From Streptomyces violaceusniger Tu 4113 (lineage in GTDB: Bacteria; Actinomycetota; Actinomycetes; Streptomycetales; Streptomycetaceae), in the NCBI RefSeq assembly GCF_000147815.2, contig NC_015957.1, positions 7,192,001 through 7,256,000 on the forward strand: 64,000 nt of DNA. Direction: 5' to 3'. A model generated the notes under the pieces. The model searched no databases. It had not been told where the DNA came from and was given only the letters and a program-made list of their open reading frames with translations. The stretch's first letter is position 1. The number at the start of each line of letters is the position of its first letter. This document shows, piece by piece, positions 1 to 64,000 of the stretch. Position numbers and translations under genes: made by a program.

Positions 1-340
1 CCAGGTGCTCGCCCTGGAGCAGCCCCACACCGACCGGCAGCATGGCCGAGACCAGCGCGGTGAGCGGGGAGAGCACATTCATCGGGCCGATCGCGAGCGT
101 GCGGTAGAGCAGGGCGAAAGCGGCGGCCGACGCGATGCCGGAGGCGGCGCCCCAGGCCAAGGTCGCCGGAGCGAAGGAGGCACCGAGAAAGGGCCACAGC
201 AGCAGCTCGACGGTGAGCGAGGCCGGCGCGGCGATCATCACGGTGCGCAGTACATGGGCCTTGCGGGCGCCGAGACCGCCGAGGAAGTCGGCGCAGCCAT
301 AGGCCAGGGAGCTGCCCAGGGCCAGCAGCAGAGCGAGCAC
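1..340 (-). CDS. EamA/DMT-family exporter, N-terminal part (runs off left edge)
   Basis: Reading leftwards from a GTG at 340 gives about 113 residues starting VLALLLALGSSLAYGCADFL, with several hydrophobic segments and the small-residue-rich pattern of EamA/DMT metabolite exporters (for example SSLAYGCADFLGG, then FALLYRTLAIGPMN, which resembles the family's ALxxxPxxxxSPL stretch). AAGGATGG lies about 6 bases before the GTG and supports this start. The C-terminal part is outside the window. The gene is divergent from the XRE-cupin regulator at 496, which is the usual place for a dedicated regulator of amino-acid or drug export. The substrate is unknown. Confidence 0.75.
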   Translation of the reverse strand, partial: MLALLLALGSSLAYGCADFLGGLGARKAHVLRTVMIAAPASLTVELLLWPFLGASFAPATLAWGAASGIASAAAFALLYRTLAIGPMNVLSPLTALVSAMLPVGVGLLQGEHL

Positions 341-386
341 AGTCCATCCTTTACCATCAATAGAACGACCGGAGCGTACAACGTAC

Positions 387-477
387 CGACCGCGCGATGT
401 CAACTGAACGACCGCGCGGTACGGCAGACTGAACGACGTAGAGAGCACGTAGAGAGACGTAGAGAGCACGTAGAGAG
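387..477. promoter_or_regulatory. Direct-repeat control region between EamA and XRE-cupin genes
   Basis: CGACCGCGCG occurs at 387-396 and again at 409-418, exactly 22 bases apart. A perfect 21-bp tandem duplication fills 436-477; each unit is ACGTAGAGAGC followed by ACGTAGAGAG, so the half-unit repeats every 10-11 bases (one helical turn). The repeats end 18 bases before the regulator start. Helically phased repeats in a divergent promoter suggest operator sites for the regulator. That is inference; no promoter hexamers are claimed. Confidence 0.5.
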
Positions 478-495
478 TGGAGAGGGGGCGCACTG

Positions 496-1071
496 ATGGC
501 GGAGGCCGAGGCGGCTCTGCGGACGCTGGCGTACAACGTCAGAACCGCTCGCACACGCGCGGGGCTGTCCTTGGACGAACTCGGCCGACGCGCCAAGGTC
601 AGCAAAGGCTCACTGTTCGCCCTGGAGAAGGCCCAGGGAAATCCGAACTTCGCCACCCTGGTCCGGCTGGCCGACACCCTCGGCGTCTCGGTGTCCGCCC
701 TGATGGAGGGGGCGGCCCAGGAGCGCGTCCGGGTCGTGTCCGCCGACGCCGTGATGCCGCTGTGGGCGGGCCCGCACGGCAGCGAGGCCCGGCTGATGCT
801 GACGACCTCCGGGCCGACCACGGTCGAGGTCTGGCGCTGGACACTCCAGCCCGGCGAGGAGTACCCCAGCCACCCCCACCAGGCCGGTGTCGTCGAGACC
901 CTCAGTGTCACGGCCGGCCGGATGGTCCTGGTCGTCGACGGCGTCGAGCATCCCGTCGAGGCCGGGCAGACCGCCACCTTCAACGGCGACGCCCCCCACA
1001 CCTACCGCGGCGACGGCGACGGGACCTGCCATCTGATCATGACCGTCCACCTGCCACCCGGCCCCGCCTGA
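496..1071 (+). CDS. XRE-family regulator with C-terminal cupin sensor domain
   Basis: The 191-residue protein has an N-terminal helix-turn-helix (about residues 8-63; LSLDELGRRAKVSKGSLFAL is the HTH core, followed by ekaqgNPNFATLVRLADTLG). The C-terminal cupin (about 100-185) has LQPGEEYPSHPHQAG, VVETLSVTAGRMVLVVDG and GDAPHTYRG. This XRE-cupin architecture is common among small-molecule-responsive regulators of exporters and amino-acid catabolism. It is divergent from an EamA exporter and 68 bp upstream of an MFS exporter on the same strand, so it probably controls both. The start is ATG after GGAGAGGGGG. Confidence 0.85.
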   Translation: MAEAEAALRTLAYNVRTARTRAGLSLDELGRRAKVSKGSLFALEKAQGNPNFATLVRLADTLGVSVSALMEGAAQERVRVVSADAVMPLWAGPHGSEARLMLTTSGPTTVEVWRWTLQPGEEYPSHPHQAGVVETLSVTAGRMVLVVDGVEHPVEAGQTATFNGDAPHTYRGDGDGTCHLIMTVHLPPGPA

Positions 1072-1139
1072 CCACGTCGACCCGTCCGATCCCGTTCCGT
1101 CCGCCACCCGCCTCGAAGATCAAGGACAGCAGGAGGTTC

Positions 1140-2393
1140 ATGTCCGAGCGTGCGAAAGAATCCGTCATACGGGCCCCGGGCATACCGCACCTGCTGATGG
1201 TAGTGCTCTGCTGCTTCTCCGGATTCGCCCTGCTGCTGCCCGTCTCCCCGGCATGGGCCGTCAGCGGAGGAGCGGATGAGTTCGGTGCCGGGCTCGTCAC
1301 CGCCGTCCTGATGGCCGCCACCGTCCTGGCCCAGCTATGCGTCAAAACGGCGCTGCGCGTGCTCGGATGGACCCGCACCCTCGCCATCGGTGCCCTCCTG
1401 CTCGGCCTGCCCGCCACGCTGCAGGCCCTCAGTGACCACCTGTTGCCCATCCTGCTGACCACGGCCCTCCGCGGAGCGGGCTTCGGCATCGTCACCGTCT
1501 GTGGATCCACCGCGGCGGCCGCACTGGCCCCACGCGGGCGCCAGGGCGCGGCCATCGGCCTCTACGGCTTCGCGGTCGCGCTCCCCCAAGTCGCCCTCAC
1601 CCCGGCGGCGCCCTGGCTGGTGGGCACCTTCGCCCTCCCCGCGATCATCGCGTGCGGCGCTCTCCCCGTCCTGGCACTGCCCTGGACACGAGCCCTCGGC
1701 CGCGTCGTCGAGGCCCGCATCGGCGGCCCCGCGCCACAGGACAGCCACCCGCGGCACCCCGCCCCCATGGCCACGGTGCTCCGGCGCATTCTGCTCCCGC
1801 TCACCGTGCTGCTCCTGGTCACGGCCGCGGGGGGTGCGGTCCTCACCTTCGCCCCGCAGTTCACCGCCACCCCGACGCAGGCCGCCACGGCCCTTCTCGC
1901 CCTCACCGCCACCGCCGCGGTGTCCCGTTGGGGCTGCGGAGTACTGGCCGACCGGATCGCTCTGCGGCCGATCAGCGGCGTCCTCGCCTCGGCCGCGTGT
2001 GCGGGCCTGGCGCTGATCGCCCTGGCCCTGGGATCGGGGAGCGCCCCCGTCCTCGTCCTGCCGGCCGGAGTGGTCGTGCTGGGAGCGGCGTACGGAGGAC
2101 TGCAGAGCCTCACGCTGGTGCAGGCGTTCACCTACGCGGGCGCGGAGAACCGGCATACGACATCAGTCGCGTGGAACATCGGCTATGACGCGGGCACCGG
2201 GCTCGGCTCCCTCATGCTGGGCCTGGCAGCCCAAACGGCCACCTTCTCCACCGGCTTCACCACGATGTCCGCGGTGATGGCGGCCGCGGCCCTCACGGTT
2301 CTCCTCACCGGTCGCGGGCAGGCCACCGGCGGCTCGGCGAACAGCCGCCGGCGTAGGCAGAGCCGAAAGCGCCGATCGCTCACCGACCGCTAG
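1140..2393 (+). CDS. MFS transporter
   Basis: The 417-residue integral membrane protein has many hydrophobic segments typical of the major facilitator superfamily. The central break between the two six-helix halves is a polar loop (ARIGGPAPQDSHPRHP, near residues 190-215). ATG at 1140 is preceded by GGAGG with good spacing; the frame is open further upstream, but that part is not protein-like. The tail is very basic (SRRRRQSRKRRSLTDR). It follows the XRE-cupin gene and is likely co-transcribed with it. Export of a small metabolite or drug is likely; the substrate cannot be read from sequence. Confidence 0.8.
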   Translation: MSERAKESVIRAPGIPHLLMVVLCCFSGFALLLPVSPAWAVSGGADEFGAGLVTAVLMAATVLAQLCVKTALRVLGWTRTLAIGALLLGLPATLQALSDHLLPILLTTALRGAGFGIVTVCGSTAAAALAPRGRQGAAIGLYGFAVALPQVALTPAAPWLVGTFALPAIIACGALPVLALPWTRALGRVVEARIGGPAPQDSHPRHPAPMATVLRRILLPLTVLLLVTAAGGAVLTFAPQFTATPTQAATALLALTATAAVSRWGCGVLADRIALRPISGVLASAACAGLALIALALGSGSAPVLVLPAGVVVLGAAYGGLQSLTLVQAFTYAGAENRHTTSVAWNIGYDAGTGLGSLMLGLAAQTATFSTGFTTMSAVMAAAALTVLLTGRGQATGGSANSRRRRQSRKRRSLTDR

Positions 2394-2416
2394 AAGCTAC
2401 TCCCGCGCGGCACAGA

Positions 2417-2640
2417 ACCGGACCGGTCGTGGTGGTTGGCACTGTGGCCCATCGCGCTGAGCGTGCTGCCGGTGGTGAGCCTGCTGCTGACCGGCCTGGT
2501 GCCCTTGAAGGGCACCAGGCTGATTCCGGTGACCGGGATCGTCATCGGCGGCGCGCTGACCGCGACCGCGCTGTCGGGACGGCGAGCGCTGGACGAACTC
2601 GGCCTGCGGCACGGTGAGTTCGAGGCGGGACTGGCCCAGG
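2417..2640 (+). pseudogene. Internal fragment of a UPF0014 (FetB-like) permease gene
   Basis: This stretch is a diverged copy of 62117-62345, in the same orientation. In frame it reads SWWLALWPIALSVLPVVSLL, then TGLVPLKG, then LSGRRALDELGLRHGEFEAGL, against the intact permease at 61835-62623. It carries a 3-bp deletion in the CTG-repeat part of the helix and many substitutions that keep the protein sequence. Both ends of the gene are missing, and the similarity stops where the zinc-ribbon gene begins on the other strand. It is a relic rather than an active gene. Confidence 0.8.
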
Positions 2641-2660
2641 CCCGGGACGACGAGGGCCGA

Positions 2661-2885
2661 CTACACCTCCTCGGTGGCGAACAGCTCGAGGTGCCCGCAC
2701 TCAGGACAGCGGAACGCCACTATCTTCCGCCGGGGACGGCCCGTCCGCTTGGCACCCCCGAAAAATCCCCGCTCCATCGCGCCCTCGATCCAGCGCGCGT
2801 ATCCGCGCGAGTGCTCACCGGCGTCTTCGATGAAACCTTCTGCCAGTCCGACGTTGCCGCAATGGGTGCACGTGTAGTTGTTCAT
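2661..2885 (-). CDS. Small zinc-ribbon protein, function unknown
   Basis: The 74-residue protein begins MNNYTCTHCGNVGLAEGFIE and has two CxxC knuckles: CTHC near residue 6 and CPEC near residue 60. That is a classical zinc ribbon. The centre (EHSRGYARWIEGAMERGFFG) resembles a family of small Streptomyces proteins with the same layout that I recognise but for which I know no function. It lies between two gene relics and may be a survivor of the rearranged segment. A role in nucleic-acid binding would be only a guess. Confidence 0.7.
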   Translation of the reverse strand: MNNYTCTHCGNVGLAEGFIEDAGEHSRGYARWIEGAMERGFFGGAKRTGRPRRKIVAFRCPECGHLELFATEEV

Positions 2886-3054
2886 GCCGCGAGTCTAGGA
2901 AACGGCGCGCCAAGGACAAACACGTAACGATGGCCCGGATCGCGGGACTGTTCGGCCCGGTTGAGCCCCGGGCGAGTGCCCGTTCCGCACTGCATGGGCC
3001 GGCCGTCTCTCATCCGACGCACCGCGACGAGGATCAGCCCATGCGCAGCCGGCA

Positions 3055-3178
3055 CCACCGCCCGCTGCCGGATGGCCGCCTGCGGCGGAGGACGCGAAGG
3101 TCATCCAGTGGGCCGGCGGCGGGGCGGTGGTGGCGACGAAAGGGTACGGGCTGTGCGCACGCCGAGAGCGCTGAGTGA
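3055..3178 (-). pseudogene. Deleted relic of an AbrB-type transporter gene and its promoter
   Basis: Bases 3055-3137 match 52426-52508, inside the intact AbrB-family gene, with a few substitutions. Bases 3143-3178 match 53140-53177, just upstream of that gene, including GCTGTGCGCA and AGCGCTGAGTGA. About 630 bp present in the intact locus are missing between the two blocks. Orientation is the same as in the intact locus. The rest of the gene-free stretch 2886-3203 shows nothing recognisable. Confidence 0.7.
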
Positions 3179-3203
3179 CCGCGCGCAGGGGTGTGCGGTT
3201 GCC

Positions 3204-4136
3204 TTACGGCGTGTAGACGGCGTCGCTGCCGTACAGCTCCCTGGTGAACGCGGAGACATCGGCGCCGCGATTGGCGCCGTCGAGGTTGTACGTCAGATAG
3301 ACGCCGTAGCCCTCGCTGACGGTGCGGCGGGCGAGGCTTGCGGCCGTGCTCTGTGAGGTCCGGCCGATCTCGACAGCCGCCGGGGACAGCTTCGACTTGG
3401 GCAGTGCCACGCCGGGGACCTGCCAGGAGCCGTAGTACGGGTTCCAGGCGTAGTCGAACTTGGACGAGATGTCGACGCCGCCGTAGGACAGGCGCGACGC
3501 GGCCGGGCCGATGTTGTAAAGGCTGATGATCTTGTCCGGCATGTTCGCGCGCAGCGCCGTCACCAGGTGCACGAACGAGCTGTCGTTGGGCTGGCCTGTG
3601 CCGTTGTTGCCGTAGTCGGCGTACTCGTCATCGAAGTCGATGCCGTCGAGGCCGTACTTGGCCACGGTGTCCGACAGTGTTTTGGCGAACCCCGAAGCCG
3701 CTTGCTGGGACGGGAAGTTGGCGAAGCCCGCGCCCTCATGGTTGCCGAGCACCGAGAGGACGACCTTGATGCCCTTCTGCTGCAACGGCCGTATCTCCGT
3801 GGCGGCGTTGTCGAGGACGCGCTGCACGTTCTCGTTGAAGTGCAGGTACGCCGACTTCGTCCCCGTGTCGTAGTTGATGTTCGCCGCGAAGATCACGGCG
3901 ACGTCGAAGACGTTGCCGCCGCCGTTGGCGAGGGTGTACTTGCCCACGTTCCGCATGCTGTTGTTGTTCACCTCGACGTACGCCACCGAGGTCGGCCCCT
4001 GTTTCGCGGGAGCGGGAGCGGGGGCCGCTGCCGTGCCGGTCGCGGCGGTCGCGGCGGTCCCGCCGAAGGCTAAGGCCGCGACGGCCGTGAGCGCGAACGC
4101 GGCCGTCCTTACTCTGCTCCGTACCAGACTGAACAT
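3204..4136 (-). CDS. Secreted endo-beta-N-acetylglucosaminidase, EndoH type (GH18)
   Basis: The 310-residue protein starts MFSLVRSRVRTAAFALTAVA, a clear Sec signal peptide ending near ATAA. The mature part has the GH18 catalytic signature DGIDFDDEYADYG near residue 165. The Asp/Glu pair of the DxxDxDxE motif is intact, and the flanking sequence is closest to Streptomyces EndoH, which cleaves between the two core GlcNAc residues of high-mannose N-glycans. The start at 4136 is chosen because the signal peptide begins there; the frame extends 33 codons further without protein character. It is convergent with the MFS side and divergent from the GDSL gene. A secreted scavenging role is likely. Confidence 0.88.
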   Translation of the reverse strand: MFSLVRSRVRTAAFALTAVAALAFGGTAATAATGTAAAPAPAPAKQGPTSVAYVEVNNNSMRNVGKYTLANGGGNVFDVAVIFAANINYDTGTKSAYLHFNENVQRVLDNAATEIRPLQQKGIKVVLSVLGNHEGAGFANFPSQQAASGFAKTLSDTVAKYGLDGIDFDDEYADYGNNGTGQPNDSSFVHLVTALRANMPDKIISLYNIGPAASRLSYGGVDISSKFDYAWNPYYGSWQVPGVALPKSKLSPAAVEIGRTSQSTAASLARRTVSEGYGVYLTYNLDGANRGADVSAFTRELYGSDAVYTP

Positions 4137-4298
4137 CGTTGACCGGTCTCCCCTCGCATGGGTCGGTGTCCGACCCTGACTGAAGGTGTCTTCCGCTGTT
4201 TGCGGAACACCCTTGCCGTTCCGTGGAGTTATCAATTCCGAATCCTTGAAATGCTACTTCAGTGGAGTCAAACTTCCCCCACTCTCACGGGAGTTCGC

Positions 4299-5135
4299 AT
4301 GCGCCCTATCCGCGCACGCAGACCACTGACGTCTCTTCTCACCGCGATGGCGGCGGTCTGCCTCGCCGTCACCGCGGCCCCCGCCGCGCAGGCTGTTCCG
4401 ACCGGGGCGGAGGCGGCCGGAAAGTACATCGCGCTCGGCGACTCGTACGCCGTCGCGCCCGGCACCCGAACCTATGACGACCCGAACGACGCCTGCCGGC
4501 GCGGACCGCTGTCCTACCCCCGGCTGTGGGCGGCGCAGCACACCTCGTACTCCTTCGTGGAGGCGTCCTGCTCCGGGGCGACCGCCGCGGAGGTCAAGAG
4601 CCGGCAGGTGCCTCAGCTCAGCGCGGACGCGACGCTGGTGACGGTGCAGGCCGGCGGGAACGACGTGGGCTTCGTCAACGTTCTGCAGAACTGCATCCTC
4701 ACCCTGGACGACAAGGACTGCGTCGCCGGGGTGGATGCCGCGAAGGCGGCGGCGACCGGTGTCCTGCCGGGCACGCTGGCCGACACCTACGCGGCCATCA
4801 AGGGGGCAGCCCCGGGCGCCAGGGTGGTCGTGGTGGGGTATCCCCGGCTGTACAAGATCGGCGGAAGCTGCGGCATCCTCGGGCTGAGCGACACGGAGCG
4901 CAGCGCGCTGAACTCGGCGGCCGACGTCCTCGACACCGTCCTCGCCCAGCAGGCCGCGAACGCGGGCTTCACCTTCCTCGACCCGCGGCCGGCCTTCGAC
5001 CCGCACACCATCTGCTCGGGGAACACCACCTGGGTGACGAGCCTTGAGTGGGACAAGCTGAACGAGTCGTACCACCCGAACCAGGCCGGGCACCGCGACG
5101 GCTACCTGCCCGCCCTGAACGACATCACGGGCTGA
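4299..5135 (+). CDS. Secreted SGNH/GDSL-family lipase or esterase
   Basis: The 278-residue protein has a signal peptide (MRPIRARRPLTSLLTAMAAV to AAQAVPTG). The SGNH blocks are present in order: YIALGDSYAV (nucleophile Ser in GDSY; block I), CSGATAAEV (block II region), VTVQAGGNDVGF (block III, Asn), and SYHPNQAGH at the C-terminus (block V, catalytic His). Cysteines such as SCSGAT and QNCIL...KDC suggest the disulphides of the Streptomyces SGNH lipases. The start at 4299 follows GGGAG; upstream frame extension is not protein-like. It is divergent from the EndoH gene, and both products are secreted hydrolases. Confidence 0.88.
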   Translation: MRPIRARRPLTSLLTAMAAVCLAVTAAPAAQAVPTGAEAAGKYIALGDSYAVAPGTRTYDDPNDACRRGPLSYPRLWAAQHTSYSFVEASCSGATAAEVKSRQVPQLSADATLVTVQAGGNDVGFVNVLQNCILTLDDKDCVAGVDAAKAAATGVLPGTLADTYAAIKGAAPGARVVVVGYPRLYKIGGSCGILGLSDTERSALNSAADVLDTVLAQQAANAGFTFLDPRPAFDPHTICSGNTTWVTSLEWDKLNESYHPNQAGHRDGYLPALNDITG

Positions 5136-5180
5136 CGGTAGGGATCGACGGGCCCGTCAGGGCACGGACGGACCGGGAGA

Positions 5181-5211
5181 CGGTGGCTGGATCCGACGGA
5201 TCCGGCCACCG
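5181..5211 (+). terminator. Strong hairpin after the GDSL gene
   Basis: CGGTGGCTGGATCC at 5181 pairs with GGATCCGGCCACCG ending at 5211 across a 3-base loop, with one mismatch. It lies 46 bases after the lipase stop codon. No T-tract follows, which is normal for Streptomyces. It probably ends lipase transcription between convergent genes. Confidence 0.65.
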
Positions 5212-5218
5212 TTCGCAT

Positions 5219-5352
5219 ACGGCCCCGGGGCGCCTCGTCCGTTCCGGGCCCCGGGGCGCCTCGTCCGTTCCGGGCCCCGGGCCGGCTCGTCTCTTCCGGG
5301 CCCCGGGCCACCCTCACTTCCGGGCCCCGGCCACCGTCACTTCCCGGGCCCG
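5219..5352. repeat. Six-unit GGGCCCCGGG tandem repeat between convergent genes
   Basis: Units containing TTCCGGGCCCCGG begin GGCCCC at 5221, 5247, 5273, 5299 and 5323, with a sixth degenerate GGCCCG at 5347. The periods are 26, 26, 26, 24 and 24 bases. Each unit holds a self-complementary GGGCCC core, so each can form a small hairpin. The array sits between the lipase (plus strand) and the ABC exporter (minus strand). It may act as a bidirectional transcription stop or simply be an unstable satellite. Confidence 0.7.
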
Positions 5353-5362
5353 GAGCGCTCGT

Positions 5363-7210
5363 TCACAGCGTCAGTTGCGCGTCCGGGCCCGGCGGCCGGT
5401 CGTCCACGGCGGGTACGAGCATCTGGGAGGCGGCGAGTTCGCGGTAGAGGGTGTCGGCGCCGACCAGGTCGTCGTGGGAGCCCGCGGCGCGAATCCCGCC
5501 GTCCTCCAGGACGATGATCTGCTCCGCGTCGGTGACCGTGGACAGGCGGTGGGCGATCAGGATGACGGTGCAGCGGCGCGCGGCCTGGTCCACCGCTTCC
5601 CGCAGGGCCTGTTCGTTGCTGGCGTCGAGCTGGGCGGTGGCCTCGTCGAGCAGCAGTACCTCGGGCCTGCGCAGCAGGGCACGCGCGATGGCGAGGCGCT
5701 GGCGCTCCCCGCCGGAGAGGGTGACGCCGCGGTTGCCGACCTCGGTGTCCAGGCCGTCGGGCAGCCTGGCGATCAGGGAGTCGAGCCGGGTCAGGCGCAG
5801 TACCTCGGCGATGTCCTCGTCGCCGGCGCCGGTCGCGGCGTAGCGGAGGTTGTCGCCGAGGGTGCCCGCCATCACCGGGGACTCCTGCTCGACGTAGGCG
5901 ATGCGTTGGCGGACCTCGGCGCGGGACATGAGGGCGATGTCCTGGCCGCCGATCCGGATGGCGCCCGCCCGCGGTTCGTAGAAGCGCTGGAGCAGCGCGA
6001 ACATCGTGGTCTTGCCGGCGCCGGAGAGGCCGACCAGTGCGGTACGGGTGGCGCCGGGCACGGTGAAGCTGATGCCGCGCAGGGCCGGCCCGCGCCCCGG
6101 GTAGGCGAAGTGGACGCCGTCGAACTCGACCGGTGGCGCCGGTGTCGACCGCGCGGTGTGCGGGGCCGCCCGCTCGGGCAGGTCCACGTCGTCCTCGGCC
6201 GGCAGGTGCTTGACCTGCTCGATGCGGACGATGGCGCCGAGGCCCTGCTGGAGCATGCCGAGGCCGCCGAGGAGCGAGGCGATCGGGCTGGCCAGGTAGA
6301 AGACGTAGAGCAGGAAGGCGATGAGCTGGGAGGCGTCGAGGTCCCCGGAGGCCACCAGGGCGCCGCCGACGCCGAGCACCGCCAGGAAGGCCGCCTGGAT
6401 GGCGACGCCGGAGAGGACCTGGACCAGGGCGACATACTTGGCGCCGGTCAGACCCGCCTGGTACGCCTCCTGGACGGCGGCCTCGGCGCGGGCGGTCTCC
6501 CGGGTTTCGGCGCCGTTGGCCTTGACGGTGCGGGCGGCGCCGAGTGAGCGGTCCAGGGCTGCACCGATGGCGCCGACGGAGCTCTGGGCGCGGGCGACGG
6601 CCTCGCGGATGCGGGGCAGGATCAGTCCGAGGAGTGCTCCGGTGCCGAGCAGGACCGCGAGGGTGACGCCGAGCAGGCCGAGGTGGACCGTGCCCATCAG
6701 GACGATGGCGCCGACGACGGTGAGCAGCCCATTGGTGATCATGACCAGGCCCTGGGTGGCGGCGTTCTGCACCAGGGCGCTGTCGGAGGTGACCCGGGCG
6801 ACCAGATCGCCGGGTGGACGGCGGTCCAGCTCGGGGATCTTCAGCCGGATGAGGCGGAAGACGAGGTCGCGGCGGATGGAGCGGACGACCTGCTCCGAGG
6901 TGCGCTGCTGCCACCAGGACTGGAGTCCGGTCAGGACGGCGCCCGCCACCACCAGGACGCTGAGCACAATGAGCGACCCGGTGACCACCGTGTCGTCGGC
7001 CAGGGCGTCCAGGACCGACCGCGCCACCAGCGGCTGGACGAGCCCGCAGCCGCTGGCGGCCAGGGCGAGCAGGAGCGAGCCGAGGAGGACGAACCGGTAC
7101 GGGCGGGCCTGCTGGAGCAGGGCCCGCAGCGGGCGGATACCGGGGGCCGGCGGCTCGTCGGACGCGGGGCTCGGCGCCTGCGGCGGAGGCATCGGATGGG
7201 CTGTGGTCAT
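5363..7210 (-). CDS. ABC exporter, fused membrane and ATPase domains (last gene of lipid operon)
   Basis: The 615-residue protein is a half-size exporter: a six-helix type-1 membrane domain (about residues 35-320; LDRRPPGDLVARVTSDSALV is the family's conserved coupling region) and an ATPase domain (about 360-600). The ATPase shows Walker A GLSGAGKTT, Q-loop YVEQES, signature LSGGERQRLAIARALL, Walker B VLLLDEATA and H-loop IAHRLS. All catalytic elements are present, and it should work as a homodimer. It lies 26 bp after the glycosyltransferase stop and is the last gene of the six-gene operon, so export of the glycosylated lipid product is the natural reading. Confidence 0.9.
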   Translation of the reverse strand: MTTAHPMPPPQAPSPASDEPPAPGIRPLRALLQQARPYRFVLLGSLLLALAASGCGLVQPLVARSVLDALADDTVVTGSLIVLSVLVVAGAVLTGLQSWWQQRTSEQVVRSIRRDLVFRLIRLKIPELDRRPPGDLVARVTSDSALVQNAATQGLVMITNGLLTVVGAIVLMGTVHLGLLGVTLAVLLGTGALLGLILPRIREAVARAQSSVGAIGAALDRSLGAARTVKANGAETRETARAEAAVQEAYQAGLTGAKYVALVQVLSGVAIQAAFLAVLGVGGALVASGDLDASQLIAFLLYVFYLASPIASLLGGLGMLQQGLGAIVRIEQVKHLPAEDDVDLPERAAPHTARSTPAPPVEFDGVHFAYPGRGPALRGISFTVPGATRTALVGLSGAGKTTMFALLQRFYEPRAGAIRIGGQDIALMSRAEVRQRIAYVEQESPVMAGTLGDNLRYAATGAGDEDIAEVLRLTRLDSLIARLPDGLDTEVGNRGVTLSGGERQRLAIARALLRRPEVLLLDEATAQLDASNEQALREAVDQAARRCTVILIAHRLSTVTDAEQIIVLEDGGIRAAGSHDDLVGADTLYRELAASQMLVPAVDDRPPGPDAQLTL

Positions 7211-7236
7211 GGGGTGCTCCGGGATGGGGGATGCGT

Positions 7237-8424
7237 TCAGCGGCCTGCGGATGCCACCGGGTGCGCCGTGACGAGCTGTTCGAGGTGGTCGGCCGCGGCG
7301 CGCCGGCCGCCCGCGACGCGCATCGACCTGCCGATGGCCGCCGCCGCGGTGCGGTGCCCGCCGGTGTCGTCCAGGACCGTGCGCAGCGCCTCGGCGAGCT
7401 TCGGCGCGTCCACCCGTCCGAAGCGCACCCTGATACCGGCGCCCGCCTCGGCCACCTGGCGCGCCACGATCGGCTGGTCGTCCCGGATCGGGGCGACCAC
7501 CAGCGGCAGCCCGTGCCAGAGGGCCTCGCAGACGGTGTTGTGGCCGCCGTGGCTGACGACCGCCCTGGCCCGGCCGAGCAGTTCGAGCTGGGGGACGTAG
7601 GGGCGCACCAGGATGCCGGGCGGCGGGTCGGTGAGTTGGCCGCCGGGGTCCGCGACGACGCCCTGCACCCGGTCGGCGAGCAGGTCCAGCGCTCCGGCGG
7701 CCTCGTGGAGGAAGCGCGCGCCGGCGTCGGTGTTGGCGGTACCGAGCGAGACGAAGACCAGGTCACGGGAGGGGTCGAGGGCCTGCCAGGGGAAGTCCGG
7801 GTCGCCGGGCCGGTCGGCGATGGCCGGGCCGACCAGGTGGACCCGCTCCCAGGGCAGGGTGCCGTCGCCGACGAGTTCCCGGCCGGTGAAGGCGAGGACG
7901 CCGTACGGGGAGAAGCGTGGGTCGTGGGTGGCGGCCGGGTCGCCGATCGCCTCCCGCAGTGCGTCCAGCCGACCGGTCAGCCAGGCGGCCACCTTGGGCA
8001 GATCGGCCAGCGGGTCGATGAGTTCGGCCGAGGTACTGGCCGAGGTGAAGTACGGGACGCCGAGGCGTTCGCACACCAGGGCGCCGGCCACCGCGTGCTG
8101 GTCGGTGACGACCGCGTCCGGGCGAAAGGCGTGCATCGCGCTCGCCACGGCGGGCGCCATCGCCTCGGCGAGCGGGATGAAGAAGACCTCCCAGAGGAAG
8201 CGGAAGGCGGCCGGTCCGGTCAGGGTCGGCGGGCGGACCAGTTCGCCGGCTTCGGGGAGAGCGCATTCGTGGACGGCGGCGGCGGGTCCGGCCGCGTCGC
8301 GGATGCGGTCGGCGTAGCCGCACCACGCGACCTCGTGGCCGCGGGCGGTCAGTTCGGCCGCCACCGCGACGAGCGGGTTGATGTGCCCGGTCAGTGGCGG
8401 TGCGACCAGGAGGAAGCGGCTCAT
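7237..8424 (-). CDS. MGT-family (macrolide-type, GT1) glycosyltransferase
   Basis: The 395-residue GT-B enzyme begins FLLVAPPLTGHINPLVAVAA, the acceptor-side GHxNP motif. The donor-binding C-terminal signature is SHGGHNTVCEALWHGLPLVV followed by DDQPIVARQV, with the usual His, Gly-rich, Glu and DQ residues. Such enzymes move a sugar from an NDP-sugar to hydroxyls of macrolides, polyenes or terpenoid lipids. The start ATG overlaps the hydrolase stop (ATGA), so translation is coupled. In this operon the acceptor is probably the product of the PUFA-like synthase. No sugar-nucleotide genes are nearby, which suggests a housekeeping sugar such as UDP-glucose. Confidence 0.88.
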   Translation of the reverse strand: MSRFLLVAPPLTGHINPLVAVAAELTARGHEVAWCGYADRIRDAAGPAAAVHECALPEAGELVRPPTLTGPAAFRFLWEVFFIPLAEAMAPAVASAMHAFRPDAVVTDQHAVAGALVCERLGVPYFTSASTSAELIDPLADLPKVAAWLTGRLDALREAIGDPAATHDPRFSPYGVLAFTGRELVGDGTLPWERVHLVGPAIADRPGDPDFPWQALDPSRDLVFVSLGTANTDAGARFLHEAAGALDLLADRVQGVVADPGGQLTDPPPGILVRPYVPQLELLGRARAVVSHGGHNTVCEALWHGLPLVVAPIRDDQPIVARQVAEAGAGIRVRFGRVDAPKLAEALRTVLDDTGGHRTAAAAIGRSMRVAGGRRAAADHLEQLVTAHPVASAGR

Positions 8425-9242
8425 CCGACGGCTCCGGCCCAGGCGCCCGACCGGCGCGCGTGGTGCTCGCGCACCCAGTCCAGGACCAGGTCACGGGTGC
8501 GGCCGGGCTGTTCGACCAGGACCGAGTGGCCCTGGTCCGGGAGGACCACGGTGCGGCACTGTGCGACCTTGGCCTCCAGCTCCGGCACCTGGGCGCTGAG
8601 CCCGGAGTCGGCGCCGAAGACGGCGAGCAGCGGGCAGCGCAGCGCGGACAGGTCGTCGTCGATGAGCCGCCCGGCCGGGACGTCCTCGGCCAGCGTGGTG
8701 GTCTGCAGAATGCGCGCGGCCGTGCGGGAGAGCCGGGCGGTGTGCGCCCCGTAGCGCTCCTTGATCCACTCAATGGCCTGGTCGTGGACCAGGTCACGGC
8801 GGGCGTGCGCCAGGCCGTCCGCGATGTGGGTGGCCCAGGTGGCCACCGGCGGCTCGGACTCGATCATGGTGAGGGTGGCGGTGCGGTCCGGATGCCAGGC
8901 GGCGAACCCCGCGGCGACGGTGCCGCCGAAGGAGTTGCCGACCAGGTGCACCGGGCGGTGCTCGCCCAGGGCGTCCAGGAGCAGTGCCAGGTCCTCGACG
9001 AAGTGCTCCAGGCGGTAGCCGGTGGGCGGCCGGTCGGTGCGGCCGTGCCCGCGCAGGTCGTACATCACGGTGTCCATGCCCGCCGCGGACAGCGCCGGGC
9101 CGAGGGTGAAGTAGTAGCTGGCGAGCGAGTCCGTGAGCAGACCGTGCACGAGGACGACCACCGGGGGCTCGCCCTCGCCGGCCGCGCCCGCTCGCAGCTC
9201 CTGCACATGGGTGGTGATGTCGCCGGTGGGTGTCTTCGCCAT
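8421..9242 (-). CDS. Alpha/beta-hydrolase, possible thioesterase of the lipid operon
   Basis: The 273-residue protein has the oxyanion segment VVVLVHGLL, the nucleophile elbow VGNSFGGTVAAGF (Ser near residue 102), a candidate acid in AVFGADSGL and the catalytic His in DQGHSVLVEQPG. The triad is complete. The fold family includes esterases, C-C hydrolases and stand-alone thioesterases. Its position between the carrier protein (4-bp gap) and the glycosyltransferase (4-bp overlap) suggests that it releases or trims the acyl chain made by the two synthases, which have no thioesterase domain of their own. The exact reaction is inferred only from context. Confidence 0.85.
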   Translation of the reverse strand: MAKTPTGDITTHVQELRAGAAGEGEPPVVVLVHGLLTDSLASYYFTLGPALSAAGMDTVMYDLRGHGRTDRPPTGYRLEHFVEDLALLLDALGEHRPVHLVGNSFGGTVAAGFAAWHPDRTATLTMIESEPPVATWATHIADGLAHARRDLVHDQAIEWIKERYGAHTARLSRTAARILQTTTLAEDVPAGRLIDDDLSALRCPLLAVFGADSGLSAQVPELEAKVAQCRTVVLPDQGHSVLVEQPGRTRDLVLDWVREHHARRSGAWAGAVG

Positions 9243-9246
9243 CCGG

Positions 9247-9570
9247 TCAGCTCTCCTCGGTGGCGCGGAGCGAGGCGGTGACGTAGTCGGCGAGCTGACC
9301 CACGGTCAGCGCGATGATCTCGTCGAGTTCCAGGTCCGCGATGAACAGGGCGAGGTTGACGCGCTCGCCGTACTGCTCGCGCAGGAGGCCGGCGAGGGTG
9401 ACCAGGTCGATGCTCTCCAGCTCCAGGTCGTCGTGGAAAAGCGTCTCGCGGCTGATCTCGGCGTCCTCCAGACCGGCGTCGGGCAGCTCGCGCAGCGTCG
9501 CGGCGATCTGTGCGAGGACGGTGTCCTCGTCGATGCTGAGGGCCGTGGGGGTGGCCGCCTCACTGGTCAT
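9247..9570 (-). CDS. Free-standing acyl carrier protein
   Basis: The 107-residue acidic protein contains the carrier motif DDLELESIDLVTLAGLL, where Ser of ESIDL is the 4'-phosphopantetheine site. Helix 2 and the following LDEIIALTVGQLADYV fit the carrier fold. The ATG at 9570 lies inside the end of the upstream synthase (11-base overlap), so the two are translated together; the frame is open for 18 more codons upstream, but those lie in synthase sequence. The PPTase domain at the end of that synthase can activate it. It may load a starter unit or carry the finished chain to the hydrolase. Confidence 0.85.
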   Translation of the reverse strand: MTSEAATPTALSIDEDTVLAQIAATLRELPDAGLEDAEISRETLFHDDLELESIDLVTLAGLLREQYGERVNLALFIADLELDEIIALTVGQLADYVTASLRATEES

Positions 9571-12500
9571 GCTGGCTCTCCTGACTGACTGGCTCGGCGC
9601 CGCCCGTGGTCCAGGCGACGACATAGTTCCGTTCGGGCAGCCCCGCGGGGGCCGCCACCTGATCGCAGCGCACTTCCCAGGCGCGGCCCGCGTGTTCCAC
9701 CCGCAGCAGGTCGGGACGGGCGGCGGTGACCCGGTACTCCTGAGGTCGTCCGCGCAGCCCCGTACCGCGCTCCTTCGCGACGGCTTCCTTCGCCGCCCAG
9801 AAACGGGTGAACCACAGGTCTTCGCTCTCGTCGCCCGCGGCGACGGTACGGGCGAGGAGTGCGCGCTCCTCGGGGCCGCAGGCCGCCGCGACGGTGGCGG
9901 CGGGCCGGGCGGTGACCTCTTCGAGGTCGATGCCGCAGGGTCCGCGGCGGGCCAGGGCGACCGCCGCCTCGGCGCTGTGCGCGAGGGAGACCGTCAGGCG
10001 CGGACCGATGGCACGGCCGTGCACACCGGTCACCACGGGCCGGCCGGCCGCGTCGTTGTGCAGGGCGATCTCGGCCGGGTAGATGTCGCCCGCGCCCTCC
10101 GCCCAGAGCAGCCTGCGGACCGCGTCCTTGGCGGCGATCCGGCCGAGCAGGTGGCGGCGCTTACGGGTCGGGGGCTGGCCGGCGTAGCGGTCGCGTTCGG
10201 CGCCGCCGAGCACATTGCGCATGATCAGGTCGCGGGTGGCGAGATCGGGCCAGCGCTCGTGGGCCAGGCTCCATCCCCCGGTGCGCTCCTCGGAGAGCGT
10301 GTTCCGGCCGGGAAAGCGGTCCATCAGCCGCAGGCCGGGGTCGGTGTCGAAGCGCCGGTCGGTCCAGCCCGTGCATTCGGCCCAGACGCGGCCCGCGTGG
10401 ACGAGCTGCATATCGGCGGTGAGGGTGGTGGGGGTGACCTCTCGGATACGGATATGGCAGTCCAGGGCGGTGCCGGCGGCCGGTTCGGGGCCGTGGAAGT
10501 CGATCCGGGCCATGCCGACCGGGAAGACCGTGGTGCGTTCGGTGAGGGTGGCCATGATCCAGTAGCCGAGGAGCTGGCCGACGTTGTCGAGGAGCGCGCC
10601 GGGTGGTCCGGGCGCGGTGAGGACGCCGCGCACATGCCGTTCACCGATCGCGGTGAGTTCGGTGACGCCCTGGAAGGCGGGGCCGTGGAACATCCACCGC
10701 TCGGTGTAGAGCTGTTCGGCGGCCAGTTCGGGGACCCGTTCGCAGGCCGGGTCCGCCGGCCACACGGCGGGCGGGGTCCCGGGGCCCGAGGCGAACTGGA
10801 CCTCGGCGCCCGCGAAGCCGGTGAGCCCGACCTCGACCCGGTCCGGGGCCGAGCGGCGCACCGCGACGGGCACGTCACGGGCGGGCATGGCCTCGATCCA
10901 CTTCTGGAGCCGCACGTTGTGCACGGCCACCACCCGCTGTTCCCGCCGTCCCCGCTCTCTGGGCATCGCCTCTTCCGCGATACGGACGAGGTGGTCGATG
11001 ACGGTGGTCGCGGGCACGATCGGCCACCGGTCGGCCTCGTCGGGCCAGCCGGGCCGTTGACGGAAGAAGCAGTGGTCGCGGAGGTACGGCATCCGGTCCA
11101 CGTCGATCCGCAGGGTGGCGGGGACGGTCGCGAGGCCGTCGGCGCCGCTGGAGCGGTTCGGGGTGCCGGAACCGCTCGGGGTGCCCAAGCCATTCGGACG
11201 GCCGGACCCGTCCGGGCCGACCGCGTGGCCCAGGGCCCGCGGTGCGGCCGGTGGCGGTGCGACGGCAGCGGATCGCGGGGTCGGCGGCCGGTGACGCGCC
11301 GGGACACGGGGGCCGCGGCGCTGCCCCAGCGCGTCGAGGAGTTCCGCGGCGACGGCGGTGGTGTCGGTGAGCAGCGCGGAGAACTCGGCGGCCACCGGGT
11401 GGTGTCCGCCGGCGCGGCCGGGCCGGTCGAGCGCGTCGGCGTGGGTCTCGGTCCGGGCGGCCGGGACAGCCGGGCGCAGGGGCCGCGCGGTGGGGTCCGG
11501 TGTCGCGACGAGGAGACCGTGCCCGGCCGCGGGAAGGGAGACCAGGGCGCCGCCGAGGTCGAGCTTCATCCCGGCGCGGCGTACCGGGCGGACGCTCGAA
11601 CTCGCCCGGCCGGCAGGCGGGTTGAGCGGGGTGACGTCCGGGTCGGCGCCCTCCGTCCACAGCGCGGTCGTCACCCGGCGGAGCTGGGCGAGGCTGTCGC
11701 GGGAGGTGGAGTGCGCGGGCACCACCAGGCGATCACGGCCCGCGAGGGTGTCGTCGATGAGGGAGCCGAGCTGGCCCGCGCCCAGGGTCAGGAAGGCCCG
11801 GAACCCCGCCTCGTACATCCGCAGGACGAGTTCGCGGAAGCGGACCGGTTCGAGCAGATGGCGTACGAACAGCTCGCGGACCGCCTCCGGTTGGGCCGGG
11901 AAGGGGGCGGCAACGGTCGCGGACCACAGGGCGGTGTGCGGCGGGTGCAGGGTGTACCGCTCGGCCGCCGTGCGGATCGGGTCCAGGTAGGGGGCGAGCA
12001 TCGGGGTGTGGAAGCCGGAGCGGAAGGGCAGCACCTGCGCGATGACGCCCTGCGTGCGGAAGTCGGCCACCAGGTCGGCGACGGCCTCCTCTGGTCCGCA
12101 GATCATCGACTGGTTGGGGGCGTTGTCGTGGCTGAGGACCACGTCCTCGCGGCCGTCGAGCCGGTCGAGTACCCGGTCGGCGGCGGTGCCGAGGACGGCG
12201 AAGGCCAGGCCGGGCACCCGCAGCGCGTCCGGGTCGAAGCCGGCCAGGAAGGCGTCCACCTCCTCGGAGGTGTGCACCCCGGCCGCCGCCATCGCGGTCC
12301 ACTCCCCCACGCTGTGCCCGGCCACGGCGTCGGGCGCCACGTCCAGGCGGCGCAGCGCGGTGTCGAGCAGCCGGCCCAGTTGGAAGACGGCGGCGCCGTG
12401 CCGGCCCACGTCGCCGACCTCGGCCTCCTCGTCGTAGGACCAGTCCAGGCCGAGCCGGGCGGCGAGTTCGTCGACCTTGGGGGTGAACTCGGCTTCCAGG

Positions 12501-14278
12501 CCCGGGAAGACGAAGGCGGTGCGCCCACCGGCCGGGCCGAGCACCGGGCGCGGGGTGAACCACACATCGCCACGCCCGCGCCAGGGCTCGCCCTTGCCGA
12601 CCGCCCGGCGTGCCATTTTCAGGCGGCGTGCCGTGGGGTCGACGATGCCGAGCCGCACCGGGCCCGCGGCGGGCGAGCCCGTCTCGGGCAGGCTCGCGGC
12701 GAGCACCGCGCCGTCCTCGGCGTCGAGCCGGGCGGCCAGTTCCTCGGGGGTCCGGGCGGCCAGCCGCAGCACGCGCTCCGGCTCACCGACGGTCACCCGG
12801 GGGCGGCGGCCACGGACCGCGGCGGGCTGTTCGAGTATCACGTGCGCGTTGATGCCTCCGAAGCCGAAGGCGTTGACCGCGGCCCGACGCGGGGCGCCGC
12901 CCGCGACCTCGTCCCAGGGGCGGGCGGTGGCGAGCGTGGTGAACCGGGTGGCTTCGAGGGCGGGGTTGGGGTCGTCGCAGTGCAGGGTGGGCGGCAGCGT
13001 CTCGTGGTGCAGGGCGAGCGCCGCCTTGATCAGACCGGCCACGCCGGCGGCCGGCATGGTGTGCCCGATCTGCGACTTCACCGAGCCGATGACGGCGCGC
13101 CCGGCGGTCGCGGGGCCGAACACCTCGGCCACCGTCCGAAGTTCGGCCCCGTCCCCGGCGGCCGTCGCGGTGCCGTGCGCCTCGAGGAGCTGGAGCGCGT
13201 CGGCGGCGCGCGGGTCGAGCCCGGCGGCCTCCCACGCCTGGCGGACGGCACGGGCCTGACCGCCCGGGTCGGGGTTGAACAGGCTCCCCGAGCGGCCGTC
13301 GCTGGCCACTCCGGTGCCGCGGATCACCGCGTAGATCCGGTCCCCGTCGCGCCGCGCGTCCGCCAGCCGCTTGAGGACGACCACGCCGGTGCCCTCGCCG
13401 ATCAGGACGCCGTCGGCGTCCCGGTGCAGCGGGCGGATGCGCTCGCTCGGGGACAGCGCGCCGAGCTGGCTGAAGACGCTCCACAGGGTGAGGTCGTGGC
13501 AGTGGTGCACCCCGCCCGCGAGCATCACGTCGCACCGCCGGGAGGTGAGTTCGCGTACCGCGTGGTCCACGGCGACCAGCGAGGAGGCGCAGGCGGCGTC
13601 CACGGTGTAGGCGGGTCCGCGCAGATCGAGCCGGTTGGCGACGCGGGAGGCGACCAGATTGGGCACCAGGCCGATCGCGGACTCCGGCTCCTCGGGTCCG
13701 AGCCGTTCGCAGAACCCGGCGCGCACCGATTCCAGTTGGGCTTCGTCGAGTTGCGGGGCCAGCTCGCGCAGGGTGTGCACGAGCTGGTTGGCGGTGCGGA
13801 CCCGCTGGTCCAGGCGGACCAGGCCCGGCGTGAGGTAACCGCCGCGGCCGAGTACGATCCCGGCGCGTTCGCGGCGTGCGGGCAGGACGGACTCGCCGCC
13901 CGCGTCCTGAAGGGAGCGGTACGCCACGTCGAGCGCGATGAGCTGGTCCGGGTCGGTGGCGGGCACCGACTTCGGCATGATCCCGAAGCGCGTCGGGTCG
14001 AACTCGGCGCCGCTGTCGACGAATCCGCCGCGACGGCAGTAGAAGCGGTCACTGCGCCGCCCGGCGGCCGGGTCCCTCGCCGCGGTCGGGTCGTAGAAGA
14101 GCGGGTCCCAGCGGTCGGCGGGCACCTCGGTGATCGCGTCCACACCGGCGGCGATGTTGTGCCAGTAGGCGGCCAGATCGGGGGCACCGGGGAGGAAGAC
14201 CTCCATGCCGACGACGGCGACCGGCTCACCCTGCGCCTCGGGCCCGCCGAGGGGTACGGGGGTGGGCATCGCGTTCAC
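9560..14278 (-). CDS. PUFA-type iterative synthase subunit: KS-AT-DH-PPTase
   Basis: The 1572-residue protein contains four domains. KS is at about 18-470 (VDAACASSLVAVD near 229, LLEAHGTATAAGD, GSVKSQIGHTMPAAG: Cys-His-His intact). AT is at about 590-890 (FVFPGLEAEF, AGHSVGEWTAMAA near 655). A hot-dog DH lies at about 1060-1310 (LRDHCFFRQRPG, FHGPAFQGVTEL). A fused phosphopantetheinyl transferase occupies about 1340-1570 (GIDLEEV, FWAAKEAVAKERGTGL). It combines PfaC-like and PfaE-like functions of PUFA synthases, but there is only one DH and no chain-length-factor domain. A linker at about 900-1050 is rich in Pro, Arg and Ala. The GTG start overlaps the stop of the upstream synthase; an ATG follows 9 bases later. 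Confidence 0.9.
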   Translation of the reverse strand: MNAMPTPVPLGGPEAQGEPVAVVGMEVFLPGAPDLAAYWHNIAAGVDAITEVPADRWDPLFYDPTAARDPAAGRRSDRFYCRRGGFVDSGAEFDPTRFGIMPKSVPATDPDQLIALDVAYRSLQDAGGESVLPARRERAGIVLGRGGYLTPGLVRLDQRVRTANQLVHTLRELAPQLDEAQLESVRAGFCERLGPEEPESAIGLVPNLVASRVANRLDLRGPAYTVDAACASSLVAVDHAVRELTSRRCDVMLAGGVHHCHDLTLWSVFSQLGALSPSERIRPLHRDADGVLIGEGTGVVVLKRLADARRDGDRIYAVIRGTGVASDGRSGSLFNPDPGGQARAVRQAWEAAGLDPRAADALQLLEAHGTATAAGDGAELRTVAEVFGPATAGRAVIGSVKSQIGHTMPAAGVAGLIKAALALHHETLPPTLHCDDPNPALEATRFTTLATARPWDEVAGGAPRRAAVNAFGFGGINAHVILEQPAAVRGRRPRVTVGEPERVLRLAARTPEELAARLDAEDGAVLAASLPETGSPAAGPVRLGIVDPTARRLKMARRAVGKGEPWRGRGDVWFTPRPVLGPAGGRTAFVFPGLEAEFTPKVDELAARLGLDWSYDEEAEVGDVGRHGAAVFQLGRLLDTALRRLDVAPDAVAGHSVGEWTAMAAAGVHTSEEVDAFLAGFDPDALRVPGLAFAVLGTAADRVLDRLDGREDVVLSHDNAPNQSMICGPEEAVADLVADFRTQGVIAQVLPFRSGFHTPMLAPYLDPIRTAAERYTLHPPHTALWSATVAAPFPAQPEAVRELFVRHLLEPVRFRELVLRMYEAGFRAFLTLGAGQLGSLIDDTLAGRDRLVVPAHSTSRDSLAQLRRVTTALWTEGADPDVTPLNPPAGRASSSVRPVRRAGMKLDLGGALVSLPAAGHGLLVATPDPTARPLRPAVPAARTETHADALDRPGRAGGHHPVAAEFSALLTDTTAVAAELLDALGQRRGPRVPARHRPPTPRSAAVAPPPAAPRALGHAVGPDGSGRPNGLGTPSGSGTPNRSSGADGLATVPATLRIDVDRMPYLRDHCFFRQRPGWPDEADRWPIVPATTVIDHLVRIAEEAMPRERGRREQRVVAVHNVRLQKWIEAMPARDVPVAVRRSAPDRVEVGLTGFAGAEVQFASGPGTPPAVWPADPACERVPELAAEQLYTERWMFHGPAFQGVTELTAIGERHVRGVLTAPGPPGALLDNVGQLLGYWIMATLTERTTVFPVGMARIDFHGPEPAAGTALDCHIRIREVTPTTLTADMQLVHAGRVWAECTGWTDRRFDTDPGLRLMDRFPGRNTLSEERTGGWSLAHERWPDLATRDLIMRNVLGGAERDRYAGQPPTRKRRHLLGRIAAKDAVRRLLWAEGAGDIYPAEIALHNDAAGRPVVTGVHGRAIGPRLTVSLAHSAEAAVALARRGPCGIDLEEVTARPAATVAAACGPEERALLARTVAAGDESEDLWFTRFWAAKEAVAKERGTGLRGRPQEYRVTAARPDLLRVEHAGRAWEVRCDQVAAPAGLPERNYVVAWTTGGAEPVSQESQHDQ

Positions 14279-17200
14279 CAGCCGGAGGCGGTGTAGACGA
14301 CGGTGTGCTCGTCCGGGGCGCCGTAGGCGAGTTCGCGCAACAGGCTGAGCGGGCCTTCCTCCAGGTCGATCAGTTTGATGCCGCGGGCCGCGTAGGAGCG
14401 CATCAGCTCCGGGCCGACCATGCCGCCGCCGGTCTCGGACGCGGCCCAGGGGCCCCAGTGCACGGTCAGACCGCGCCGCTCGGCACCGGACCAGCGGCGG
14501 CCCAGTTCCTCCAGGGCGTCGTTGGCGCCGGCGTAGTCGCTCTGGCCGCGGTTGCCGAGGGCGGCGGCGATGGAGCCGAAGAGGACGGCGAAGCGTGGGC
14601 TCACCGGCAGCCGGTCCACCGCGTCCAGGACGGTGGCGGCGCCGTCGGCCTTGGTGGTGAAGACCCGGGCGAAGGACTCCGGGGTCTTCTCCGAGATCAG
14701 CTTGTCCTCGATGAGCCCGGCGGCGTAGACCAGCCCGTCGAGCCGTCCGTACTGGGCGTACACCTCCTTGACCGCGGCTCCGGCGGCCTCCGTGTCCGTC
14801 ACGTCCACCCGCTGGTACTCGACCTCACCGCCCAGCTCTCGCAGGGCGGCCAGGGTGGTGCGTACCTCGCGCTCGGCGAGGATCGCCGAGACCCGGCGTT
14901 CGGTGTCGGCGGGGGTGGTGGTGAGTTTCGCGGCGAGCAGGGCGCCGCGCAGCGAGGCACGGTCGGTGGCGCCGGCCGTATCCGGGTCCTCGGCGGCCGC
15001 GGGTTCCGGGGTGCGGCCGAAGAGGACCAGGCGGCAGCGGGCCGCGGCGGCGAGGGTGCGGGCGAAGCGGGCGGTGATGCCCCGGGCGCCGCCGACCAGG
15101 AGGACCACCGACTCACGGTCGAGCCCGACGGCCTCGGCCTCGGCGGCGCCGTCGCCCGCCGGTCCGGCGCCGCTGGTGGCGATCGAGCCGAGCGGGGTGA
15201 GCGCCAGGCGCAGGGCGCGGCGACCGCCGCCCTGGTCCAGCAGCACCACCGGCTCGTGCTCGGGGGCGGCGAGTTCGGCGAAGAGGGCGCGGGCGGCCTC
15301 GGCGGCGCTCGCCCCGTCGGGGACCTCGGCCAGCGTGGCGCGGGTCTCGGGGTACTCGCGGGCCACCGTGCGGAAGAAGCCGCGCAGCCCGCTGGGCGCC
15401 CCGGCGCCCCGCCGGTCGGCGGCGAGCAGGCGACGCGGCCCGGCGGCGAGGACCCGCTGGTAGAGGGCGAAGGCTTCGGGCAGCACGGGCCCTTCGGCGT
15501 CCAGCGGCGTCAGGTGCACCACCGTCTCCTCGCCCGCGGCGGGCAGTTCGCCGTCGGGGACCAGCTCGGTCTCGACGCCGGCCTCGGCCAGCAGCGCGGA
15601 CAGTTCGGCGGCGGTCTCGCCGCCGCCGAGGAGCTGTACCCGGCGGCCGGGCTCCGGGCGGGCGGTGACCGGTTCGAGGACGTGTTCGGTGAACAGCAGC
15701 CGCTGCGGGGCGGTGATCTCCGGGCGCGGTCCGTCGACGGCGAGAGTGGAGGTGGAGGTCTCGGCGGGCGCCGGAACGGAGCCGAGGGCTGCCTCCAGGA
15801 GTGCGCTGAGCGCGGCGACGGTACGGGCGCCGCTGAGCGCTTCGAGGTCCGCCCCGGCGGTGTCCAGGGCGAGGCGGCCACCGAGTTCGCCGACGATCTC
15901 GGTGCGCTTGATGGAGTCGATGCTGAGATCGGCCTCCAGATCGAGATCCGGCTCCAGCATGTCCACCGGGTAGCCGGTGAGCCCCGCGACCACCTCGAGA
16001 ACGGTGTCCAGGACCGGCACATCACGGGCCGGGGCGCCGGCCGCGGCGGAGGCGGGCGCGGCGGACGGGACGGCGGCGGGGGTGCCGAGCCGGGCGGCGA
16101 GGAGCGAGGCCATGCCCTCGGCGGTGCGGACGCCGCTCAGCTCCTCAAGCTGCTCGCCTCCCTGGGCGGCGACGCCCAGCCGGGCGGCCAGTTCACCGGC
16201 GATCTCGGCCCGCTTGATGGAGTCGATGCTGAGATCGGCCTCCAGATCGAGATCCGGCTCCAGCATGTCCACCGGGTAGCCGGTGAGCCCCGCGACCACG
16301 TCGAGAACGGTGTCCAGGACCGAGGCACCCGGCGCGGCGGCGGGCGCCGCGACGGGCCCCGGAGCGACGGCCGACGACGTGGCGACGGCCGACGATGCCG
16401 TGACGGCCGGGACGATGTGTGCCGCGGGTACAGCCTGCGCGGTCGACCGCGTCGTCCCGGGCGGGAGTTCGGGTGCTCCCAGGTAGGAGAGCAGGACGTC
16501 GCGCTGGGCGGAGACCATCTCCCGGCTGCTGCGGAGGAACTCCGCGATCAGCGCTTCGGGACCGGCGGCCGGCGCGGGGAGGTGACGCGGGTCGGACACG
16601 GTGAACTCCGTCACGGGTCGGGCGGGGAGCAGGGCGTGCGGCGGGAAGGCGCCGTCGGCGCGGCGCAGCAGGTGGCCGTCGACGGTGAAACCGGCCCGCC
16701 GGACGGCTTTGGCGGTAGCGGGGTCGACGGTGTCGCGGCCGGTGAACAGCGGCCGGGTGCGCAGCTCCGTGCCGCTGACGGCGAGTCGGGCGAGCGCGGT
16801 CAGGAAGGCGGGCAGTCCGCCGTCGCGGCCGCCCTCCAGCGGCACGGTGCGGTGCGGGCGGTCCCCGAGCACGTCCGCCACCAGGCGGCTGAGCACCCGG
16901 CCGGGCCCGGCCTCGACGAAGACCCTGGCCCCTGCCTCGTACATCGCCTCGATCTGTTCGGCGAAGCGGACCGGGGAGCCGAGCTGGGCGGTCAGTTCGG
17001 CGCGGATGCCCTCGGCGTCGTCGGGGTAGCGCGCCGCGGTGCGGTTGGCCCAGACCGGGAAGGCCGGGGCCGGCAGGTCCAGCCCCGCGAGGTGGGTGCC
17101 GAAGTCCTCACCCGCGCCGTCGAGCAGCGGGCTGTGGAAGGCGCAGGCCACACTCAGCGGCTTGGCGCTGTATCCGGCGTCCTTCAGTTGGGCGATGGCG

Positions 17201-20200
17201 GCGGCGACCGCCTCGCTCGGGCCCGAGATGACCGTCTGGGTGGGCGAGTTGTGGTTGGCGGCCACCACGTCGCCGGCCAGGTCCGCGAGGCGCAGCACCT
17301 CCTCGACCTGGTCGGCGGAGGCACCGACCGCGGCCATGGTCCCCGCGTCGCCCTCCGGGACCCGGCCGAGGATGGCCTCGGCGCGGGCGACGCTGGCGGC
17401 GAGCAGTTCGTCGGGGGTGAACACTCCGGCGGCGGCGAGCGCGGCGAGTTCGCCGTAGCTGTGGCCGCCGGCCATCGCGGGGCGCACCCCGAGAGAGCTG
17501 AGCAGTTCGGTGGCGGCGAGCGCGGTGATGCCGAGGGCGGGCTGGGCCACCGCCGTGTCGGTGATCCGGGCCTGGGTGCGGGCCGCGGCCTCGGCGTCGA
17601 GCGCGGCCGGCGGGAAGAGCGCGTCGGCCCAGCGGGCGCCGAGGTGCAGGTGGCGGTGGAGTCCGGGGAAGGCCGCGAAGAGCGGCGCGAGCATCCCGGG
17701 TCGCTGGCTGCCCTGGCCCGGGAAGAGCAGCGCGAGCCGGCCCTCCGCGACCTCCCGCGGCACGGCGCGGGCGAGGTGGATGCCGTCGGCGGGGGCGTGT
17801 TCGCCCTCGGCGGCCCGGCGCAGCAACTCTGGCAGTTCGGCCGACGAGCGGGCGACCACCGCGATCTGTACGGGTTCGCCGCGCACGGCGGCCTGGTCGC
17901 TGCGGTGGGCGGCGTGGCGCGCGAGGTCGCGCAGGCGGCTGTGGCCGCCGTCCTGGTCGATCAGGGCGAGCAGGGCGCGGACCGCCTTGACGGCGGCCTG
18001 CTCCTCGCGGCCGCGGAAGGTGAACAGCTCGGCCGGCCAGGCGTCCAGGGCGTGTGCGGCGGGCGCCTGGTCGTGGGCGCGCAGGACGACGTGGAAGTTG
18101 GTGCCGCCGAAGCCGAAGGCGCTGACGCCCGCGATCCGGTCGGCCGGTTCGACGGCCCAGGGGGCGGTGGAGGTGTGGAAGGCGAAGGGGCTGGTGTCCG
18201 CCTCCCAAGCCGGATTGGGGTTGCCGAGGTGCAGGGTGGGCGGCTTGACGCCGTGGTAGAGCGCGAGGGTGGTCTTGATCAGTCCGGCCAGTCCGGCGGC
18301 GCACTTGGTGTGCCCGATCTGCGACTTGACCGAGCCGATGGCGCAGGAGCCGGGTTCGGCCCCGTACTCCCGGAACACCTCGGTCAGGGTGGCGAGTTCG
18401 GTGCGGTCGCCGACGACGGTGCCGGTGCCGTGCGCCTCGATCAGGCCGACCTCGGCCGGGGAGATCCGGGCGTTGGCGTAGGCGCGGGTCAGGGCGGCGC
18501 GCTGGCCTTCGGGGCGGGGCGCGGTCAGGCCGAGGCCACGGCCGTCGCTGGCGCTGCCGACACCGTCGATCACCGCGTAGATCCGGTCGCCGTCGCGTTC
18601 GGCGTCGGCGAGGCGCTTGAGGGCCACACAGGCGACGCCCTCGCCGAGGGCGATGCCGTCCGCGCTCGCGTCGAAGGTGGCCGAGCGGCCGGAGGGCGAC
18701 AGCGCGTGCACGGAGGAGAAGAGCAGGTAGTCGTTGATGCCGTTGTGCAGGTCGGCGCCGCCGCACAGAACCAGGTCGCTGGTGCCGGTGACGAGTTCCT
18801 TGCAGGCGGCGTCGACGGCGGTGAGCGAGGAGGCGCAGGCCGCGTCGACGGTGTAGTTGGCACCGCCGAGGTCGAGCCGGTTGGCGATGCGCCCCGCGAT
18901 GACGTTGGCGAGCATGCCGGGGAACGAATCCTCGGTCAGCTTCGGCAGTTGCTCCTCCAGACCGGGCGGCAGCGTGCCGACGTAGGCGGGCAGCACGGTG
19001 CGCAGGGTGGAGGCGTTGGCCAGGTCGCTGCCCGCCTCGGCGCCGAAGATCACCGAGGTGCGGCGGTGGTCGGCCTCCGGCCCCTCGTAGCCGGCGTCGG
19101 CGAGTGCGCGCCGGGCGGCCTCCAGGGCGAGCAGTTGCACGGGTTCGATGCTGGGCAGCGAGGCGGGCGGGATGCCGTAGCTCAGCGGGTCGAAGGGGAT
19201 CCGGGGCAGGAAGCCGCCCCAGCGGGAGGGGGTGCGTTCGCCGTCACCGTCCGGCGCGTAGTACAGCTCGGGGTCCCAGCGTTCGGCGGGCACCTCGGTG
19301 ATGCTGTCGGTGCCGGACACCACATTGGCCCAGAACTCGCCCAGGTCGCGGGCGCCGGGAAACATCGCGGCCATGCCGACCACGGCGACACGCAGCGGCG
19401 CGGGTGCCTCCTCGGCGGCCGGGGCGGGGACGGTGGCGGCGCGCTCGGCGAGCCAGGCGGTGGCGCCCTCGGTCACCTCCCGGTGCAGATCCGCGATGGT
19501 GGTGACCTCGGCGCGCAGCACGCTGACCTCACCGGCCATGAACATGCCCTCGGCGCCCTGGCGCTCCTCGTCCACCGCGCGCAGTTCGTCCCCGATCCGC
19601 TCGACGCCCTTGGAGGCGATGCGCAGCCGGCCGACGTTGAACCGCTCCAGGCGCTCCCAGACCTCGCGGTCCGGCACGCCCTGGGCGGTGAGTTCGTCCC
19701 GCAGCGCGGCGAAGTCGCGGGTGACCTCGCTGGCCGCGCACCGGGTGGCGTGGCCCGGCGCGGTCTCCAGCAGGTCGGTGCGGTCGGCGGCGAGGACCCG
19801 CCGCTGGAAGAGCGGCCGGATGGCGCCCGCGCCGACCGCCTCGGCGGTGACCAGGTAGGCGGTGCCCATCAGCACACCGAAGGCGGCGCCCGCCTCGGTC
19901 AGCGGGGCGGCGACGGTCGCGGCCATGGCCGCCGACCGGGCGTCGTGGATGCCGCCGGCGAAGAGCACGGTCAGCTCCGTGGCCGCCGCGGGGCCCTGCT
20001 CGGCGAGGAACGCGCGCAGCACCTCGGTCTGCGCCTCCCACAGCGGGAAGCTGTTACGGGGCCCGATGTGACCGCCGCACTCGGCGCCCTCGAAGATGAA
20101 CTTGCGGGCACCCGCCGCGAGGAACTGCCGCAGCAGCCCCGGCGAGGGCACATGCAGGAAGGCCGATATGCCCTCCGCCTCCAGTGCGGCGGCCTGTGCG

Positions 20201-21402
20201 GGACGGCCGCCCGCGATGACGGCGTGCGTGGGTTTCAGCTCCCGGACGACGGCGAGCTGGGCCTCCTTGACCTGCTCGTCGGCGAAGCCCAGGATGCCCA
20301 CGCCCCAGGAGGCGCCCTCGGGCAGCGAGTCCCGGGTGTGCTCCAGCATGGCCCGGGTGCGCGCGGCGTCGGCGAGGGCGAGGGCGAGGAAGGGCAGGGC
20401 GCCGTCGGCTGCCACGGCGGCGGCGAACGCGGGCTCGTCGCTGACCCGGGTCATCGGGCCCTGGGCGACGGGCAGGCGGGTGCCGAGCGCGCGGGCCCCG
20501 GCGGAACCCTCGGCCAGCGCGGCGGCGGCCCGCTCGCCGACGGTGGCCCGGCCGATCGCGTCGCGGACCCTTCGGACCGCCTCGGCGACGGTGGCGGAGC
20601 GGGCGGCGAAGGAGGCGGCGAGGTAGCCGTCCTGACCGACCGGCAGGAGGCGCCGCAGGGAATCGGTGGCGGCGAAGGCGCGCTCGGCGGTGGCGCTGTC
20701 GGTGGGCTGCTCGGGGGCCCGCGGCCCGCGGCGGCGCAGGAAACGCACCCCGTCGACGAGGACGCTCTCGGAACCGTCCAGCGAGCCGAGTGCCTCGACG
20801 GCCTCGGCATCCGGTTCGGCCTCGTCGAGCAGCGCGAGTTGGACGTCGAGCACCACGCCCGCCGCTCCACCGGCGACCGCCGCGGCGGCTGTGCGCGGGC
20901 CGATGCCGCCCCACGCCCAGACCGGCACGGCGATCCCCGGATCGGCGAGAACCCCTTGCAGCAGGACGAACGTGCTCAGCTCACCGGCCCGGCCGCCGCA
21001 CTCGCTGCCGCGCAGCAACAGCCCGGCAGCGCCGGCGTGCACGGCGTCGGCGGCCCCGGCGAGGCTGGTGACCTCGACGAGCACGCGGCGCCCGGGGAAG
21101 TCGGCGGCGGTCCGTGCGGGGTCGGCGAGCAGCACGGTCGTGGCGCCCTCGGGGAGGTCCGCTACGCCGAGCGGGCAGCCAGGACGGACCCGGACCCCGA
21201 AGGGACGGCCGCCGGACCAGCGGGCGGTGCGACGCAGAGCCTCGATGGCATCGCGGCGACGCTCGGACAGTTCGAGCACACCGAGGGCGCCTGCCCGGCC
21301 GGCCGCGGCGGTGAGGCGGGGCGATGGGCGGTGCAGCGGGTTGACCGCGAGGACGGCGTCTACCGATGCATCCGACGGCGCAGGGGTGGCGAGCGTCCGC
21401 AT
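14275..21402 (-). CDS. PUFA-type iterative synthase subunit: PfaD-like, KS-AT-ACP-ACP-KR
   Basis: The 2375-residue protein starts with a flavin-dependent nitropropane-dioxygenase/PfaD-like region in two parts: residues 1-240 (LLLRGSECGGRAGELS) and about 310-600 (IFEGAECGGHIGPRNS near 440), likely the enoyl reductase. KS follows at about 668-1125 (VDAACASSLTAVD near 855, IEAHGTGTVVGD, GSVKSQIGHTKCAAG). AT is at about 1225-1520 (FPGQGSQRPGML, GGHSYGELAALAA near 1312). Two ACPs carry LSIDSIKR near 1727 and 1829. A KR (about 2095-2340) has VGGARGITARFA and GNRGQSDYAGAND. Order KS-AT-ACPn-KR equals PfaA, here with PfaD fused in front. It is the first gene of the operon. Confidence 0.9.
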   Translation of the reverse strand: MRTLATPAPSDASVDAVLAVNPLHRPSPRLTAAAGRAGALGVLELSERRRDAIEALRRTARWSGGRPFGVRVRPGCPLGVADLPEGATTVLLADPARTAADFPGRRVLVEVTSLAGAADAVHAGAAGLLLRGSECGGRAGELSTFVLLQGVLADPGIAVPVWAWGGIGPRTAAAAVAGGAAGVVLDVQLALLDEAEPDAEAVEALGSLDGSESVLVDGVRFLRRRGPRAPEQPTDSATAERAFAATDSLRRLLPVGQDGYLAASFAARSATVAEAVRRVRDAIGRATVGERAAAALAEGSAGARALGTRLPVAQGPMTRVSDEPAFAAAVAADGALPFLALALADAARTRAMLEHTRDSLPEGASWGVGILGFADEQVKEAQLAVVRELKPTHAVIAGGRPAQAAALEAEGISAFLHVPSPGLLRQFLAAGARKFIFEGAECGGHIGPRNSFPLWEAQTEVLRAFLAEQGPAAATELTVLFAGGIHDARSAAMAATVAAPLTEAGAAFGVLMGTAYLVTAEAVGAGAIRPLFQRRVLAADRTDLLETAPGHATRCAASEVTRDFAALRDELTAQGVPDREVWERLERFNVGRLRIASKGVERIGDELRAVDEERQGAEGMFMAGEVSVLRAEVTTIADLHREVTEGATAWLAERAATVPAPAAEEAPAPLRVAVVGMAAMFPGARDLGEFWANVVSGTDSITEVPAERWDPELYYAPDGDGERTPSRWGGFLPRIPFDPLSYGIPPASLPSIEPVQLLALEAARRALADAGYEGPEADHRRTSVIFGAEAGSDLANASTLRTVLPAYVGTLPPGLEEQLPKLTEDSFPGMLANVIAGRIANRLDLGGANYTVDAACASSLTAVDAACKELVTGTSDLVLCGGADLHNGINDYLLFSSVHALSPSGRSATFDASADGIALGEGVACVALKRLADAERDGDRIYAVIDGVGSASDGRGLGLTAPRPEGQRAALTRAYANARISPAEVGLIEAHGTGTVVGDRTELATLTEVFREYGAEPGSCAIGSVKSQIGHTKCAAGLAGLIKTTLALYHGVKPPTLHLGNPNPAWEADTSPFAFHTSTAPWAVEPADRIAGVSAFGFGGTNFHVVLRAHDQAPAAHALDAWPAELFTFRGREEQAAVKAVRALLALIDQDGGHSRLRDLARHAAHRSDQAAVRGEPVQIAVVARSSAELPELLRRAAEGEHAPADGIHLARAVPREVAEGRLALLFPGQGSQRPGMLAPLFAAFPGLHRHLHLGARWADALFPPAALDAEAAARTQARITDTAVAQPALGITALAATELLSSLGVRPAMAGGHSYGELAALAAAGVFTPDELLAASVARAEAILGRVPEGDAGTMAAVGASADQVEEVLRLADLAGDVVAANHNSPTQTVISGPSEAVAAAIAQLKDAGYSAKPLSVACAFHSPLLDGAGEDFGTHLAGLDLPAPAFPVWANRTAARYPDDAEGIRAELTAQLGSPVRFAEQIEAMYEAGARVFVEAGPGRVLSRLVADVLGDRPHRTVPLEGGRDGGLPAFLTALARLAVSGTELRTRPLFTGRDTVDPATAKAVRRAGFTVDGHLLRRADGAFPPHALLPARPVTEFTVSDPRHLPAPAAGPEALIAEFLRSSREMVSAQRDVLLSYLGAPELPPGTTRSTAQAVPAAHIVPAVTASSAVATSSAVAPGPVAAPAAAPGASVLDTVLDVVAGLTGYPVDMLEPDLDLEADLSIDSIKRAEIAGELAARLGVAAQGGEQLEELSGVRTAEGMASLLAARLGTPAAVPSAAPASAAAGAPARDVPVLDTVLEVVAGLTGYPVDMLEPDLDLEADLSIDSIKRTEIVGELGGRLALDTAGADLEALSGARTVAALSALLEAALGSVPAPAETSTSTLAVDGPRPEITAPQRLLFTEHVLEPVTARPEPGRRVQLLGGGETAAELSALLAEAGVETELVPDGELPAAGEETVVHLTPLDAEGPVLPEAFALYQRVLAAGPRRLLAADRRGAGAPSGLRGFFRTVAREYPETRATLAEVPDGASAAEAARALFAELAAPEHEPVVLLDQGGGRRALRLALTPLGSIATSGAGPAGDGAAEAEAVGLDRESVVLLVGGARGITARFARTLAAAARCRLVLFGRTPEPAAAEDPDTAGATDRASLRGALLAAKLTTTPADTERRVSAILAEREVRTTLAALRELGGEVEYQRVDVTDTEAAGAAVKEVYAQYGRLDGLVYAAGLIEDKLISEKTPESFARVFTTKADGAATVLDAVDRLPVSPRFAVLFGSIAAALGNRGQSDYAGANDALEELGRRWSGAERRGLTVHWGPWAASETGGGMVGPELMRSYAARGIKLIDLEEGPLSLLRELAYGAPDEHTVVYTASGW
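15905..16322 (-). repeat. Near-identical 112-bp blocks encoding the two tandem ACP domains
   Basis: Bases 15905-16016 and 16211-16322 match over 112 positions with one difference (CACCTCG versus CACGTCG), spaced 306 bp apart. Each encodes the stretch from the family's VLDTV through TGYPVDMLEPDLDL to LSIDSIKR. Sequences between the blocks, including the Ala/Pro linker and the rest of each ACP, have diverged. The pattern points to recent duplication or gene conversion limited to the ACP core. Confidence 0.85.
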
Positions 21403-21595
21403 GAGAGTCCTCTGTGGGGGGAGAGTGATGATCGGTAGTCAACTGGGGTCATGACAAGCGGTCAACCTGTCGCTGAGAGTGACCACTCACTCCCCTTTCA
21501 TGCAGACCATCCCCTTTTGAATACCGAAAACTACGCACGCGGGATACCGCCCCGAGGCATTCACCGAAACACCGCACGACGCGGGAGTGCCCGCT

Positions 21596-21612
21596 ACATG
21601 AATGCGTCATGT
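21596..21612. promoter_or_regulatory. 17-bp palindrome upstream of the synthase operon
   Basis: ACATGA at 21596-21601 and TCATGT at 21607-21612 form perfect 6-base arms around ATGCG. It is centred about 200 bases before the synthase ATG, in the low-GC upstream region. It could be an operator for a dimeric regulator. No regulator gene lies within the operon, so the partner is unknown. Confidence 0.4.
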
Positions 21613-21904
21613 GACAGAAACACAGACGTCGCAATAAACTCACCGAAGTGTGCGGCAGATCACGCGATTCTCCAGCGCAACACCCCAACCACCACCCGGG
21701 TCACACACTCTCCGTAGCGAACGCACAGCGAGCCCAGTCCCACGGTGCCGACCTCCAAGTCAACGCCCGTCTTGCGGCCACTTCACTCGCCGACGGAGGT
21801 GAAGGCGGATGCACTTGGCGCTGCACTTGGCGGGAAAGTAAAGGGATCGCCGCCGGCCAGGAAACGGGCCAAAACCATGGTGACGGGATGGCGGTCGTAG
21901 GGAA

Positions 21905-22200
21905 TTGACGTCATCACAGTTGGAAGGAGATACCGAGCTCGCTGCCGAGGCCACCGCGGATCTCGCGCGATTCGATATGGACCTTGCGCTGACCGCCCAC
22001 TCGGTCGAGATCGACGGCAAGCCCGCGCAGAGTTTCGCGAAATCCGGAGACGGCAAGCATCACCGTCGCCCCTCCGGAGAAGATCGAAAAAGGCCGGGCA
22101 TTCCAGGTCCGTGTCCGCGATGACGGGAACCCGAGCCAGGACGACCCGAGTTGGGCCAAGAGCGAGGACGGCTGCGTCATCACGGTCCTGGCCCCCGTGG
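21905..22200 (+). pseudogene. Unidentified broken reading frame
   Basis: From a TTG at 21905 (after a GGAATTGACG context) the frame reads a coding-like stretch including TELAAEATADLARFDMDLA and AHSVEIDGKPAQSF. It then turns into arginine/proline-rich nonsense near 22050. Coding-like sequence resumes in another frame as ITVAPPEKIEKGRAFQVRVR and VITVLAPVGTWF. This suggests one gene interrupted by a frameshift. I do not recognise the family, and the assignment as a former gene is tentative. Confidence 0.3.
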
Positions 22201-22354
22201 GCACCTGGTTTCCCGGTTCCGCGGCTGGCTGGCCACGCAGTGGCCGGCCCTGCTCAGGCCCTCCGCCGCCACACCGTAGCGGCCACACCGGCGCGACCCG
22301 CGGCAGTGACGCCATGGCCGCGCAGGCTTTCGCCGGGCTTCCGCGCACCGCCCC

Positions 22355-23167
22355 TCAGTCGGCCGATTCCGCGAGCAGATGCAGTGCCTCATATGACGGG
22401 CTGTCCGGCTCCGCGGAATAGACGACCAGTTGCTGGGCCGGCGCGGAGGGCACGAGAAACCGTTCGAGATCGAGCGTGAGGGTACCGACCCGCGGATGAG
22501 CGATCGTAGCCCTGCCATTGGTGCGGCCCCGGACATCGTGTCTGGCCCAAAGACGTCGGAAGCTCTCGCTGCGCGTGGACAATTCGGCTACCAGCGCCGC
22601 CAGGTCCGGATCGTCGACCTCCGCGCCGGCCAGCCCGCGCAGGCAGGCCACGAAGTCCGGACGCGGATCCGGTTCGACCGGGAAGGTGTCCGGGTCCAAG
22701 AACACGGTCCGCAGGAGGTTGGTTCCCGGTGTGTGCGCGGGCGAGAGGGCCTGGGCCAGCGGATTCGCCGCCAGCACCAGGAACGTCTGGGTCTGCACGA
22801 ACGCGGGCGTCACCGGCCAGGAGTCGATCAGCCGAGCCAAGGTGGGAGAAACCCGGTGACGCTGAGCGCGCCCGCGCGAACCCGGGACAGAATGGGCGAG
22901 CGCGAACAAGTGCGTGGTCGCCGACTCGTCGAGCTGTAAAGCCTGAGCGAGCGCCCGGAGGATCTCCGCGGACGGCCGCCGGTCACGTCCCTGCTCCAGA
23001 CCGAGGTAGTAGTCCACACTGATACCGGAGAGCGTCGCGACTTCCTCGCGGCGCAGGCCGGGCACGCGCCGACGTGCGGTCTCGGGAAGGCCGACATCCG
23101 CAGGGCGCAGTACCTCGCGGCGAGCCCGCAGATAATCGCCCAGCAGATTCGCGGTGCGGTCGTTCAT
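22355..23167 (-). CDS. MmyB-type XRE regulator (module 1)
   Basis: The 270-residue protein has an N-terminal HTH of the MmyB/MLTR family. The diagnostic block is LRPADVGLPETARRRVPGLRREEVATLSGISVDYYLGLEQGRDRRPS, here given in parts: VPGLRREEVATLSGISVDYY near residues 35-54. The C-terminal MmyB ligand-binding domain follows (FVQTQTFLVLAANPLAQAL onward; ESFRRLWARHDV is typical). The start at 23167 fits homologues. Members of this family have been reported to bind fatty acids and to sit divergent from SDR genes. Here an SDR gene begins 102 bp away, divergent, across a palindrome. It probably represses that SDR gene and itself. Confidence 0.88.
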   Translation of the reverse strand: MNDRTANLLGDYLRARREVLRPADVGLPETARRRVPGLRREEVATLSGISVDYYLGLEQGRDRRPSAEILRALAQALQLDESATTHLFALAHSVPGSRGRAQRHRVSPTLARLIDSWPVTPAFVQTQTFLVLAANPLAQALSPAHTPGTNLLRTVFLDPDTFPVEPDPRPDFVACLRGLAGAEVDDPDLAALVAELSTRSESFRRLWARHDVRGRTNGRATIAHPRVGTLTLDLERFLVPSAPAQQLVVYSAEPDSPSYEALHLLAESAD

Positions 23168-23199
23168 GAGGGCAAGAGTAATCCGGAACGAGCCCCGGA

Positions 23200-23222
23200 C
23201 CCTGGTGCCCGCAGCACCAGGG
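23200..23222. promoter_or_regulatory. Palindromic operator between MmyB regulator 1 and SDR 1
   Basis: CCCTGGTGC and GCACCAGGG form perfect 9-base arms around CCGCA. The centre (23211) is 44 bases from the regulator start and 59 bases from the SDR start. The second MmyB/SDR pair has a palindrome at exactly the same distances (34924-34944), which supports an operator role. Confidence 0.7.
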
Positions 23223-23269
23223 CCACGGCTCACTTCCTCAGCCGCGACGCGGGACCTAGCGTCCGGTCC

Positions 23270-24106
23270 ATGGCAACAGAAACACTGGACGGCCTGACCG
23301 CCGTCGTCACCGGCGCCAGTTCCGGCGTCGGCGCGGCCGCGGCACGGCAGTTGGCCGCGAGGGGTGCGTCAGTCGTCGTCGTGGGCCGCGCGGTGACCAG
23401 AACCCGCGCAGTCGCCGACGAAGTCGGCGGCACCGCCCTTCCCGCGGACTTCGCGCGCTTCAGCGAAGTGCGCGAACTCGCTCAGCACCTGATCTCCCGC
23501 ATTCCGCGGATCGACATCCTGGTCAATAACGCCGGTATCGTTGCGCCCAAGCGGCAAACGACGCCAGACGGTCATGAATTGACCGTGCAGGTCAATTTCC
23601 TCTCTCCTTTCCTGTTGACATCGCTTCTCCGGGAGAAGCTCCTGCGGGCCCCCTCCGCCCTTGTCATCAACACAGGCTCCAATCTCTACCGGTTCGGCAA
23701 GCTCGACCCGGACGACCTGGACCAGAATCGGCGCCGTTACGCACAGATGCGCTCGTACAACGCCTCGAAGCTGGCAAGTGTCCTACATGCCGCCGAGTTC
23801 AACCGCCGGGCACCGGACACCATGACCGCTGTCGCATTCCACCCCGGCACCGTCCGCTCCGGGCTCGACCGCAACTCCGCACTGATCACGGCAGCGAAGG
23901 CAAGCCGGATCGGGCGGCGCCTGACGCGGTCACCGGAGGAGGGCGCCGAGCCGATCATCAGGATCGCCACCACCGACCGCGGCGAACTGAGAAACGTCTT
24001 CTACAACCGGCTCGAGCCGGAGCCCCTGCGCGCCCCCGCCGCGGACCCGGATCTCGCTGCCCGGCTGTGGCAACGGGCCCACGAGCTCACCCACGCATCG
24101 GCATAA
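23270..24106 (+). CDS. Short-chain dehydrogenase/reductase controlled by MmyB regulator 1
   Basis: The 278-residue classical/retinol-dehydrogenase-like SDR has the NAD(P)-binding TGASSGVG near residue 15, NNAG near 87, the catalytic serine region VINTGSN and the active-site YNASK. The C-terminal part (VAFHPGTVRSGLDRNS) is intact. The R in VVGRAVTRTRA after the second strand suggests NADP(H) preference. It is divergent from the MmyB regulator 102 bp away. The substrate is unknown; lipophilic aldehydes or ketones are common for the group, and the regulator family is linked to fatty-acid-like ligands. Confidence 0.85.
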   Translation: MATETLDGLTAVVTGASSGVGAAAARQLAARGASVVVVGRAVTRTRAVADEVGGTALPADFARFSEVRELAQHLISRIPRIDILVNNAGIVAPKRQTTPDGHELTVQVNFLSPFLLTSLLREKLLRAPSALVINTGSNLYRFGKLDPDDLDQNRRRYAQMRSYNASKLASVLHAAEFNRRAPDTMTAVAFHPGTVRSGLDRNSALITAAKASRIGRRLTRSPEEGAEPIIRIATTDRGELRNVFYNRLEPEPLRAPAADPDLAARLWQRAHELTHASA

Positions 24107-24191
24107 TCCGATTGCGGTGCCGTGGTGTCGGCGGGCTTGGGCGTCCACTCGTTTCAGCAGGGCGCCCGGAACCAAGGATCAGGCGTCGGCG

Positions 24192-24342
24192 ATGGGCCGG
24201 CCCGGCATCGGCTCCGCGAGCGCGGCCCGCCGGGCCGGCGGGCCGAAGGGCTTCGAGGAATTCGTGGCTGCCCGCGGGCCGCGGCTGCTGCGGATCGCCT
24301 GGCTGCTGCCGCCCTCAGCCCCCTGCGAGCCGTCGCCGACGC
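24192..24342 (+). pseudogene. Truncated N-terminus of a SigE-family ECF sigma factor
   Basis: The frame reads MGRPGIGSASAARRAGGPKG and then GFEEFVAARGPRLLRIAWLL. The latter is the region-2 start of Streptomyces SigE-type ECF sigma factors (FxEFVAARGxxLLRxAyLL). After LL the similarity ends (PPSAPCEP) and the IS element follows. Nothing on the far side of the element continues sigma region 2, so the gene lost its remainder by deletion as well as insertion. Confidence 0.55.
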
Positions 24343-24346
24343 CTAG

Positions 24347-25348
24347 ATGAATGAGTCCAAGGGATGGCCTGCGGACATGAGGCGAGGGCGTCCAATGTCG
24401 ATGTGTGACGAACGACCTGAACACCCTCGCAACGGCACTGTACGCCCGGATCGACGATGAGTTGAAGGCTTCGCCGTGGCTGGCCCCGGCGCGGCCCGCG
24501 GTGGGGATCGCTCCCCGGCTCAGTGACGCGGAGCTGCTCACGCTCGCTGTGATGTCGGCGGTGCTCGGCTACACCTCCGAGCGGCGCTGGCTGCGCCGTG
24601 TCGACCAGGACTTCCGCCATCTCTTTCCCCGTGTGCCCCAGCAGTCTGGCTACAACAAGCGCCTGCGTGCCGCGTCGTCCCTGCTCATCAGCATGATCCG
24701 GATTCTGGCCCGGGACACCTCGCTGTGGAGCGACGACGTGTGGCTGGTCGACTCCACCCCGGTCGGCTGCGGATGTTCCCGGGAAACAGCCAAACGCTCG
24801 GACCTGGCCGGATGGGCCCAGTACGGCTACTGCGCATCCCACTCCCGGTACTTCTGGGGGCTGCGGCTGCACCTGGTGTGCACGCTCGGCGGCCTGCCGG
24901 TCCTGTTCGCGCTGACCGGCGCCAAGGCCGATGAACGCGAAACGCTGAGGGACATGCTCGACACCGCGCCGGACGTGACCGCCTCCCACCCCGGACAGAC
25001 GATCATCGCCGACAAGAACTACTACGGCTACGAGTTCGAGCACGACCTCGCGGAGCGTCACCTCGTCCTGCTGCGGCCAGCCCGCAAGGGCGAGCCCGAG
25101 CGGGCCGGAGCGCACCTGTTCAAGCCCCTTCGCCAGGTCATCGAGTCGATCAACCAGACTCTCAAAGGCCAGTTCGATCTGGAACGGCATGGCGGCAAGA
25201 GCCCACGTGGCGTGGTCGCACGCGTTCTGTGCCGGATCCTCGCGCTGACCGCGGCCGTCTGGCACAACGACCTCACCAGACAGCCGGTCAAGCGATCACT
25301 GATCGCCTATGACCACTGACCGTGACAACACCCCTTGGACTCATTCAT
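24347..25348 (+). mobile_element. Complete IS982-like insertion sequence, 1002 bp
   Basis: The element is bounded by perfect 17-bp inverted repeats, ATGAATGAGTCCAAGGG at 24347-24363 and its complement at 25332-25348. Each is flanked outside by CTAG (24343-24346 and 25349-25352), consistent with a 4-bp target duplication. Because CTAG is its own complement, an alternative is that the inverted repeats are 21 bp long and there is no duplication. It carries one intact transposase gene. It inserted next to a truncated sigma factor gene and just beyond the terminator of the DUF4232 gene. Confidence 0.85.
24405..25319 (+). CDS. IS982-family DDE transposase
   Basis: The 304-residue protein starts at GTG 24405 (VTNDLNTLATALYARIDDEL). 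It has the catalytic first Asp in VWLVDSTPVGCG, the conserved YGYCASHSRYFWGLRLHLVC stretch, the second Asp in IIADKNYYGYE and the Glu in QVIESINQTLKGQFDLE. Length and motifs match Streptomyces IS982-type transposases. There is no frameshift, so it is probably active. The stop is 12 bases before the right inverted repeat. Confidence 0.9.
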   Translation: MTNDLNTLATALYARIDDELKASPWLAPARPAVGIAPRLSDAELLTLAVMSAVLGYTSERRWLRRVDQDFRHLFPRVPQQSGYNKRLRAASSLLISMIRILARDTSLWSDDVWLVDSTPVGCGCSRETAKRSDLAGWAQYGYCASHSRYFWGLRLHLVCTLGGLPVLFALTGAKADERETLRDMLDTAPDVTASHPGQTIIADKNYYGYEFEHDLAERHLVLLRPARKGEPERAGAHLFKPLRQVIESINQTLKGQFDLERHGGKSPRGVVARVLCRILALTAAVWHNDLTRQPVKRSLIAYDH

Positions 25349-25363
25349 CTAGTACTGGCGGGT

Positions 25364-25393
25364 GCTCGGGCCGCGGCGCGGTGCGGCCCGAGC
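25364..25393 (-). terminator. Hairpin terminator of the DUF4232 lipoprotein gene
   Basis: GCTCGGGCCGC (25364-25374) pairs perfectly with GCGGCCCGAGC (25383-25393) around an 8-base loop. It lies 17 bases beyond the stop of the minus-strand gene that ends at 25411 and 11 bases from the IS target site. Confidence 0.65.
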
Positions 25394-25410
25394 CCCCTGG
25401 GACGTGCGGG

Positions 25411-26073
25411 TCAGCCGCCCTGGCCGATGCCCCCGATCGGGCCGACCTTCACCGGGGAGCCGGCGCCGTCCGTGACGGGCAGGGTGCCGCCGCCCGGCCA
25501 GTCGAGGGTGACCGACTTCGTCTCGTTCGGCGGAGTCACCACCAGCCCCGTGACGCGGACGCCGGAGCCGCCCGAGTCGTTGATCGGGTAGTTGACGCCG
25601 AAGTACGTCGACTCCCCGTCCTTGAGGATGTGCGAGTCGGCCGGCTGACCACTGCGCTTCGCGGACAGCGCTCCCTCGCTGGTCTTCAGGTCGACGCCCG
25701 CGAACCCGGAGACCGTGCAGTCCCGGCCGCCACCGTTCTTCAGCGTCACCGCGACGGTGCCCTCGCCGTCGCCGTCGATGGTGCGGTCCGCCGCCGTGAT
25801 CTCCAGCTCGTCGGTGCGGCACTTGCCGACCTTGCCGTTCTCGTCGGAGCCGGTCCCGGCGGCCGTGCCCTGCCCGCCGGAGTCCTTCCCGCCGGAGTCC
25901 TTGCCACCGCCCTGATCCGAACCGCCCGAGCCCGAACCGCCGCCCGAGGAAGACGCACTCGACGCGGACGACGGGTCGCTCTTTCCCGAGCCGTCATCGT
26001 CGTTCTGACAGGCCGTCAGCGAGAGACCCGCGGCAACGACCAGGGCGGCGAAGGTGAGCTTATGAACGCGCAT
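25411..26073 (-). CDS. DUF4232 lipoprotein
   Basis: The 220-residue protein has a lipoprotein signal peptide: MRVHKLTFAALVVAAGLSLT followed by AC, where LSLTAC is the lipobox and Cys22 the lipidated residue. A long low-complexity linker rich in Ser, Gly and Asp follows (about 25-85). The DUF4232 beta-domain runs from CRTDELEITAADR to the C-terminus (VAVTLKNGG, CTVSGFAGVDL, GVRVTGLVVTPPNETKSV). This family is widespread, surface-exposed and uncharacterised in actinobacteria. The gene is monocistronic, with a hairpin just after its stop. The 310 bp upstream hold its promoter and the repeats at 26355-26392; nothing else is seen there. Confidence 0.85.
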   Translation of the reverse strand: MRVHKLTFAALVVAAGLSLTACQNDDDGSGKSDPSSASSASSSGGGSGSGGSDQGGGKDSGGKDSGGQGTAAGTGSDENGKVGKCRTDELEITAADRTIDGDGEGTVAVTLKNGGGRDCTVSGFAGVDLKTSEGALSAKRSGQPADSHILKDGESTYFGVNYPINDSGGSGVRVTGLVVTPPNETKSVTLDWPGGGTLPVTDGAGSPVKVGPIGGIGQGG

Positions 26074-26354
26074 CGTTTCTTCCTCAGTATCGGTTGGGGG
26101 TGCCGGCCGCTCGGTACACGTCGGTACGAGCGAGCGTTACTGATCAGCAGGAGCGGCCCGGCCCGCCGCACGTTCCACCCAACCGCCCCCCTGATACACC
26201 CCTGTTACACGAACAGCCAGGCGCAGCGCACACCACCACCGGGCACACGCCCCGTCCGCACCGCCCCTGCCGTGCCCCTCCCCTGCCGCCGACCGGCGCG
26301 GGAAACGGGGGCGGGCGAGTGCCGACTCGTCGATGCGCCCGGGCTGTGGGAGCC

Positions 26355-26392
26355 GATCACCTGGGGTCGATCACCTGGGCCGATCACCTGGG
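26355..26392. repeat. Three direct copies of GATCACCTGGG at the end of the aminopeptidase gene
   Basis: GATCACCTGGG starts at 26355, 26369 and 26382 (spacing 14 and 13). The third copy overlaps the stop codon of the minus-strand aminopeptidase gene. It looks like a short slippage array. Earlier stop positions may have been used before duplication. Confidence 0.6.
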
Positions 26393-27772
26393 GCCGGGGA
26401 GCTCCGGCAGGCGCGGGGTGTGGAGCCAGGCGGTGAACAGCGCGTCGAGAGGCTCCGCGGCGCGGCGCCGGGCGAGAGCGGTGAACTCCTCGGTGGTGAC
26501 GGTGGCGTGGCGGTACGTGGCCGTCCATTCCCGCAGCACCGCGAAGAAGGTGTCGTCGCCGAGGACCGTCCGGAGCGCGTGCAGCGTCAGTGCGCCCCGC
26601 TGGTAGACCCGGTCGTCGAACATCCGCGGCATGCCCGGGTCCGCGACCAGCAGGTCCTGCGGCTGATCCGCCAGCCTGGCCCTGGTGCGGGCCGCGATGA
26701 CGGCGGCGGGGACGCTGCCGGAGGCTTCCGACCACAGCCACTCGGCATACTTGGCGAAGCCCTCGTTCAGCCAGATGTGGCCCCAGTCGGCGACGCTCAG
26801 ACTGTTGCCGAACCACTGGTGGGCCAGCTCATGGGCGACCAGCCGCTCACAGCCGCGGTGCCCGTCGACATGGTTGGCGCCGAAGATGGCGAGCGTCTGT
26901 GCCTCGACCGGCACCTCCAGCTCGTCGTCCGTCACCACCACGGCGTACTCGTCGAACGGGTACGGGCCGAAGAGGTCCTCGAAGGCGGCCATCATCCGGG
27001 GCTGGCGGGCGAAGTCGTGGTCGAAGCGGTCGCGCAGCCGCGGCGGTACCGCCGCCCGCTGGGGCACCGGGCTCACGGCCGCATCGGTCAGCTCGACCAG
27101 GTCGTACAGGCCGATCTGGACGGTGGCGAGATAGCTGGACATCGGCGCCGGGTGCTCGTACACCCAGGTCGTGGTGGAGGCGTTGACCGTGCTCGAGTCC
27201 AGGGTCCCGGCGGCGACCACCGTGTACGGCGACGGCGCGGTCACCGCGATCCGGTACGACGCCTTGTCGGCCGGGTGGTCGTTGCACGGGAACCAGGACG
27301 GCGCGCCGATCGGCTGGCCCGCCACCAGCGCCCCGTCCTCGAGCTGCTCCCAGCCCAGGTCGCCCCAGTGCCGGGTCTTCACCGGCCGGGGCACCCCGAC
27401 GTACCGCACCTCCACGGTGAACGGGGCCCCGGCGGGCAGCGGGCGCGCGGGGCGGATGCGCAGCTTGTCCGCCCGGTGGGTGTAGCGGGCCGCGCGGGCC
27501 CCGTCGACCAGCACCCCGTCGACCCGGAACGCGCCGAGGTCGAGGCTGAACCCGGACAGCGGCTCGCCGGCGGCGCCCGGCTCGGCGACCGCCGAGATCC
27601 GCGCGCGGCCCGAGAGCCGGCCGGTGTTCGGACGGTAGGTCAGCTCCAGGTCGTAATGGGTCACCCGGTAGCCGCCGTTGCCGTGCTCGGGCAGATAGGA
27701 GTCCCCGGACCGGTCCGCCCCGGCGCCGCCGCCGGGCGCGGCCTGCGCCCGGCCGCTCTTGCCCCTGCTCAC
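26384..27772 (-). CDS. pldII: M1 zinc aminopeptidase, likely epsilon-poly-lysine-degrading enzyme
   Basis: The 462-residue gluzincin has the zinc site VAHELAHQWFG near residue 312 and the third ligand in WLNEGFAKYAEWL. An exopeptidase-type motif precedes them (the usual GAMEN is replaced by VPVEAQTLAIFG). The N-terminal beta domain begins VTHYDLELTYRPN. There is no obvious signal peptide. The GTG start overlaps the stop of the synthetase gene (GTGA), so the two are co-translated. In Streptomyces albulus, pls is followed by an aminopeptidase gene (pldII) whose product degrades epsilon-poly-L-lysine. The same order and length here are the reason for the symbol. Activity on the polymer is inferred. 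Confidence 0.8.
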   Translation of the reverse strand: MSRGKSGRAQAAPGGGAGADRSGDSYLPEHGNGGYRVTHYDLELTYRPNTGRLSGRARISAVAEPGAAGEPLSGFSLDLGAFRVDGVLVDGARAARYTHRADKLRIRPARPLPAGAPFTVEVRYVGVPRPVKTRHWGDLGWEQLEDGALVAGQPIGAPSWFPCNDHPADKASYRIAVTAPSPYTVVAAGTLDSSTVNASTTTWVYEHPAPMSSYLATVQIGLYDLVELTDAAVSPVPQRAAVPPRLRDRFDHDFARQPRMMAAFEDLFGPYPFDEYAVVVTDDELEVPVEAQTLAIFGANHVDGHRGCERLVAHELAHQWFGNSLSVADWGHIWLNEGFAKYAEWLWSEASGSVPAAVIAARTRARLADQPQDLLVADPGMPRMFDDRVYQRGALTLHALRTVLGDDTFFAVLREWTATYRHATVTTEEFTALARRRAAEPLDALFTAWLHTPRLPELPGPR

Positions 27773-30700
27773 TTCGCCGTACCCTCCGTCTTCCGCATGT
27801 CCTGCGCCTTCTCCGGCTTCCACGCCGCGATCGGGTTGCCGAGCCACCATGTGCCCGCGGGCAGCGTCTCGCCGCGCATCACCAGCGACGCCGGCCCCAC
27901 CGTGGCACATGTGCCGACCGTGGCGCCCGGCAGCACGATGCCGTGCGGGCCCAGGGTGGCGCCCTCCTCCAGCACCACCTGGTCCATGCGCATGATCCGA
28001 TCGTGGAAGAGATGGGTCTGTACCACACACCCCCGGTTCACGCTCGCGCCCGAGCCGATCCGTACCAGATCGGCCTCCGGCAGCCAGTACGTCTCGCACC
28101 ACACCCCGCGCCCGATGCGCGCGCCGAGGCCCCGCAGCCACCAGTTCATCAGCGGCGTACCGGACACGGCCCCGACCAGCCACGGGACGGCCAGCACCTC
28201 CACGAAGGTGTCCGCCAGCTCGTTGCGCCACACGAACGAGCTCCACAGCGGGCGTTCGGCTGCCCTGAACCGGCCCATCAGCAGCCACTTGGCCAGCACC
28301 GCCACGGCGCACGCGAGCAGACCGCCCGCGAGCAGCAGCACCCCGCCGGCCGCCATGGCCGCGGCGAATCCCCACCGTGCGGCGAGGGTCCCGAAGGCGG
28401 CCAGCACCAGCACCGCGAGCGCCGCACCACCCATCACGGGGACGATCCGGCACAGCTCGACCGCGCCGCGGGCCCACTTCAGCCGCCGCGCCGGACGGTA
28501 GGTACGGCTCTGGTCGCCCTCCGCGGCCGCCCGCGGCAGCTTCATCGGCGGCATCCCGAGCCACGAGCTGCCCGCCTTGGCGCCCCTGGGCGCGGCGGAC
28601 AGCACGCCGACCAGACCGCGCTTGGGCACCGAACTGCCGCCCACGGCCATCCCGGAGTTGCCGAGGAACGCCATCTTGCCGACTCGCGACTCCGCGATCC
28701 GCAGCCGGCCGCCGCCCAGTTCGTAGGAGGCGACCATGGTGTCGTCGGCGAGGAACGCGCCGTCGCCGACGGTGGTCATCGACGGCAGGGCCAGCACGGT
28801 GGACGCCTCGACCCCGCGCCCGACCTTCATGCCGAGGGCCCGCAGCCACACCGGGGTGAACAGGCTGGCGTACAGCGGGAACAGATGCACCCGCGCCATG
28901 TCCATCAACCGCTCGGTGGCCCATGCCTGCCAGGCGATCCGCCCGTGGACGGGATGGTGACCCGCGCGCAGGCCGAGGCCGAGCGTCCGCACCCCGGCCA
29001 GGACAAACAGTGCGTAGCACACCATTCCGGCCACCGTCGCAAGCGGCACGGCGGCCAGCGCGTGGAGCAGCGCCGTGCCCGCGTCGCGGGTGCCCCGCAC
29101 GAACAGCGTGAGGACGGCGAGCGCGGGCAGCAGCGCCAGTGCGGGCAACAGGGTCAGCCCCAGCGAGGTGAGCCCGTACACGAACGCCCAGCGGCGGGTG
29201 CGGGCCGGCCGGCCCTCGGGCCGACGGTGCGCCGCCTTACCGGACTTGGCCGCCGGCACGCCCGCCCAGCGGCGCCCCGCGGGCACCGCACCGGTCACCC
29301 CGGACCCCGGGGCGACCTCGGCGCGCTTGCCGATCCGGGCGCCGGGGAAGAGCGTGCTGCGGGCGCCGACCGTGGCGCCCGCGCCGATCCGGATCCGGCC
29401 GATCCGCAGCCGGTCGCCGTCCAGCCAGTGGCCGGACAGATCGACCTCGGGCTCGACCGCGCTGCCCTTCCCGAGCTTGAGCATCCCGGTCACCGGCGGC
29501 AGCGCGTGCAGATCGACGTCGTCGCCGACGCGCACGCCCAGCGCCCTCGCGTAGTGGGTGAGCCAACTGCCGGACAGGCCGGTGGCACCGCTCAGCTCGG
29601 CCAGCCGCTCGGCCGTCCACAGCCGCAGGTGGACGCCGCCGCCGCGCGGGTACGTCCCCGGCTTCACACCCCGCAGCAGCAGCCGCGCACCACCCGCGGC
29701 GATCGCGATCCGGCCGGGCGGCGAGACGCAGAACAGCCAGCCGAGCAGGATCCACCACCAGGAGACGGTGGGCGCGTAAGGGGCGGCACCGCAAAGGTTC
29801 AGCACGTTGAAGACCGCGGCCGCGGCCACACCCCAGCGCAGCCCTGCGACCGTCAGCAGCGGCAGCATCAGCAGCGTCTGCGCGACACCGGTACGCCCGG
29901 GTACGGGCCGTACGGTGCGCGGGGCCGTCGTCTCGCCGCCCGACGCCTCCAGCGTCCGGGCGAGCGCGCCCAGCCGCGGGTTCTGGTAGATGTCGCTGAC
30001 CGATCCGCTGGGGTAGCGGTCCCGGATCCGCGAGACGAGCTGGGCGGCGGCGAGGCTGCCACCGCCGGCCGCGAAGAAGTCGGCATCCGGCCCGCTCGCC
30101 GGGGTGCCCAGCACCTCGCCCCACAGCTCGGCCAGCCAGCTCTCGGTCTCGGTCAGCTCGTCCGCCGGACCGGCCGTGCCGACCCCCGGCAGCGGCCAGG
30201 GCAGCGCCGCCCGGTCCACCTTGCCGGAGGTACGGGTGGGCAGCGTGCCGACCACCGCGAGCAGCGGCACCAGCGCGGCGGGCAGCGCCTGCCGCAGCCG
30301 CTCCAGCGCGTCCGTCTGGTCGAAGCCGGTGCCCGTGTCCTCGCCGCCGTCCTCCGCCGTGCCCTCCTCGGGCACGACATAGCCCACCAGCAACTGGTGG
30401 CCCGCCTTGGTCGTCCGTACCGCGGCCGCGGCGCCCGCAACGCCCGGCAGCGCCTGCAGCGCGGCGTCCACCTCCCCCAGCTCGATCCGGCGGCCGCCCA
30501 GCTTGATCTGTTCGTCGGCTCGACCGACGAACAGCAGCCCCGCCTCCTCGGCGCGTACCAGGTCACCGCTGCGGTACGCCCGCGACCAGCCCAGCGACGG
30601 CAGCGGGGCGTACTTCTCGGCGTCCTTCGCCGGGTCGAGATACCGGGCCAGCCCGACCCCGCCGATCACCAGCTCCCCGACCTCGCCCATGGGCACGGCC

Positions 30701-31764
30701 TCACCCCGGGCGTTCACGACCGCCAGCTCCCAGCCGTCGAGCGGCAGCCCGATCCGCACCGGGCCCTCGCCGGTGAGCTGCGCGGCGCACGCGACGACCG
30801 TGGCCTCGGTCGGACCGTAGGTGTTCCACACCTCGCGGCCCTCCACCGCCATCCGCTCGGCCAGTTCCGGCGGGCACGCCTCGCCGCCGAAGATCAGCAG
30901 CCGTACGTCGTCCAACGCCTCCACCGGCCACAGCGCCGCCAGCGTGGGGACCGTGGAGACCACGGTGATCTCCTGCTCGACCAGCCAGGGGCCGAGGTCG
31001 ACGCCCGTGCGCACCAGCGACCGGGGCGCCGGCACCAGGCAGGCGCCCCTGCGCCAGGCGAGCCACATCTCCTCGCAGGACGCGTCGAAGGCCACCGACA
31101 GGCCGGCCAGCACCCGGTCGCCCGGTCCCATGGGCTCATCGGCCAGGAACAGCCCGGCCTCGGCGTCCACGAACGCGGCCGCGCTGCGGTGGGTGACGGC
31201 GACGCCCTTGGGCTTGCCGGTCGATCCGGAGGTGAAGATGATCCACGCGTCGTCGCCGGGCCCCGGGCGGCCGGGGACGCCGTGCGGCTCGGCGCGCACC
31301 GTCATCTCGAGCGCGTCGCCGAGGACCACGCTCACCGCGGCCTCGGAGAAGACCAGCTCGGCCCGCTCGTCCGGGTCCTCCGCGTCCACCGGCACATAGG
31401 CCGCCCCGGCGGCCAGCACGGCAAGGATCCCGACGTACAGATCGGCGGTCCCGGACGGGACGCGGATGCCCACCCGGTCACCGACACCGAGGCCCGCCTC
31501 GACCAGCCGCAGCCGCACCCTCTCCACCTCGGCAAGGAGCGCACGGTAGCTGAGCGCCGCCGTACCGTCATCGACGGCAGGGGCGTTCGGGTGGCGACGG
31601 GCCGTCTCTCCGAGGACGTCCATGAGGGTGCGCTCGGCGTGGGCGCCGCGCCCGGGGAACAGGGCGGGCGGTGCCGAGGGCTCCTCCCCGGCGGGTGCGA
31701 GCAGCGGGTCGATCAGTGCCTGGGACTCGTCGATCAGTGCCTGGGACTCGTCTATTACGGCCAT
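27769..31764 (-). CDS. pls: Epsilon-poly-L-lysine synthetase-like membrane NRPS
   Basis: The 1331-residue protein has an adenylation domain (about 45-530; DDAWIIFTSGSTGKPKGVAV near 180, VWNTYGPTEATVV near 320, YRSGDLVRAEEAGLLFVGRA) and a carrier domain with FFAAGGGSLAAAQL near 568. From about 630 onwards come six hydrophobic membrane segments around three soluble hexapeptide-rich domains (for example IGAGATVGARSTLFPGARIG and EEGATLGPHGIVLPGATVG). There is no condensation or thioesterase domain. This is the architecture and length of Pls (about 1319 residues), which polymerises L-lysine through its epsilon-amine. Relatives make poly-diaminopropionate or poly-diaminobutyrate. The neighbouring pldII-like gene favours lysine. 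ATG 31764 follows GGAGAGG. Confidence 0.85.
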   Translation of the reverse strand: MAVIDESQALIDESQALIDPLLAPAGEEPSAPPALFPGRGAHAERTLMDVLGETARRHPNAPAVDDGTAALSYRALLAEVERVRLRLVEAGLGVGDRVGIRVPSGTADLYVGILAVLAAGAAYVPVDAEDPDERAELVFSEAAVSVVLGDALEMTVRAEPHGVPGRPGPGDDAWIIFTSGSTGKPKGVAVTHRSAAAFVDAEAGLFLADEPMGPGDRVLAGLSVAFDASCEEMWLAWRRGACLVPAPRSLVRTGVDLGPWLVEQEITVVSTVPTLAALWPVEALDDVRLLIFGGEACPPELAERMAVEGREVWNTYGPTEATVVACAAQLTGEGPVRIGLPLDGWELAVVNARGEAVPMGEVGELVIGGVGLARYLDPAKDAEKYAPLPSLGWSRAYRSGDLVRAEEAGLLFVGRADEQIKLGGRRIELGEVDAALQALPGVAGAAAAVRTTKAGHQLLVGYVVPEEGTAEDGGEDTGTGFDQTDALERLRQALPAALVPLLAVVGTLPTRTSGKVDRAALPWPLPGVGTAGPADELTETESWLAELWGEVLGTPASGPDADFFAAGGGSLAAAQLVSRIRDRYPSGSVSDIYQNPRLGALARTLEASGGETTAPRTVRPVPGRTGVAQTLLMLPLLTVAGLRWGVAAAAVFNVLNLCGAAPYAPTVSWWWILLGWLFCVSPPGRIAIAAGGARLLLRGVKPGTYPRGGGVHLRLWTAERLAELSGATGLSGSWLTHYARALGVRVGDDVDLHALPPVTGMLKLGKGSAVEPEVDLSGHWLDGDRLRIGRIRIGAGATVGARSTLFPGARIGKRAEVAPGSGVTGAVPAGRRWAGVPAAKSGKAAHRRPEGRPARTRRWAFVYGLTSLGLTLLPALALLPALAVLTLFVRGTRDAGTALLHALAAVPLATVAGMVCYALFVLAGVRTLGLGLRAGHHPVHGRIAWQAWATERLMDMARVHLFPLYASLFTPVWLRALGMKVGRGVEASTVLALPSMTTVGDGAFLADDTMVASYELGGGRLRIAESRVGKMAFLGNSGMAVGGSSVPKRGLVGVLSAAPRGAKAGSSWLGMPPMKLPRAAAEGDQSRTYRPARRLKWARGAVELCRIVPVMGGAALAVLVLAAFGTLAARWGFAAAMAAGGVLLLAGGLLACAVAVLAKWLLMGRFRAAERPLWSSFVWRNELADTFVEVLAVPWLVGAVSGTPLMNWWLRGLGARIGRGVWCETYWLPEADLVRIGSGASVNRGCVVQTHLFHDRIMRMDQVVLEEGATLGPHGIVLPGATVGTCATVGPASLVMRGETLPAGTWWLGNPIAAWKPEKAQDMRKTEGTAK

Positions 31765-32470
31765 CCGGCCTCTCCGCAGTCGGTGAACCGAATGTTCGGC
31801 GACACCGCCCGGTCAACCCGGACCATCGGCCTCTGCCATCCGGCTCCACACTGAGCCGGGTCCCGAACACCCGCTCGCGGCTGATGGTTTCCGCGAGGGC
31901 GACCACTCGGCTCGGCCGTCCAGCGGCCGGCTCGAATCGCGGGCACCGGTGATCGGACGGGCATGCTCCGCCCCCTCCGGTCGAACCGACGCCCGCATAC
32001 GCCGAACAGGCAGTTTACCCAGCGTTAACCGGAGCCGCTCGCCTTCCGAGGCGTCGGTGGCCCGAGCCCGTGGCCGCGCGGCACGGTGGCACGCCGTTCC
32101 CAACCACCGCCGTCCCTCTCGTATCGTGCCTGGCGGGAGCCGAATTTTCCGGTCTCGCTCGCGGCCCGGCGGCGGCCACCCGACGGGCCCCGACCCTGTG
32201 GTCGGTCTCACAGCGGCCGCAGTCCGGGCGGGCGCCCTTTTGAAACTGCGGCCTGAACCCGGCCCCGCCAGAACCACCAAGATCAGGCCCCGCACAGGGT
32301 CCTCTCCGCTGTCCTCGGCTGGGAGCAGCCCCCGGACGCACTGCTTCATCTGAGACGTGGGGATGCCAGGAAGCTCGGGTGATGTGGTCCGGGCCAGGAG
32401 GATGCGAGGTCCGGGATCCCGGACCAGGGCTTCGGCGTGGTCCACCGCCCGCCCTCCGCCTCAACCCTTG
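31765..32470. other. About 700 bp without a recognisable gene, upstream of pls
   Basis: Both strands have long open frames here, but they are arginine/proline-rich products of GC bias without recognisable motifs. The stretch must contain the pls promoter. I see no palindrome or repeat strong enough to call within it. Confidence 0.5.
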
Positions 32471-32476
32471 ATTCAT

Positions 32477-32514
32477 CTATCGATACTCGATAGATTCCCA
32501 TCGCAACTCGATGG
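32477..32514. promoter_or_regulatory. Two adjacent palindromes before the DUF2975-XRE operon
   Basis: CTATCGATACTCGATAG at 32477-32493 is a perfect palindrome with 7-base arms. CCATCG (32498-32503) and CGATGG (32509-32514) form a second with 6-base arms. Both share a CGAT core, and the second ends 11 bases before the operon start codon, overlapping the ribosome-binding region. Autorepression by the small XRE protein of the operon is the likely use. Confidence 0.6.
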
Positions 32515-32525
32515 AAGGATGGGAC

Positions 32526-33017
32526 ATGGGAAAGCTGGCAGTGCGTGCGCTTCGCGCCGTGCTCGTGGTGGTGCTCGCCGGCACCGTGTTCGTGCAGGCA
32601 TTGATGATGTGGGTGCTGGTCAGCGGGAGCGACCCGGAGGACGGGTCGCTGCCGCTGACCCCGCTGCGCGTGATCACGATCCTGGGCATGGGGTCGGCCC
32701 AGGTCGCCCTGGTCAGCGTATGGCGGCTGGTGACGATGGTGCGACGCGGAACCGTGTTCTCCCACGCCGCCTTCCGGTACGTCGACGCCGTGATCGGCGC
32801 GATCGTGGCGGCTGCCCTCCTGTGGTTCGCGGTCACGGCCCTCAATGCGCCGGGCCAGCGGGCCGACCCGGGCGTCACCGTCATCATGGGCGGGGTCGGC
32901 GTGGCCATCCTGGGGGTCGCGCTCATCGTGCTCGTGCTGCGGATGCTGCTCGCCCAGGCCGTCGCGCGCGATGTCGAAGCGGCACAGATGCAGGCCGAGT
33001 TGGACGAGGTGATCTGA
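32526..33017 (+). CDS. DUF2975 membrane protein
   Basis: The 163-residue protein has four hydrophobic segments: about residues 5-28, 40-62, 80-105 and 118-145. The spacing and the RRGTVFSHAAFRYVDAV loop after helix 2 are typical of DUF2975 proteins. Start ATG 32526 is preceded by GGAAGG. The stop overlaps the start of a small XRE regulator (TGATG). DUF2975 and a short HTH protein form a common two-gene pair in Gram-positive bacteria, in which the membrane protein is thought to modulate the regulator. The signal is unknown. Confidence 0.8.
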   Translation: MGKLAVRALRAVLVVVLAGTVFVQALMMWVLVSGSDPEDGSLPLTPLRVITILGMGSAQVALVSVWRLVTMVRRGTVFSHAAFRYVDAVIGAIVAAALLWFAVTALNAPGQRADPGVTVIMGGVGVAILGVALIVLVLRMLLAQAVARDVEAAQMQAELDEVI

Positions 33018-33238
33018 TGCCGATCGTCGTCGACATCGATGTGATGCTGGCCAGGCGGAAGATGTCCGTGGGCGACCTCGCGGACCGCGTAGGGATCACG
33101 CCCGCCAACCTGGCGGTACTCAAGAACGGCCGCGCCAAGGCGGTGCGTTTCGCGACGCTCGCCGCGCTCTGCGAGGTGCTCAAGTGCCAGCCGGGCGACC
33201 TGCTGCGCTGGGAGGCCGAGGACGCCGCGAGCGAATGA
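33017..33238 (+). CDS. Short XRE regulator paired with DUF2975
   Basis: The 73-residue protein is little more than one HTH domain: MLARRKMSVGDLADRVGITP, then ANLAVLKNGRAKAVRFATLAALCEVLKCQPGDLL. The start overlaps the stop of the DUF2975 gene by one base, so translation is coupled. Close relatives (YozG-like) act as dimeric repressors. The CGAT palindromes upstream of the operon are the obvious binding site. Confidence 0.85.
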   Translation: MPIVVDIDVMLARRKMSVGDLADRVGITPANLAVLKNGRAKAVRFATLAALCEVLKCQPGDLLRWEAEDAASE

Positions 33239-33352
33239 CGTGCCCCCGGGCGGGCGTGAAAACGCCTGACACCACCGGCCCGCGACACGGCACGCGGACC
33301 GCACACTGCCGCCACCTTGTACGTCGACCGCACCGCCGATTTTCCCGTTGGC

Positions 33353-33631
33353 TCACGCCGCGTGGTGGTAGGTGTCGTAGTGACCGCCCGTGGTAATGAG
33401 GAGCTGCGCCGTGGCGTAGGCGTCGTAGGTGGCACGGTGCCGCTGGGCGGGAGCGGCCGCGAGGTCCGGCGCGGTGTGCTTGATCAGGGCGTCGAGGCTG
33501 TAGCGGGGCAAGTCCTGGTACGTGGCCTTGGCCAGGCGGAGCGTGTCGAGCACCCGCCGCTCGGCCGTCTCCGGGTCGGCCCCGCGCCAGCGGGGGTGGT
33601 TCCGACCGAGGTGGCGGCCGAGCGGCGTCAT
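33353..33631 (-). pseudogene. C-terminal fragment of a DnaQ-like 3'-5' exonuclease gene
   Basis: The 92-residue frame contains VLDTLRLAKATYQDLPRYSL, DALIKHTAPDL and QRHRATYDAYATAQLLI. This is the C-terminal half of DnaQ-fold exonucleases with the late catalytic H...D (HRATYDA). The N-terminal DxE exonuclease motif is absent. In its place the frame crosses a CRISPR-like palindromic unit (33575-33598). The C-terminus also stops early (HYDTYHHAA). It is a remnant joined to repeat DNA. Confidence 0.6.
33575..33598. repeat. CRISPR-like 24-bp unit, copy 1
   Basis: The 24 bases are identical to 40200-40223 in the same orientation. The core CCCCGC-GCCA-GCGGGG is a 6-base-arm hairpin preceded by GTCGG and followed by GGTG, the form of type I-E CRISPR repeats in Streptomyces. 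Only one copy is present here, with no spacers and no cas genes nearby, so it is at most a remnant. Confidence 0.5.
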
Positions 33632-33674
33632 GACGACACACCCTCTTGGGTATCCGCCGCCCCTCGCCCCAAGG

Positions 33675-34067
33675 TCAGGCGGTCAACTGCCGAGGCACAT
33701 CGGCGGAATCATGCAGGTTTGTCATCTGCGCGAATCGGCCGTCGCTGACCTTGTAGATGGCGTACTCGACGATCTCGAACGAGGCGCCGGTCGGAGCAAC
33801 GCCGAGCCATTCCTTCACCGGGGTGCCGGTGTTGACGACGCGCACAGCGATGCGGTCGCGGTCGAGCAGCAGTTCCTTGACCTCCCAGTGAAGGTTCGGA
33901 ACGGCATCGATGCTGTGCTTCATATCGGCAATGACGTTGTCCCTGGTCCCCGACTCGCCGTTCAACATGACCTCGTCGGCGATGAACTCGTCCATCTTGT
34001 CGAGCTCATGGGCGTCGAGCGTCGCGATGTACCGCAGATACCAGTTACGCAGATCGCTGTCAGTCAC
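33675..34067 (-). CDS. SnoaL-like ester cyclase-family protein
   Basis: The 130-residue protein has the NTF2/SnoaL fold pattern: [20 protein letters not shown] at the N-terminus, then [38 protein letters not shown] and [19 protein letters not shown]. The GTG at 34067 is chosen because AGGAAG precedes it and homologues start there; the frame continues upstream in basic nonsense. Members include polyketide cyclases and unassigned small-molecule enzymes. It lies 127 bp downstream of SDR 2 on the same strand and may belong to the SDR/MmyB regulon. Confidence 0.8.
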
Positions 34068-34194
34068 GAGAATCTTCCTTCTTCCTCTCCCCCTGGGCGA
34101 GGTCGCCCGGCTGCGCATAGATGCAACTAGTGGGTGCGAAAATGATTGGGTCTCGGGCGAGGTTGGTCGTCACGGTTGTTCGTCGAGTTCGAGT

Positions 34195-34875
34195 TCAGTA
34201 GGTGATGTGACCCCGGCGGCTGTGGAATTCGCCGGTGGGGCCGTCTGGGCCGAGCAGGGCCAAGGCGACCGTGGCGTCCGTACCCTCGGTGACGCTCTGG
34301 TGACCGCTGTGCTGGTTGAGGTCGGTGGCCGTGTAGCCGGGGTCGGAGGCGTTGATCCGCATCCTGGGCAGGTTCTTGGCGTACTGCACGGTCAGCGTGA
34401 TCACAGCGGCCTTCGAGCTGGCGTAAGGGACCATGTATCCGTTGAAGGAGTCGTCGTCCGGGTCCAGCAGGGCGCGGGGAAAGCCCAGCCCCGAGGCGAC
34501 GTTGACGATCACTGGATTGGACGAGCGCCGCAACAGGGGCAGGGCAGCCTGAGTGACCCGGACGATGCCGAAGACGTTGGTCTCGAACGCCATGCGCATC
34601 GCTTCGACGTCCAGGTCGTCGAGGCCCCACGACGTGCCCACGATGGCCGCATTGTTGATCAGCACGTCGAGTTCGGGCAGGGCCGCGATCGCCTTGTCGA
34701 CGCTGTCCTGGTCGGTGACGTCGAGCTGGACCGGGATCGCGCCGAATTCCCGGGCGGCGCCTCCGGAGGCCAGGTCACGTATGCCGGCGTAGACGGTGTG
34801 GCCTGCGGCGATCAGGCGGCGGGTGGTTTCCAGACCAAGGCCTTTGTTGGCGCCGGTCACCAGGGTTGTGGTCAT
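34195..34875 (-). CDS. Short-chain dehydrogenase/reductase controlled by MmyB regulator 2
   Basis: The 226-residue SDR has TGANKGLG near residue 7, NNAA near 77, the serine region VIVNVASGLG and the catalytic YASSK. The carbonyl-reductase-like TGANKGLGLETTRRL start suggests NADPH use. It is divergent from the MmyB regulator 102 bp away, mirroring the 22.3-24.1 kb pair. The two SDR proteins are only distantly similar, so this is a conserved arrangement rather than a recent duplication. Confidence 0.87.
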   Translation of the reverse strand: MTTTLVTGANKGLGLETTRRLIAAGHTVYAGIRDLASGGAAREFGAIPVQLDVTDQDSVDKAIAALPELDVLINNAAIVGTSWGLDDLDVEAMRMAFETNVFGIVRVTQAALPLLRRSSNPVIVNVASGLGFPRALLDPDDDSFNGYMVPYASSKAAVITLTVQYAKNLPRMRINASDPGYTATDLNQHSGHQSVTEGTDATVALALLGPDGPTGEFHSRRGHITY

Positions 34876-34923
34876 GCCGCCACTCTGCGCCGCCGCCGGG
34901 CCGGCTGACAGGCACTGTTCGAC

Positions 34924-34944
34924 GGTGGGAACGGCAGTACCACC
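34924..34944. promoter_or_regulatory. Inverted repeat between SDR 2 and MmyB regulator 2
   Basis: GGTGG (34924-34928) and CCACC (34940-34944) face each other around an imperfect 11-base centre. The centre is 44 bases from the regulator start and 59 from the SDR start, exactly as for the palindrome at 23200-23222. GGTG/CACC half-sites are shared by both, which supports a common type of MmyB operator. Confidence 0.55.
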
Positions 34945-34977
34945 CGCTTCGCTGGATCCCGGGGCACCATGGAGGGC

Positions 34978-35814
34978 ATGGACGAGTTCGCGCAGATCCT
35001 CCGGGCATGGCGGGACCGAGCTCGCCCGGAAGATGTCGGATTACCCCCCGGCCTGAACCGGCGCACACCCGGCCTGCGCCGCGAGGAGCTGGCCCTGATC
35101 GCCGGGGTGAGCGTGGACTACATTGTCCGTCTGGAGCAGGGCCGCGCCCGGAACCCCTCCCCGCAGCTACTGACCTCACTGGCCCGGGCGCTCCGCTTGA
35201 CCGACGCCGAACGCGACCACCTGTTCCGCGTCGCCGGGGCGGCCATACCGTCTGCCGGACACGTGCCCAGGCACGTCACGCCGAGCGCGCGGCGGATGGT
35301 GGACCGGTTCCGCAACGCCCCGGTGGCCGTGGCCGTGCACACCGCGATCTACGAACTGGTGCTGTGGAATCCCGTCTGGGCCGCCCTGTTCGGTGACCCG
35401 TCCAGTCAGACCCGGCTGGAGCGTAATGTCGCCTGGCGGTACTTCGAGGGCTCCATCCCGGTGACGCACACACTCGAGGACGATGAAGCCTACGCGCGGG
35501 ACCTCGTCGGCCACCTGCGTTCCGCGGCCGGCCGCTATCCGGATGATCCGGAGATCCCACGGCTGATCGACCGCTTGATCAGGGCATCCCCCGATTTCGC
35601 CCGGCGCTGGAAGGCCGGGACCGTCGGGGAACTACGCAGCAGCCGCAAGACTGTGCATACAGACCTGGTCGGGGACATCGTCGTGGACTGCGACACCTTC
35701 ACCGGCGGCCCAGGTGACCAGACGATCGTGATAATGACGACCGCACCGGGCTCCGAGGACGAGCAGAAGCTTGACCTGCTGCGAGTGATCGCGCTCCAGG
35801 AACTGCAGAGCTGA
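34978..35814 (+). CDS. MmyB-type XRE regulator (module 2), with a TTA codon
   Basis: The 278-residue protein has the same family block as module 1 (RPEDVGLPPGLNRRTPGLRR, then EELALIAGVSVDYIVRLEQG) and a C-terminal MmyB ligand domain (AVHTAIYELVLWNPVWAALF, then SPDFARRWKAGTVGELR). Leu22 is encoded by TTA at 35041-35043. In Streptomyces this rare codon needs the bldA tRNA and often ties a regulator to late growth. Start 34978 is used rather than the in-frame ATG 9 bases upstream because it matches homologues. It is divergent from SDR 2. Confidence 0.88.
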   Translation: MDEFAQILRAWRDRARPEDVGLPPGLNRRTPGLRREELALIAGVSVDYIVRLEQGRARNPSPQLLTSLARALRLTDAERDHLFRVAGAAIPSAGHVPRHVTPSARRMVDRFRNAPVAVAVHTAIYELVLWNPVWAALFGDPSSQTRLERNVAWRYFEGSIPVTHTLEDDEAYARDLVGHLRSAAGRYPDDPEIPRLIDRLIRASPDFARRWKAGTVGELRSSRKTVHTDLVGDIVVDCDTFTGGPGDQTIVIMTTAPGSEDEQKLDLLRVIALQELQS

Positions 35815-35937
35815 CCACCTTGGCAATCCAGCGGGACTTCTGTATCTCTCCTGGTCAACGGCCTGGCGGTGGGGAGTGTAGCGGGGGTTCGGCGGCTCTT
35901 CGCAGTTGAGGGTGTAGTCGGGGGCACCCAGCCGCGT

Positions 35938-37113
35938 TCACCGATCAGCGGCCAGCACTGCCGCGAGGCCCTCTCGCAGGTCTTTGACGAAATACTCGGG
36001 AACCTCCAGCGACGGGAAATGTCCCCCGAAATCTGGGGACCTCCATCGGACGATCTGTCGGTACCGCTCCTGTGCCCAGCCGCGCGGACACTTCTCGATG
36101 TCGTAGGGATACACAATGATTGCGGACGGGACGTCGACGCGAAGTTCGGGGTCGAGTGAGAGGTGGCTCTCGTAGTAAATGCGGGCCGACGATGCGCCGG
36201 TCCGCGTCAGCCAATACAGGGTGACGTTGTCAAGAACCCTGTCCATGGAAATCGTCTCGAACGGACTGTCTTCGGTATCTGTCCACGCGGCGAACTTGTC
36301 AAGGATCCAGGCGAGAAGCCCGACCGGTGAGTCGACGAGCGAGTAGCCGATGGTCTGCGGTCGGGTCGCCTGCTGCTTCGCGAACGCCGCGCGGGGGCCA
36401 TCCCAGAAGTCGCGCGTTTCCTCGGTCCACTTGCGCTCGGCCGCCGTCAGCCCGTCCGTGGTCAACCCGGGCGGTGCCTGCGCGGTCGTGGTGTGGATGC
36501 CGAGAACGTGCTCCGGGAACCTGCCGCCGAGGACCGTGGTGATCGGACCTCCCCAGTCGCCGCCGTGGGCTACGAACTCGCTGTAGCCGAGCCGTCCCAT
36601 CAGTTCCACCCATGCGGCCGCGATCTTTTCGAGTCCCCATCCGGTGGTGGCCGGCTTGTCGCTGTAACCAAAGCCCGGCAACGACGGGACCACGACGTGG
36701 AACGCCGGCGCGTCCGCGTCTTTCGGATCCGCCAGCTCGTCCACGACATCGATGAACTCGGCAATGCTGCCCGGCCAGCCGTGCGTCATGATCAGCGGAG
36801 TGGCATCCGCGCGCGCCGATCGGCGGTGCAGGAAGTGGATTCCCAGATCATCGATAGTCGTGCGGAACTGGCCGATGCGGTTGAGGCGCTCTTCGAATGA
36901 CCGCCAGTTGTATCCGGTGCGCCAGTAGTCCACGACATCGACGAGGTCGGCGAGCGGAACGCCCTGTTCCCATCGGCGAGGGTCGGGCGCGGCGCGATAG
37001 ACCGTCTCGGCCTCCGGTAGCCGCGCCGCGGCCAATCGCGCGCGCAGATCGTCGAGGTCAGCGTCAGTTGCGTGGGCTTCAAACGCTTGCACGTCGCTGG
37101 TTGGACGGGGCAT
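35938..37113 (-). CDS. Epoxide hydrolase with EHN N-terminal domain
   Basis: The 391-residue alpha/beta-hydrolase begins with the EHN region (LRARLAAARLPEAE, WRSFEERLNRIGQF). The oxyanion motif is THGWPGS near residue 110. The nucleophile elbow HGGDWGGPITTVL has Asp rather than Ser, which defines epoxide hydrolases, and GGHFPSLEVPEYF carries the catalytic His near 370. The group opens epoxides to diols (juvenile-hormone/microsomal type) and appears in antibiotic and detoxification contexts. It is divergent from the CGNR regulator 82 bp away, whose operator-like repeats lie between them. Confidence 0.88.
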   Translation of the reverse strand: MPRPTSDVQAFEAHATDADLDDLRARLAAARLPEAETVYRAAPDPRRWEQGVPLADLVDVVDYWRTGYNWRSFEERLNRIGQFRTTIDDLGIHFLHRRSARADATPLIMTHGWPGSIAEFIDVVDELADPKDADAPAFHVVVPSLPGFGYSDKPATTGWGLEKIAAAWVELMGRLGYSEFVAHGGDWGGPITTVLGGRFPEHVLGIHTTTAQAPPGLTTDGLTAAERKWTEETRDFWDGPRAAFAKQQATRPQTIGYSLVDSPVGLLAWILDKFAAWTDTEDSPFETISMDRVLDNVTLYWLTRTGASSARIYYESHLSLDPELRVDVPSAIIVYPYDIEKCPRGWAQERYRQIVRWRSPDFGGHFPSLEVPEYFVKDLREGLAAVLAADR

Positions 37114-37140
37114 GAGACCTCCTGGCCATCGCGGAACCGG

Positions 37141-37194
37141 CTAAGGCGGTTCTAGCAGTTCTCCGAGCCACGCTGCAACCCCCTAAGGTGGTTC
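37141..37194. promoter_or_regulatory. Paired direct repeat CTAAGGYGGTTC between epoxide hydrolase and CGNR gene
   Basis: CTAAGGCGGTTC at 37141-37152 recurs as CTAAGGTGGTTC at 37183-37194, 42 bases apart (four helical turns). The second copy ends one base before the CGNR start codon. Two same-face sites in a divergent promoter suggest an operator for the CGNR protein. The CGNR gene may be translated from a very short leader. Confidence 0.6.
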
Positions 37195-37195
37195 C

Positions 37196-37771
37196 ATGCG
37201 TGTTCGGTTCCCTGACTTCCGCCTCGGTAGCGTGCTGGCGACCAGCTTCACGGGGACTCTGTCGGAGCGGCATGGCGACGCTGTGGAGCGCATTCCCGTG
37301 CCACACCGACTCGTCGACTGGCTGGCAGTGAACGGCCTCGCCGTGGACTCCTGCACCACTGCCCAGCTCCACCTCGCCCGGGAACTGAGGGAGTCGATTC
37401 ACGCCGCCGCGACAGCGGCCGCGATCCAGGACGCTCTCCCTGCGTCTGCTGTCCAAGTCATCAATGACTGCAGCGCTCAGGGTCGGGCCGCGGCTATCCT
37501 GACGCCCGAGGGTAAGCGGCAATGGCGGCTCAGCTCGGCTTCCTGCGTGGAAGATGCCCTCAGCGTGATCGCCGCCGACGCGATCAGCATCATCGCAGGC
37601 GAACGCGACGGAAAATTGGCCTTGTGTGCATCACCAACCTGCCAAGCCGCCTTCTTCGACACCAGCCAAAGTCGCAGCCGCAAATGGTGTGACATGAACA
37701 CGTGCGGGAATCGTCAGAAGAAAGCGCGCTTCAATGCCAACCAGCGCAACAAACCCAGATCAGCGGAGTGA
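37196..37771 (+). CDS. CGNR zinc-finger regulator
   Basis: The 191-residue protein has an N-terminal ABATE-type region, beginning MRVRFPDFRLGSVLATSFTG, and a C-terminal CGNR zinc finger: LCASPTCQAAFFD, then RKWCDMNTCGNRQKKARF. The spacing C-x4-C...C-x4-C-G-N-R defines the family. These proteins are usually transcription regulators of neighbouring enzymes. The divergent epoxide hydrolase gene, with two direct repeats in between, is the likely target. The ORF lacks an evident ribosome-binding site because the direct repeat occupies that position. Confidence 0.85.
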   Translation: MRVRFPDFRLGSVLATSFTGTLSERHGDAVERIPVPHRLVDWLAVNGLAVDSCTTAQLHLARELRESIHAAATAAAIQDALPASAVQVINDCSAQGRAAAILTPEGKRQWRLSSASCVEDALSVIAADAISIIAGERDGKLALCASPTCQAAFFDTSQSRSRKWCDMNTCGNRQKKARFNANQRNKPRSAE

Positions 37772-37852
37772 TCATTACCCTCGGTGCGTCCAAGTCGGCC
37801 CCACGCCTGCGACAACGCGGGCTACGCCTCCGACCCGCCTCCGACCCTTACC

Positions 37853-37982
37853 GCCGAACGCGGTGGCCTGCGCGGCCGGATTGCCCACAAGGGCGGGAAG
37901 GCCCCCATCCAGGCCGGCCAGAGGTGGGACGAACGCCCGCATCGCCGACCATGAGCACACGCCGATCCGCGCGACCGCTCAG
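37853..37982 (+). mobile_element. IS5-type transposase remnant, left copy (internal deletion)
   Basis: In the correct frame it reads ERGGLRGRIAHKGGKAPIQA and then jumps to GQRWDERPHRRP and a stop. Compared with the right copy (39830-40148), 186 bp are missing between two TGG triplets. After the stop, 50 bases match the right copy in inverted orientation (GAGCACACGCCGATCCGCGC), ending near GACCGCTCAG, which should be the element terminus. It faces inwards to the monooxygenase genes. Confidence 0.75.
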
Positions 37983-39345
37983 CCTCTCAGCGAGGAGGAC
38001 TCCTCCTCGCGGGCTTTCGTGTAGCGGTTTTCCGGTACCGGGAGGCCCAGGTTGCCGCGGAGGGTGGTGGCCTCGTACTCGGTGCGGACGATGCCGCGTT
38101 CCTGGAGGATCGGAACGACCTCCTCACGGAAACGCCGCCACTGGCTGGGGTGCCCGATGGGGTAGTTGAAGCCATCGAGGGCGCGGCCCTCGAACCACTC
38201 CTGAAGCCGGGTGGCCACCGTTTCCGGCGATCCCGCGAACGGGGTCGGGCGCGGGCTCGAGATGAACTCCACGGTCTGGCGGAGCGTCCAGCCCTTTTCC
38301 TTCGCCTTGCCGGCGATCTTCTCGGCGTTGGTACGGAAGCCGCGCTCCGCGTGGGCGAGGGCCTGTTGCGGGAACGGGGCGTCCAGGTCGTACTGGCGGA
38401 AGTCGTGCCAGCCGAACGGGCGGCCGAGTCCTGCCAGGGATCGGTCGAAGTCCCTGTCCCTGGTCTGGATCTCGTGCTCGATCTCCCTGGCCTGGTCGTC
38501 CGTGTCGCCGACGAATACCGAGGTACCGGGCATGACGACGATGTGCCGCGGGTCGCGGCCCTTCTTCGCCGCCCGAGTCTTGATGTCGTTGTAGAACGCC
38601 TGGCCCGCCTCGATGGACGAAGCGTTGGTGAAGATGGCCTCGCCGATCGTGGCGCCGAGGTCGCGGCCCTGCTCGGAGTCGCCTGCCTGGAAGATGACCG
38701 GCCGGCCCTGCGGGGAACGGGAGACGTTCAGCGGGCCGGCGACCTGGAAGTGCTCGCCCTTGTGGTTCAGGGCGTGCTGCCTGGCCGGGTCGAGGAAGGT
38801 GCGCGTGGCACGGTCGCGCGGGAACGCGTCCTGCTCGTAGGAGTCCCACAGGCCCTGGGCGACCTGGACGAACTCCAGGCCCCTGGCGTAGCGGGTGTCG
38901 TAGTCGTAGTGCTCGTCGCGGGAGAAATTGCCCGCGGCGCCCGCGTCGCCGGTGGTGACCACGTTCCAGCCGGACCGGCCGCCGGAGATGAGCTCCAGGG
39001 AGGCGAGGCGGCGGGCGATGTTGAACGGGTCGTTGTAGGAGGTGGTGACGGTGGCGACCAGGCCCAGGTGGCTGGTGCTGACCGCCAGGGCCGACAGCAG
39101 GGTCAGCGGCTCAAGGCGGTTGAGGTAGTGCGGCGCCGAGTCCGCGGTGATGAACAGACCGTCGACCATGAAGACCAGGTCGAACTTGGCCTCCTCGGCC
39201 AGGCGGGCCTGCTCGATGTATACCAGTTGATGCTGACGCTGGCATCGACCGGAAGGTCCTCGTCGAGCCAGAGGTAGGGCTGGCCGGGGCCGCCGGCGCC
39301 CATCGTGATCGCGCCCAGCTTGAGTTGCCGCTTCTGGGCGCTCAT
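37979..39345 (-). pseudogene. FMN-dependent monooxygenase (NtaA/SnaA/DszA family) with a frameshift
   Basis: Starting at ATG 39345 (MSAQKRQLKLGAITMGAGGP) the frame runs to INWYT and then loses homology. The family sequence continues in another frame from about 39226 (QARLAEEAKFDLVFMVDGLF, PLTLLSALAVSTSHLGLVAT, GWNVVTTGDAGAAGNF, VIFQAGDSEQGRDLGA) to the stop at 37979. The total span fits a full-length enzyme of about 450 residues, so one indel at 39215-39235 is the only visible break. The C-terminus (EEESSSLRG) runs into IS5 remnant sequence. Family members oxidise nitrilotriacetate-like chelates, sulfur compounds or streptogramin precursors with FMNH2. Confidence 0.8.
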
Positions 39346-39755
39346 GCCGCCACTCCCGCGCTCTCCGCCAGGGGCTCGCCCCACAGGGCGCAGGTGTCGG
39401 CGGGCTTGCCGCCGACCCGGTGGGCCGCCTCGGACGAGCCGCCGAAGTACAGCCTGATCCTCGGCTGCTGGGCCGACTTGACGCCGGAGTAGCCGGAGTA
39501 GTGGTTCTCGACCTGGTAGTACTGGCCGTGGTAGACGAGGAAGCCGAGGCGCTCGGTGTGCGCGGCGGCGTAGGCCGCGGCCTGATGGCCGTCGGGCTGC
39601 GATGAGGCACAGCCGGTCAGCACTCGGTCGAACCCGGCGTCCTCGTGGGCGGGGGCGGACTTCCCGGTTAAGTCCTTGTCGATGACCGGGCCGCCGTTCA
39701 GCCTTGTCTCCGACTGGTCCCTGGTGCTGATCATGCCAATGAACTCGACAGGCAT
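39342..39755 (-). pseudogene. SsuD-like flavin monooxygenase with large internal deletion
   Basis: The 137-residue frame begins MPVEFIGMISTRDQSETRLN and resembles alkanesulfonate-monooxygenase-like luciferase-family enzymes, which are about 370 residues long. Homology runs AAAYAAAHTERLGFLV, then skips about 60-70 residues to YHGQYYQVENHY, continues to YFGGSSEAAHRVGGKPADTC, and ends prematurely at LAESAGVAA. Its TGA overlaps the ATG of the next monooxygenase gene, an overlap probably kept from the original operon. At least two in-frame deletions have removed the active-site core. Confidence 0.75.
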
Positions 39756-39829
39756 GCGGTTGGTTCCCTCCCGTACCGCTGGCTTCTTCCCGTGACTGCT
39801 GCTTGCCTGGCGTGTCGTGAGGCGCTCAG

Positions 39830-40148
39830 CTCAACGGTCGCGCGGATTGGCGTGTGCTTATGGTCGACGATGCGGGCGTTCGTCCCAGCGGTGGGTCGTC
39901 CATGCCTGACGGATCAGGCTACGTACAGTGATGATCGTGCCGGCGAGGTCGAAGAAGGCGTCGATGACGACGGCCCGGCGCTCGTAGCAGCGGGCGAGGC
40001 GGTGGAAGGCGTTCTGCCAGGCGTGGGTGCGCTCTGCGTGCCACCTCTGGCCGGCCTGGATGGGGGCCTCCCCGCCCTTGTGGGCAATCCGGCCGCGCAG
40101 GCCACCGCGTTCGGCGAGTAGGGCGCGAGCCTTGTCGGCGGCATGCAT
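39830..40148 (-). mobile_element. IS5-type transposase C-terminal remnant, right copy
   Basis: The minus-strand frame (96 residues from 40148) reads LRGRIAHKGGEAPIQAGQRW, HAERTHAWQNAFHRLARCYE and RRAVVIDAFFDLAGTIITVR, then SLIRQAWTTHRWDERPHRRP and a stop. This is the catalytic-Glu end of IS5-family transposases; the first two thirds are missing. Past the stop it matches the left copy in inverted orientation, ending near CTCAACGGTC at 39830. Together the two remnants bracket the monooxygenase pair. Confidence 0.8.
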
Positions 40149-40199
40149 TTGCTCGCCATACCCCAGCTCGCGCCGGCCATGCCCGCTCGCGGGGGCTGC

Positions 40200-40300
40200 G
40201 TCGGCCCCGCGCCAGCGGGGGTGACACCCTTCAGGCCCCCCGCAGGCGGGCAGCTCGGCGAAGGACTGAACGGCGCGCTCCCGCGCCCCCGCGGTGAGCC
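40200..40300. repeat. CRISPR-like palindromic units, copy 2 and a degenerate third
   Basis: Bases 40200-40223 are identical to the 24-bp unit at 33575-33598. A weaker relative (CTCCCGCGCCCCCGCGGTGAG) lies at 40278-40298, about 74 bases later instead of the 61 expected for type I-E. The translation on the minus strand (TPAGAGPT, SPRGRGSA) is the phrase that Streptomyces CRISPR repeats typically give. Only these traces exist, so this is not an array. Confidence 0.4.
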
Positions 40301-40424
40301 TGAAACATCGACACCAGGATCGACGACGTCACATACTGACCCTCGTCGAAATCTGACAACGGGGCCTTCTGCGTCCGGGCCTTCCAGGACAGCGACTTCT
40401 GCCGCAATCACGATAGGAATCGCA

Positions 40425-43400
40425 GTGAACGCACCTACGTCGCCGGCCGTTTGGGTGACCGGCGAGACCGTCGACGGCCGGTACCGGGTGATCGGCGAGC
40501 TTGGCCGGGGCGGGATGGGCGTCGTGCACCGGGTACGGCATCTCGCCTGGGGCATCGACATGGCGGTGAAGAGTTCGCGGCCCGAGCTGTTCCGGAGCCC
40601 CGGCGATCAGGAGCTGTTCGTCAGGGAGGCCGAGGCGTGGGTGTCCCTCGGGCTCCATCCGAACGTCTGCGCCTGCCATTACGTGCGGGTGATCGACGGT
40701 GTCCCCCGCGTGTTCGCCGAGTACGTCGACGGCGGCAGCCTGGCCGAGTGGATCAGCGACGGGCGCCTCCACGCCGGGGATGCGCGGCAGGCCCTCGCCC
40801 GTGTTCTCGACACGGCAGTCCAAGCGGCCCGTGGGCTCGAGCACGCCCATCGCAGAGACCTGGTGCACCAGGACGTGAAGCCGGCCAACATTCTGCTCGA
40901 CGGCACGGGCGCCGCGAAGATCACCGACTTCGGTCTCGCCCGGTCCAAGGCCGCCACGGCCCCGGCCGACCTCCAAGTGGCGCCGGGTGTCAGCGTGTTG
41001 GTGCCGTCCGGCGGCATGACGGTCGGCTACGCGTCCCCGGAGCAGCTCGCGGGCGAGCCCGTCGGGCGGCGCAGCGATGTCTACAGTTTCGCGGTCTCGG
41101 TCCTGGAGATGTTCACCGGCGGTGTGCATTGGGCGGCTGGTTCGGTCGCGGGTCTCGCGCTGGAGGAATACCTGGCCGACCCCTCGAATCCGGTCGCGGC
41201 GCCGCCGGAGGTCGCCCACCTGCTCCGGCGCTGCCTGCGGCAGCACCCGGCCCACCGGCCGGCCTCGATGGCGGACATCGCGGATGTACTGACCGGGATC
41301 TACGAGCAGGCGACCGGCTCGGCGTATCCGCGTCCCACGTCGCAGGCCGCCGATCTGCGCGCCGACGAGCTCAACAACCGTGGCCTCTCGCTCCTCGACC
41401 TGGACCGGGCCACCGACGCCGAGCAGGCCTTCGACCAGGCGCTCGCGGTCGACCCGCACCACGTCGGGGCCGTGTACAACGGTGGCCTGTTCCGGTGGCG
41501 TACGGGGGCGATCACGGATGGGGAACTCGTCGCCCGGTTGGAGGCGATCCCGCGTGGGTCCGGCGCGTCCTCCTGGCAGGTGCGGCTGTTTCTGGCCCGG
41601 GTCCACCTCGAACGCGGCGACCTCGCGGCGGCACACGACCTGCTCGACGCCCTCGCGCGCGAACGGCCCGACGACACCGACGTACGGGCGGCGCTGCGGG
41701 TGGCGGCCTCCGGAACCGTGGCCGATGCCCGCCACGCCGGCACCCGCGAGTTCCGCGAGCCGTTCGCGCTGCCGTTCGCGCCGGTGGAACTGCTCGCCCG
41801 GCACGAGGTGATGGGCTACCTGCCGATCCGGTTCACTCCCGACGGACGCCTCGCGCTGAGCGGCCACTGGGACGGCGTGCTCCGGCTGTGGTCCACGGCG
41901 ACCTGCGCACAGCGGTTGGCGGTCGAGGGCCACCGCACGCAGGTGCTCGGCGTCGACCTCACCCCTGACGGCTCGTACGCACTGTCCACGAGCCGCGACG
42001 GCACGGTGCAGTTCTGGGATCTCGGGGCAGGCAGGTGTACCCGCGTCATCCGCTCCGCCGCACGCGCCACGGGGTGCCCGGTCAGGTTGAGCGCCGACGG
42101 ACGCATCGGTGTGTGGCAGGGCGTGGACGGGCGCGTCCAGGTCTGGGAACCGCGGACCGGGACCCCCCGCTGGTCGCTCGGGGCAGCACTCGAGGACGGC
42201 GCCCTGGACGGCTCGCAGTACGAGGTGAGCGCCGACGGGCGCCATGTGCTCACCGCCGAGGAGGACGGGGCGCGGCTGTGGAGCGTGGCCGATGGCCGGT
42301 GCCGGGTGCTGGCCGCCGGCTCGGCGACGCATGCGCTGTGCTTCAGTCCCGACGGGTGGATGGTCGCGGTGGCCGGCGAGGACCGGGTGATCCGGTTGTG
42401 GGATGTGCGGGACGGCCGGCAGGCCGGTGCGTTGCGTACGTTGACGGGGCTGACCGCCGCGGCCGGTCACCTGGCCTTCGCCGACAATGGGCGGCTGCTG
42501 CTGTCCGGAACCACCGGCGACCACACCGTTCAGATCTGGGAGCTGAGCAGCGGCCGGTGTCTGCGGACCTTCACCGCCCACGCGTACGGGATGCACCACG
42601 TCGGATTCCCCGACGGCGACGACCGGTTCGGCTGCTCCGTCGGCGGGCATCCCGAACTGCCCATGCATCGCTGGCGGTTGCCCGATACCGAATACGCCGC
42701 CGAGCCGTACGTGATCAAGCCGCGCGAGTACGCGGAGGTCAGCCGGCTCGGCGGACTGGCCGAGGGACTGCTCGCCGAAGCACGCCAGGCGATGTCGGAC
42801 GGCCGACACCGGTCAGCCTTCGGCCTGTTGACCCGCGCACGGGAGATACCGGGATACGAGCGCGCGCCCCAGGTCCTGGCCGCCTGGCACGAACTGGGCC
42901 GCTCGGCGCGCCACGTACGGCTGCGCTCCGCCTGGTCGCGGCCACTGGACGCCGGCCACCTCTCCTACGGCGCCGTCACGGCGATCGGTGTCGCCGCGGG
43001 TGTCCGGCTCGCCGTCAGCGGGCAGAGCGACGGCACCGTACGCATGTGGGATCTTGACAGCGGCGCGTGCACGCGCGCCCTCGACGATCACCCGGGCAGG
43101 GTGGGCGGGGTGGCGTTGAGCGACGACGGCCGGCACGTCCTGTGCGAGGGCACCAAGCCACTCGCGATCATTCGGTGGCGGCTGGCGGACGGCGAGTGCC
43201 GTCGGCTGACTCCGGACTGGGACATGAGGAGGACCATCAGGTTCACCGGCGACGGGAGATACGCCTGGTTCGGCAGCGGCGACGGTGTCCTGCGCCGATG
43301 GGACCTGGACGACGACCGCTGCATCGCGACGATCACCCGGAACGGCCCGGTCAACGTGATCTCCACATCCGCGGACGGGCGGCTCGCGGCGGTCGGCGAC

Positions 43401-43850
43401 AGCAACGGCGTGGTCCGGCTGCGAGATCTTGACACCGGAGCCTGCCTGCGGACCTGGACCGGCCCCCGGGAACCGATCCTGTCGGCGTGCCTGAGCGCCG
43501 ACGGCCGCCTGGCCATGTCCACACACCAGGTCATGTCCTCGGGCGCCAAGGACGAACCGATCCGGCTGTGGGACGCCGGCGCCGGGCGGTCCGTACGCGA
43601 GTTCGCAGGGCACGAGGGCTGGGTCTCCGCCGTGCGGTTCACACCCGACGCCCGGTTCGCCTTCTCGGCCGGCCACGACAGAACCGTACGGATGTGGGAG
43701 GTCGCCACCGGCCGATGCCTGCACGTGCTCGAAGGGCACCAACAACGCATCCGGCACCTCGAACTCACCCCCGACCTGCGCAACTTGGTCTCGGCGGGAG
43801 ACGACGGCATCCGGCTCTGGGACCTCGACTGGGAGCTGGTGGCCGACTGA
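40425..43850 (+). CDS. Serine/threonine kinase fused to TPR-like and WD40 repeats
   Basis: The 1141-residue protein starts at GTG 40425 after ATAGGAATC. The N-terminal kinase (about 12-290) has the P-loop GELGRGGMGVVHRVRH, Lys in IDMAVKSS, catalytic loop DLVHQDVKPANILL, KITDFGLARS and GYASPEQLAG. The catalytic loop has HQD in place of HRD, so it is a non-RD kinase. A TPR-like segment follows (NNRGLSLLDLDRATDAEQAF). Two blocks of WD40 repeats (about 450-740 and 850-1135; for example RLWDVRDGR, RMWDLDSG, RMWEVATGR) form propellers. No membrane segment is seen. The next gene encodes another kinase. A cytoplasmic signalling scaffold is likely. Confidence 0.88.
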   Translation: MNAPTSPAVWVTGETVDGRYRVIGELGRGGMGVVHRVRHLAWGIDMAVKSSRPELFRSPGDQELFVREAEAWVSLGLHPNVCACHYVRVIDGVPRVFAEYVDGGSLAEWISDGRLHAGDARQALARVLDTAVQAARGLEHAHRRDLVHQDVKPANILLDGTGAAKITDFGLARSKAATAPADLQVAPGVSVLVPSGGMTVGYASPEQLAGEPVGRRSDVYSFAVSVLEMFTGGVHWAAGSVAGLALEEYLADPSNPVAAPPEVAHLLRRCLRQHPAHRPASMADIADVLTGIYEQATGSAYPRPTSQAADLRADELNNRGLSLLDLDRATDAEQAFDQALAVDPHHVGAVYNGGLFRWRTGAITDGELVARLEAIPRGSGASSWQVRLFLARVHLERGDLAAAHDLLDALARERPDDTDVRAALRVAASGTVADARHAGTREFREPFALPFAPVELLARHEVMGYLPIRFTPDGRLALSGHWDGVLRLWSTATCAQRLAVEGHRTQVLGVDLTPDGSYALSTSRDGTVQFWDLGAGRCTRVIRSAARATGCPVRLSADGRIGVWQGVDGRVQVWEPRTGTPRWSLGAALEDGALDGSQYEVSADGRHVLTAEEDGARLWSVADGRCRVLAAGSATHALCFSPDGWMVAVAGEDRVIRLWDVRDGRQAGALRTLTGLTAAAGHLAFADNGRLLLSGTTGDHTVQIWELSSGRCLRTFTAHAYGMHHVGFPDGDDRFGCSVGGHPELPMHRWRLPDTEYAAEPYVIKPREYAEVSRLGGLAEGLLAEARQAMSDGRHRSAFGLLTRAREIPGYERAPQVLAAWHELGRSARHVRLRSAWSRPLDAGHLSYGAVTAIGVAAGVRLAVSGQSDGTVRMWDLDSGACTRALDDHPGRVGGVALSDDGRHVLCEGTKPLAIIRWRLADGECRRLTPDWDMRRTIRFTGDGRYAWFGSGDGVLRRWDLDDDRCIATITRNGPVNVISTSADGRLAAVGDSNGVVRLRDLDTGACLRTWTGPREPILSACLSADGRLAMSTHQVMSSGAKDEPIRLWDAGAGRSVREFAGHEGWVSAVRFTPDARFAFSAGHDRTVRMWEVATGRCLHVLEGHQQRIRHLELTPDLRNLVSAGDDGIRLWDLDWELVAD

Positions 43851-43960
43851 GCGGAGCGGGATGCGTACGGTCCGACGCCGCAGACGGCACGCTCAGGTTC
43901 ACCGTCTCGTCCCCGAAGCCCTCCGGAGCCCTCCCCTCACACACAAGGAGACGATCCTCT

Positions 43961-45328
43961 GTGACGCCCTCGGCCACCATCACGCTCACCCTCGTCGAGG
44001 GCCGGGTCGAGCCCGGCGCGTACGTCTTCGAGGAGCGCACCACCCGCGTCCTCGGCCGCTCCACCGACTGTTCGCCACAACTGCCCGACGACCCCGACCA
44101 CAAGACCGTCTCCCGCCACCACTGCCTGCTCGACATCAACCCGCCGGACATCCGCATCCGCGACTTCGGCAGCCTCAACGGCACGTACGTCAACGGCGAG
44201 AAGATCGGCCAGCGGCGCCGCGGCCTCACCCCCGAGGAGGCCGTCGCGGATTCCTACCCCGAGCACGACCTCAGGGACGGCGACCGGATCCGCCTCGGTG
44301 ACACCGTGTTCCGCGTCGACATCACGCGGCCGCAGGTCGCCACGCTGAGGCTCGCGCGCTGCGCCAAGTGCGAGCGCGAGCTGGGCGACGAGGCGGGCGG
44401 CCGCCCCGGCGAGTTGTTGTGCGCCGCCTGTCAGGCCCGGCCCGACGCCGTGCTCAAACTGCTGCTCGAGCTGGCGCACGGCGGCCGCGCCGACCTCAAG
44501 GCCATCCGCGGCTACTCGGTGATCCGGGAGCTCGGCCGTGGCGGCATGGGCGCGGTGTACCTGGCCCGGCACGAGGCCACCGGCGTCGAGGTGGCGCTGA
44601 AGGTGATGCTGCCGAAGGTGGCGGCGAGCGAGACGGCGCGCGCCCGGTTCCTGCGCGAGGTGGCGCTCACCCGGGCAATGAAGCATCCGCACGTCGTCGC
44701 GCTGCACGACGCGGGCTTCGGATACGGAACCTTCTATCTGACCACCGAGTTCTGCACCGGCGGCAGCCTGGACCGGCTCGTCGCCGAACGTGGCGGGCGA
44801 CTCCCGGTCGAGGAAGCGGTGCCCATCGCGGTGCAGGCGCTCAAGGGCCTGGAACACGCGCACCGGCAGGGCGTCGTCCACCGCGACCTGAGCCCCTCCA
44901 ACATCCTGCTGCACAGGGAGACCGACGGCTCGACGACGGCGAAGATCGCGGACTTCGGTATCGGAAAGGCCTTTGACCAGGCGGGCCTGAGCGGGCTGAC
45001 ACGCACCGGCACCACAGCGGGCAAACCGATGTTCATGCCGCGCCAACAGGTCATCGACTTCCGCAAGGCCACCCCCGCCATGGACGTCTGGGCATTGGCC
45101 GCCTGCATCTACCACACGCTGACCGGAAGGCCCCCGCGCGAGTTCCCGCGCGCCAAGGACCCCTGGCAGGTCGTCCTGCAAGAGCCGGCGATCCCGATCC
45201 GCCGCCGCGACCCGGCCATCCCACGACGCCTCGCGGAGGTCATCGACACGGCGCTGCGGGAGCACCCCGAGATCGGCTGCGCGAGCGCGGCGGCGCTGCG
45301 CGGGGCGCTGGAGCGGGCGGGGCGGTGA
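43961..45328 (+). CDS. FHA-zinc ribbon-serine/threonine kinase
   Basis: The 455-residue protein starts at GTG 43961 after AAGGAG. The FHA domain (about 8-120) has VLGRSTDCSPQLPDD, TVSRHHCLLDI and DFGSLNGTYVNGEKIG. A four-Cys ribbon follows (CAKCERELG...LCAACQ, about 132-158). The kinase (about 180-445) has IRELGRGGMGAVYLARHEAT, VALKVML, VVHRDLSPSNILL and KIADFGIGKAF, all intact. The FHA domain should bind phospho-threonine, so autophosphorylation or phosphorylation by the upstream WD40 kinase could control it. The kinases are 110 bp apart on the same strand and probably form one operon. Confidence 0.9.
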   Translation: MTPSATITLTLVEGRVEPGAYVFEERTTRVLGRSTDCSPQLPDDPDHKTVSRHHCLLDINPPDIRIRDFGSLNGTYVNGEKIGQRRRGLTPEEAVADSYPEHDLRDGDRIRLGDTVFRVDITRPQVATLRLARCAKCERELGDEAGGRPGELLCAACQARPDAVLKLLLELAHGGRADLKAIRGYSVIRELGRGGMGAVYLARHEATGVEVALKVMLPKVAASETARARFLREVALTRAMKHPHVVALHDAGFGYGTFYLTTEFCTGGSLDRLVAERGGRLPVEEAVPIAVQALKGLEHAHRQGVVHRDLSPSNILLHRETDGSTTAKIADFGIGKAFDQAGLSGLTRTGTTAGKPMFMPRQQVIDFRKATPAMDVWALAACIYHTLTGRPPREFPRAKDPWQVVLQEPAIPIRRRDPAIPRRLAEVIDTALREHPEIGCASAAALRGALERAGR

Positions 45329-45372
45329 GCCCTGACTGCGGCAGTTACGCGGGAGAAACCGGCCAGCTACCG

Positions 45373-45404
45373 TGAGCCGAAGACCGCGGTCCGCGGACCG
45401 CTCA
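45373..45404 (+). terminator. Hairpin downstream of the kinase operon
   Basis: GCGGTCCGCGGACCGC at 45386-45401 is a perfect palindrome, and TGAGC (45373-45377) with GCTCA (45400-45404) can extend it. It lies 45 bases beyond the FHA-kinase stop. The remaining gene-free stretch to 45610 shows nothing else that I can identify. Confidence 0.45.
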
Positions 45405-45610
45405 CAGCGGACTTGCTCGACACTGCTGTGAACCAGCTCACCAGGAGGGGCGGGGCGCACTCCCCGAACCTCGGGGAAACGCACCGACAGAGACCGACAA
45501 CGGCCTGCAAGTCCAACAGTTGGCGCCCTGCATCGAACAAAACCCGATGATTTGCAACGGGAGCCCACGCCCCCGGACCGCCGGCCCCACACCTTGGGCA
45601 GCCGACCGGC

Positions 45611-46546
45611 TCACCGGGCGCCAACGGTCTCCAGCAGGACGTGGAGGTCGTGGGCGGCTTCGGCAGTGGACAGGGTCACGGCGGCGAGGACCGTGGCTGT
45701 CGCGGCGGCGAGGACGGGGTGGCGGCCGAAGGGAGGAGCGAGAAGGGCGGCGACGCGGCGGGGCACGGGTCCGGCGGCGGCGAGTGGGGTGCGGCGGCCG
45801 AGGATGCCCAGAGCGGCGCCCGGAGTGCGGGCGGGGACGTTGTGGGCGGCGAGGGCCGCTTTGCCGACGGTGCGGGCGACCCGCTCGCGGTCGCCGGTGG
45901 CGATGGCCGCGTTCTCATCCGCCCACCGTTCGATGGTGTACGTCACGGCCGTGGCGAGGGGGCGTAGCAGGGGGTTGGCGGCGGCGCCGAGCTGGGTCAG
46001 GGCGACGAAGGCGTAATGGTGGGCCGTCAGGTGGGCGCGTTCGTGGGCGAGCAGGATGTGGCGCTCGGTTTCGTCCAGGGTGTGCAGCATGCCGGTGGAG
46101 ACGACGACGCGGCCGGGCAGGCCGGGGATCGCGAAGGCGTTGGGGGCCTCGTCCTCGATCACGACCAGGCCGTCTTCGGCGGGCATGCAGGCAGCTTCCA
46201 GGGCGGCGGTGGCCAGAGTGCGGGCGCGTCGCCAGAGCATGCGGGCGGCCATGAGGACGGCGGCGCCGAGCAGTAGCCCGGCGACCAGGGCGACGGACAG
46301 TTCGGCGGGATCGTCGCGCTGCGCGGTGTGGGCCGACCAGTGGCCGAGGCCGGCCGGCTCAGGGAAGCGGATCAGCCCGGTGATGGCCAGCAGCCCCAGT
46401 GAGATGGTGGTCGCCGTGCCCAGTACGAAGGCCGAGGCGGTGAGCAGCCAGGTCGCCAGGCGGGGTTCGCATCGCTCCGCCAGGGGGCGTACTCCGAGGG
46501 GAGCGAGCAGGGAGAGCAGCAGGGGGATGTAGACGGCGATGCGCAT
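45611..46546 (-). CDS. M56 (BlaR1-type) membrane zinc peptidase, copy 1
   Basis: The 311-residue protein has several membrane segments (about residues 3-22, 35-58 and 85-105) and the zinc site LLAHERAHLTAHHY near residue 170 (HExxH). A Glu-containing third-ligand region follows (ERWADENAAI). It ends with a hydrophobic C-terminal stretch, as in the actinobacterial M56 proteins that lack the beta-lactam sensor domain of BlaR1. It lies 15 bp after the BlaI repressor gene and is co-transcribed with it. In known systems the peptidase responds to cell-wall stress and inactivates BlaI. Confidence 0.88.
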   Translation of the reverse strand: MRIAVYIPLLLSLLAPLGVRPLAERCEPRLATWLLTASAFVLGTATTISLGLLAITGLIRFPEPAGLGHWSAHTAQRDDPAELSVALVAGLLLGAAVLMAARMLWRRARTLATAALEAACMPAEDGLVVIEDEAPNAFAIPGLPGRVVVSTGMLHTLDETERHILLAHERAHLTAHHYAFVALTQLGAAANPLLRPLATAVTYTIERWADENAAIATGDRERVARTVGKAALAAHNVPARTPGAALGILGRRTPLAAAGPVPRRVAALLAPPFGRHPVLAAATATVLAAVTLSTAEAAHDLHVLLETVGAR

Positions 46547-46561
46547 CTGGGCCGCCTCTTC

Positions 46562-46939
46562 CTACTGGTCGGGGTCGAGCAGTTGGCGCAGCAGGTCCGC
46601 GTCGGTGGTGGACAGCTCGTCGGCGAAGCGGGCGAGGACGTCCTGGCGGTCGGACCGCTCTTCCAGGACCGAGCGCATGCGGCGGGCGGCGAAGCCGGGG
46701 TCGTCGGTCACGGGGGCGTAGGCGTAGGCCCGGCCGCGCGGGGTGCGGGTGAGCAACTGCTTGGTATGCATCCGGGTGAGGATCGTCACCACGCTGTTGT
46801 AGGCCAGCTCGTCGCCGAGGCGTTCGGTGACCTCCCGGGGGGTCAGCGCGCCGTCGGCCCGCTGCAGCAGTTCGAGGATCTCGGCCTCGCGCGCACCGTT
46901 GGGCCGCTTGGGCCCGTGTCCTGGCGTGCGGATGCCCAT
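46562..46939 (-). CDS. BlaI/MecI/CopY-family repressor, copy 1
   Basis: The 125-residue winged-helix protein begins MGIRTPGHGPKRPNGAREAE and contains LTPREVTERLGDELAYNSVVTILTRM, given in parts: LAYNSVVTILTRMHTKQLLT is the recognition-helix region. PRGRAYAYAPV is the wing, and the C-terminal dimerisation helices follow. ATG 46939 follows GGGGAGG. It precedes an M56 peptidase and is divergent from a DedA gene, with TACA/TGTA palindromes in the intergenic space. It probably represses both transcripts until the peptidase relieves it. Confidence 0.9.
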   Translation of the reverse strand: MGIRTPGHGPKRPNGAREAEILELLQRADGALTPREVTERLGDELAYNSVVTILTRMHTKQLLTRTPRGRAYAYAPVTDDPGFAARRMRSVLEERSDRQDVLARFADELSTTDADLLRQLLDPDQ

Positions 46940-46964
46940 GCGGTTGGCCTCCCCTCTCTCATCA

Positions 46965-46997
46965 CCTACACTCGCGTAGGACTCCTACACGGGTGTA
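46965..46997. promoter_or_regulatory. Tandem BlaI-type operators between BlaI 1 and DedA 1
   Basis: CCTACACTCGCGTAGG (46965-46980, arms CCTAC/GTAGG) is followed by TACACGGGTGTA (46986-46997, arms TACAC/GTGTA). Known BlaI/MecI boxes are palindromes with TACA and TGTA half-sites, so both fit. They sit 26-58 bases before the BlaI start and 85-117 before the DedA start. Confidence 0.7.
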
Positions 46998-47081
46998 AAA
47001 GCTGTTGTCTCCCAAGTGTGCCATGCACGCGTGCCCGGCAGAACTCTGCCTTCGGCCGGCACGGCCGGAAAGGACCCTGCG

Positions 47082-47663
47082 GTGCCCTTGGCCCTCAACC
47101 CGCTGGATGCCGCCGAACTGCTGACAGCGTTCGGCACGGCGGGGGTTTTCGTGGCGCTGTTCGCCGAGACCGGGCTGCTGATCGGCTTCTCCCTGCCCGG
47201 TGCGCTGCTCGCTGCCGCGGCCGGGGCGCTGTTCGGCGCCCAGACCGGCCATCTGATCGGCCGCCGCGCCGGGCGGGCCGTGCCGGTCCGTACCCGCGGC
47301 CGGCACCTGATCGACGGGGTGAGGCGTGCGGAGGAGCTGCTCGCCCGCTACGGCCATGGCAGGGCAATCGTGCTCGCCCGGTTCATCCCGGTCCTGCGGA
47401 CCGTGCTCAACCCGCTCGCCGGGATGGTCCGGGTGCCCGCCCGCACCTTCGCACTGTGGCAGGTGGCCGGAGGCGTGGTGTGGACGGCGGGCCTGGTGGT
47501 CGGCGGCTACGCCCTGGGCGCGAGAATCCCGAACCTCGACCGCTGCCTGCTCCCTCTGGTCGCGGTGATCGTCGCCGTCTCCTTGCTGCCACTTGCCCTG
47601 GAAGCGCTCAGGTCCCGCCGGACCCCCATCGCCGCGGAGCCGACCGTGGGGAGCGCCAAGTGA
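47082..47663 (+). CDS. DedA-family membrane protein, shortened copy 1
   Basis: The 193-residue VTT-domain protein has the conserved VFVALFAETGLLIGFSLPG and LARFIPVLRTVLNPLAGMVR. Compared with DedA 2 of this window (227 residues), 25 residues are missing after LPG, and the Asp of LPGDS is replaced by Ala. DedA proteins use acidic residues near this site, and several move undecaprenyl phosphate back across the membrane. The protein may therefore be altered or inactive. GTG 47082 follows AAAGGA. It is divergent from BlaI 1, and its stop overlaps the GT4 gene start. Confidence 0.82.
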   Translation: MPLALNPLDAAELLTAFGTAGVFVALFAETGLLIGFSLPGALLAAAAGALFGAQTGHLIGRRAGRAVPVRTRGRHLIDGVRRAEELLARYGHGRAIVLARFIPVLRTVLNPLAGMVRVPARTFALWQVAGGVVWTAGLVVGGYALGARIPNLDRCLLPLVAVIVAVSLLPLALEALRSRRTPIAAEPTVGSAK

Positions 47664-48877
47664 AGATCACCTTCCTGATCCACAATGTGTACGCGATCGG
47701 CGGCACGATCCGCACCACACTCAATCTCGCCGGCGTGCTCGCCGACCAGCACGAGGTGACGATCGTGTCGATGCTCCGCCACCGCACCCGCCCGCGGTTC
47801 GTCATCGATCCACGGGTGACGGTGGTGCCCCTGGTCGACATACGGGAGAACAGTGCGGACGAGGGCGATCCGCTGCTGCACCGGCCGGCCGAGGTCTTCC
47901 CCACCGCCGAGAAGCGGTACAAGCAGTACAGCCGCCTCACCGACCAGCGGGCGCGGGAGTACCTGCGGAGCTGCGACGCGGACGTGATCATCGGCACCCG
48001 GCCGGGCATCAATGTGTACCTGGCCCGCTTCGCCCCGCCCCGGGCGCTGCGCATCGCCCAGGAACACCTCACCCACGACACGCACACCAAGAAGTTGCGC
48101 GCCCAACTCGCCCGCCAGTACCGCGACCTGGATGCCGTGGTCACCACGACAGACGCCGACGCGGCCGTCTACCGGGCGAGGATGCGGCTGCCGGGCGTGC
48201 GGATCCTGGCCATACCCAACAGCGTGCCCGACCCCGGCCTGCCGCCCACCGACGGCAGCGCCCCCGTCATCGCCGCGGCCGGACGGCTGGTGCGCGCCAA
48301 GCGGTTCGACCTGCTCATCGAGGCATTCACCGATGTCGCCGCCAAGCACCCCGACTGGTCGCTGCGCGTTTACGGCGCGGGCGCCGACAAGGAACGGCTC
48401 CAGCGGCTGATCGAGGAGCAGGGTCTGGGAGGCCGGGCGGTGCTGATGGGCGCGGTGTCCCCGATCGAGGCCGAGTTCGCGAAGGCGTCGATCGTCGCCT
48501 CCGCCTCCGACGCGGAGTCCTTCGGCATGACGCTGGTCGAGGCGATGCGCTGTGGCATACCGGTGGTCGCCACCGATTGCCCGCTCGGCCCCGCCGAGAT
48601 CATCGACGAGGGCGTCGACGGCCGCCTGGTCCCCATGGGCGACCGGCAGGCGCTGGCCGCCGCGCTGGGCGACCTGATCGCCGACGAGTCCGGCCGCCGC
48701 CGCATGGGCGAGGCCGCCCGCGCCGCGGCCCGCCGCTTCGATCCGGCCCATGTGGCCCACGCCTACGAGGAACTGTTCGGCGACCTCGCGGCCACGCGTT
48801 CCCCCCGTGCCTGGCAGCGCCGCAAGGCCCACTGGCGCAACCGCGCGGGCCGGGCCCTGCGCCGTCTGCGCCGCTGA
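47660..48877 (+). CDS. GT4-family glycosyltransferase
   Basis: The 405-residue GT-B enzyme begins MKITFLIHNVYAIGGTIRTT. It has the donor-side AAGRLVRAKRFDLLIEAF and the E-x7-E motif ESFGMTLVEAMRCGIPVVAT, both intact. No transmembrane segment is seen apart from a basic C-terminal tail (WRNRAGRALRRLRR) that could bind the membrane. The GTG start overlaps the DedA stop (GTGA), so the genes are translationally coupled. With UppP and a GT39-like protein next in line, the likely product is an envelope polysaccharide or teichoic-acid-like glycan; the sugar is unknown. Confidence 0.85.
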   Translation: MKITFLIHNVYAIGGTIRTTLNLAGVLADQHEVTIVSMLRHRTRPRFVIDPRVTVVPLVDIRENSADEGDPLLHRPAEVFPTAEKRYKQYSRLTDQRAREYLRSCDADVIIGTRPGINVYLARFAPPRALRIAQEHLTHDTHTKKLRAQLARQYRDLDAVVTTTDADAAVYRARMRLPGVRILAIPNSVPDPGLPPTDGSAPVIAAAGRLVRAKRFDLLIEAFTDVAAKHPDWSLRVYGAGADKERLQRLIEEQGLGGRAVLMGAVSPIEAEFAKASIVASASDAESFGMTLVEAMRCGIPVVATDCPLGPAEIIDEGVDGRLVPMGDRQALAAALGDLIADESGRRRMGEAARAAARRFDPAHVAHAYEELFGDLAATRSPRAWQRRKAHWRNRAGRALRRLRR

Positions 48878-48971
48878 CCCCGATTCCGCTGACCGCGGTC
48901 GCCGCGCCGTTCCCCAGCGAACACGGCCCGCTCCATCCACCTCCACCCCACCACCACAGAAACGGATCCAG

Positions 48972-49808
48972 ATGAGTGCCATCAGCATCGGCCAAGCGGC
49001 CATCCTCGGCATCGTCGAAGGCATCACGGAGTTCCTCCCCGTCTCCTCCACCGGTCATCTGAAGATCACCGAAGGACTGATGGGCATCCCGGTCGACGAC
49101 ACCTCCGTGGTCGGCTTCACCGCCGTCATCCAGGTCGGCGCGATCGCCGCGGTGCTGGTGTACTTCTTCAACGACATCGTGCGGATCGTCTCCGCCTGGG
49201 GCCGCGGACTCGCCCACCGCGATCAGCGGTACCACCACGACTACAAGTTCGCCTGGTGGGTCATCTACGCCACCATCCCGATCGTGATCGTGGGCCTGGC
49301 CGCCAAACCGCTCATCGAAGGCCCGCTCGCATCCCTGTGGGTGGTCGCCGGCTCCCTCATCGTCGGGTCCGGCGTGATGTGGGTGGCCGACCAGATGGGC
49401 CGCCACAAGCGCGGCGAGGACGACACGGGCTTCAAGGACGCCATGCTGGTCGGCTGCTCGCAGATCCTCGCGCTGCTCTTCCCCGGCTTCTCACGCTCCG
49501 GCGCCACCATGTCCACCGCGCTCATCCTCGACCTGGACCGGGTCGCCGCCACCCGCCTGTCCTTCTTCCTCGGCATCCCGGCGCTGACCGGCGCGGGCCT
49601 GTACGAGCTGAAGGACGCCGTCGGCGCCGGGGTCGGCACCGTCCCCCTCGTGGTGGGCACCGCCGTCTCGTTCGTGGTCGCCTACGCCTCGATCGCCTGG
49701 CTGCTGAAGTTCATCGCCAAGCACTCCTTCAACGCCTTCGTCGTCTACCGCATCGCCATCGGCCTGCTGCTGTTCGGCCTGCTGGGTAGCGGGGCGCTCA
49801 CCGCGTGA
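48972..49808 (+). CDS. uppP: Undecaprenyl-diphosphatase
   Basis: The 278-residue integral membrane protein has both UppP/BacA signatures: EGITEFLPVSSTGHL near residue 16 and the PGFSRSGATMSTAL motif near 177. It removes a phosphate from undecaprenyl pyrophosphate to regenerate the C55-P carrier of cell-wall synthesis and gives bacitracin resistance. ATG 48972 lies 94 bp after the GT4 stop, and the stop overlaps the next gene (GTGA). Being inside a BlaI-controlled transcript is unusual for a housekeeping-type enzyme, so this is probably a stress-inducible extra copy. Confidence 0.93.
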   Translation: MSAISIGQAAILGIVEGITEFLPVSSTGHLKITEGLMGIPVDDTSVVGFTAVIQVGAIAAVLVYFFNDIVRIVSAWGRGLAHRDQRYHHDYKFAWWVIYATIPIVIVGLAAKPLIEGPLASLWVVAGSLIVGSGVMWVADQMGRHKRGEDDTGFKDAMLVGCSQILALLFPGFSRSGATMSTALILDLDRVAATRLSFFLGIPALTGAGLYELKDAVGAGVGTVPLVVGTAVSFVVAYASIAWLLKFIAKHSFNAFVVYRIAIGLLLFGLLGSGALTA

Positions 49809-51250
49809 TCGCTTCGCGTAAGGTCATCCGCCCGCCACGCCGGATCCCGTGGTTGGTGCTGGCAGCCCTCGCCTATGCCGTAGCCCAACTCACCCTTGTG
49901 GTACCGCATCTGGGGCTGGGCTGGGACGAAACGGTGTACCTCTCCCAGGTCGACCCGCACCGCCCGGCGGCGTACTTCAGCGCCCCGCGCTCGCGTGGCA
50001 TCAGCCTTCTGGCCGCCCCCGTGCTCGCCGTCACCGACTCCACCACCGTGCTCCGGGTCGTCCTGGCGCTGCTGTCCGCCGCCGCCCTGTACGCGGCCTA
50101 CCGCGTCTGGCAGCCGATGCTCGGCCCCGGACGGACCGCCCTGGCCGCACTGCTGTTCGCCGGCCTGTGGACGACCCTGCTCTACGGGCCGCAGGCCATG
50201 CCCAACCTGTGGGTGGCCCTGTCCGCGGTGGCGGCCGTCGGCTGCTTCCTGCGGGCCGCACACCCCCCTGCGGGGCGGCGGACCCTGCTCGGCCTGGGCG
50301 CCATGGTCGCGGCCGCCACCTGCTTCCGCTTCTCCGACGGCGTCTGGCTCGCCCTGCCCCTGCTCGCGGCGTGCGCGATCGTCCCGGCCTGGCGGCGACC
50401 GGCGCCCGCGCTCGCCGTCGTCGGCGGGTTCGCCGTGGGTGGCGCCGAGTGGATCGCGGAGGCGTACGTACGCTGGGGCGGGGTCGGCGCCCGGCTGCGC
50501 CTCTCCAGCATCACCGAGGGCGGCATGGGCGCGCGCTGGGCGGGCGGCATGGCATGGCGCAGCCTCAACGGCCCCCTGCTCTGCCGCCCCTGCCACGTCC
50601 CGCTCACCCACCCCGAACTCACCCTGTGGTGGCTGGCCCTGCCCGCCCTCGCCCTCATCGCCTGCGTCCTGGCCTGGCGGGCCCGGCGCGACGCGGTCAT
50701 CCTGCTCCCCATCGCCTGCGCCGCCACGCTGAGCATCCCCTACCTGCTGCTCATCGGCTACTCCGCGCCGCGCTTCCTGCTGCCCGTCTACGCCCTGCTG
50801 TCCCCTCCGCTCGCCACCCTGGCCGCACACTCCGCGCACGCCATCCGCCCGCCCCGCACCCGCGCCCTGGCCGCCGGGCTGGCAGCCGCGCTGCTCGCCC
50901 TGCACCTGTCCGCGCAGTACAAGGTCCTCGACCGCAACACGGCCACCGCCCGCGCCACCGCCGCCCGCTACCGCACCGCCGCCCACGACCTGCGCCGCCT
51001 CGGACTCACCCCGCCCTGCCTGGTCAGCGGCACTCACGCGCCACCCATCGGCTACGACGCCGGCTGCGCCTCCGCCAACGTCGGCGGCAACAACCGCAAC
51101 ACCACCGCACAGGCCCTGCTGCACCGCGCCGCCCGCGAACCCGCCGCCATCCTCGCCAGGGCCCACTCCGGCCCTCCCCGCTACGCCCGCACCTGGACCC
51201 CGCACCCCCTGCCGGGCGCCGGGCTCACGGCCTACACGCCTCCCCATTGA
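49805..51250 (+). CDS. GT39/ArnT-like polytopic glycosyltransferase
   Basis: The 481-residue membrane protein has about ten hydrophobic segments. The first loop motif HLGLGWDETVYLSQVDP contains the Asp-Glu pair typical of GT-C enzymes (GT39, GT83 and relatives) that use polyprenyl-phosphate sugars. A soluble C-terminal part follows (CLVSGTHAPPIGYDAGCASA). The GTG start overlaps the uppP stop. A GT-C enzyme consumes C55-P-linked sugar and releases C55-P outside, which fits neighbours that recycle the carrier. The acceptor is unknown. Confidence 0.75.
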   Translation: MIASRKVIRPPRRIPWLVLAALAYAVAQLTLVVPHLGLGWDETVYLSQVDPHRPAAYFSAPRSRGISLLAAPVLAVTDSTTVLRVVLALLSAAALYAAYRVWQPMLGPGRTALAALLFAGLWTTLLYGPQAMPNLWVALSAVAAVGCFLRAAHPPAGRRTLLGLGAMVAAATCFRFSDGVWLALPLLAACAIVPAWRRPAPALAVVGGFAVGGAEWIAEAYVRWGGVGARLRLSSITEGGMGARWAGGMAWRSLNGPLLCRPCHVPLTHPELTLWWLALPALALIACVLAWRARRDAVILLPIACAATLSIPYLLLIGYSAPRFLLPVYALLSPPLATLAAHSAHAIRPPRTRALAAGLAAALLALHLSAQYKVLDRNTATARATAARYRTAAHDLRRLGLTPPCLVSGTHAPPIGYDAGCASANVGGNNRNTTAQALLHRAAREPAAILARAHSGPPRYARTWTPHPLPGAGLTAYTPPH

Positions 51251-51342
51251 CCGGCGGCCGTGCCGAAACCGGCCGCGGGCAAGTCCTGCTTGCGCAGCGG
51301 GTTGGAGTCGACATCTCGTACGCCTCCGGCTGGATACCGGGC

Positions 51343-51590
51343 TCAGGCGCAGAACACCTCGCCGCCCGCGGAGCGGGCCAGACGGCACGCGAGCGGCAGC
51401 CCGAGACCCGCTCCGTGGTGACCGTCGCCGGGATCGGCGCGCCGCCCCGGTTGGCAGAACTCTCCGACGGACACCTCCGGTACTCCCGGCCCGTCGTCGC
51501 GGTGATGTCGATCGCCACGCCGCCGGACCCTGGGCCGTCCCATCACGGTGACGGTGGAACGGGCGTAGCGGACGGCGTTGGCACCGGCCG
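51343..51590 (-). pseudogene. C-terminal fragment of a histidine kinase gene
   Basis: The minus-strand frame reads NAVRYARSTVTV, DDGPGVPEVSVGEF, CQPGRRADPGDGHHGAGLGL and PLACRLARSAGGEVF. This matches the ATPase end of the intact kinase at 56491-57876 (NALRYARSSVVV...GAGLGLPLARRLARSAGGEV). The N-box is altered and the middle is frameshifted at the nucleotide level. The rest of the gene-free region 51251-51863 shows an unassigned open frame (WVALVDRGNGYVEACDIVRW) that I cannot place. Confidence 0.75.
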
Positions 51591-51863
51591 GCGTTCGCAC
51601 TCCGACGACCTGTGACCGGCGCTCGTAGGCCAGGAATCCCGGGTGACGGTCAGCACGGGCGACACAGCCCTTGTCCCCATGGGCCGCGTCGCCCGTGCCG
51701 CATATGGGCCCGACCAGTGCCGCCCCGTCGGACGGCCACCGCACGATGTCGCATGCCTCGACGTATCCGTTTCCGCGATCGACGAGCGCGACCCACCGCC
51801 GGCCCATGCGGGCGGTGGCCCGCACAGGCGGTCCCTTCGACGGCTGGGCGTTGGGTCAGCAGG

Positions 51864-53066
51864 TCATGCGGTGAGTGGGGCAGGTCGTCGGCCCGCCGCC
51901 AGCCGCCGGGTGATCAGCGGGGTCACCAGGACGACGACCAGCAGGCGCAGGCTCTGGACGGTGGAGACCAGGGCGACGTTCGCATGGGAGGAGACTGCCG
52001 TGGCGAGAACCGCGTTGATCCCTCCGGGGGTCGTGGCGAGGTAGGCGTCGGTGAACGGGATGCTCGTCACGCCTGCGAAGACCCACGCCAGCCCGGCGCA
52101 GCCGAGACAGACGACCGCCATGCAGGCCAGGATCGGGGGCAGCAGGCGCCGCACGCTGAGGAGCGTCTGGCGGGTGAACCGTACGCCCACGTCGAGGCCG
52201 ACGAGGACGAAGACGACGTTCTGGAGCACCCCGACCGGCGCGAAGCCGGGCAGGGCGCCACTGAACGTCGCGACCAGGGCGACCAGCATCGGGCCGATCA
52301 GCACCGGCGTGGGCACCCGCAGCCGCCGGCCGGCCCACGAGCCGACGAGGGCGATGGCGGCGAGGGTGACCAGGCCGGTGAGCTGGTCCGACCCGGCGAC
52401 GAGGTGGAGGAGGCCGGATCCGGCGGCACCGCCCGCTGCCGGATGACCGCCCGCGGCGGAGGACGCGGAGGTCATCCAGTGGGCCGCCAGCGGGGCGGTG
52501 GTGGCGACCAGACCGACGCGCAGGTACTGGGTGAAGGCGACGAGCCGCACATCGGCGTTCAGCTCGTCGGCGCAGGTGACGATCGCGGCCGAACCGCCGG
52601 GCACCATGCCGAGGACGGCGCTGGGCCTGCTGATGCGGCCACCGCGGGCCAGGAACCAGGCGATCGCGACGCTCAGCGCGATGGTGGCCGCGGTGACCAC
52701 GGTCAGTGGCAGCGCGACGGGCGCGGCGGAGACGAGGGCGGACGGGGTGAGGTAGCTGCCCATGAGGGCGCCGACCAGTGCCTGGGAGGCCCGGTTGGCC
52801 GGCGCGGGGAGCCGGTCGCGGATCCCTCCGCACAGGGCCAGGACGGCGCCGACCAGCAGGGAGGACAGCAGGTAGGGGGCGGGAAGGCCGATGGCGTCCG
52901 CCGCGAGGCCCGCGGCGTACCCCCCGGCGATGATCAGGGCCCAGAGTCCGGTGGGAGCTGGGCGGGAGACGCGGGGCTCGGTGGTGCGCGGGGCGGGCTT
53001 CGGCGCGGTACTGGCGGTGGGGGACGGACGATCGTCCGTGCGCCACGGCGCGGAAGTCGGTGCCAC
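51864..53066 (-). CDS. AbrB-family (PF05145-type) membrane transporter
   Basis: The 400-residue polytopic protein carries the two internally repeated halves of the AbrB/ammonia-monooxygenase-like family: LLSSLLVGAVLALCGGIRDR, LGMVPGGSAAIVTCADELNA and, in the second half, TPVLIGPMLVALVATFSGAL and ATTPGGINAVLATAVSS. The doubled PGG motif (MVPGGSAAI, TTPGGINAV) is the family hallmark. The GTG at 53066 follows GAAAGG and is preferred over the GTG at 53135. An early Pro/Ser-rich cytosolic tail precedes helix 1. The substrate is unknown. Fragments of a second copy lie at 3055-3178. Confidence 0.75.
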   Translation of the reverse strand: MAPTSAPWRTDDRPSPTASTAPKPAPRTTEPRVSRPAPTGLWALIIAGGYAAGLAADAIGLPAPYLLSSLLVGAVLALCGGIRDRLPAPANRASQALVGALMGSYLTPSALVSAAPVALPLTVVTAATIALSVAIAWFLARGGRISRPSAVLGMVPGGSAAIVTCADELNADVRLVAFTQYLRVGLVATTAPLAAHWMTSASSAAGGHPAAGGAAGSGLLHLVAGSDQLTGLVTLAAIALVGSWAGRRLRVPTPVLIGPMLVALVATFSGALPGFAPVGVLQNVVFVLVGLDVGVRFTRQTLLSVRRLLPPILACMAVVCLGCAGLAWVFAGVTSIPFTDAYLATTPGGINAVLATAVSSHANVALVSTVQSLRLLVVVLVTPLITRRLAAGRRPAPLTA

Positions 53067-53160
53067 GATGGGCGCCTTTCGTCGAAGGTGCGGGTCCGTT
53101 GGACTCGACGCCTGTGCGAAGCAGGCACTCTCCACTGTGCCGGGTACGCGCTGTGCGCAT

Positions 53161-53208
53161 GCTGAGAGCGCTGAGTGAACGCTGAGGAGAACCTGAGAGC
53201 CCGCTGAG
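53161..53208. promoter_or_regulatory. Five CTGAG direct repeats phased at 11 bp
   Basis: GCTGAG (fourth copy CCTGAG) starts at 53161, 53170, 53181, 53192 and 53203, so spacing is 9, 11, 11 and 11. OmpR-family regulators typically bind direct repeats of about 11 bp, and CTGAG/CTCAG-type repeats are known for an actinobacterial member (MprA). The array lies 97-144 bases upstream of the response regulator start and between it and the divergent AbrB gene, so it may control both. Confidence 0.6.
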
Positions 53209-53304
53209 AGACGCGCGGCCGACCTGCGGTCCGGCCTCTAGACTCGCAATCGAGGATCAGTCTTCCGGGCGACCCCCGTCGGTACGGTCATGAGGTGATG
53301 CCGC

Positions 53305-53982
53305 GTGCAGGTGCTGGTGGTCGAGGACGAGCAGAACATCGCGCTCGCCGTGGACCGCGGGCTGCGCGCCGAGGGGTTCGGCGTGGACATCGCCGAGAAC
53401 GGCGAGAAGGCCCTCGGCCTGATCAGGCACAACGACTACGCCGTGATCGTGCTCGACCTGATGCTCCCGGGCCGCAACGGCTACGACGTCTGCCGGACCC
53501 TGCGCGCCGCGGGCATCGCCACCCCCGTACTGATTCTCACGGCCAAGGACGGCGAGTACGACGAGGCGGACGCCCTCGACCTCGGTGCGGACGACTATCT
53601 GACGAAGCCGTTCTCGTTCGTGGTGCTGCTGGCCCGGATCCGCGCGCTGCTGCGCCGCAGTGCCCCACAGCGGTCTCCGGTACTCCGTGCGGGTGATCTC
53701 TGGCTGGATCCGGCCGCCCACCGGTGCGGCCGTGGCGACGAGCGCCTGGACCTGACGCCGCGCGAGTTCGGCCTGCTGGAGTTCCTGCTGCGCCACCCCG
53801 ACACGGTGGTGAGCAAGACCGATCTGCTCGCCCAGGTCTGGGACGCCTGGTTCGAGGGCGACCCCAACATCGTCGAGGTCTACGTCGGCTACCTCCGGCG
53901 CAAGATCGACATCCCCTTCGGCCGGTCCGCCATCGACACTGTGCGCGGTGTCGGCTACCGGCTGGACGGGAAGGGCGGCTGA
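53305..53982 (+). CDS. OmpR-family response regulator 1
   Basis: The 225-residue protein has a receiver domain with acidic VVEDEQ at the start, phosphorylation Asp in VIVLDLMLPGRNGYD (about residue 51), Thr in LILTAKD and Lys in LTKPFSF. The C-terminal winged helix follows (LDLTPREFGLLEFLLRHPDT, YVGYLRRKID, TVRGVGYRLDG). GTG 53305 follows GAGGTG. The sensor kinase gene begins at the next base after its stop. The phased CTGAG array upstream is the likely autoregulatory site. Confidence 0.92.
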   Translation: MQVLVVEDEQNIALAVDRGLRAEGFGVDIAENGEKALGLIRHNDYAVIVLDLMLPGRNGYDVCRTLRAAGIATPVLILTAKDGEYDEADALDLGADDYLTKPFSFVVLLARIRALLRRSAPQRSPVLRAGDLWLDPAAHRCGRGDERLDLTPREFGLLEFLLRHPDTVVSKTDLLAQVWDAWFEGDPNIVEVYVGYLRRKIDIPFGRSAIDTVRGVGYRLDGKGG

Positions 53983-55434
53983 ATGTCCCGACGCCTGCAC
54001 GTCGGGCGTCCGGTGCTCGGCCGGGTGCGGCGGCTGACCCGGAAACTGAGCCTGCGGACCCGGGTCACCATATGGGCCACGATGGTCGTCGCGATCGCGA
54101 TGATCGCGGCCGGCCTCGGACTGCTGCTCGGTCTCCAGCACTCCATGTGGAGTGACCGGGACAGTACCGGCCGCCAGCGGCTGTCCGATGTCACCGCCCT
54201 CGTCCGGCACGACCGGCTGGGTTCCCTCATCCCCTCCAACGGAGGGGACGCCGATGTCGTCGAGGTGCTCGACTCCCACGGGAGGGTGGCGGCCAGCTCC
54301 GACTACGAGACGCGCCCGGGCAGCCCCAGCGACTTCCCGAACGACCTCCCCCCGCAGGTGCTCGCGGGGCATCCGGCCACCCTCCGTGGCCTCAACGTCG
54401 GCGACGGGGGCGACTTCCGGGTGCTGGCCCGGCCGATCCGCATCGACGGCCGGCCTTCCACCATCGTCGTGGGGGTGTCCCTGGCCCAGGCCGAGCACAC
54501 CCTGTCCAGCCTGATCACCGGCCTGGTGATCGGGGTGCCCGCGCTGACCGCGCTGGTGGCGTGGACGATCTCGCTCACCGCCGGCCGCACCCTGCGCCCG
54601 GTGGAAACCCTGCGTCGCCAGGCAGCCGACATCACCGCGACCGATCTGCACCGCCGCCTCGACCTGCCCGCCTGCCAGGACGAGGTGCAGGCCCTCGGCG
54701 TCACCCTCAACGACATGCTCGCCCGCCTCGACGACGCCTCCGTCGCACAGCGCCGCTTCGTCGCCGACGCCGCGCACGAACTGCGCAGCCCGCTGACGGC
54801 CCTGCGGGCCCAGCTCGAGGTCATGTCCAGCTACCCCGACCCCGACCGCGACCCGCAGATGGCCGCCGCCTTGCTGGAGGACACGGTACGGCTGCACGAC
54901 CTGGTCGAGGGGCTGCTGGCGCTGGCCCGCAGCGAGGACCCCGCCCGGCCGCGGTCACAGGCCGCGCGCGTCATCGACCTGGACGAGGTGGTGCTGGCCG
55001 AGATCCGTCGGCAGCGCTCCCTGGCCCGGGCGGACATCGACGCCCGGCGAGTCTCGGGCGGGCGGGTGCGGGGCGACACCGAGGCACTGCGCTGCGTCAT
55101 ACGCAACCTGCTGGACAACGCCCGCCGCCACGCCAGCCAGCGGGTACGGGTCACCCTGAGCGAACGCGGAGGCACCGTCGAACTCACCGTCAGCGACGAC
55201 GGATCGGGCATCGCGGCCGCGGACCGGCTGCGGGTCTTCGAGCGCTTCACCCGGCTCGACGAGGCACGGTCCCGCGAGGCCGGCGGTTCGGGCCTCGGCC
55301 TCGCCATCGTCGGCAAGGTCGTCACCGCGCACGGCGGCACCGCCTACGCCGACCAGGACCCCGCGCCGGACGACGGCGGTCTCGGCGGGGCGCTCCTGGT
55401 GATCCGCCTGCCGGCCGTTCCCCCGTCCGGCTGA
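53983..55434 (+). CDS. Sensor histidine kinase 1
   Basis: The 483-residue kinase has transmembrane helix 1 at about 28-52 (VTIWATMVVAIAMIAAGLGL), an extracellular sensor of about 130 residues, helix 2 at about 180-202, then HAMP. The H-box is DAAHELRSPLTALRAQLEVM, the N-box RNLLDNARRHA, and the G-boxes DDGSGIAAAD and GGSGLGLAIVGK. It pairs with the response regulator directly upstream (no gap). The extracellular sensor domain has no recognisable ligand motif. Envelope stress is a reasonable guess from the surrounding genes. Confidence 0.92.
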   Translation: MSRRLHVGRPVLGRVRRLTRKLSLRTRVTIWATMVVAIAMIAAGLGLLLGLQHSMWSDRDSTGRQRLSDVTALVRHDRLGSLIPSNGGDADVVEVLDSHGRVAASSDYETRPGSPSDFPNDLPPQVLAGHPATLRGLNVGDGGDFRVLARPIRIDGRPSTIVVGVSLAQAEHTLSSLITGLVIGVPALTALVAWTISLTAGRTLRPVETLRRQAADITATDLHRRLDLPACQDEVQALGVTLNDMLARLDDASVAQRRFVADAAHELRSPLTALRAQLEVMSSYPDPDRDPQMAAALLEDTVRLHDLVEGLLALARSEDPARPRSQAARVIDLDEVVLAEIRRQRSLARADIDARRVSGGRVRGDTEALRCVIRNLLDNARRHASQRVRVTLSERGGTVELTVSDDGSGIAAADRLRVFERFTRLDEARSREAGGSGLGLAIVGKVVTAHGGTAYADQDPAPDDGGLGGALLVIRLPAVPPSG

Positions 55435-55596
55435 TCCGCGGCGTGCGCTGACGCCCTCACCTTGGCGGGCGCACGTGGCGGCGCGGCGCCTTCCTCGGTA
55501 CTCGGCTACCGGCTTCCGACCGTCTGGCTTCGAGCCCGTTGAGGCGCCGTACGGAGTCAGGATGTGTTCAGGTATTCGGTGGCACGGTCGGGCCTC

Positions 55597-56430
55597 ATGA
55601 CATCCGAGACTCCTGAGACCTCCACGGCCCGCGGCCCTGCCGCTGCCCCGCCCGGTCACCGCATCCGCTGGAACAAGGTGCCCGAAGTCACCGTGTACTT
55701 CTGGGTGATCAAGGTGCTGTGCACGACGGTGGGCGAGACCGCGGCCGACATGCTGAACGAGAAGCTGGGCCTGGGCCTGACCGGTGTGTCGCTGCTGATG
55801 AGCGCGCTGCTGGCGGTTGTGCTGGTCGTCCAGTTCCGCACCGCCGCGTACCGGCCGGGCGTGTACTGGCTCGCCGTGGCCCTGATCAGCATCGTCGGCA
55901 CTCTGATCAGTGACAACCTCACCGACAACATGGGCGTACCGCTGACGACGAGCACCACCGTGTTCGCGGTCGCCCTCGCGATCGTGTTCATCGTCTGGTA
56001 CCGCCGCGAGCGGACTCTGTCCATCCACAGCATCGACTCCCTGAGCCGCGAGTCCTTCTACTGGCTCGCGGTGCTGTTCACCTTCGCGCTGGGTACCGCG
56101 GCGGGCGACCTGGTGGCCGAGCGCATGGACCTGGGCTACTGGCTGTCCGCGGTGATGTTCGCCCTGGCGATCGCCGCCGTCGCGGTGGCGCACTTCACGC
56201 TCGACCTGAACGCGGTGTGGAGCTTCTGGATCGCGTACGTGCTCACCCGCCCGCTCGGCGCATCGGTGGGCGACTACCTCTCCCAGCCGACCGGGGACGG
56301 CGGCCTGGGCCTTGGCACCGTGGTCACCAGCGTGCTGTTCCTGGCGGTCATCCTCGGCCTGGTCGTGTATCTGTCGGTGACACGGAAGGACGTCATCGAG
56401 CGGGAGCGGCTCGAGGAGCGGGCGGCGTGA
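55597..56430 (+). CDS. COG4705 polytopic membrane protein
   Basis: The 277-residue protein has about eight hydrophobic segments after a Pro-rich tail. Motif RIRWNKVPEVTVYFWVIKVL at the start and the repeated Gly-x-x-x-Asp elements (TTVGETAADML, LGTAAGDLVAE, RPLGASVGDYL) are typical of COG4705, an uncharacterised family. The internal repetition suggests duplication of a two-helix unit, with acidic residues in the membrane. ATG 55597 is chosen because homologues begin shortly before this region; a GTG at 55564 is an alternative. It lies between two two-component systems and may be their target. Metal or solute transport is a guess. Confidence 0.7.
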   Translation: MTSETPETSTARGPAAAPPGHRIRWNKVPEVTVYFWVIKVLCTTVGETAADMLNEKLGLGLTGVSLLMSALLAVVLVVQFRTAAYRPGVYWLAVALISIVGTLISDNLTDNMGVPLTTSTTVFAVALAIVFIVWYRRERTLSIHSIDSLSRESFYWLAVLFTFALGTAAGDLVAERMDLGYWLSAVMFALAIAAVAVAHFTLDLNAVWSFWIAYVLTRPLGASVGDYLSQPTGDGGLGLGTVVTSVLFLAVILGLVVYLSVTRKDVIERERLEERAA

Positions 56431-56490
56431 GCGGTCGGCAGCCGTTCGGTACGCGTTCGGACCGCCGGTCCCCAGGGACGGGCCACGCGG

Positions 56491-57876
56491 TCAGCCGGGC
56501 GGCAGGCTGACCATGAACCTCGCCCCGGGCGTGTGCCCGCGGTCATAGGAGACCTCACCACCGGCTGAGCGGGCCAGGCGTCGCGCGAGCGGCAGTCCGA
56601 GGCCCGCTCCGCGGTGTCCGTCACCGGGATCGGCTCGCCGGCCCGGCTGGAAGAGCTGGTCGACGAACGGCCTCGGTACGCCGGGCCCGTCGTCGGTGAT
56701 GTCGACGCGTACGATGCCGGATTCGCGGGCCGTACGAACGACGACGCTGGACCGGGCGTACCGGAGGGCGTTGGCGAGCAGCGGGCTGACGATGCGTTCG
56801 AGAAGGGCCGGAGGGACTCCGGCTTCCAGGTGTACGGCGGGGTCGGCCTGACGGGTGTGGTGATCGTCGAGGCTCATCGTCACATGGTCCGGGACGTCGA
56901 GGTGTTCGACGAGACGGCGCAGTACGAGCCGGACCTCGGCCGTGCCCGCGGTGTGCGTGCCGCCGCGGGCGTCGTCCAGGAGGGTGTCGCAGATCGTCCG
57001 CATGGACCGCGTGGCGTCGGCGATGACCTGGTGGGTGGCGCGGGTCTCGGCGGTCGAGCGCGGCCGGGCCTGCCACCAGTCCAGCTCGGCGACGATCCGG
57101 CTGAGCGGGGTGCGCAGTTCGTGTGAGAGTTCGCCGGTGAGCTGCCGCTCGTGGCGCAGTACCGTGCGGATGCGGTCCAGAAGTGTGTCCAGGGAGGTGC
57201 CCAGGCGGGCGAGCTCGACCGGGCGCCGCACCGTCCCGAAGCGCTCCTCGGAGGTGACGGTGTTCCGCTGGGTGGCCTGGTCGGTCATGGTGCGTACGGG
57301 GCGCAGCGCTCGGCCCACCGCCAGCCGGGTGAGGGCGTAGGTGCAGCCGAGCATCGTCGCATCCAGGGCGAGTGACCCCAGAAGCAGGGTGTCCGCGGAA
57401 CTGCGGTAGGGGGCCAGGTCCAGGGCCGTGACCACCGTGGCCGGGTTGTCGCCGCTCCGCAGCGGCTGGGCACATAGCCGTATGCGTCCGGGCGCGTGGC
57501 CGGTGGCGGAGGTGGTGGTGCAGTCCCGCCCGCCGCGGGCGGCGAGCTGATCGGCGGCGTGGGTCAGCGAAGCGGCGGGGGACGGCGGCTGTTCGAGCAG
57601 CCGGGTGCCCGTGTAGATCCACACGTTGGTGTCGAGGAGCCCGTCGTTGGGGGACTCCTGGACTCGCACCGTCGGACCGCTCGTGTCGACGGTCGTGGCC
57701 ACGGCGGCCGCCCGGGTGCGCAGCTCTTCGTCCGCCTGGCGCTGGAGGTGGTGGCGGACCACGGTGTTCAACGCCACGGTCAGGAACGTCATCAGCAGCG
57801 CGGCGGTGGTCAGGGCGACCAGGGAGAGGCGGCCGCGCAGGGTGCGTGGCGCGAGCCGGGCGAGCACGGCGGTCAT
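56491..57876 (-). CDS. Sensor histidine kinase 2
   Basis: The 461-residue kinase has helix 1 at about 16-40 (LSLVALTTAALLMTFLTVAL), an extracellular sensor with a possible disulphide (RDCTTT and IRLCAQ), helix 2 at about 160-182 and a HAMP segment. The H-box is GELSHELRTPLSRIVAELDW, the N-box PLLANALRYA, and the G-boxes DDGPGVPRP and GAGLGLPLARRLA. Its ATG overlaps the response regulator stop (ATGA). A broken copy of its C-terminus lies at 51343-51590. Confidence 0.9.
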   Translation of the reverse strand: MTAVLARLAPRTLRGRLSLVALTTAALLMTFLTVALNTVVRHHLQRQADEELRTRAAAVATTVDTSGPTVRVQESPNDGLLDTNVWIYTGTRLLEQPPSPAASLTHAADQLAARGGRDCTTTSATGHAPGRIRLCAQPLRSGDNPATVVTALDLAPYRSSADTLLLGSLALDATMLGCTYALTRLAVGRALRPVRTMTDQATQRNTVTSEERFGTVRRPVELARLGTSLDTLLDRIRTVLRHERQLTGELSHELRTPLSRIVAELDWWQARPRSTAETRATHQVIADATRSMRTICDTLLDDARGGTHTAGTAEVRLVLRRLVEHLDVPDHVTMSLDDHHTRQADPAVHLEAGVPPALLERIVSPLLANALRYARSSVVVRTARESGIVRVDITDDGPGVPRPFVDQLFQPGRRADPGDGHRGAGLGLPLARRLARSAGGEVSYDRGHTPGARFMVSLPPG

Positions 57877-58535
57877 GACAGGCGGTGGCCGATCCCGCGG
57901 GCGGTGCCGATCGTCAGCTCACTGCGGGCTTCGCCCAGTTTGCGGCGCAGCCGGGTCACGTACTGGTCGAGGGTGTTGTCGCTGACCTGTGCGCCCTCGG
58001 GCCAGCCCGCCCGGACCAGCTCACGCCGGCGCACGACGCCGCCGGAGGCCGCCATGAGGGCGGCCAGCAGTCGGAACTCCGTCGGGGTCAGGTCGACCTG
58101 GGCCTCGTCGACGGTGACGCTGTGCCGGACGGGGTCGAGGACCAGATCCCCGGCGGTGGTCGTGGGGTCGGGCCCGGCGCGCTTGAGCGCGGCGCGCAGC
58201 CGGGCGGCGAGTTCGGCGAGGTGGAACGGCTTGGGCAGATAGTCGTCGCCCCCGGAGGAGAACCCGGACAACCGGTCGGCGAGCCCATGACGGGCAGTCA
58301 GGAAGATGACGGGGAACAGGAATCCGCCCGCGCGCATCGCCTGGCATACGTCCCGCCCGTCCGCGTCGGGCAGCCCGACGTCGAGCACGGCCGCGGCGAT
58401 GTCTCCGGCGGCCAGGCGCAGGGCGGTGGCACCGTCCGGGGCCGGCACCGTGCCGAAGCCTTCCTCGCGCAGCCCGCGCAGCAGTACGTCACGCAGGGCG
58501 TGATCATCCTCGACGACCAGGATTCTGTGGCCCAT
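57873..58535 (-). CDS. OmpR-family response regulator 2
   Basis: The 220-residue protein has receiver residues VVEDDH, phospho-acceptor Asp in AAVLDVGLPDADGRD (about residue 51), Thr in IFLTARH and Lys in LPKPFHLAE. The winged-helix domain follows (VDLTPTEFRLLAALMAASGG, QYVTRLRRKLGEA, TARGIGHRL). It precedes the kinase with a 4-bp overlap and follows the PAP2 gene by 9 bp on the other side. System 2 is transcribed opposite to system 1 with COG4705 in between. Confidence 0.92.
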   Translation of the reverse strand: MGHRILVVEDDHALRDVLLRGLREEGFGTVPAPDGATALRLAAGDIAAAVLDVGLPDADGRDVCQAMRAGGFLFPVIFLTARHGLADRLSGFSSGGDDYLPKPFHLAELAARLRAALKRAGPDPTTTAGDLVLDPVRHSVTVDEAQVDLTPTEFRLLAALMAASGGVVRRRELVRAGWPEGAQVSDNTLDQYVTRLRRKLGEARSELTIGTARGIGHRLS

Positions 58536-58544
58536 GGTCCTCCA

Positions 58545-59219
58545 TCACTCCTTCGTCCCCGAGTGCGCTTCCGTGACGAACCATGTGGGCGGCCACCGGA
58601 TCGCCGCGCACAGGCACACTCCGAGCCAGCCGACGGCGAACAACCAGCCACCGATCACATCGGTGAACCAGTGCACCCCCAGGTACACGCGGGTCAGTCC
58701 CACCAGCGCGCCCCAGCAGCCGACCACCAGGCAGACCGTCGTTCTCCCGCGCGGGGCGCGCACCCATACCGCGAGGATCACCAGTCCTGCGGTGAGAGCC
58801 GCCGTGGTGGCGTGGCCGGAGGGGAACGACCAGCCCGAGGCGTGCGTGTCCCAGTCCGTGTGCGGCGGGCGTGCCCGCGCGATCCACGTCACCACGCCGT
58901 ACCGGAGGGCTTGGCCGGCACCGAGACAGGCGAGGCCCGATGCCGCGGCGAGGAGCCGATGCGGCAGCGTCCGTCCCACGAGGACTCCGGCCACGGCGAC
59001 GAGCACGTACGGGGTCACACCGGTTCCGGTCGCGGTCAGCCCGCGGGCCAGGGCCACCGCCACCTCGGGGCGGTGGCCCACGGACCAGGCCAGCAGGCCA
59101 TGGTCCATGAGCAGCGGGGCGCCGTGGTGGCCGATGACGACCATGCTCAGCACGCCGAACGCCAGCCACGAGGCCAGGCCGATGCCCCCGGCCAGTCCGG
59201 CGGGGTCTCTGCGCTTCAT
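58545..59219 (-). CDS. PAP2-family phosphatase, possible undecaprenyl-diphosphatase
   Basis: The 224-residue membrane protein has the PAP2 motifs: ITWIARARPP-like C1 (here VVTWIARARPP), C2 SGWSFPSGHATTAAL and C3 GLTRVYLGVHWFTDVIGG. The catalytic His, Ser/Gly and Asp residues are intact. PAP2 enzymes of this size dephosphorylate C55-PP (BcrC/PgpB type) or phosphatidate. The start at 59219 (MKRRDPAGLAGG) is uncertain; an upstream ATG at 59243 is possible. Placement between DedA 2 and a two-component system, with UppP in the same island, favours the lipid-carrier role. Confidence 0.82.
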   Translation of the reverse strand: MKRRDPAGLAGGIGLASWLAFGVLSMVVIGHHGAPLLMDHGLLAWSVGHRPEVAVALARGLTATGTGVTPYVLVAVAGVLVGRTLPHRLLAAASGLACLGAGQALRYGVVTWIARARPPHTDWDTHASGWSFPSGHATTAALTAGLVILAVWVRAPRGRTTVCLVVGCWGALVGLTRVYLGVHWFTDVIGGWLFAVGWLGVCLCAAIRWPPTWFVTEAHSGTKE

Positions 59220-59271
59220 GGCATCAGCAGGGGCCGCGGCCATGCGTGCCGCGAACCGTCGGCAGCGAGGA

Positions 59272-59955
59272 TCATCGCCTCGCCGCCTTGGCCTTGCGGG
59301 AGCCCGCCTTGGCCTTGCGGGAGCGGTACAGCTCCGCGGCGAGCGGGATCAGTGACACGATCACGATGAGCGCGATCACCGGGAGCAGGTACGTGTCGAT
59401 GCTGGGGACGGAGGACCCGAGCCCGTACCCGGCGAGCGTCAGTCCCAGACTCCACACGAGCCCGCCGGCCATCTGCCACACCGTGAACGTCCGGGCCGGG
59501 ACGCCAAGGGCGCCCGCCAGCGGATTCAGCACCGTGCGCACCACCGGCACGAAACGGGCCAGCACGATCGCCTTCGCGTACCCGTACCGCTCCAACAGCT
59601 CCTCGGCCCGTTGGGCGCCCTCGTGCAGCCGGGGCGAGCGGCTGCGGGCGAGCAGCGCTCCGCCCGCCTTCCGGCCGAGCAGATACCCCCACTGCGCACC
59701 GGTGAGCGCGCCCACGGCGGCGGCGATCAGGAGTGGGCCGAGGGAGAGCCGCACACCCTGGTCGGCGGTCCCGGTGCACAGCAGTCCGGCCGTGAACAGC
59801 AGCGAGTCACCTGGCAGGAAGAAGCCGATCAGCAGGCCCGTCTCGGCGAACAGCACCACGCCGACCCCCACTACGCCAAAGGCGGACAGCAGGGACTGGG
59901 CGCTGAGGATGTTCACCGCGAGCTGCGATGCTTCGGCGAAGGGGGGTGCGGCCAT
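59272..59955 (-). CDS. DedA-family membrane protein, full-length copy 2
   Basis: The 227-residue protein has the complete VTT-domain core: VGVVLFAETGLLIGFFLPGD, then SLLFTAGLLCTG, GALTGAQWGYLLGRKAG and LARFVPVVRTVLNPLAGALG. The acidic residues in FAET and LPGD and the Arg in ARFVPVVR are present. It ends with a basic tail (SRKAKAGSRKAKAARR) made of a short tandem repeat. ATG 59955 follows GAGAGGG; an ATG at 59973 is the alternative. Some DedA proteins flip undecaprenyl phosphate. It is divergent from BlaI 2. Confidence 0.87.
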   Translation of the reverse strand: MAAPPFAEASQLAVNILSAQSLLSAFGVVGVGVVLFAETGLLIGFFLPGDSLLFTAGLLCTGTADQGVRLSLGPLLIAAAVGALTGAQWGYLLGRKAGGALLARSRSPRLHEGAQRAEELLERYGYAKAIVLARFVPVVRTVLNPLAGALGVPARTFTVWQMAGGLVWSLGLTLAGYGLGSSVPSIDTYLLPVIALIVIVSLIPLAAELYRSRKAKAGSRKAKAARR

Positions 59956-60013
59956 CGGCGCGAGCCCTCTCATACTGGATGGACGGACGGGGTGCGGCCG
60001 GGACGGCACCCCA

Positions 60014-60052
60014 TTGACTACAATCCTGTAGACGGTCTGCTGAACTGTAGAC
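60014..60052. promoter_or_regulatory. BlaI-type operator and promoter between DedA 2 and BlaI 2
   Basis: CTACAATCCTGTAG (60018-60031) is a perfect palindrome with CTACA/TGTAG arms, the classical BlaI/MecI form. It overlaps TTGACT (60014-60019), a good -35 hexamer for the BlaI 2 transcript. A further half-site, ACTGTAGAC, lies at 60044-60052. Binding here would block the BlaI-M56 promoter. Confidence 0.7.
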
Positions 60053-60076
60053 GATGGCGGGGTGAGGAACGTTCCC

Positions 60077-60448
60077 ATGACCGACGAGAAGGACGAACGG
60101 CGTCCGGCGGGCGAGCTGGAAGCCGCCGTCATGGCGGCCCTGTGGGCCGCTGACGCGCCGCTCACCCCCGGCCGCGTGCAGCGCGAGCTCGGTGTCGGCC
60201 TGGCGCGTACGACGGTGACGACGATCCTGTCCCGCCTGCACGACAAGGGCGTCGTCGGTCGGGAGCGGCTGGGCCGCGGCTACGCCTACTTCGCCGTCCA
60301 GGACGCCCCCGGGCTCACCGCCCGGCGCATGCACGGGGAGCTGGCGCGGGACACCGACCGGGAGACGGTTCTGGCCCGGTTCGTCGCCCAGCTCAGCTCC
60401 GACGACGAGCAGGTGCTGCGGCGGCTGCTGGAGGGGGACGCGCAGTGA
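60077..60448 (+). CDS. BlaI/MecI/CopY-family repressor, copy 2
   Basis: The 123-residue winged-helix repressor has GELEAAVMAALWAADAPLTP, then RTTVTTILSRLHDKGVVGRE (recognition helix) and RGYAYFAV (wing). ATG 60077 follows GTGAGGAA and is preferred over the in-frame GTG at 60062. Its stop overlaps the M56 gene start. It is divergent from DedA 2 with a classical operator between. It is only moderately similar to BlaI 1, so the two repressors may recognise different but related boxes. Confidence 0.92.
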   Translation: MTDEKDERRPAGELEAAVMAALWAADAPLTPGRVQRELGVGLARTTVTTILSRLHDKGVVGRERLGRGYAYFAVQDAPGLTARRMHGELARDTDRETVLARFVAQLSSDDEQVLRRLLEGDAQ

Positions 60449-61389
60449 TCGCCCTGCTGCTGGTTCCCCTGCTGCTGGTTCCCCTGCTGCTGCCCTTCGC
60501 GGCACCAGCGTCGGCCCGGCGCGCCCTCGCCCGCCTGGACCCGGTCACCGCGCTGTGGGTGCTGACCGTCTCCGCCCTGGTACTGGCCGGTGCGTGCGTG
60601 GCCGCCCTGGGCGCCCTCGTGCTGACCGGACTGTTCAGGTTTCCTCTCTTCGCGGCGCTCGGCGAGCTTGTCCATCCCCTGCACACGCCCTCCGACCTGC
60701 TCATTCTTCCCGCTGCCTCGCTGGCCACCGGCGCGCTCACCGTCGGCGCGTGGGCTCTGGGGCGTTCGGCCGTTCGCCAGGTCGGCGCCTTCCGCGCTGC
60801 CCGCACCCAGGCCGAAGCCCGCCCTGCCGTGGGCGACCTGTGCGTCATCGACTCGCCCTACCCGGACGCCTACGCGCTGCCCGGCCGCCCGCAGCGCATC
60901 GTCGTCACCACCGGCATGCTGCGCAGCCTCGGCCCGGCCGAGCGCGAGGCCCTCTTCGCCCACGAACGCGCCCACAACCGGGGCGGCCACCACTATTTCC
61001 TCGCCGCCGCCGAAATCGCCGCCCACTGCCACCCCGCCCTGCGCGGGCTGCGCACCGACATCCGGTTCGCCGCCGAACGCGCCGCCGACGAGGCCGCCGC
61101 CGGCGCCGTCGGCGACCGGCACCTCACGGCCAGGGCCATCGCCCGCGCCGCGCTGGCCGGCCACGACTCCCGTTCCGCCCGCCCGGACTTCGCCTCCGGG
61201 GCGACCGGCGGCCCGGTCCCCCAGCGCGTCGCCGCGCTCCTGGCGCCCGCGGCACGGCCGGCCCCGGCCAGGCGCTGGACGGCGCTGCTCCTCGTCGTCT
61301 GCGCACTCCTGTCGGCGGGCGCCGCGACGACCGATGTGCTCACCTTCCACCATGACGTCGAAGTCGCCCAAGGCGAGGCGAGCCCCTGA
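60445..61389 (+). CDS. M56 (BlaR1-type) membrane zinc peptidase, copy 2
   Basis: The 314-residue protein opens with a repeated hydrophobic start (MIALLLVPLLLVPLLLPFAA), has further membrane segments at about 30-65 and 80-105, and the zinc motif ALFAHERAHNRGGHHYFLAA near residue 172. The third-ligand region is ERAADEAAAGAVG. No penicillin-binding sensor domain is attached. The GTG start overlaps the BlaI stop (GTGA). A fragment of a third paralogue follows it at 61440. Confidence 0.88.
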   Translation: MIALLLVPLLLVPLLLPFAAPASARRALARLDPVTALWVLTVSALVLAGACVAALGALVLTGLFRFPLFAALGELVHPLHTPSDLLILPAASLATGALTVGAWALGRSAVRQVGAFRAARTQAEARPAVGDLCVIDSPYPDAYALPGRPQRIVVTTGMLRSLGPAEREALFAHERAHNRGGHHYFLAAAEIAAHCHPALRGLRTDIRFAAERAADEAAAGAVGDRHLTARAIARAALAGHDSRSARPDFASGATGGPVPQRVAALLAPAARPAPARRWTALLLVVCALLSAGAATTDVLTFHHDVEVAQGEASP

Positions 61390-61439
61390 CCGACCGACCG
61401 TGGGTACCCTCGAACCCGACCCGTTCAGAGAATCGGCCG

Positions 61440-61684
61440 TGCGGAGCCCGGCCGCCCGCCGCGGAGCGATCCTCGCGGCGACCGGCGGCGCCGTGCCCCG
61501 CCGTGTGAAGGCTCTCGTCCATGCCGATGACACCGCACAGGGGGGCCGGGTCGGTTGCTGGAGGCTCATCCCCGCTGCCGCGCTGCCGTGCTGTCTGGCG
61601 GCCTCGGGGGCCGGCCCGGCGGATGCCGTCGAAGACCTGCACCTCAATGTGCAGATCGCACAGAACCGGACCGGGTCGCGGTAG
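61440..61684 (+). pseudogene. C-terminal relic of a third M56 peptidase
   Basis: The frame reads AATGGAVPRRVKALVHADDT, then LIPAAALPCCLAAS and AVEDLHLNVQIAQN. It parallels the end of the intact gene just upstream (GATGGPVPQRVAALLAP ... TFHHDVEVAQG). The zinc-site part is absent. It is probably left from a tandem duplication. The following 150 bp to the next gene show nothing recognisable. Confidence 0.65.
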
Positions 61685-61834
61685 CGACCCCCGCTCGCTT
61701 CGTGGCCGTCCGCGAACGCGGCGAACGCCACTCCGCTCGCGGGGAGCGCCACGTGAGCACCGTGTTGTCGACCACGATCACCAGCAACGTGGCGCGGACG
61801 ACAGCGGAAGCCGTCACGGAAGGTAGCCCGCACC

Positions 61835-62623
61835 ATGCGCCTGAACGCAGCCTCCTCCCTTCTGCCGGTCAACACCACACTGGCCGTACTGCTCGTCGTC
61901 CTCCTCCTGGCCGCGATCGCGGCCGTTGCCCTCTTCCATCTGTCGCCGGACGTACACACCCACCGGGCCCGGCAGGTTCTGCTGGCCGGTGTGCGTGCCA
62001 CGCTCCAGTTGGCCGCCGTTTCCGCGGTCATCACGAAGGTGGTGGTCTCGGGCCTCGCGACGGTGGCCTTCTTGGTCTTGATGCTGGGCGTGGCGGTGTG
62101 GACCGCCGGGCGGCGCCTGACACCGGACCGGTCGTGGTGGTTGGCACTGTGGCCCATCGCGCTGAGCGTGCTGCCGGTGGTGAGCCTGCTGCTGCTGACC
62201 GGCCTGGTGCCCCTGAAGGGCATCGTGCTGATTCCGGTGACCGGAATCTTCATCGGCGGAGCGCTGACCGCGACCGTGCTGTCGGGACGGCGGTCGCTGG
62301 ACGAACTGAGTCTGCGGCACGGCGAGTTCGAGGCGGGCCTGGCCCTGGGGCTGTCGGACCGGGACGCACGGATGGAGATCGCCCGCCCGGCCGCCTCGGA
62401 CGCCCTGCTGCCCGGTCTCGACCAGACGCGCACCGTTGGACTGGTGACGCTCCCGGGCGCCTTTGTCGGCATGCTGCTGGGCGGGGCCAGCCCCACCGCC
62501 GCGGGAGCCGTGCAACTGTTCGTCCTCGTCGCCCTGATGGCGATCCAGGCGGTGGCCGTCGCCTGCACCGTCGAACTCGTCGCTCGCGGCCACCTCCACC
62601 GCCCCAAGGACGGTCACAGGTGA
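61835..62623 (+). CDS. UPF0014 (FetB-like) membrane permease
   Basis: The 262-residue protein has about six to seven hydrophobic helices. It carries the family's central PLKGIVLIPVTGIFIGGALT, then LRHGEFEAGLALGLSDRDAR and LVTLPGAFVGMLLGGASPTA. E. coli FetB is the permease of an exporter-like system linked to iron homeostasis and works with the ATPase FetA. No ATPase gene is seen next to it here. ATG 61835 follows GGAAGG. A diverged fragment of a second copy lies at 2417-2640. Confidence 0.82.
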   Translation: MRLNAASSLLPVNTTLAVLLVVLLLAAIAAVALFHLSPDVHTHRARQVLLAGVRATLQLAAVSAVITKVVVSGLATVAFLVLMLGVAVWTAGRRLTPDRSWWLALWPIALSVLPVVSLLLLTGLVPLKGIVLIPVTGIFIGGALTATVLSGRRSLDELSLRHGEFEAGLALGLSDRDARMEIARPAASDALLPGLDQTRTVGLVTLPGAFVGMLLGGASPTAAGAVQLFVLVALMAIQAVAVACTVELVARGHLHRPKDGHR

Positions 62624-62695
62624 GGCCCGTCTCGTCGTCATGGTCGGCCGGCCCGTGCCGGCAACCTGTGGGGCTCGAATAAACGTCGCTCCTGA

Positions 62696-62805
62696 TCAAG
62701 AGGCATATCTGTACTCGTTGATCGCGCCACCGAGGACACGGGTGCGGTGGCCCAGGCCGCGGTGGGGTGTGCGGTGACGCCGGCGATGTGCAGGCATTTC
62801 TGAAC
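62696..62805 (-). mobile_element. Deleted relic of an integrase-type transposase
   Basis: On the minus strand one frame contains CLHIAGVTAHPTAAWAT, which matches the first part of a common Streptomyces rve-integrase transposase (HxAGVTAHPTxxWxTQQARN). It passes directly to RVLGGAINEYRYAS and a stop, which matches that protein's extreme C-terminus (LGGxINEYHRAA). Nearly the whole catalytic domain in between is missing. The remaining gene-free stretch 62806-63070 holds only an unassigned in-frame fragment with an internal stop. Confidence 0.6.
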
Positions 62806-63070
62806 GGCACAGGGTCTCGGACTGGGCTCGGCAATGATTCCCCAGTCGAAACTCACCTCACCGGATGTCCCCCACCGTCCCCTGCTGAACGAGGGCCGCG
62901 AGGTGTAGATCTCCTTCGAGGCCGTGTGGAACCCGGACTCCGCGCTGCGCACAGACCTCACTCTTCTGGCACAGGCACTCGGCGCATCCCGTTAGCCATA
63001 TGCAACGCTTATGCCGTGATTCAGCGAACGCCTCTACCGGATCTTATGGTGCGTGCCTAACTTGGCCGTC

Positions 63071-63093
63071 GTGCTGCGATAGTTCCGCAGCAC
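63071..63093. promoter_or_regulatory. Perfect inverted repeat upstream of the ABM-like gene
   Basis: GTGCTGCG (63071-63078) and CGCAGCAC (63086-63093) are perfect 8-base arms around ATAGTTC. The repeat ends 30 bases before the start codon at 63124. It could be an operator or a leader hairpin; its place in a short upstream region argues for regulation rather than termination. Confidence 0.5.
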
Positions 63094-63123
63094 ACTCGAC
63101 CAGCCAGAAAGGCAGCCATAGCC

Positions 63124-63405
63124 ATGGCCTATCTTGAGATCACACTGCACGTGGACCCGGCCAACCGTCCCGCGGCGGCGACCGTCTACGAGAAGTACAA
63201 GCAGCAGTTCCTGGACACCATCGCCGGCGCCACCGGCAAGGAACTCCTCGTCCGGGATGAAGACGTGCAGGTGCTCCACTGCTTCCAGACCCTGACGGAC
63301 GCCAGGGCGTACCTGGACAGCGAGCTGTTCACCCAGGACGTCGTGGGCGAACTCGCGCCGCTGTTGCGGACGGATCCCGACGTACGCGTCTACGACACCG
63401 TCTGA
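63124..63405 (+). CDS. Small ABM-like (ferredoxin-fold) protein, function unknown
   Basis: The 93-residue protein starts MAYLEITLHVDPANRPAAAT and continues KYKQQFLDTIAGATGKELLV, then VQVLHCFQTLTDARAYLDSE. The beta-alpha-beta pattern and length resemble the antibiotic-biosynthesis-monooxygenase-like dimeric fold, a group that includes many small actinobacterial proteins of unknown role. ATG 63124 follows AGAAAGG. It is monocistronic as far as can be seen, with an inverted repeat upstream. The 240 bp between it and the next gene show nothing clear. Confidence 0.7.
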   Translation: MAYLEITLHVDPANRPAAATVYEKYKQQFLDTIAGATGKELLVRDEDVQVLHCFQTLTDARAYLDSELFTQDVVGELAPLLRTDPDVRVYDTV

Positions 63406-63646
63406 CGTACCGGACACCGGCGGCTGCGAACATCGCTCCCGCCCCCCGGATGCGTCTCGACCGTCATTGCCCGGTACAGCGGTGAGAACGGCGGTACCAA
63501 GCCCGAAACCGGATACCGATTCCCGGTGGCGGGAGTGCCGACCCTCTGTATGCCGCCCCAGAGCCTCACCAAGGCACTGGTAACAGCCCTGCCAGTTATC
63601 CTCGCCCGATTGCGTGGCGAAATGATTCTCCATGAAAGAGCGCAGC

Positions 63647-64000
63647 ATGAGCGATGTGCGAGTCACCCCGTGGCAAGACGGCGATTTCCCTCCTCCCCCG
63701 TCTGATTTGCTTGCGGGTATGCGGGGTCGTCGACCCGACGGCGAGCTGATCGGCATTGATCGGGTACTTCTGAGGAGTTTCCCGCTCGCAACAGGCTGGA
63801 ACGGGCTACTGGGCCGGGTTCGCGCGGAGTTCAGCCTGGATCTGGAGTACCGCGAACTGATCATGCTGCGGGTTGCCGTGCTGAACAATGCCGAATTCGA
63901 ATGGGATGTGCATTACCCGGCATACTTGCAGGCGGGCGGCACAGAGGAGAAGTGCGATGCCCTGCAGAAACAGAGTGGAGGTAGCGTAATCTTCAACGAA
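63647..64000 (+). CDS. Carboxymuconolactone-decarboxylase-family protein, N-terminal part (runs off right edge)
   Basis: From ATG 63647 the frame gives 118 residues to the window end: MSDVRVTPWQDGDFPPPPSD, LIGIDRVLLRSFPLATGWNG, LLGRVRAEFSLDLEYRELIM and LRVAVLNNAEFEWDVHYPAY. The LxxRELIMLRVAxLNxAxFEWxxH block is the CMD/AhpD-like helical domain; here the usual CxxC peroxidase motif is not seen in the visible part. Whether this is an enzyme of aromatic catabolism or an AhpD-like protein cannot be decided. An in-frame ATG at 63632 is an alternative start. Confidence 0.75.
   Translation, partial: MSDVRVTPWQDGDFPPPPSDLLAGMRGRRPDGELIGIDRVLLRSFPLATGWNGLLGRVRAEFSLDLEYRELIMLRVAVLNNAEFEWDVHYPAYLQAGGTEEKCDALQKQSGGSVIFNE

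Follow-up and report, generated by a model that had tools for sequence, protein, structure and literature searches.

A Type M-like secondary lipid synthase of Streptomyces violaceusniger is part of a conserved cassette that probably makes a glycosylated lipid

The 64,000-nucleotide stretch of Streptomyces violaceusniger Tu 4113 DNA analyzed here (the window) most probably encodes an iterative actinobacterial PfaDA/PfaBC-PPTase (Type M-like) secondary lipid synthase whose conserved gene cassette would make a glycosylated lipid, a reading to which we assign a probability of about two in three. Its gene content supports a preliminary description of the locus as a self-contained operon, related to polyunsaturated fatty acid (PUFA) synthases and endowed with genes for release, glycosylation and export. 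However, the synthase is less singular than that description held: it is a member of a known but uncharacterized kind that is common in Streptomyces.

The operon consists of six minus-strand genes spanning positions 5363 to 21402, in a host genome of 11.1 Mb (3 contigs). Every open reading frame has a start and a stop codon and no internal stop, the third-codon GC bias is strong (0.91 to 0.95), and no TTA codon was found in the six genes. As previously claimed, the genes are tightly packed, adjacent ones overlapping by 4 to 11 bases or being separated by 4 to 26 bases if the free acyl carrier protein (ACP) is taken to start at 9570. This start is the more likely one, as the resulting 107 amino acids are near the 105 to 111 called in several homologues; a start at 9624 would instead give a 65-base overlap. 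A promoter-like site, recognized by consensus match only, lies directly ahead of the first gene (21457 to 21428). Pfam identified NMO, KS, AT, two PP-binding and KR domains in the first synthase gene; KS, AT and ACPS in the second, where PS-DH appeared once the DH stretch was scanned alone; and PP-binding, abhydrolase, GT1/EryCIII-like and ABC exporter domains in the four smaller genes. This agrees with the KS/AT/ACP/ACP/KR and KS/AT/DH/PPTase compositions given in the preliminary description, whereas the part described there as PfaD turned out to be two barrels. Close named relatives of the synthase occur in S. violaceusniger (98%, PfaDA N terminus) and S. niphimycinicus (91%, best segment). 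On the upstream side, positions 22355 to 25319 harbor an MmyB-like regulator and a divergent SDR, then a DDE transposase (24405 to 25319), and this stretch is a possible boundary of the operon. The window also encodes a fusion of a Ser/Thr kinase with WD40 propellers (40143 to 43850, plus strand).

The free ACP (9247 to 9570, minus strand), assigned by Pfam, homologue lengths and locus comparison, is followed by an alpha/beta hydrolase (8421 to 9242, minus strand; Pfam and the motifs GNSFGG and QGHSV), likely a release or transfer enzyme. Its nucleophile is a serine, and in the second genomic copy of the cassette and two other loci (L023 and L024) it is a cysteine. Such a change is often tied to acyl transfer rather than hydrolysis. 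The next gene (7237 to 8424, minus strand) encodes a family 1 glycosyltransferase (GT) whose best NCBIfam match is the MGT family TIGR01426, in line with the preliminary assignment. Nevertheless, since its score of 171.1 bits is below the NCBI cut-off of 260, we regard it as an MGT-like GT1 enzyme rather than a member of MGT. The last gene (5363 to 7210, minus strand) encodes an MsbA-like ABC exporter (Pfam, NCBIfam and locus comparison). Outside the operon span lies a convergent GDSL lipase gene (4158 to 5135, plus strand, start more likely at 4299; Pfam and locus comparison), the product of which has an N terminus that, judged by eye, resembles a signal peptide.

We then compared 33 loci, interdependent and mostly from Streptomyces: the window, the host genome's other copy of the cassette (L006/L026, counted once), 19 database loci, two plasmid records chosen for holding most of the query, and ten picked genomes (five of the eight matches from the phylum sample, host excluded, and six of the 57 genus matches, with one shared). 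To be scored as present, a partner had to give a tblastn match downstream of the PPTase that covered 30% or more of the query with an E value no higher than 1e-8. By this measure, all 33 loci have the hydrolase, 32 the ACP and 31 the GT; the set is not universal, because L025 and L042 have no nearby GT match and L025 has no ACP match either. The slot after the GT was occupied by the exporter and the convergent GDSL lipase at 8 loci, by a Methyltransf_23 protein at 12 and by a lipoprotein-like gene at 6. At 7 loci it held none of these, and three of the 7 (L009, L015 and L039) end within 3 kb. The lipoprotein-like family (L017 to L022, e.g., L021:14039-15565) comprises proteins of about 500 to 600 amino acids with a lipobox judged by eye, and the one member scanned gave no Pfam match. 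The gene order recurs across the 33 loci beyond chance. Of the six genes, the exporter, present at only 8 loci, is a clade-specific addition outside the core.

The second cassette of the host genome (G000:C3, approximately 5,840,300 to 5,856,100; L026 and L006) has a methyltransferase in place of the exporter, and an erythromycin-esterase-like gene adjoins it upstream. Large linear plasmids of Streptomyces sp. NBC_01243 and NBC_00984 (L027 and L028) carry the cassette with the methyltransferase, with IS transposase genes a few kilobases downstream. At another locus (L044, genome G012), DH-PPTase, ACP, hydrolase, GT and methyltransferase genes are present with no KS-AT upstream in the stretch examined; the PfaDA N terminus is found at a distance of about 50 kb, which looks like the outcome of an insertion or a rearrangement within the set. 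With regard to distribution, of 199 genomes from the window's genus, 57 had a DH-PPTase match (E value up to 1e-30), as had 9 of 396 genomes across the phylum, with the host included in both counts. Both may be lower bounds, since scoring was confined to the top candidates from an initial pass. Two matches apiece occurred in the host genome, G149 and G164. The database searches gave 1310, 4925 and 743 relatives, each among about 7985 candidates scored.

The GT and the exporter could also be read as self-protection in a polyene or polyketide antibiotic pathway, comparable to macrolide immunity by OleI, instead of as part of assembly. Indeed, macrolide GTs top the NCBIfam matches of the GT, OleI being second (85.7 bits), and the exporter and the GDSL enzyme differ by clade. 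Moreover, the GDSL gene adjoins the exporter at all 8 exporter loci, and a secreted hydrolase in this place would fit the extracellular removal of a protecting group. However, the GT is retained where a methyltransferase or a lipoprotein-like gene replaces the exporter, and GDSL enzymes are esterases or lipases, none of which, to our knowledge, is a known glycosidase. We consider self-protection unlikely, and favor a GT that acts in the assembly of a glycosylated lipid.

The first synthase gene (14275 to 21402, minus strand, like all the domains below) encodes a PfaDA-like subunit of 2375 amino acids with the order tandem NMO/FabK barrels-KS-AT-ACP-ACP-KR, as derived from Pfam, NCBIfam and active residues. 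Each synthase protein was aligned with its 120 best database relatives (n = 121), a set biased to close relatives. In this set, the KS1 residues (Cys856, His991, Lys1026 and His1031; 18226 to 19392) were present in 121/121 proteins. AT1 (16771 to 17727) is of the malonyl type, with Gln1287, Ser1315, Arg1340 and His1423, and the Gln and Arg are found at offsets -28 and +25 from the catalytic Ser in 121/121. We derived these offsets from residue numbers in the accessible text of PMC12895367, according to which the malonyl-specific PfaA-MAT holds the Gln/Arg pair and bacterial PfaB, a long-chain terminal acyltransferase, is without it. Two ACPs follow (Ser1728 and Ser1830; 15799 to 16314, the outer limit of the first being an estimate), a number that varies in the family: a simple motif count in members above 2200 amino acids gave two in 27/103 and one in 76/103. 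The KR (14443 to 15108; Pfam and alignment) keeps its residues in all members having this part, except for one protein with a Pro at the Asn position.

The N terminus of this subunit comprises two FMN-type TIM barrels, delimited by a structural model and the alignment. Enoyl reductase (ER) barrel 1 (residues 11 to 291; 20530 to 21372) is a complete TIM barrel in the model, with Arg138 at the position of the catalytic His, and barrel 2 (residues 298 to 641; 19480 to 20511) is PfaD/FabK-like with His445 in place. Throughout the family, the His was absent from barrel 1 and present in barrel 2 (121/121 each). Barrel 1 is predicted to be an inactive partner, and the two barrels probably form an internal dimer within one chain. 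The model, built on 15 sequences, has a mean pLDDT of 74.8, and its GGH and GGR loops both fall below 50. Foldseek with the whole double-barrel model gave blurred alignments with a TM to target of about 0.6 at best, and the barrels were separated in a second comparison; the thraustochytrid ER heterodimer was absent among the matches listed, which does not speak against similarity. Since a small monomeric fraction of a related ER is described in the accessible part of PMC13311796, dimerization may not be strictly needed.

The second synthase gene (9560 to 14278, minus strand, as are its domains) encodes a PfaBC-PfaE-like subunit of 1572 amino acids with the order KS-AT-DH-PPTase (Pfam, NCBIfam and alignment). 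KS2 (12977 to 14227) has an intact Cys-His-Lys-His set, present in 119/121 proteins, the remaining two being gapped. It is followed by the AT and not by a second KS-like (CLF) domain, so that this subunit contains no KS-CLF pair. In AT2 (11783 to 12511, start estimated), Gly628 and Phe681 replace the malonyl Gln and Arg, as do Gly and Phe in 121/121 proteins. Because the pair is missing, AT2 is PfaB-like by the rule taken from PMC12895367 (accessible text).

The DH (10340 to 11143) is a single PKS-type double hotdog with His1069 and Asp1231, each present in 121/121. A Pfam scan of this stretch gave PS-DH plus a weak PKS_DH_N, and phmmer against the PDB gave a weak match (E value, 0.037), after which fold comparison settled the DH type. 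No FabA-type family was listed for the DH stretch at E values up to 10, although beyond about 0.1 the majority of matches are removed by the filters of HMMER, or in the two whole synthase proteins at E values up to 0.01. This confirms the earlier observation of one DH and no CLF. The earlier statement that catalytic residues are intact holds only in part, because ER barrel 1 lacks the catalytic His. The PPTase domain (9599 to 10276; Pfam, alignment and motif patterns) carries motifs P1a and P1b'. Loose patterns applied to the last 330 residues found P1a in 121/121, P1b' in 120/121, P1b in 0/121 and P0 in 2/121 of the close set, and P1b' in 120, P1b in none and a P0-like motif in 54 of 120 more distant relatives. 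The more distant search also included shorter relatives of about 950 to 1010 amino acids (e.g., P0250) that are AT-DH-PPTase proteins with no KS by precomputed Pfam, and the names of several assign them to Pseudonocardiaceae metagenome genomes.

A true PUFA synthase, making methylene-interrupted cis fatty acids of the EPA/DHA kind for membranes, is a label that such clusters sometimes get, but we find it improbable here. PfaA (TIGR02813) is the best NCBIfam match of both large proteins, which between them also contain tandem ACPs, a PPTase and a PfaD-like ER, but the scores of 915.1 and 475.8 bits do not reach the curated cut-off (1010.1 bits). FabA-like DHs, said in the accessible text of PMC9667614 to place cis bonds, have no match, which makes the "polyunsaturated" chain of the preliminary description doubtful. 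An EPA/DHA-like product is disfavored because there is one PKS-type DH, no FabA-type DH was found and a CLF is lacking. In addition, a membrane fatty acid would need no GT, yet the GT is kept at nearly all loci. Very improbable is an enediyne-like route, with an unreduced conjugated polyene precursor from a split PKSE relative (KS-AT-ACP-KR-DH-PPTase): PKSE likewise has its DH ahead of a C-terminal PPTase and the KR and DH residues are retained, but so is His445 of barrel 2 in 121/121 proteins, there are two KS and two AT, and no typical enediyne partner gene was recognized among the neighbors scanned, a subset of all neighbors.

For the glycosylated lipid synthase that we favor, we infer the catalytic steps and their order, as well as the chain length, saturation, sugar and function of the product, from what is observed, namely the genes and their domains, the active-site residues and the way in which the set is conserved. 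The built-in PPTase would prime the ACPs, AT1 would load them with malonyl units, and both KS domains would extend the chain. The KR and the single DH would then generate a trans-enoyl intermediate, to be reduced in some or all cycles by ER barrel 2, for which the inactive barrel 1 is probably the partner in an internal dimer; the product is best read as a reduced or trans-enoyl chain. AT2 may transfer the finished chain, perhaps onto the free ACP, and the alpha/beta hydrolase would free or transfer it. The GT would attach a sugar, and a common UDP-sugar is the probable donor because no deoxysugar gene was recognized among the neighbors scanned. In the window's clade, the ABC exporter and the probably secreted GDSL enzyme would perform the last steps.

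On a broader scale, we tentatively propose, at somewhat less than even odds, an actinobacteria-wide and so far undescribed class of glycosylated and, in many lineages, methylated secondary lipids. These would be made by a five-gene cassette with a one-chain ER pseudo-dimer, in which the dead barrel supports the live one, and exporter plus lipase, methyltransferase and lipoprotein would replace one another in the last slot so that the lipid is tailored or positioned. This type of synthase, documented as early as 2011, has an uncharacterized product. Its near-constant ACP, hydrolase and GT partners and its variable exporter or methyltransferase turn an "unknown lipid" into a testable sugar-bearing lipid class. 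The DH-PPTase part is held by about three in ten sampled genomes of the genus, and two linear Streptomyces plasmids also bear the cassette. The pseudo-dimeric reductase, the conserved glycosylation genes and the exchange in the last slot deserve follow-up and can be tested directly.

Compared to PfaA-E PUFA synthases, the synthase of the window shares the KS-AT-ACPn-KR order, a TIM-barrel ER, a PfaB-like second AT and a PPTase. It differs in its fusions, in having no CLF and a single DH of the PKS type where PfaA-E has two of the FabA type, in its doubled ER, and in the additional GT, hydrolase and free ACP. The accessible text of PMC3098273 places S. coelicolor in Type L, with a separate pfaD and a fused KS-CLF-DH2-AT; the S. 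coelicolor locus, which we take to be SCO0124-0129 (synthase, SCO0126-0127), is likewise an actinobacterial PUFA-like synthase with an unproven product, but this listing rules it out as the closest relative. The "eicosapentaenoic acid" label of SCO0126-0127 rests on similarity in PMC5932044, as far as its accessible text goes, and Kutzneria kal28 is described by PUFA-synthase similarity only in that of PMC4210621. The thraustochytrid synthase also has two TIM-barrel ERs, but these (ERb/ERc) lie on two proteins, both with the His (PMC13311796, accessible part). In the window, a single chain contains both, and barrel 1 has lost the His.

The window encodes, at 27769 to 31764 (minus strand), a 1331-amino-acid AMP-binding/PP-binding/hexapeptide protein that presumably resembles poly-lysine-type (NAPAA) synthetases. 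Strong matches to this gene lie on the same contig as the cassette but about 8.1 Mb (G164), 3.3 Mb (G109) and 6.2 Mb (G067) away; in the fragmented assembly of G149, the two are on different contigs, and the weaker matches in G021, G144 and G044 cover the adenylation part only. Its membership in the pathway, an idea from the Ottowia hybrid PKS-NRPS-lipid cluster (PMC13291983, accessible text), was ruled out by this distance. That cluster has a fused pfaDA, a pfaBC without KS-CLF and a GT in common with the window, but its PKS-NRPS and NAPAA genes have no counterpart in the operon.

The closest agreement is with the Type M secondary lipid synthases of Actinosynnema, Frankia, Renibacterium and S. 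avermitilis, the product of which is uncharacterized (Shulse and Allen 2011, PMC3098273, accessible text). The literature searched, limited for subscription papers and without bioRxiv preprints, names no product for this layout, as stated earlier, and yielded neither a partnership of the synthase with GT, hydrolase and ACP nor a dead first barrel, the latter not having been targeted alone. Likewise, the accessible text of PMC3098273 makes no mention of such a linked set or of a doubled ER, and the string "glycosyl" does not appear anywhere in the main text. The layout itself had been considered unmatched, but fused PfaDA and PfaBC-PPTase have already been described in two Flavobacteriales and likened closely to Renibacterium (PMC13291983, accessible text), and the DH-PPTase match recurs within the genus. 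The window's synthase has this same layout, and its PPTase shows the Type M motifs P1a x(G/D)xP and P1b' hShxH and not P1b (F/S)NxSH, P0 not being among the Type M motifs listed in PMC3098273 (accessible text). Like Type M, it belongs to actinobacterial hosts, and a 68% relative is found in an Actinosynnema. No named Type M member was among the 120 relatives listed in the more distant search; judged by layout and PPTase motifs against published descriptions rather than against named Type M sequences, the synthase likely belongs to Type M.
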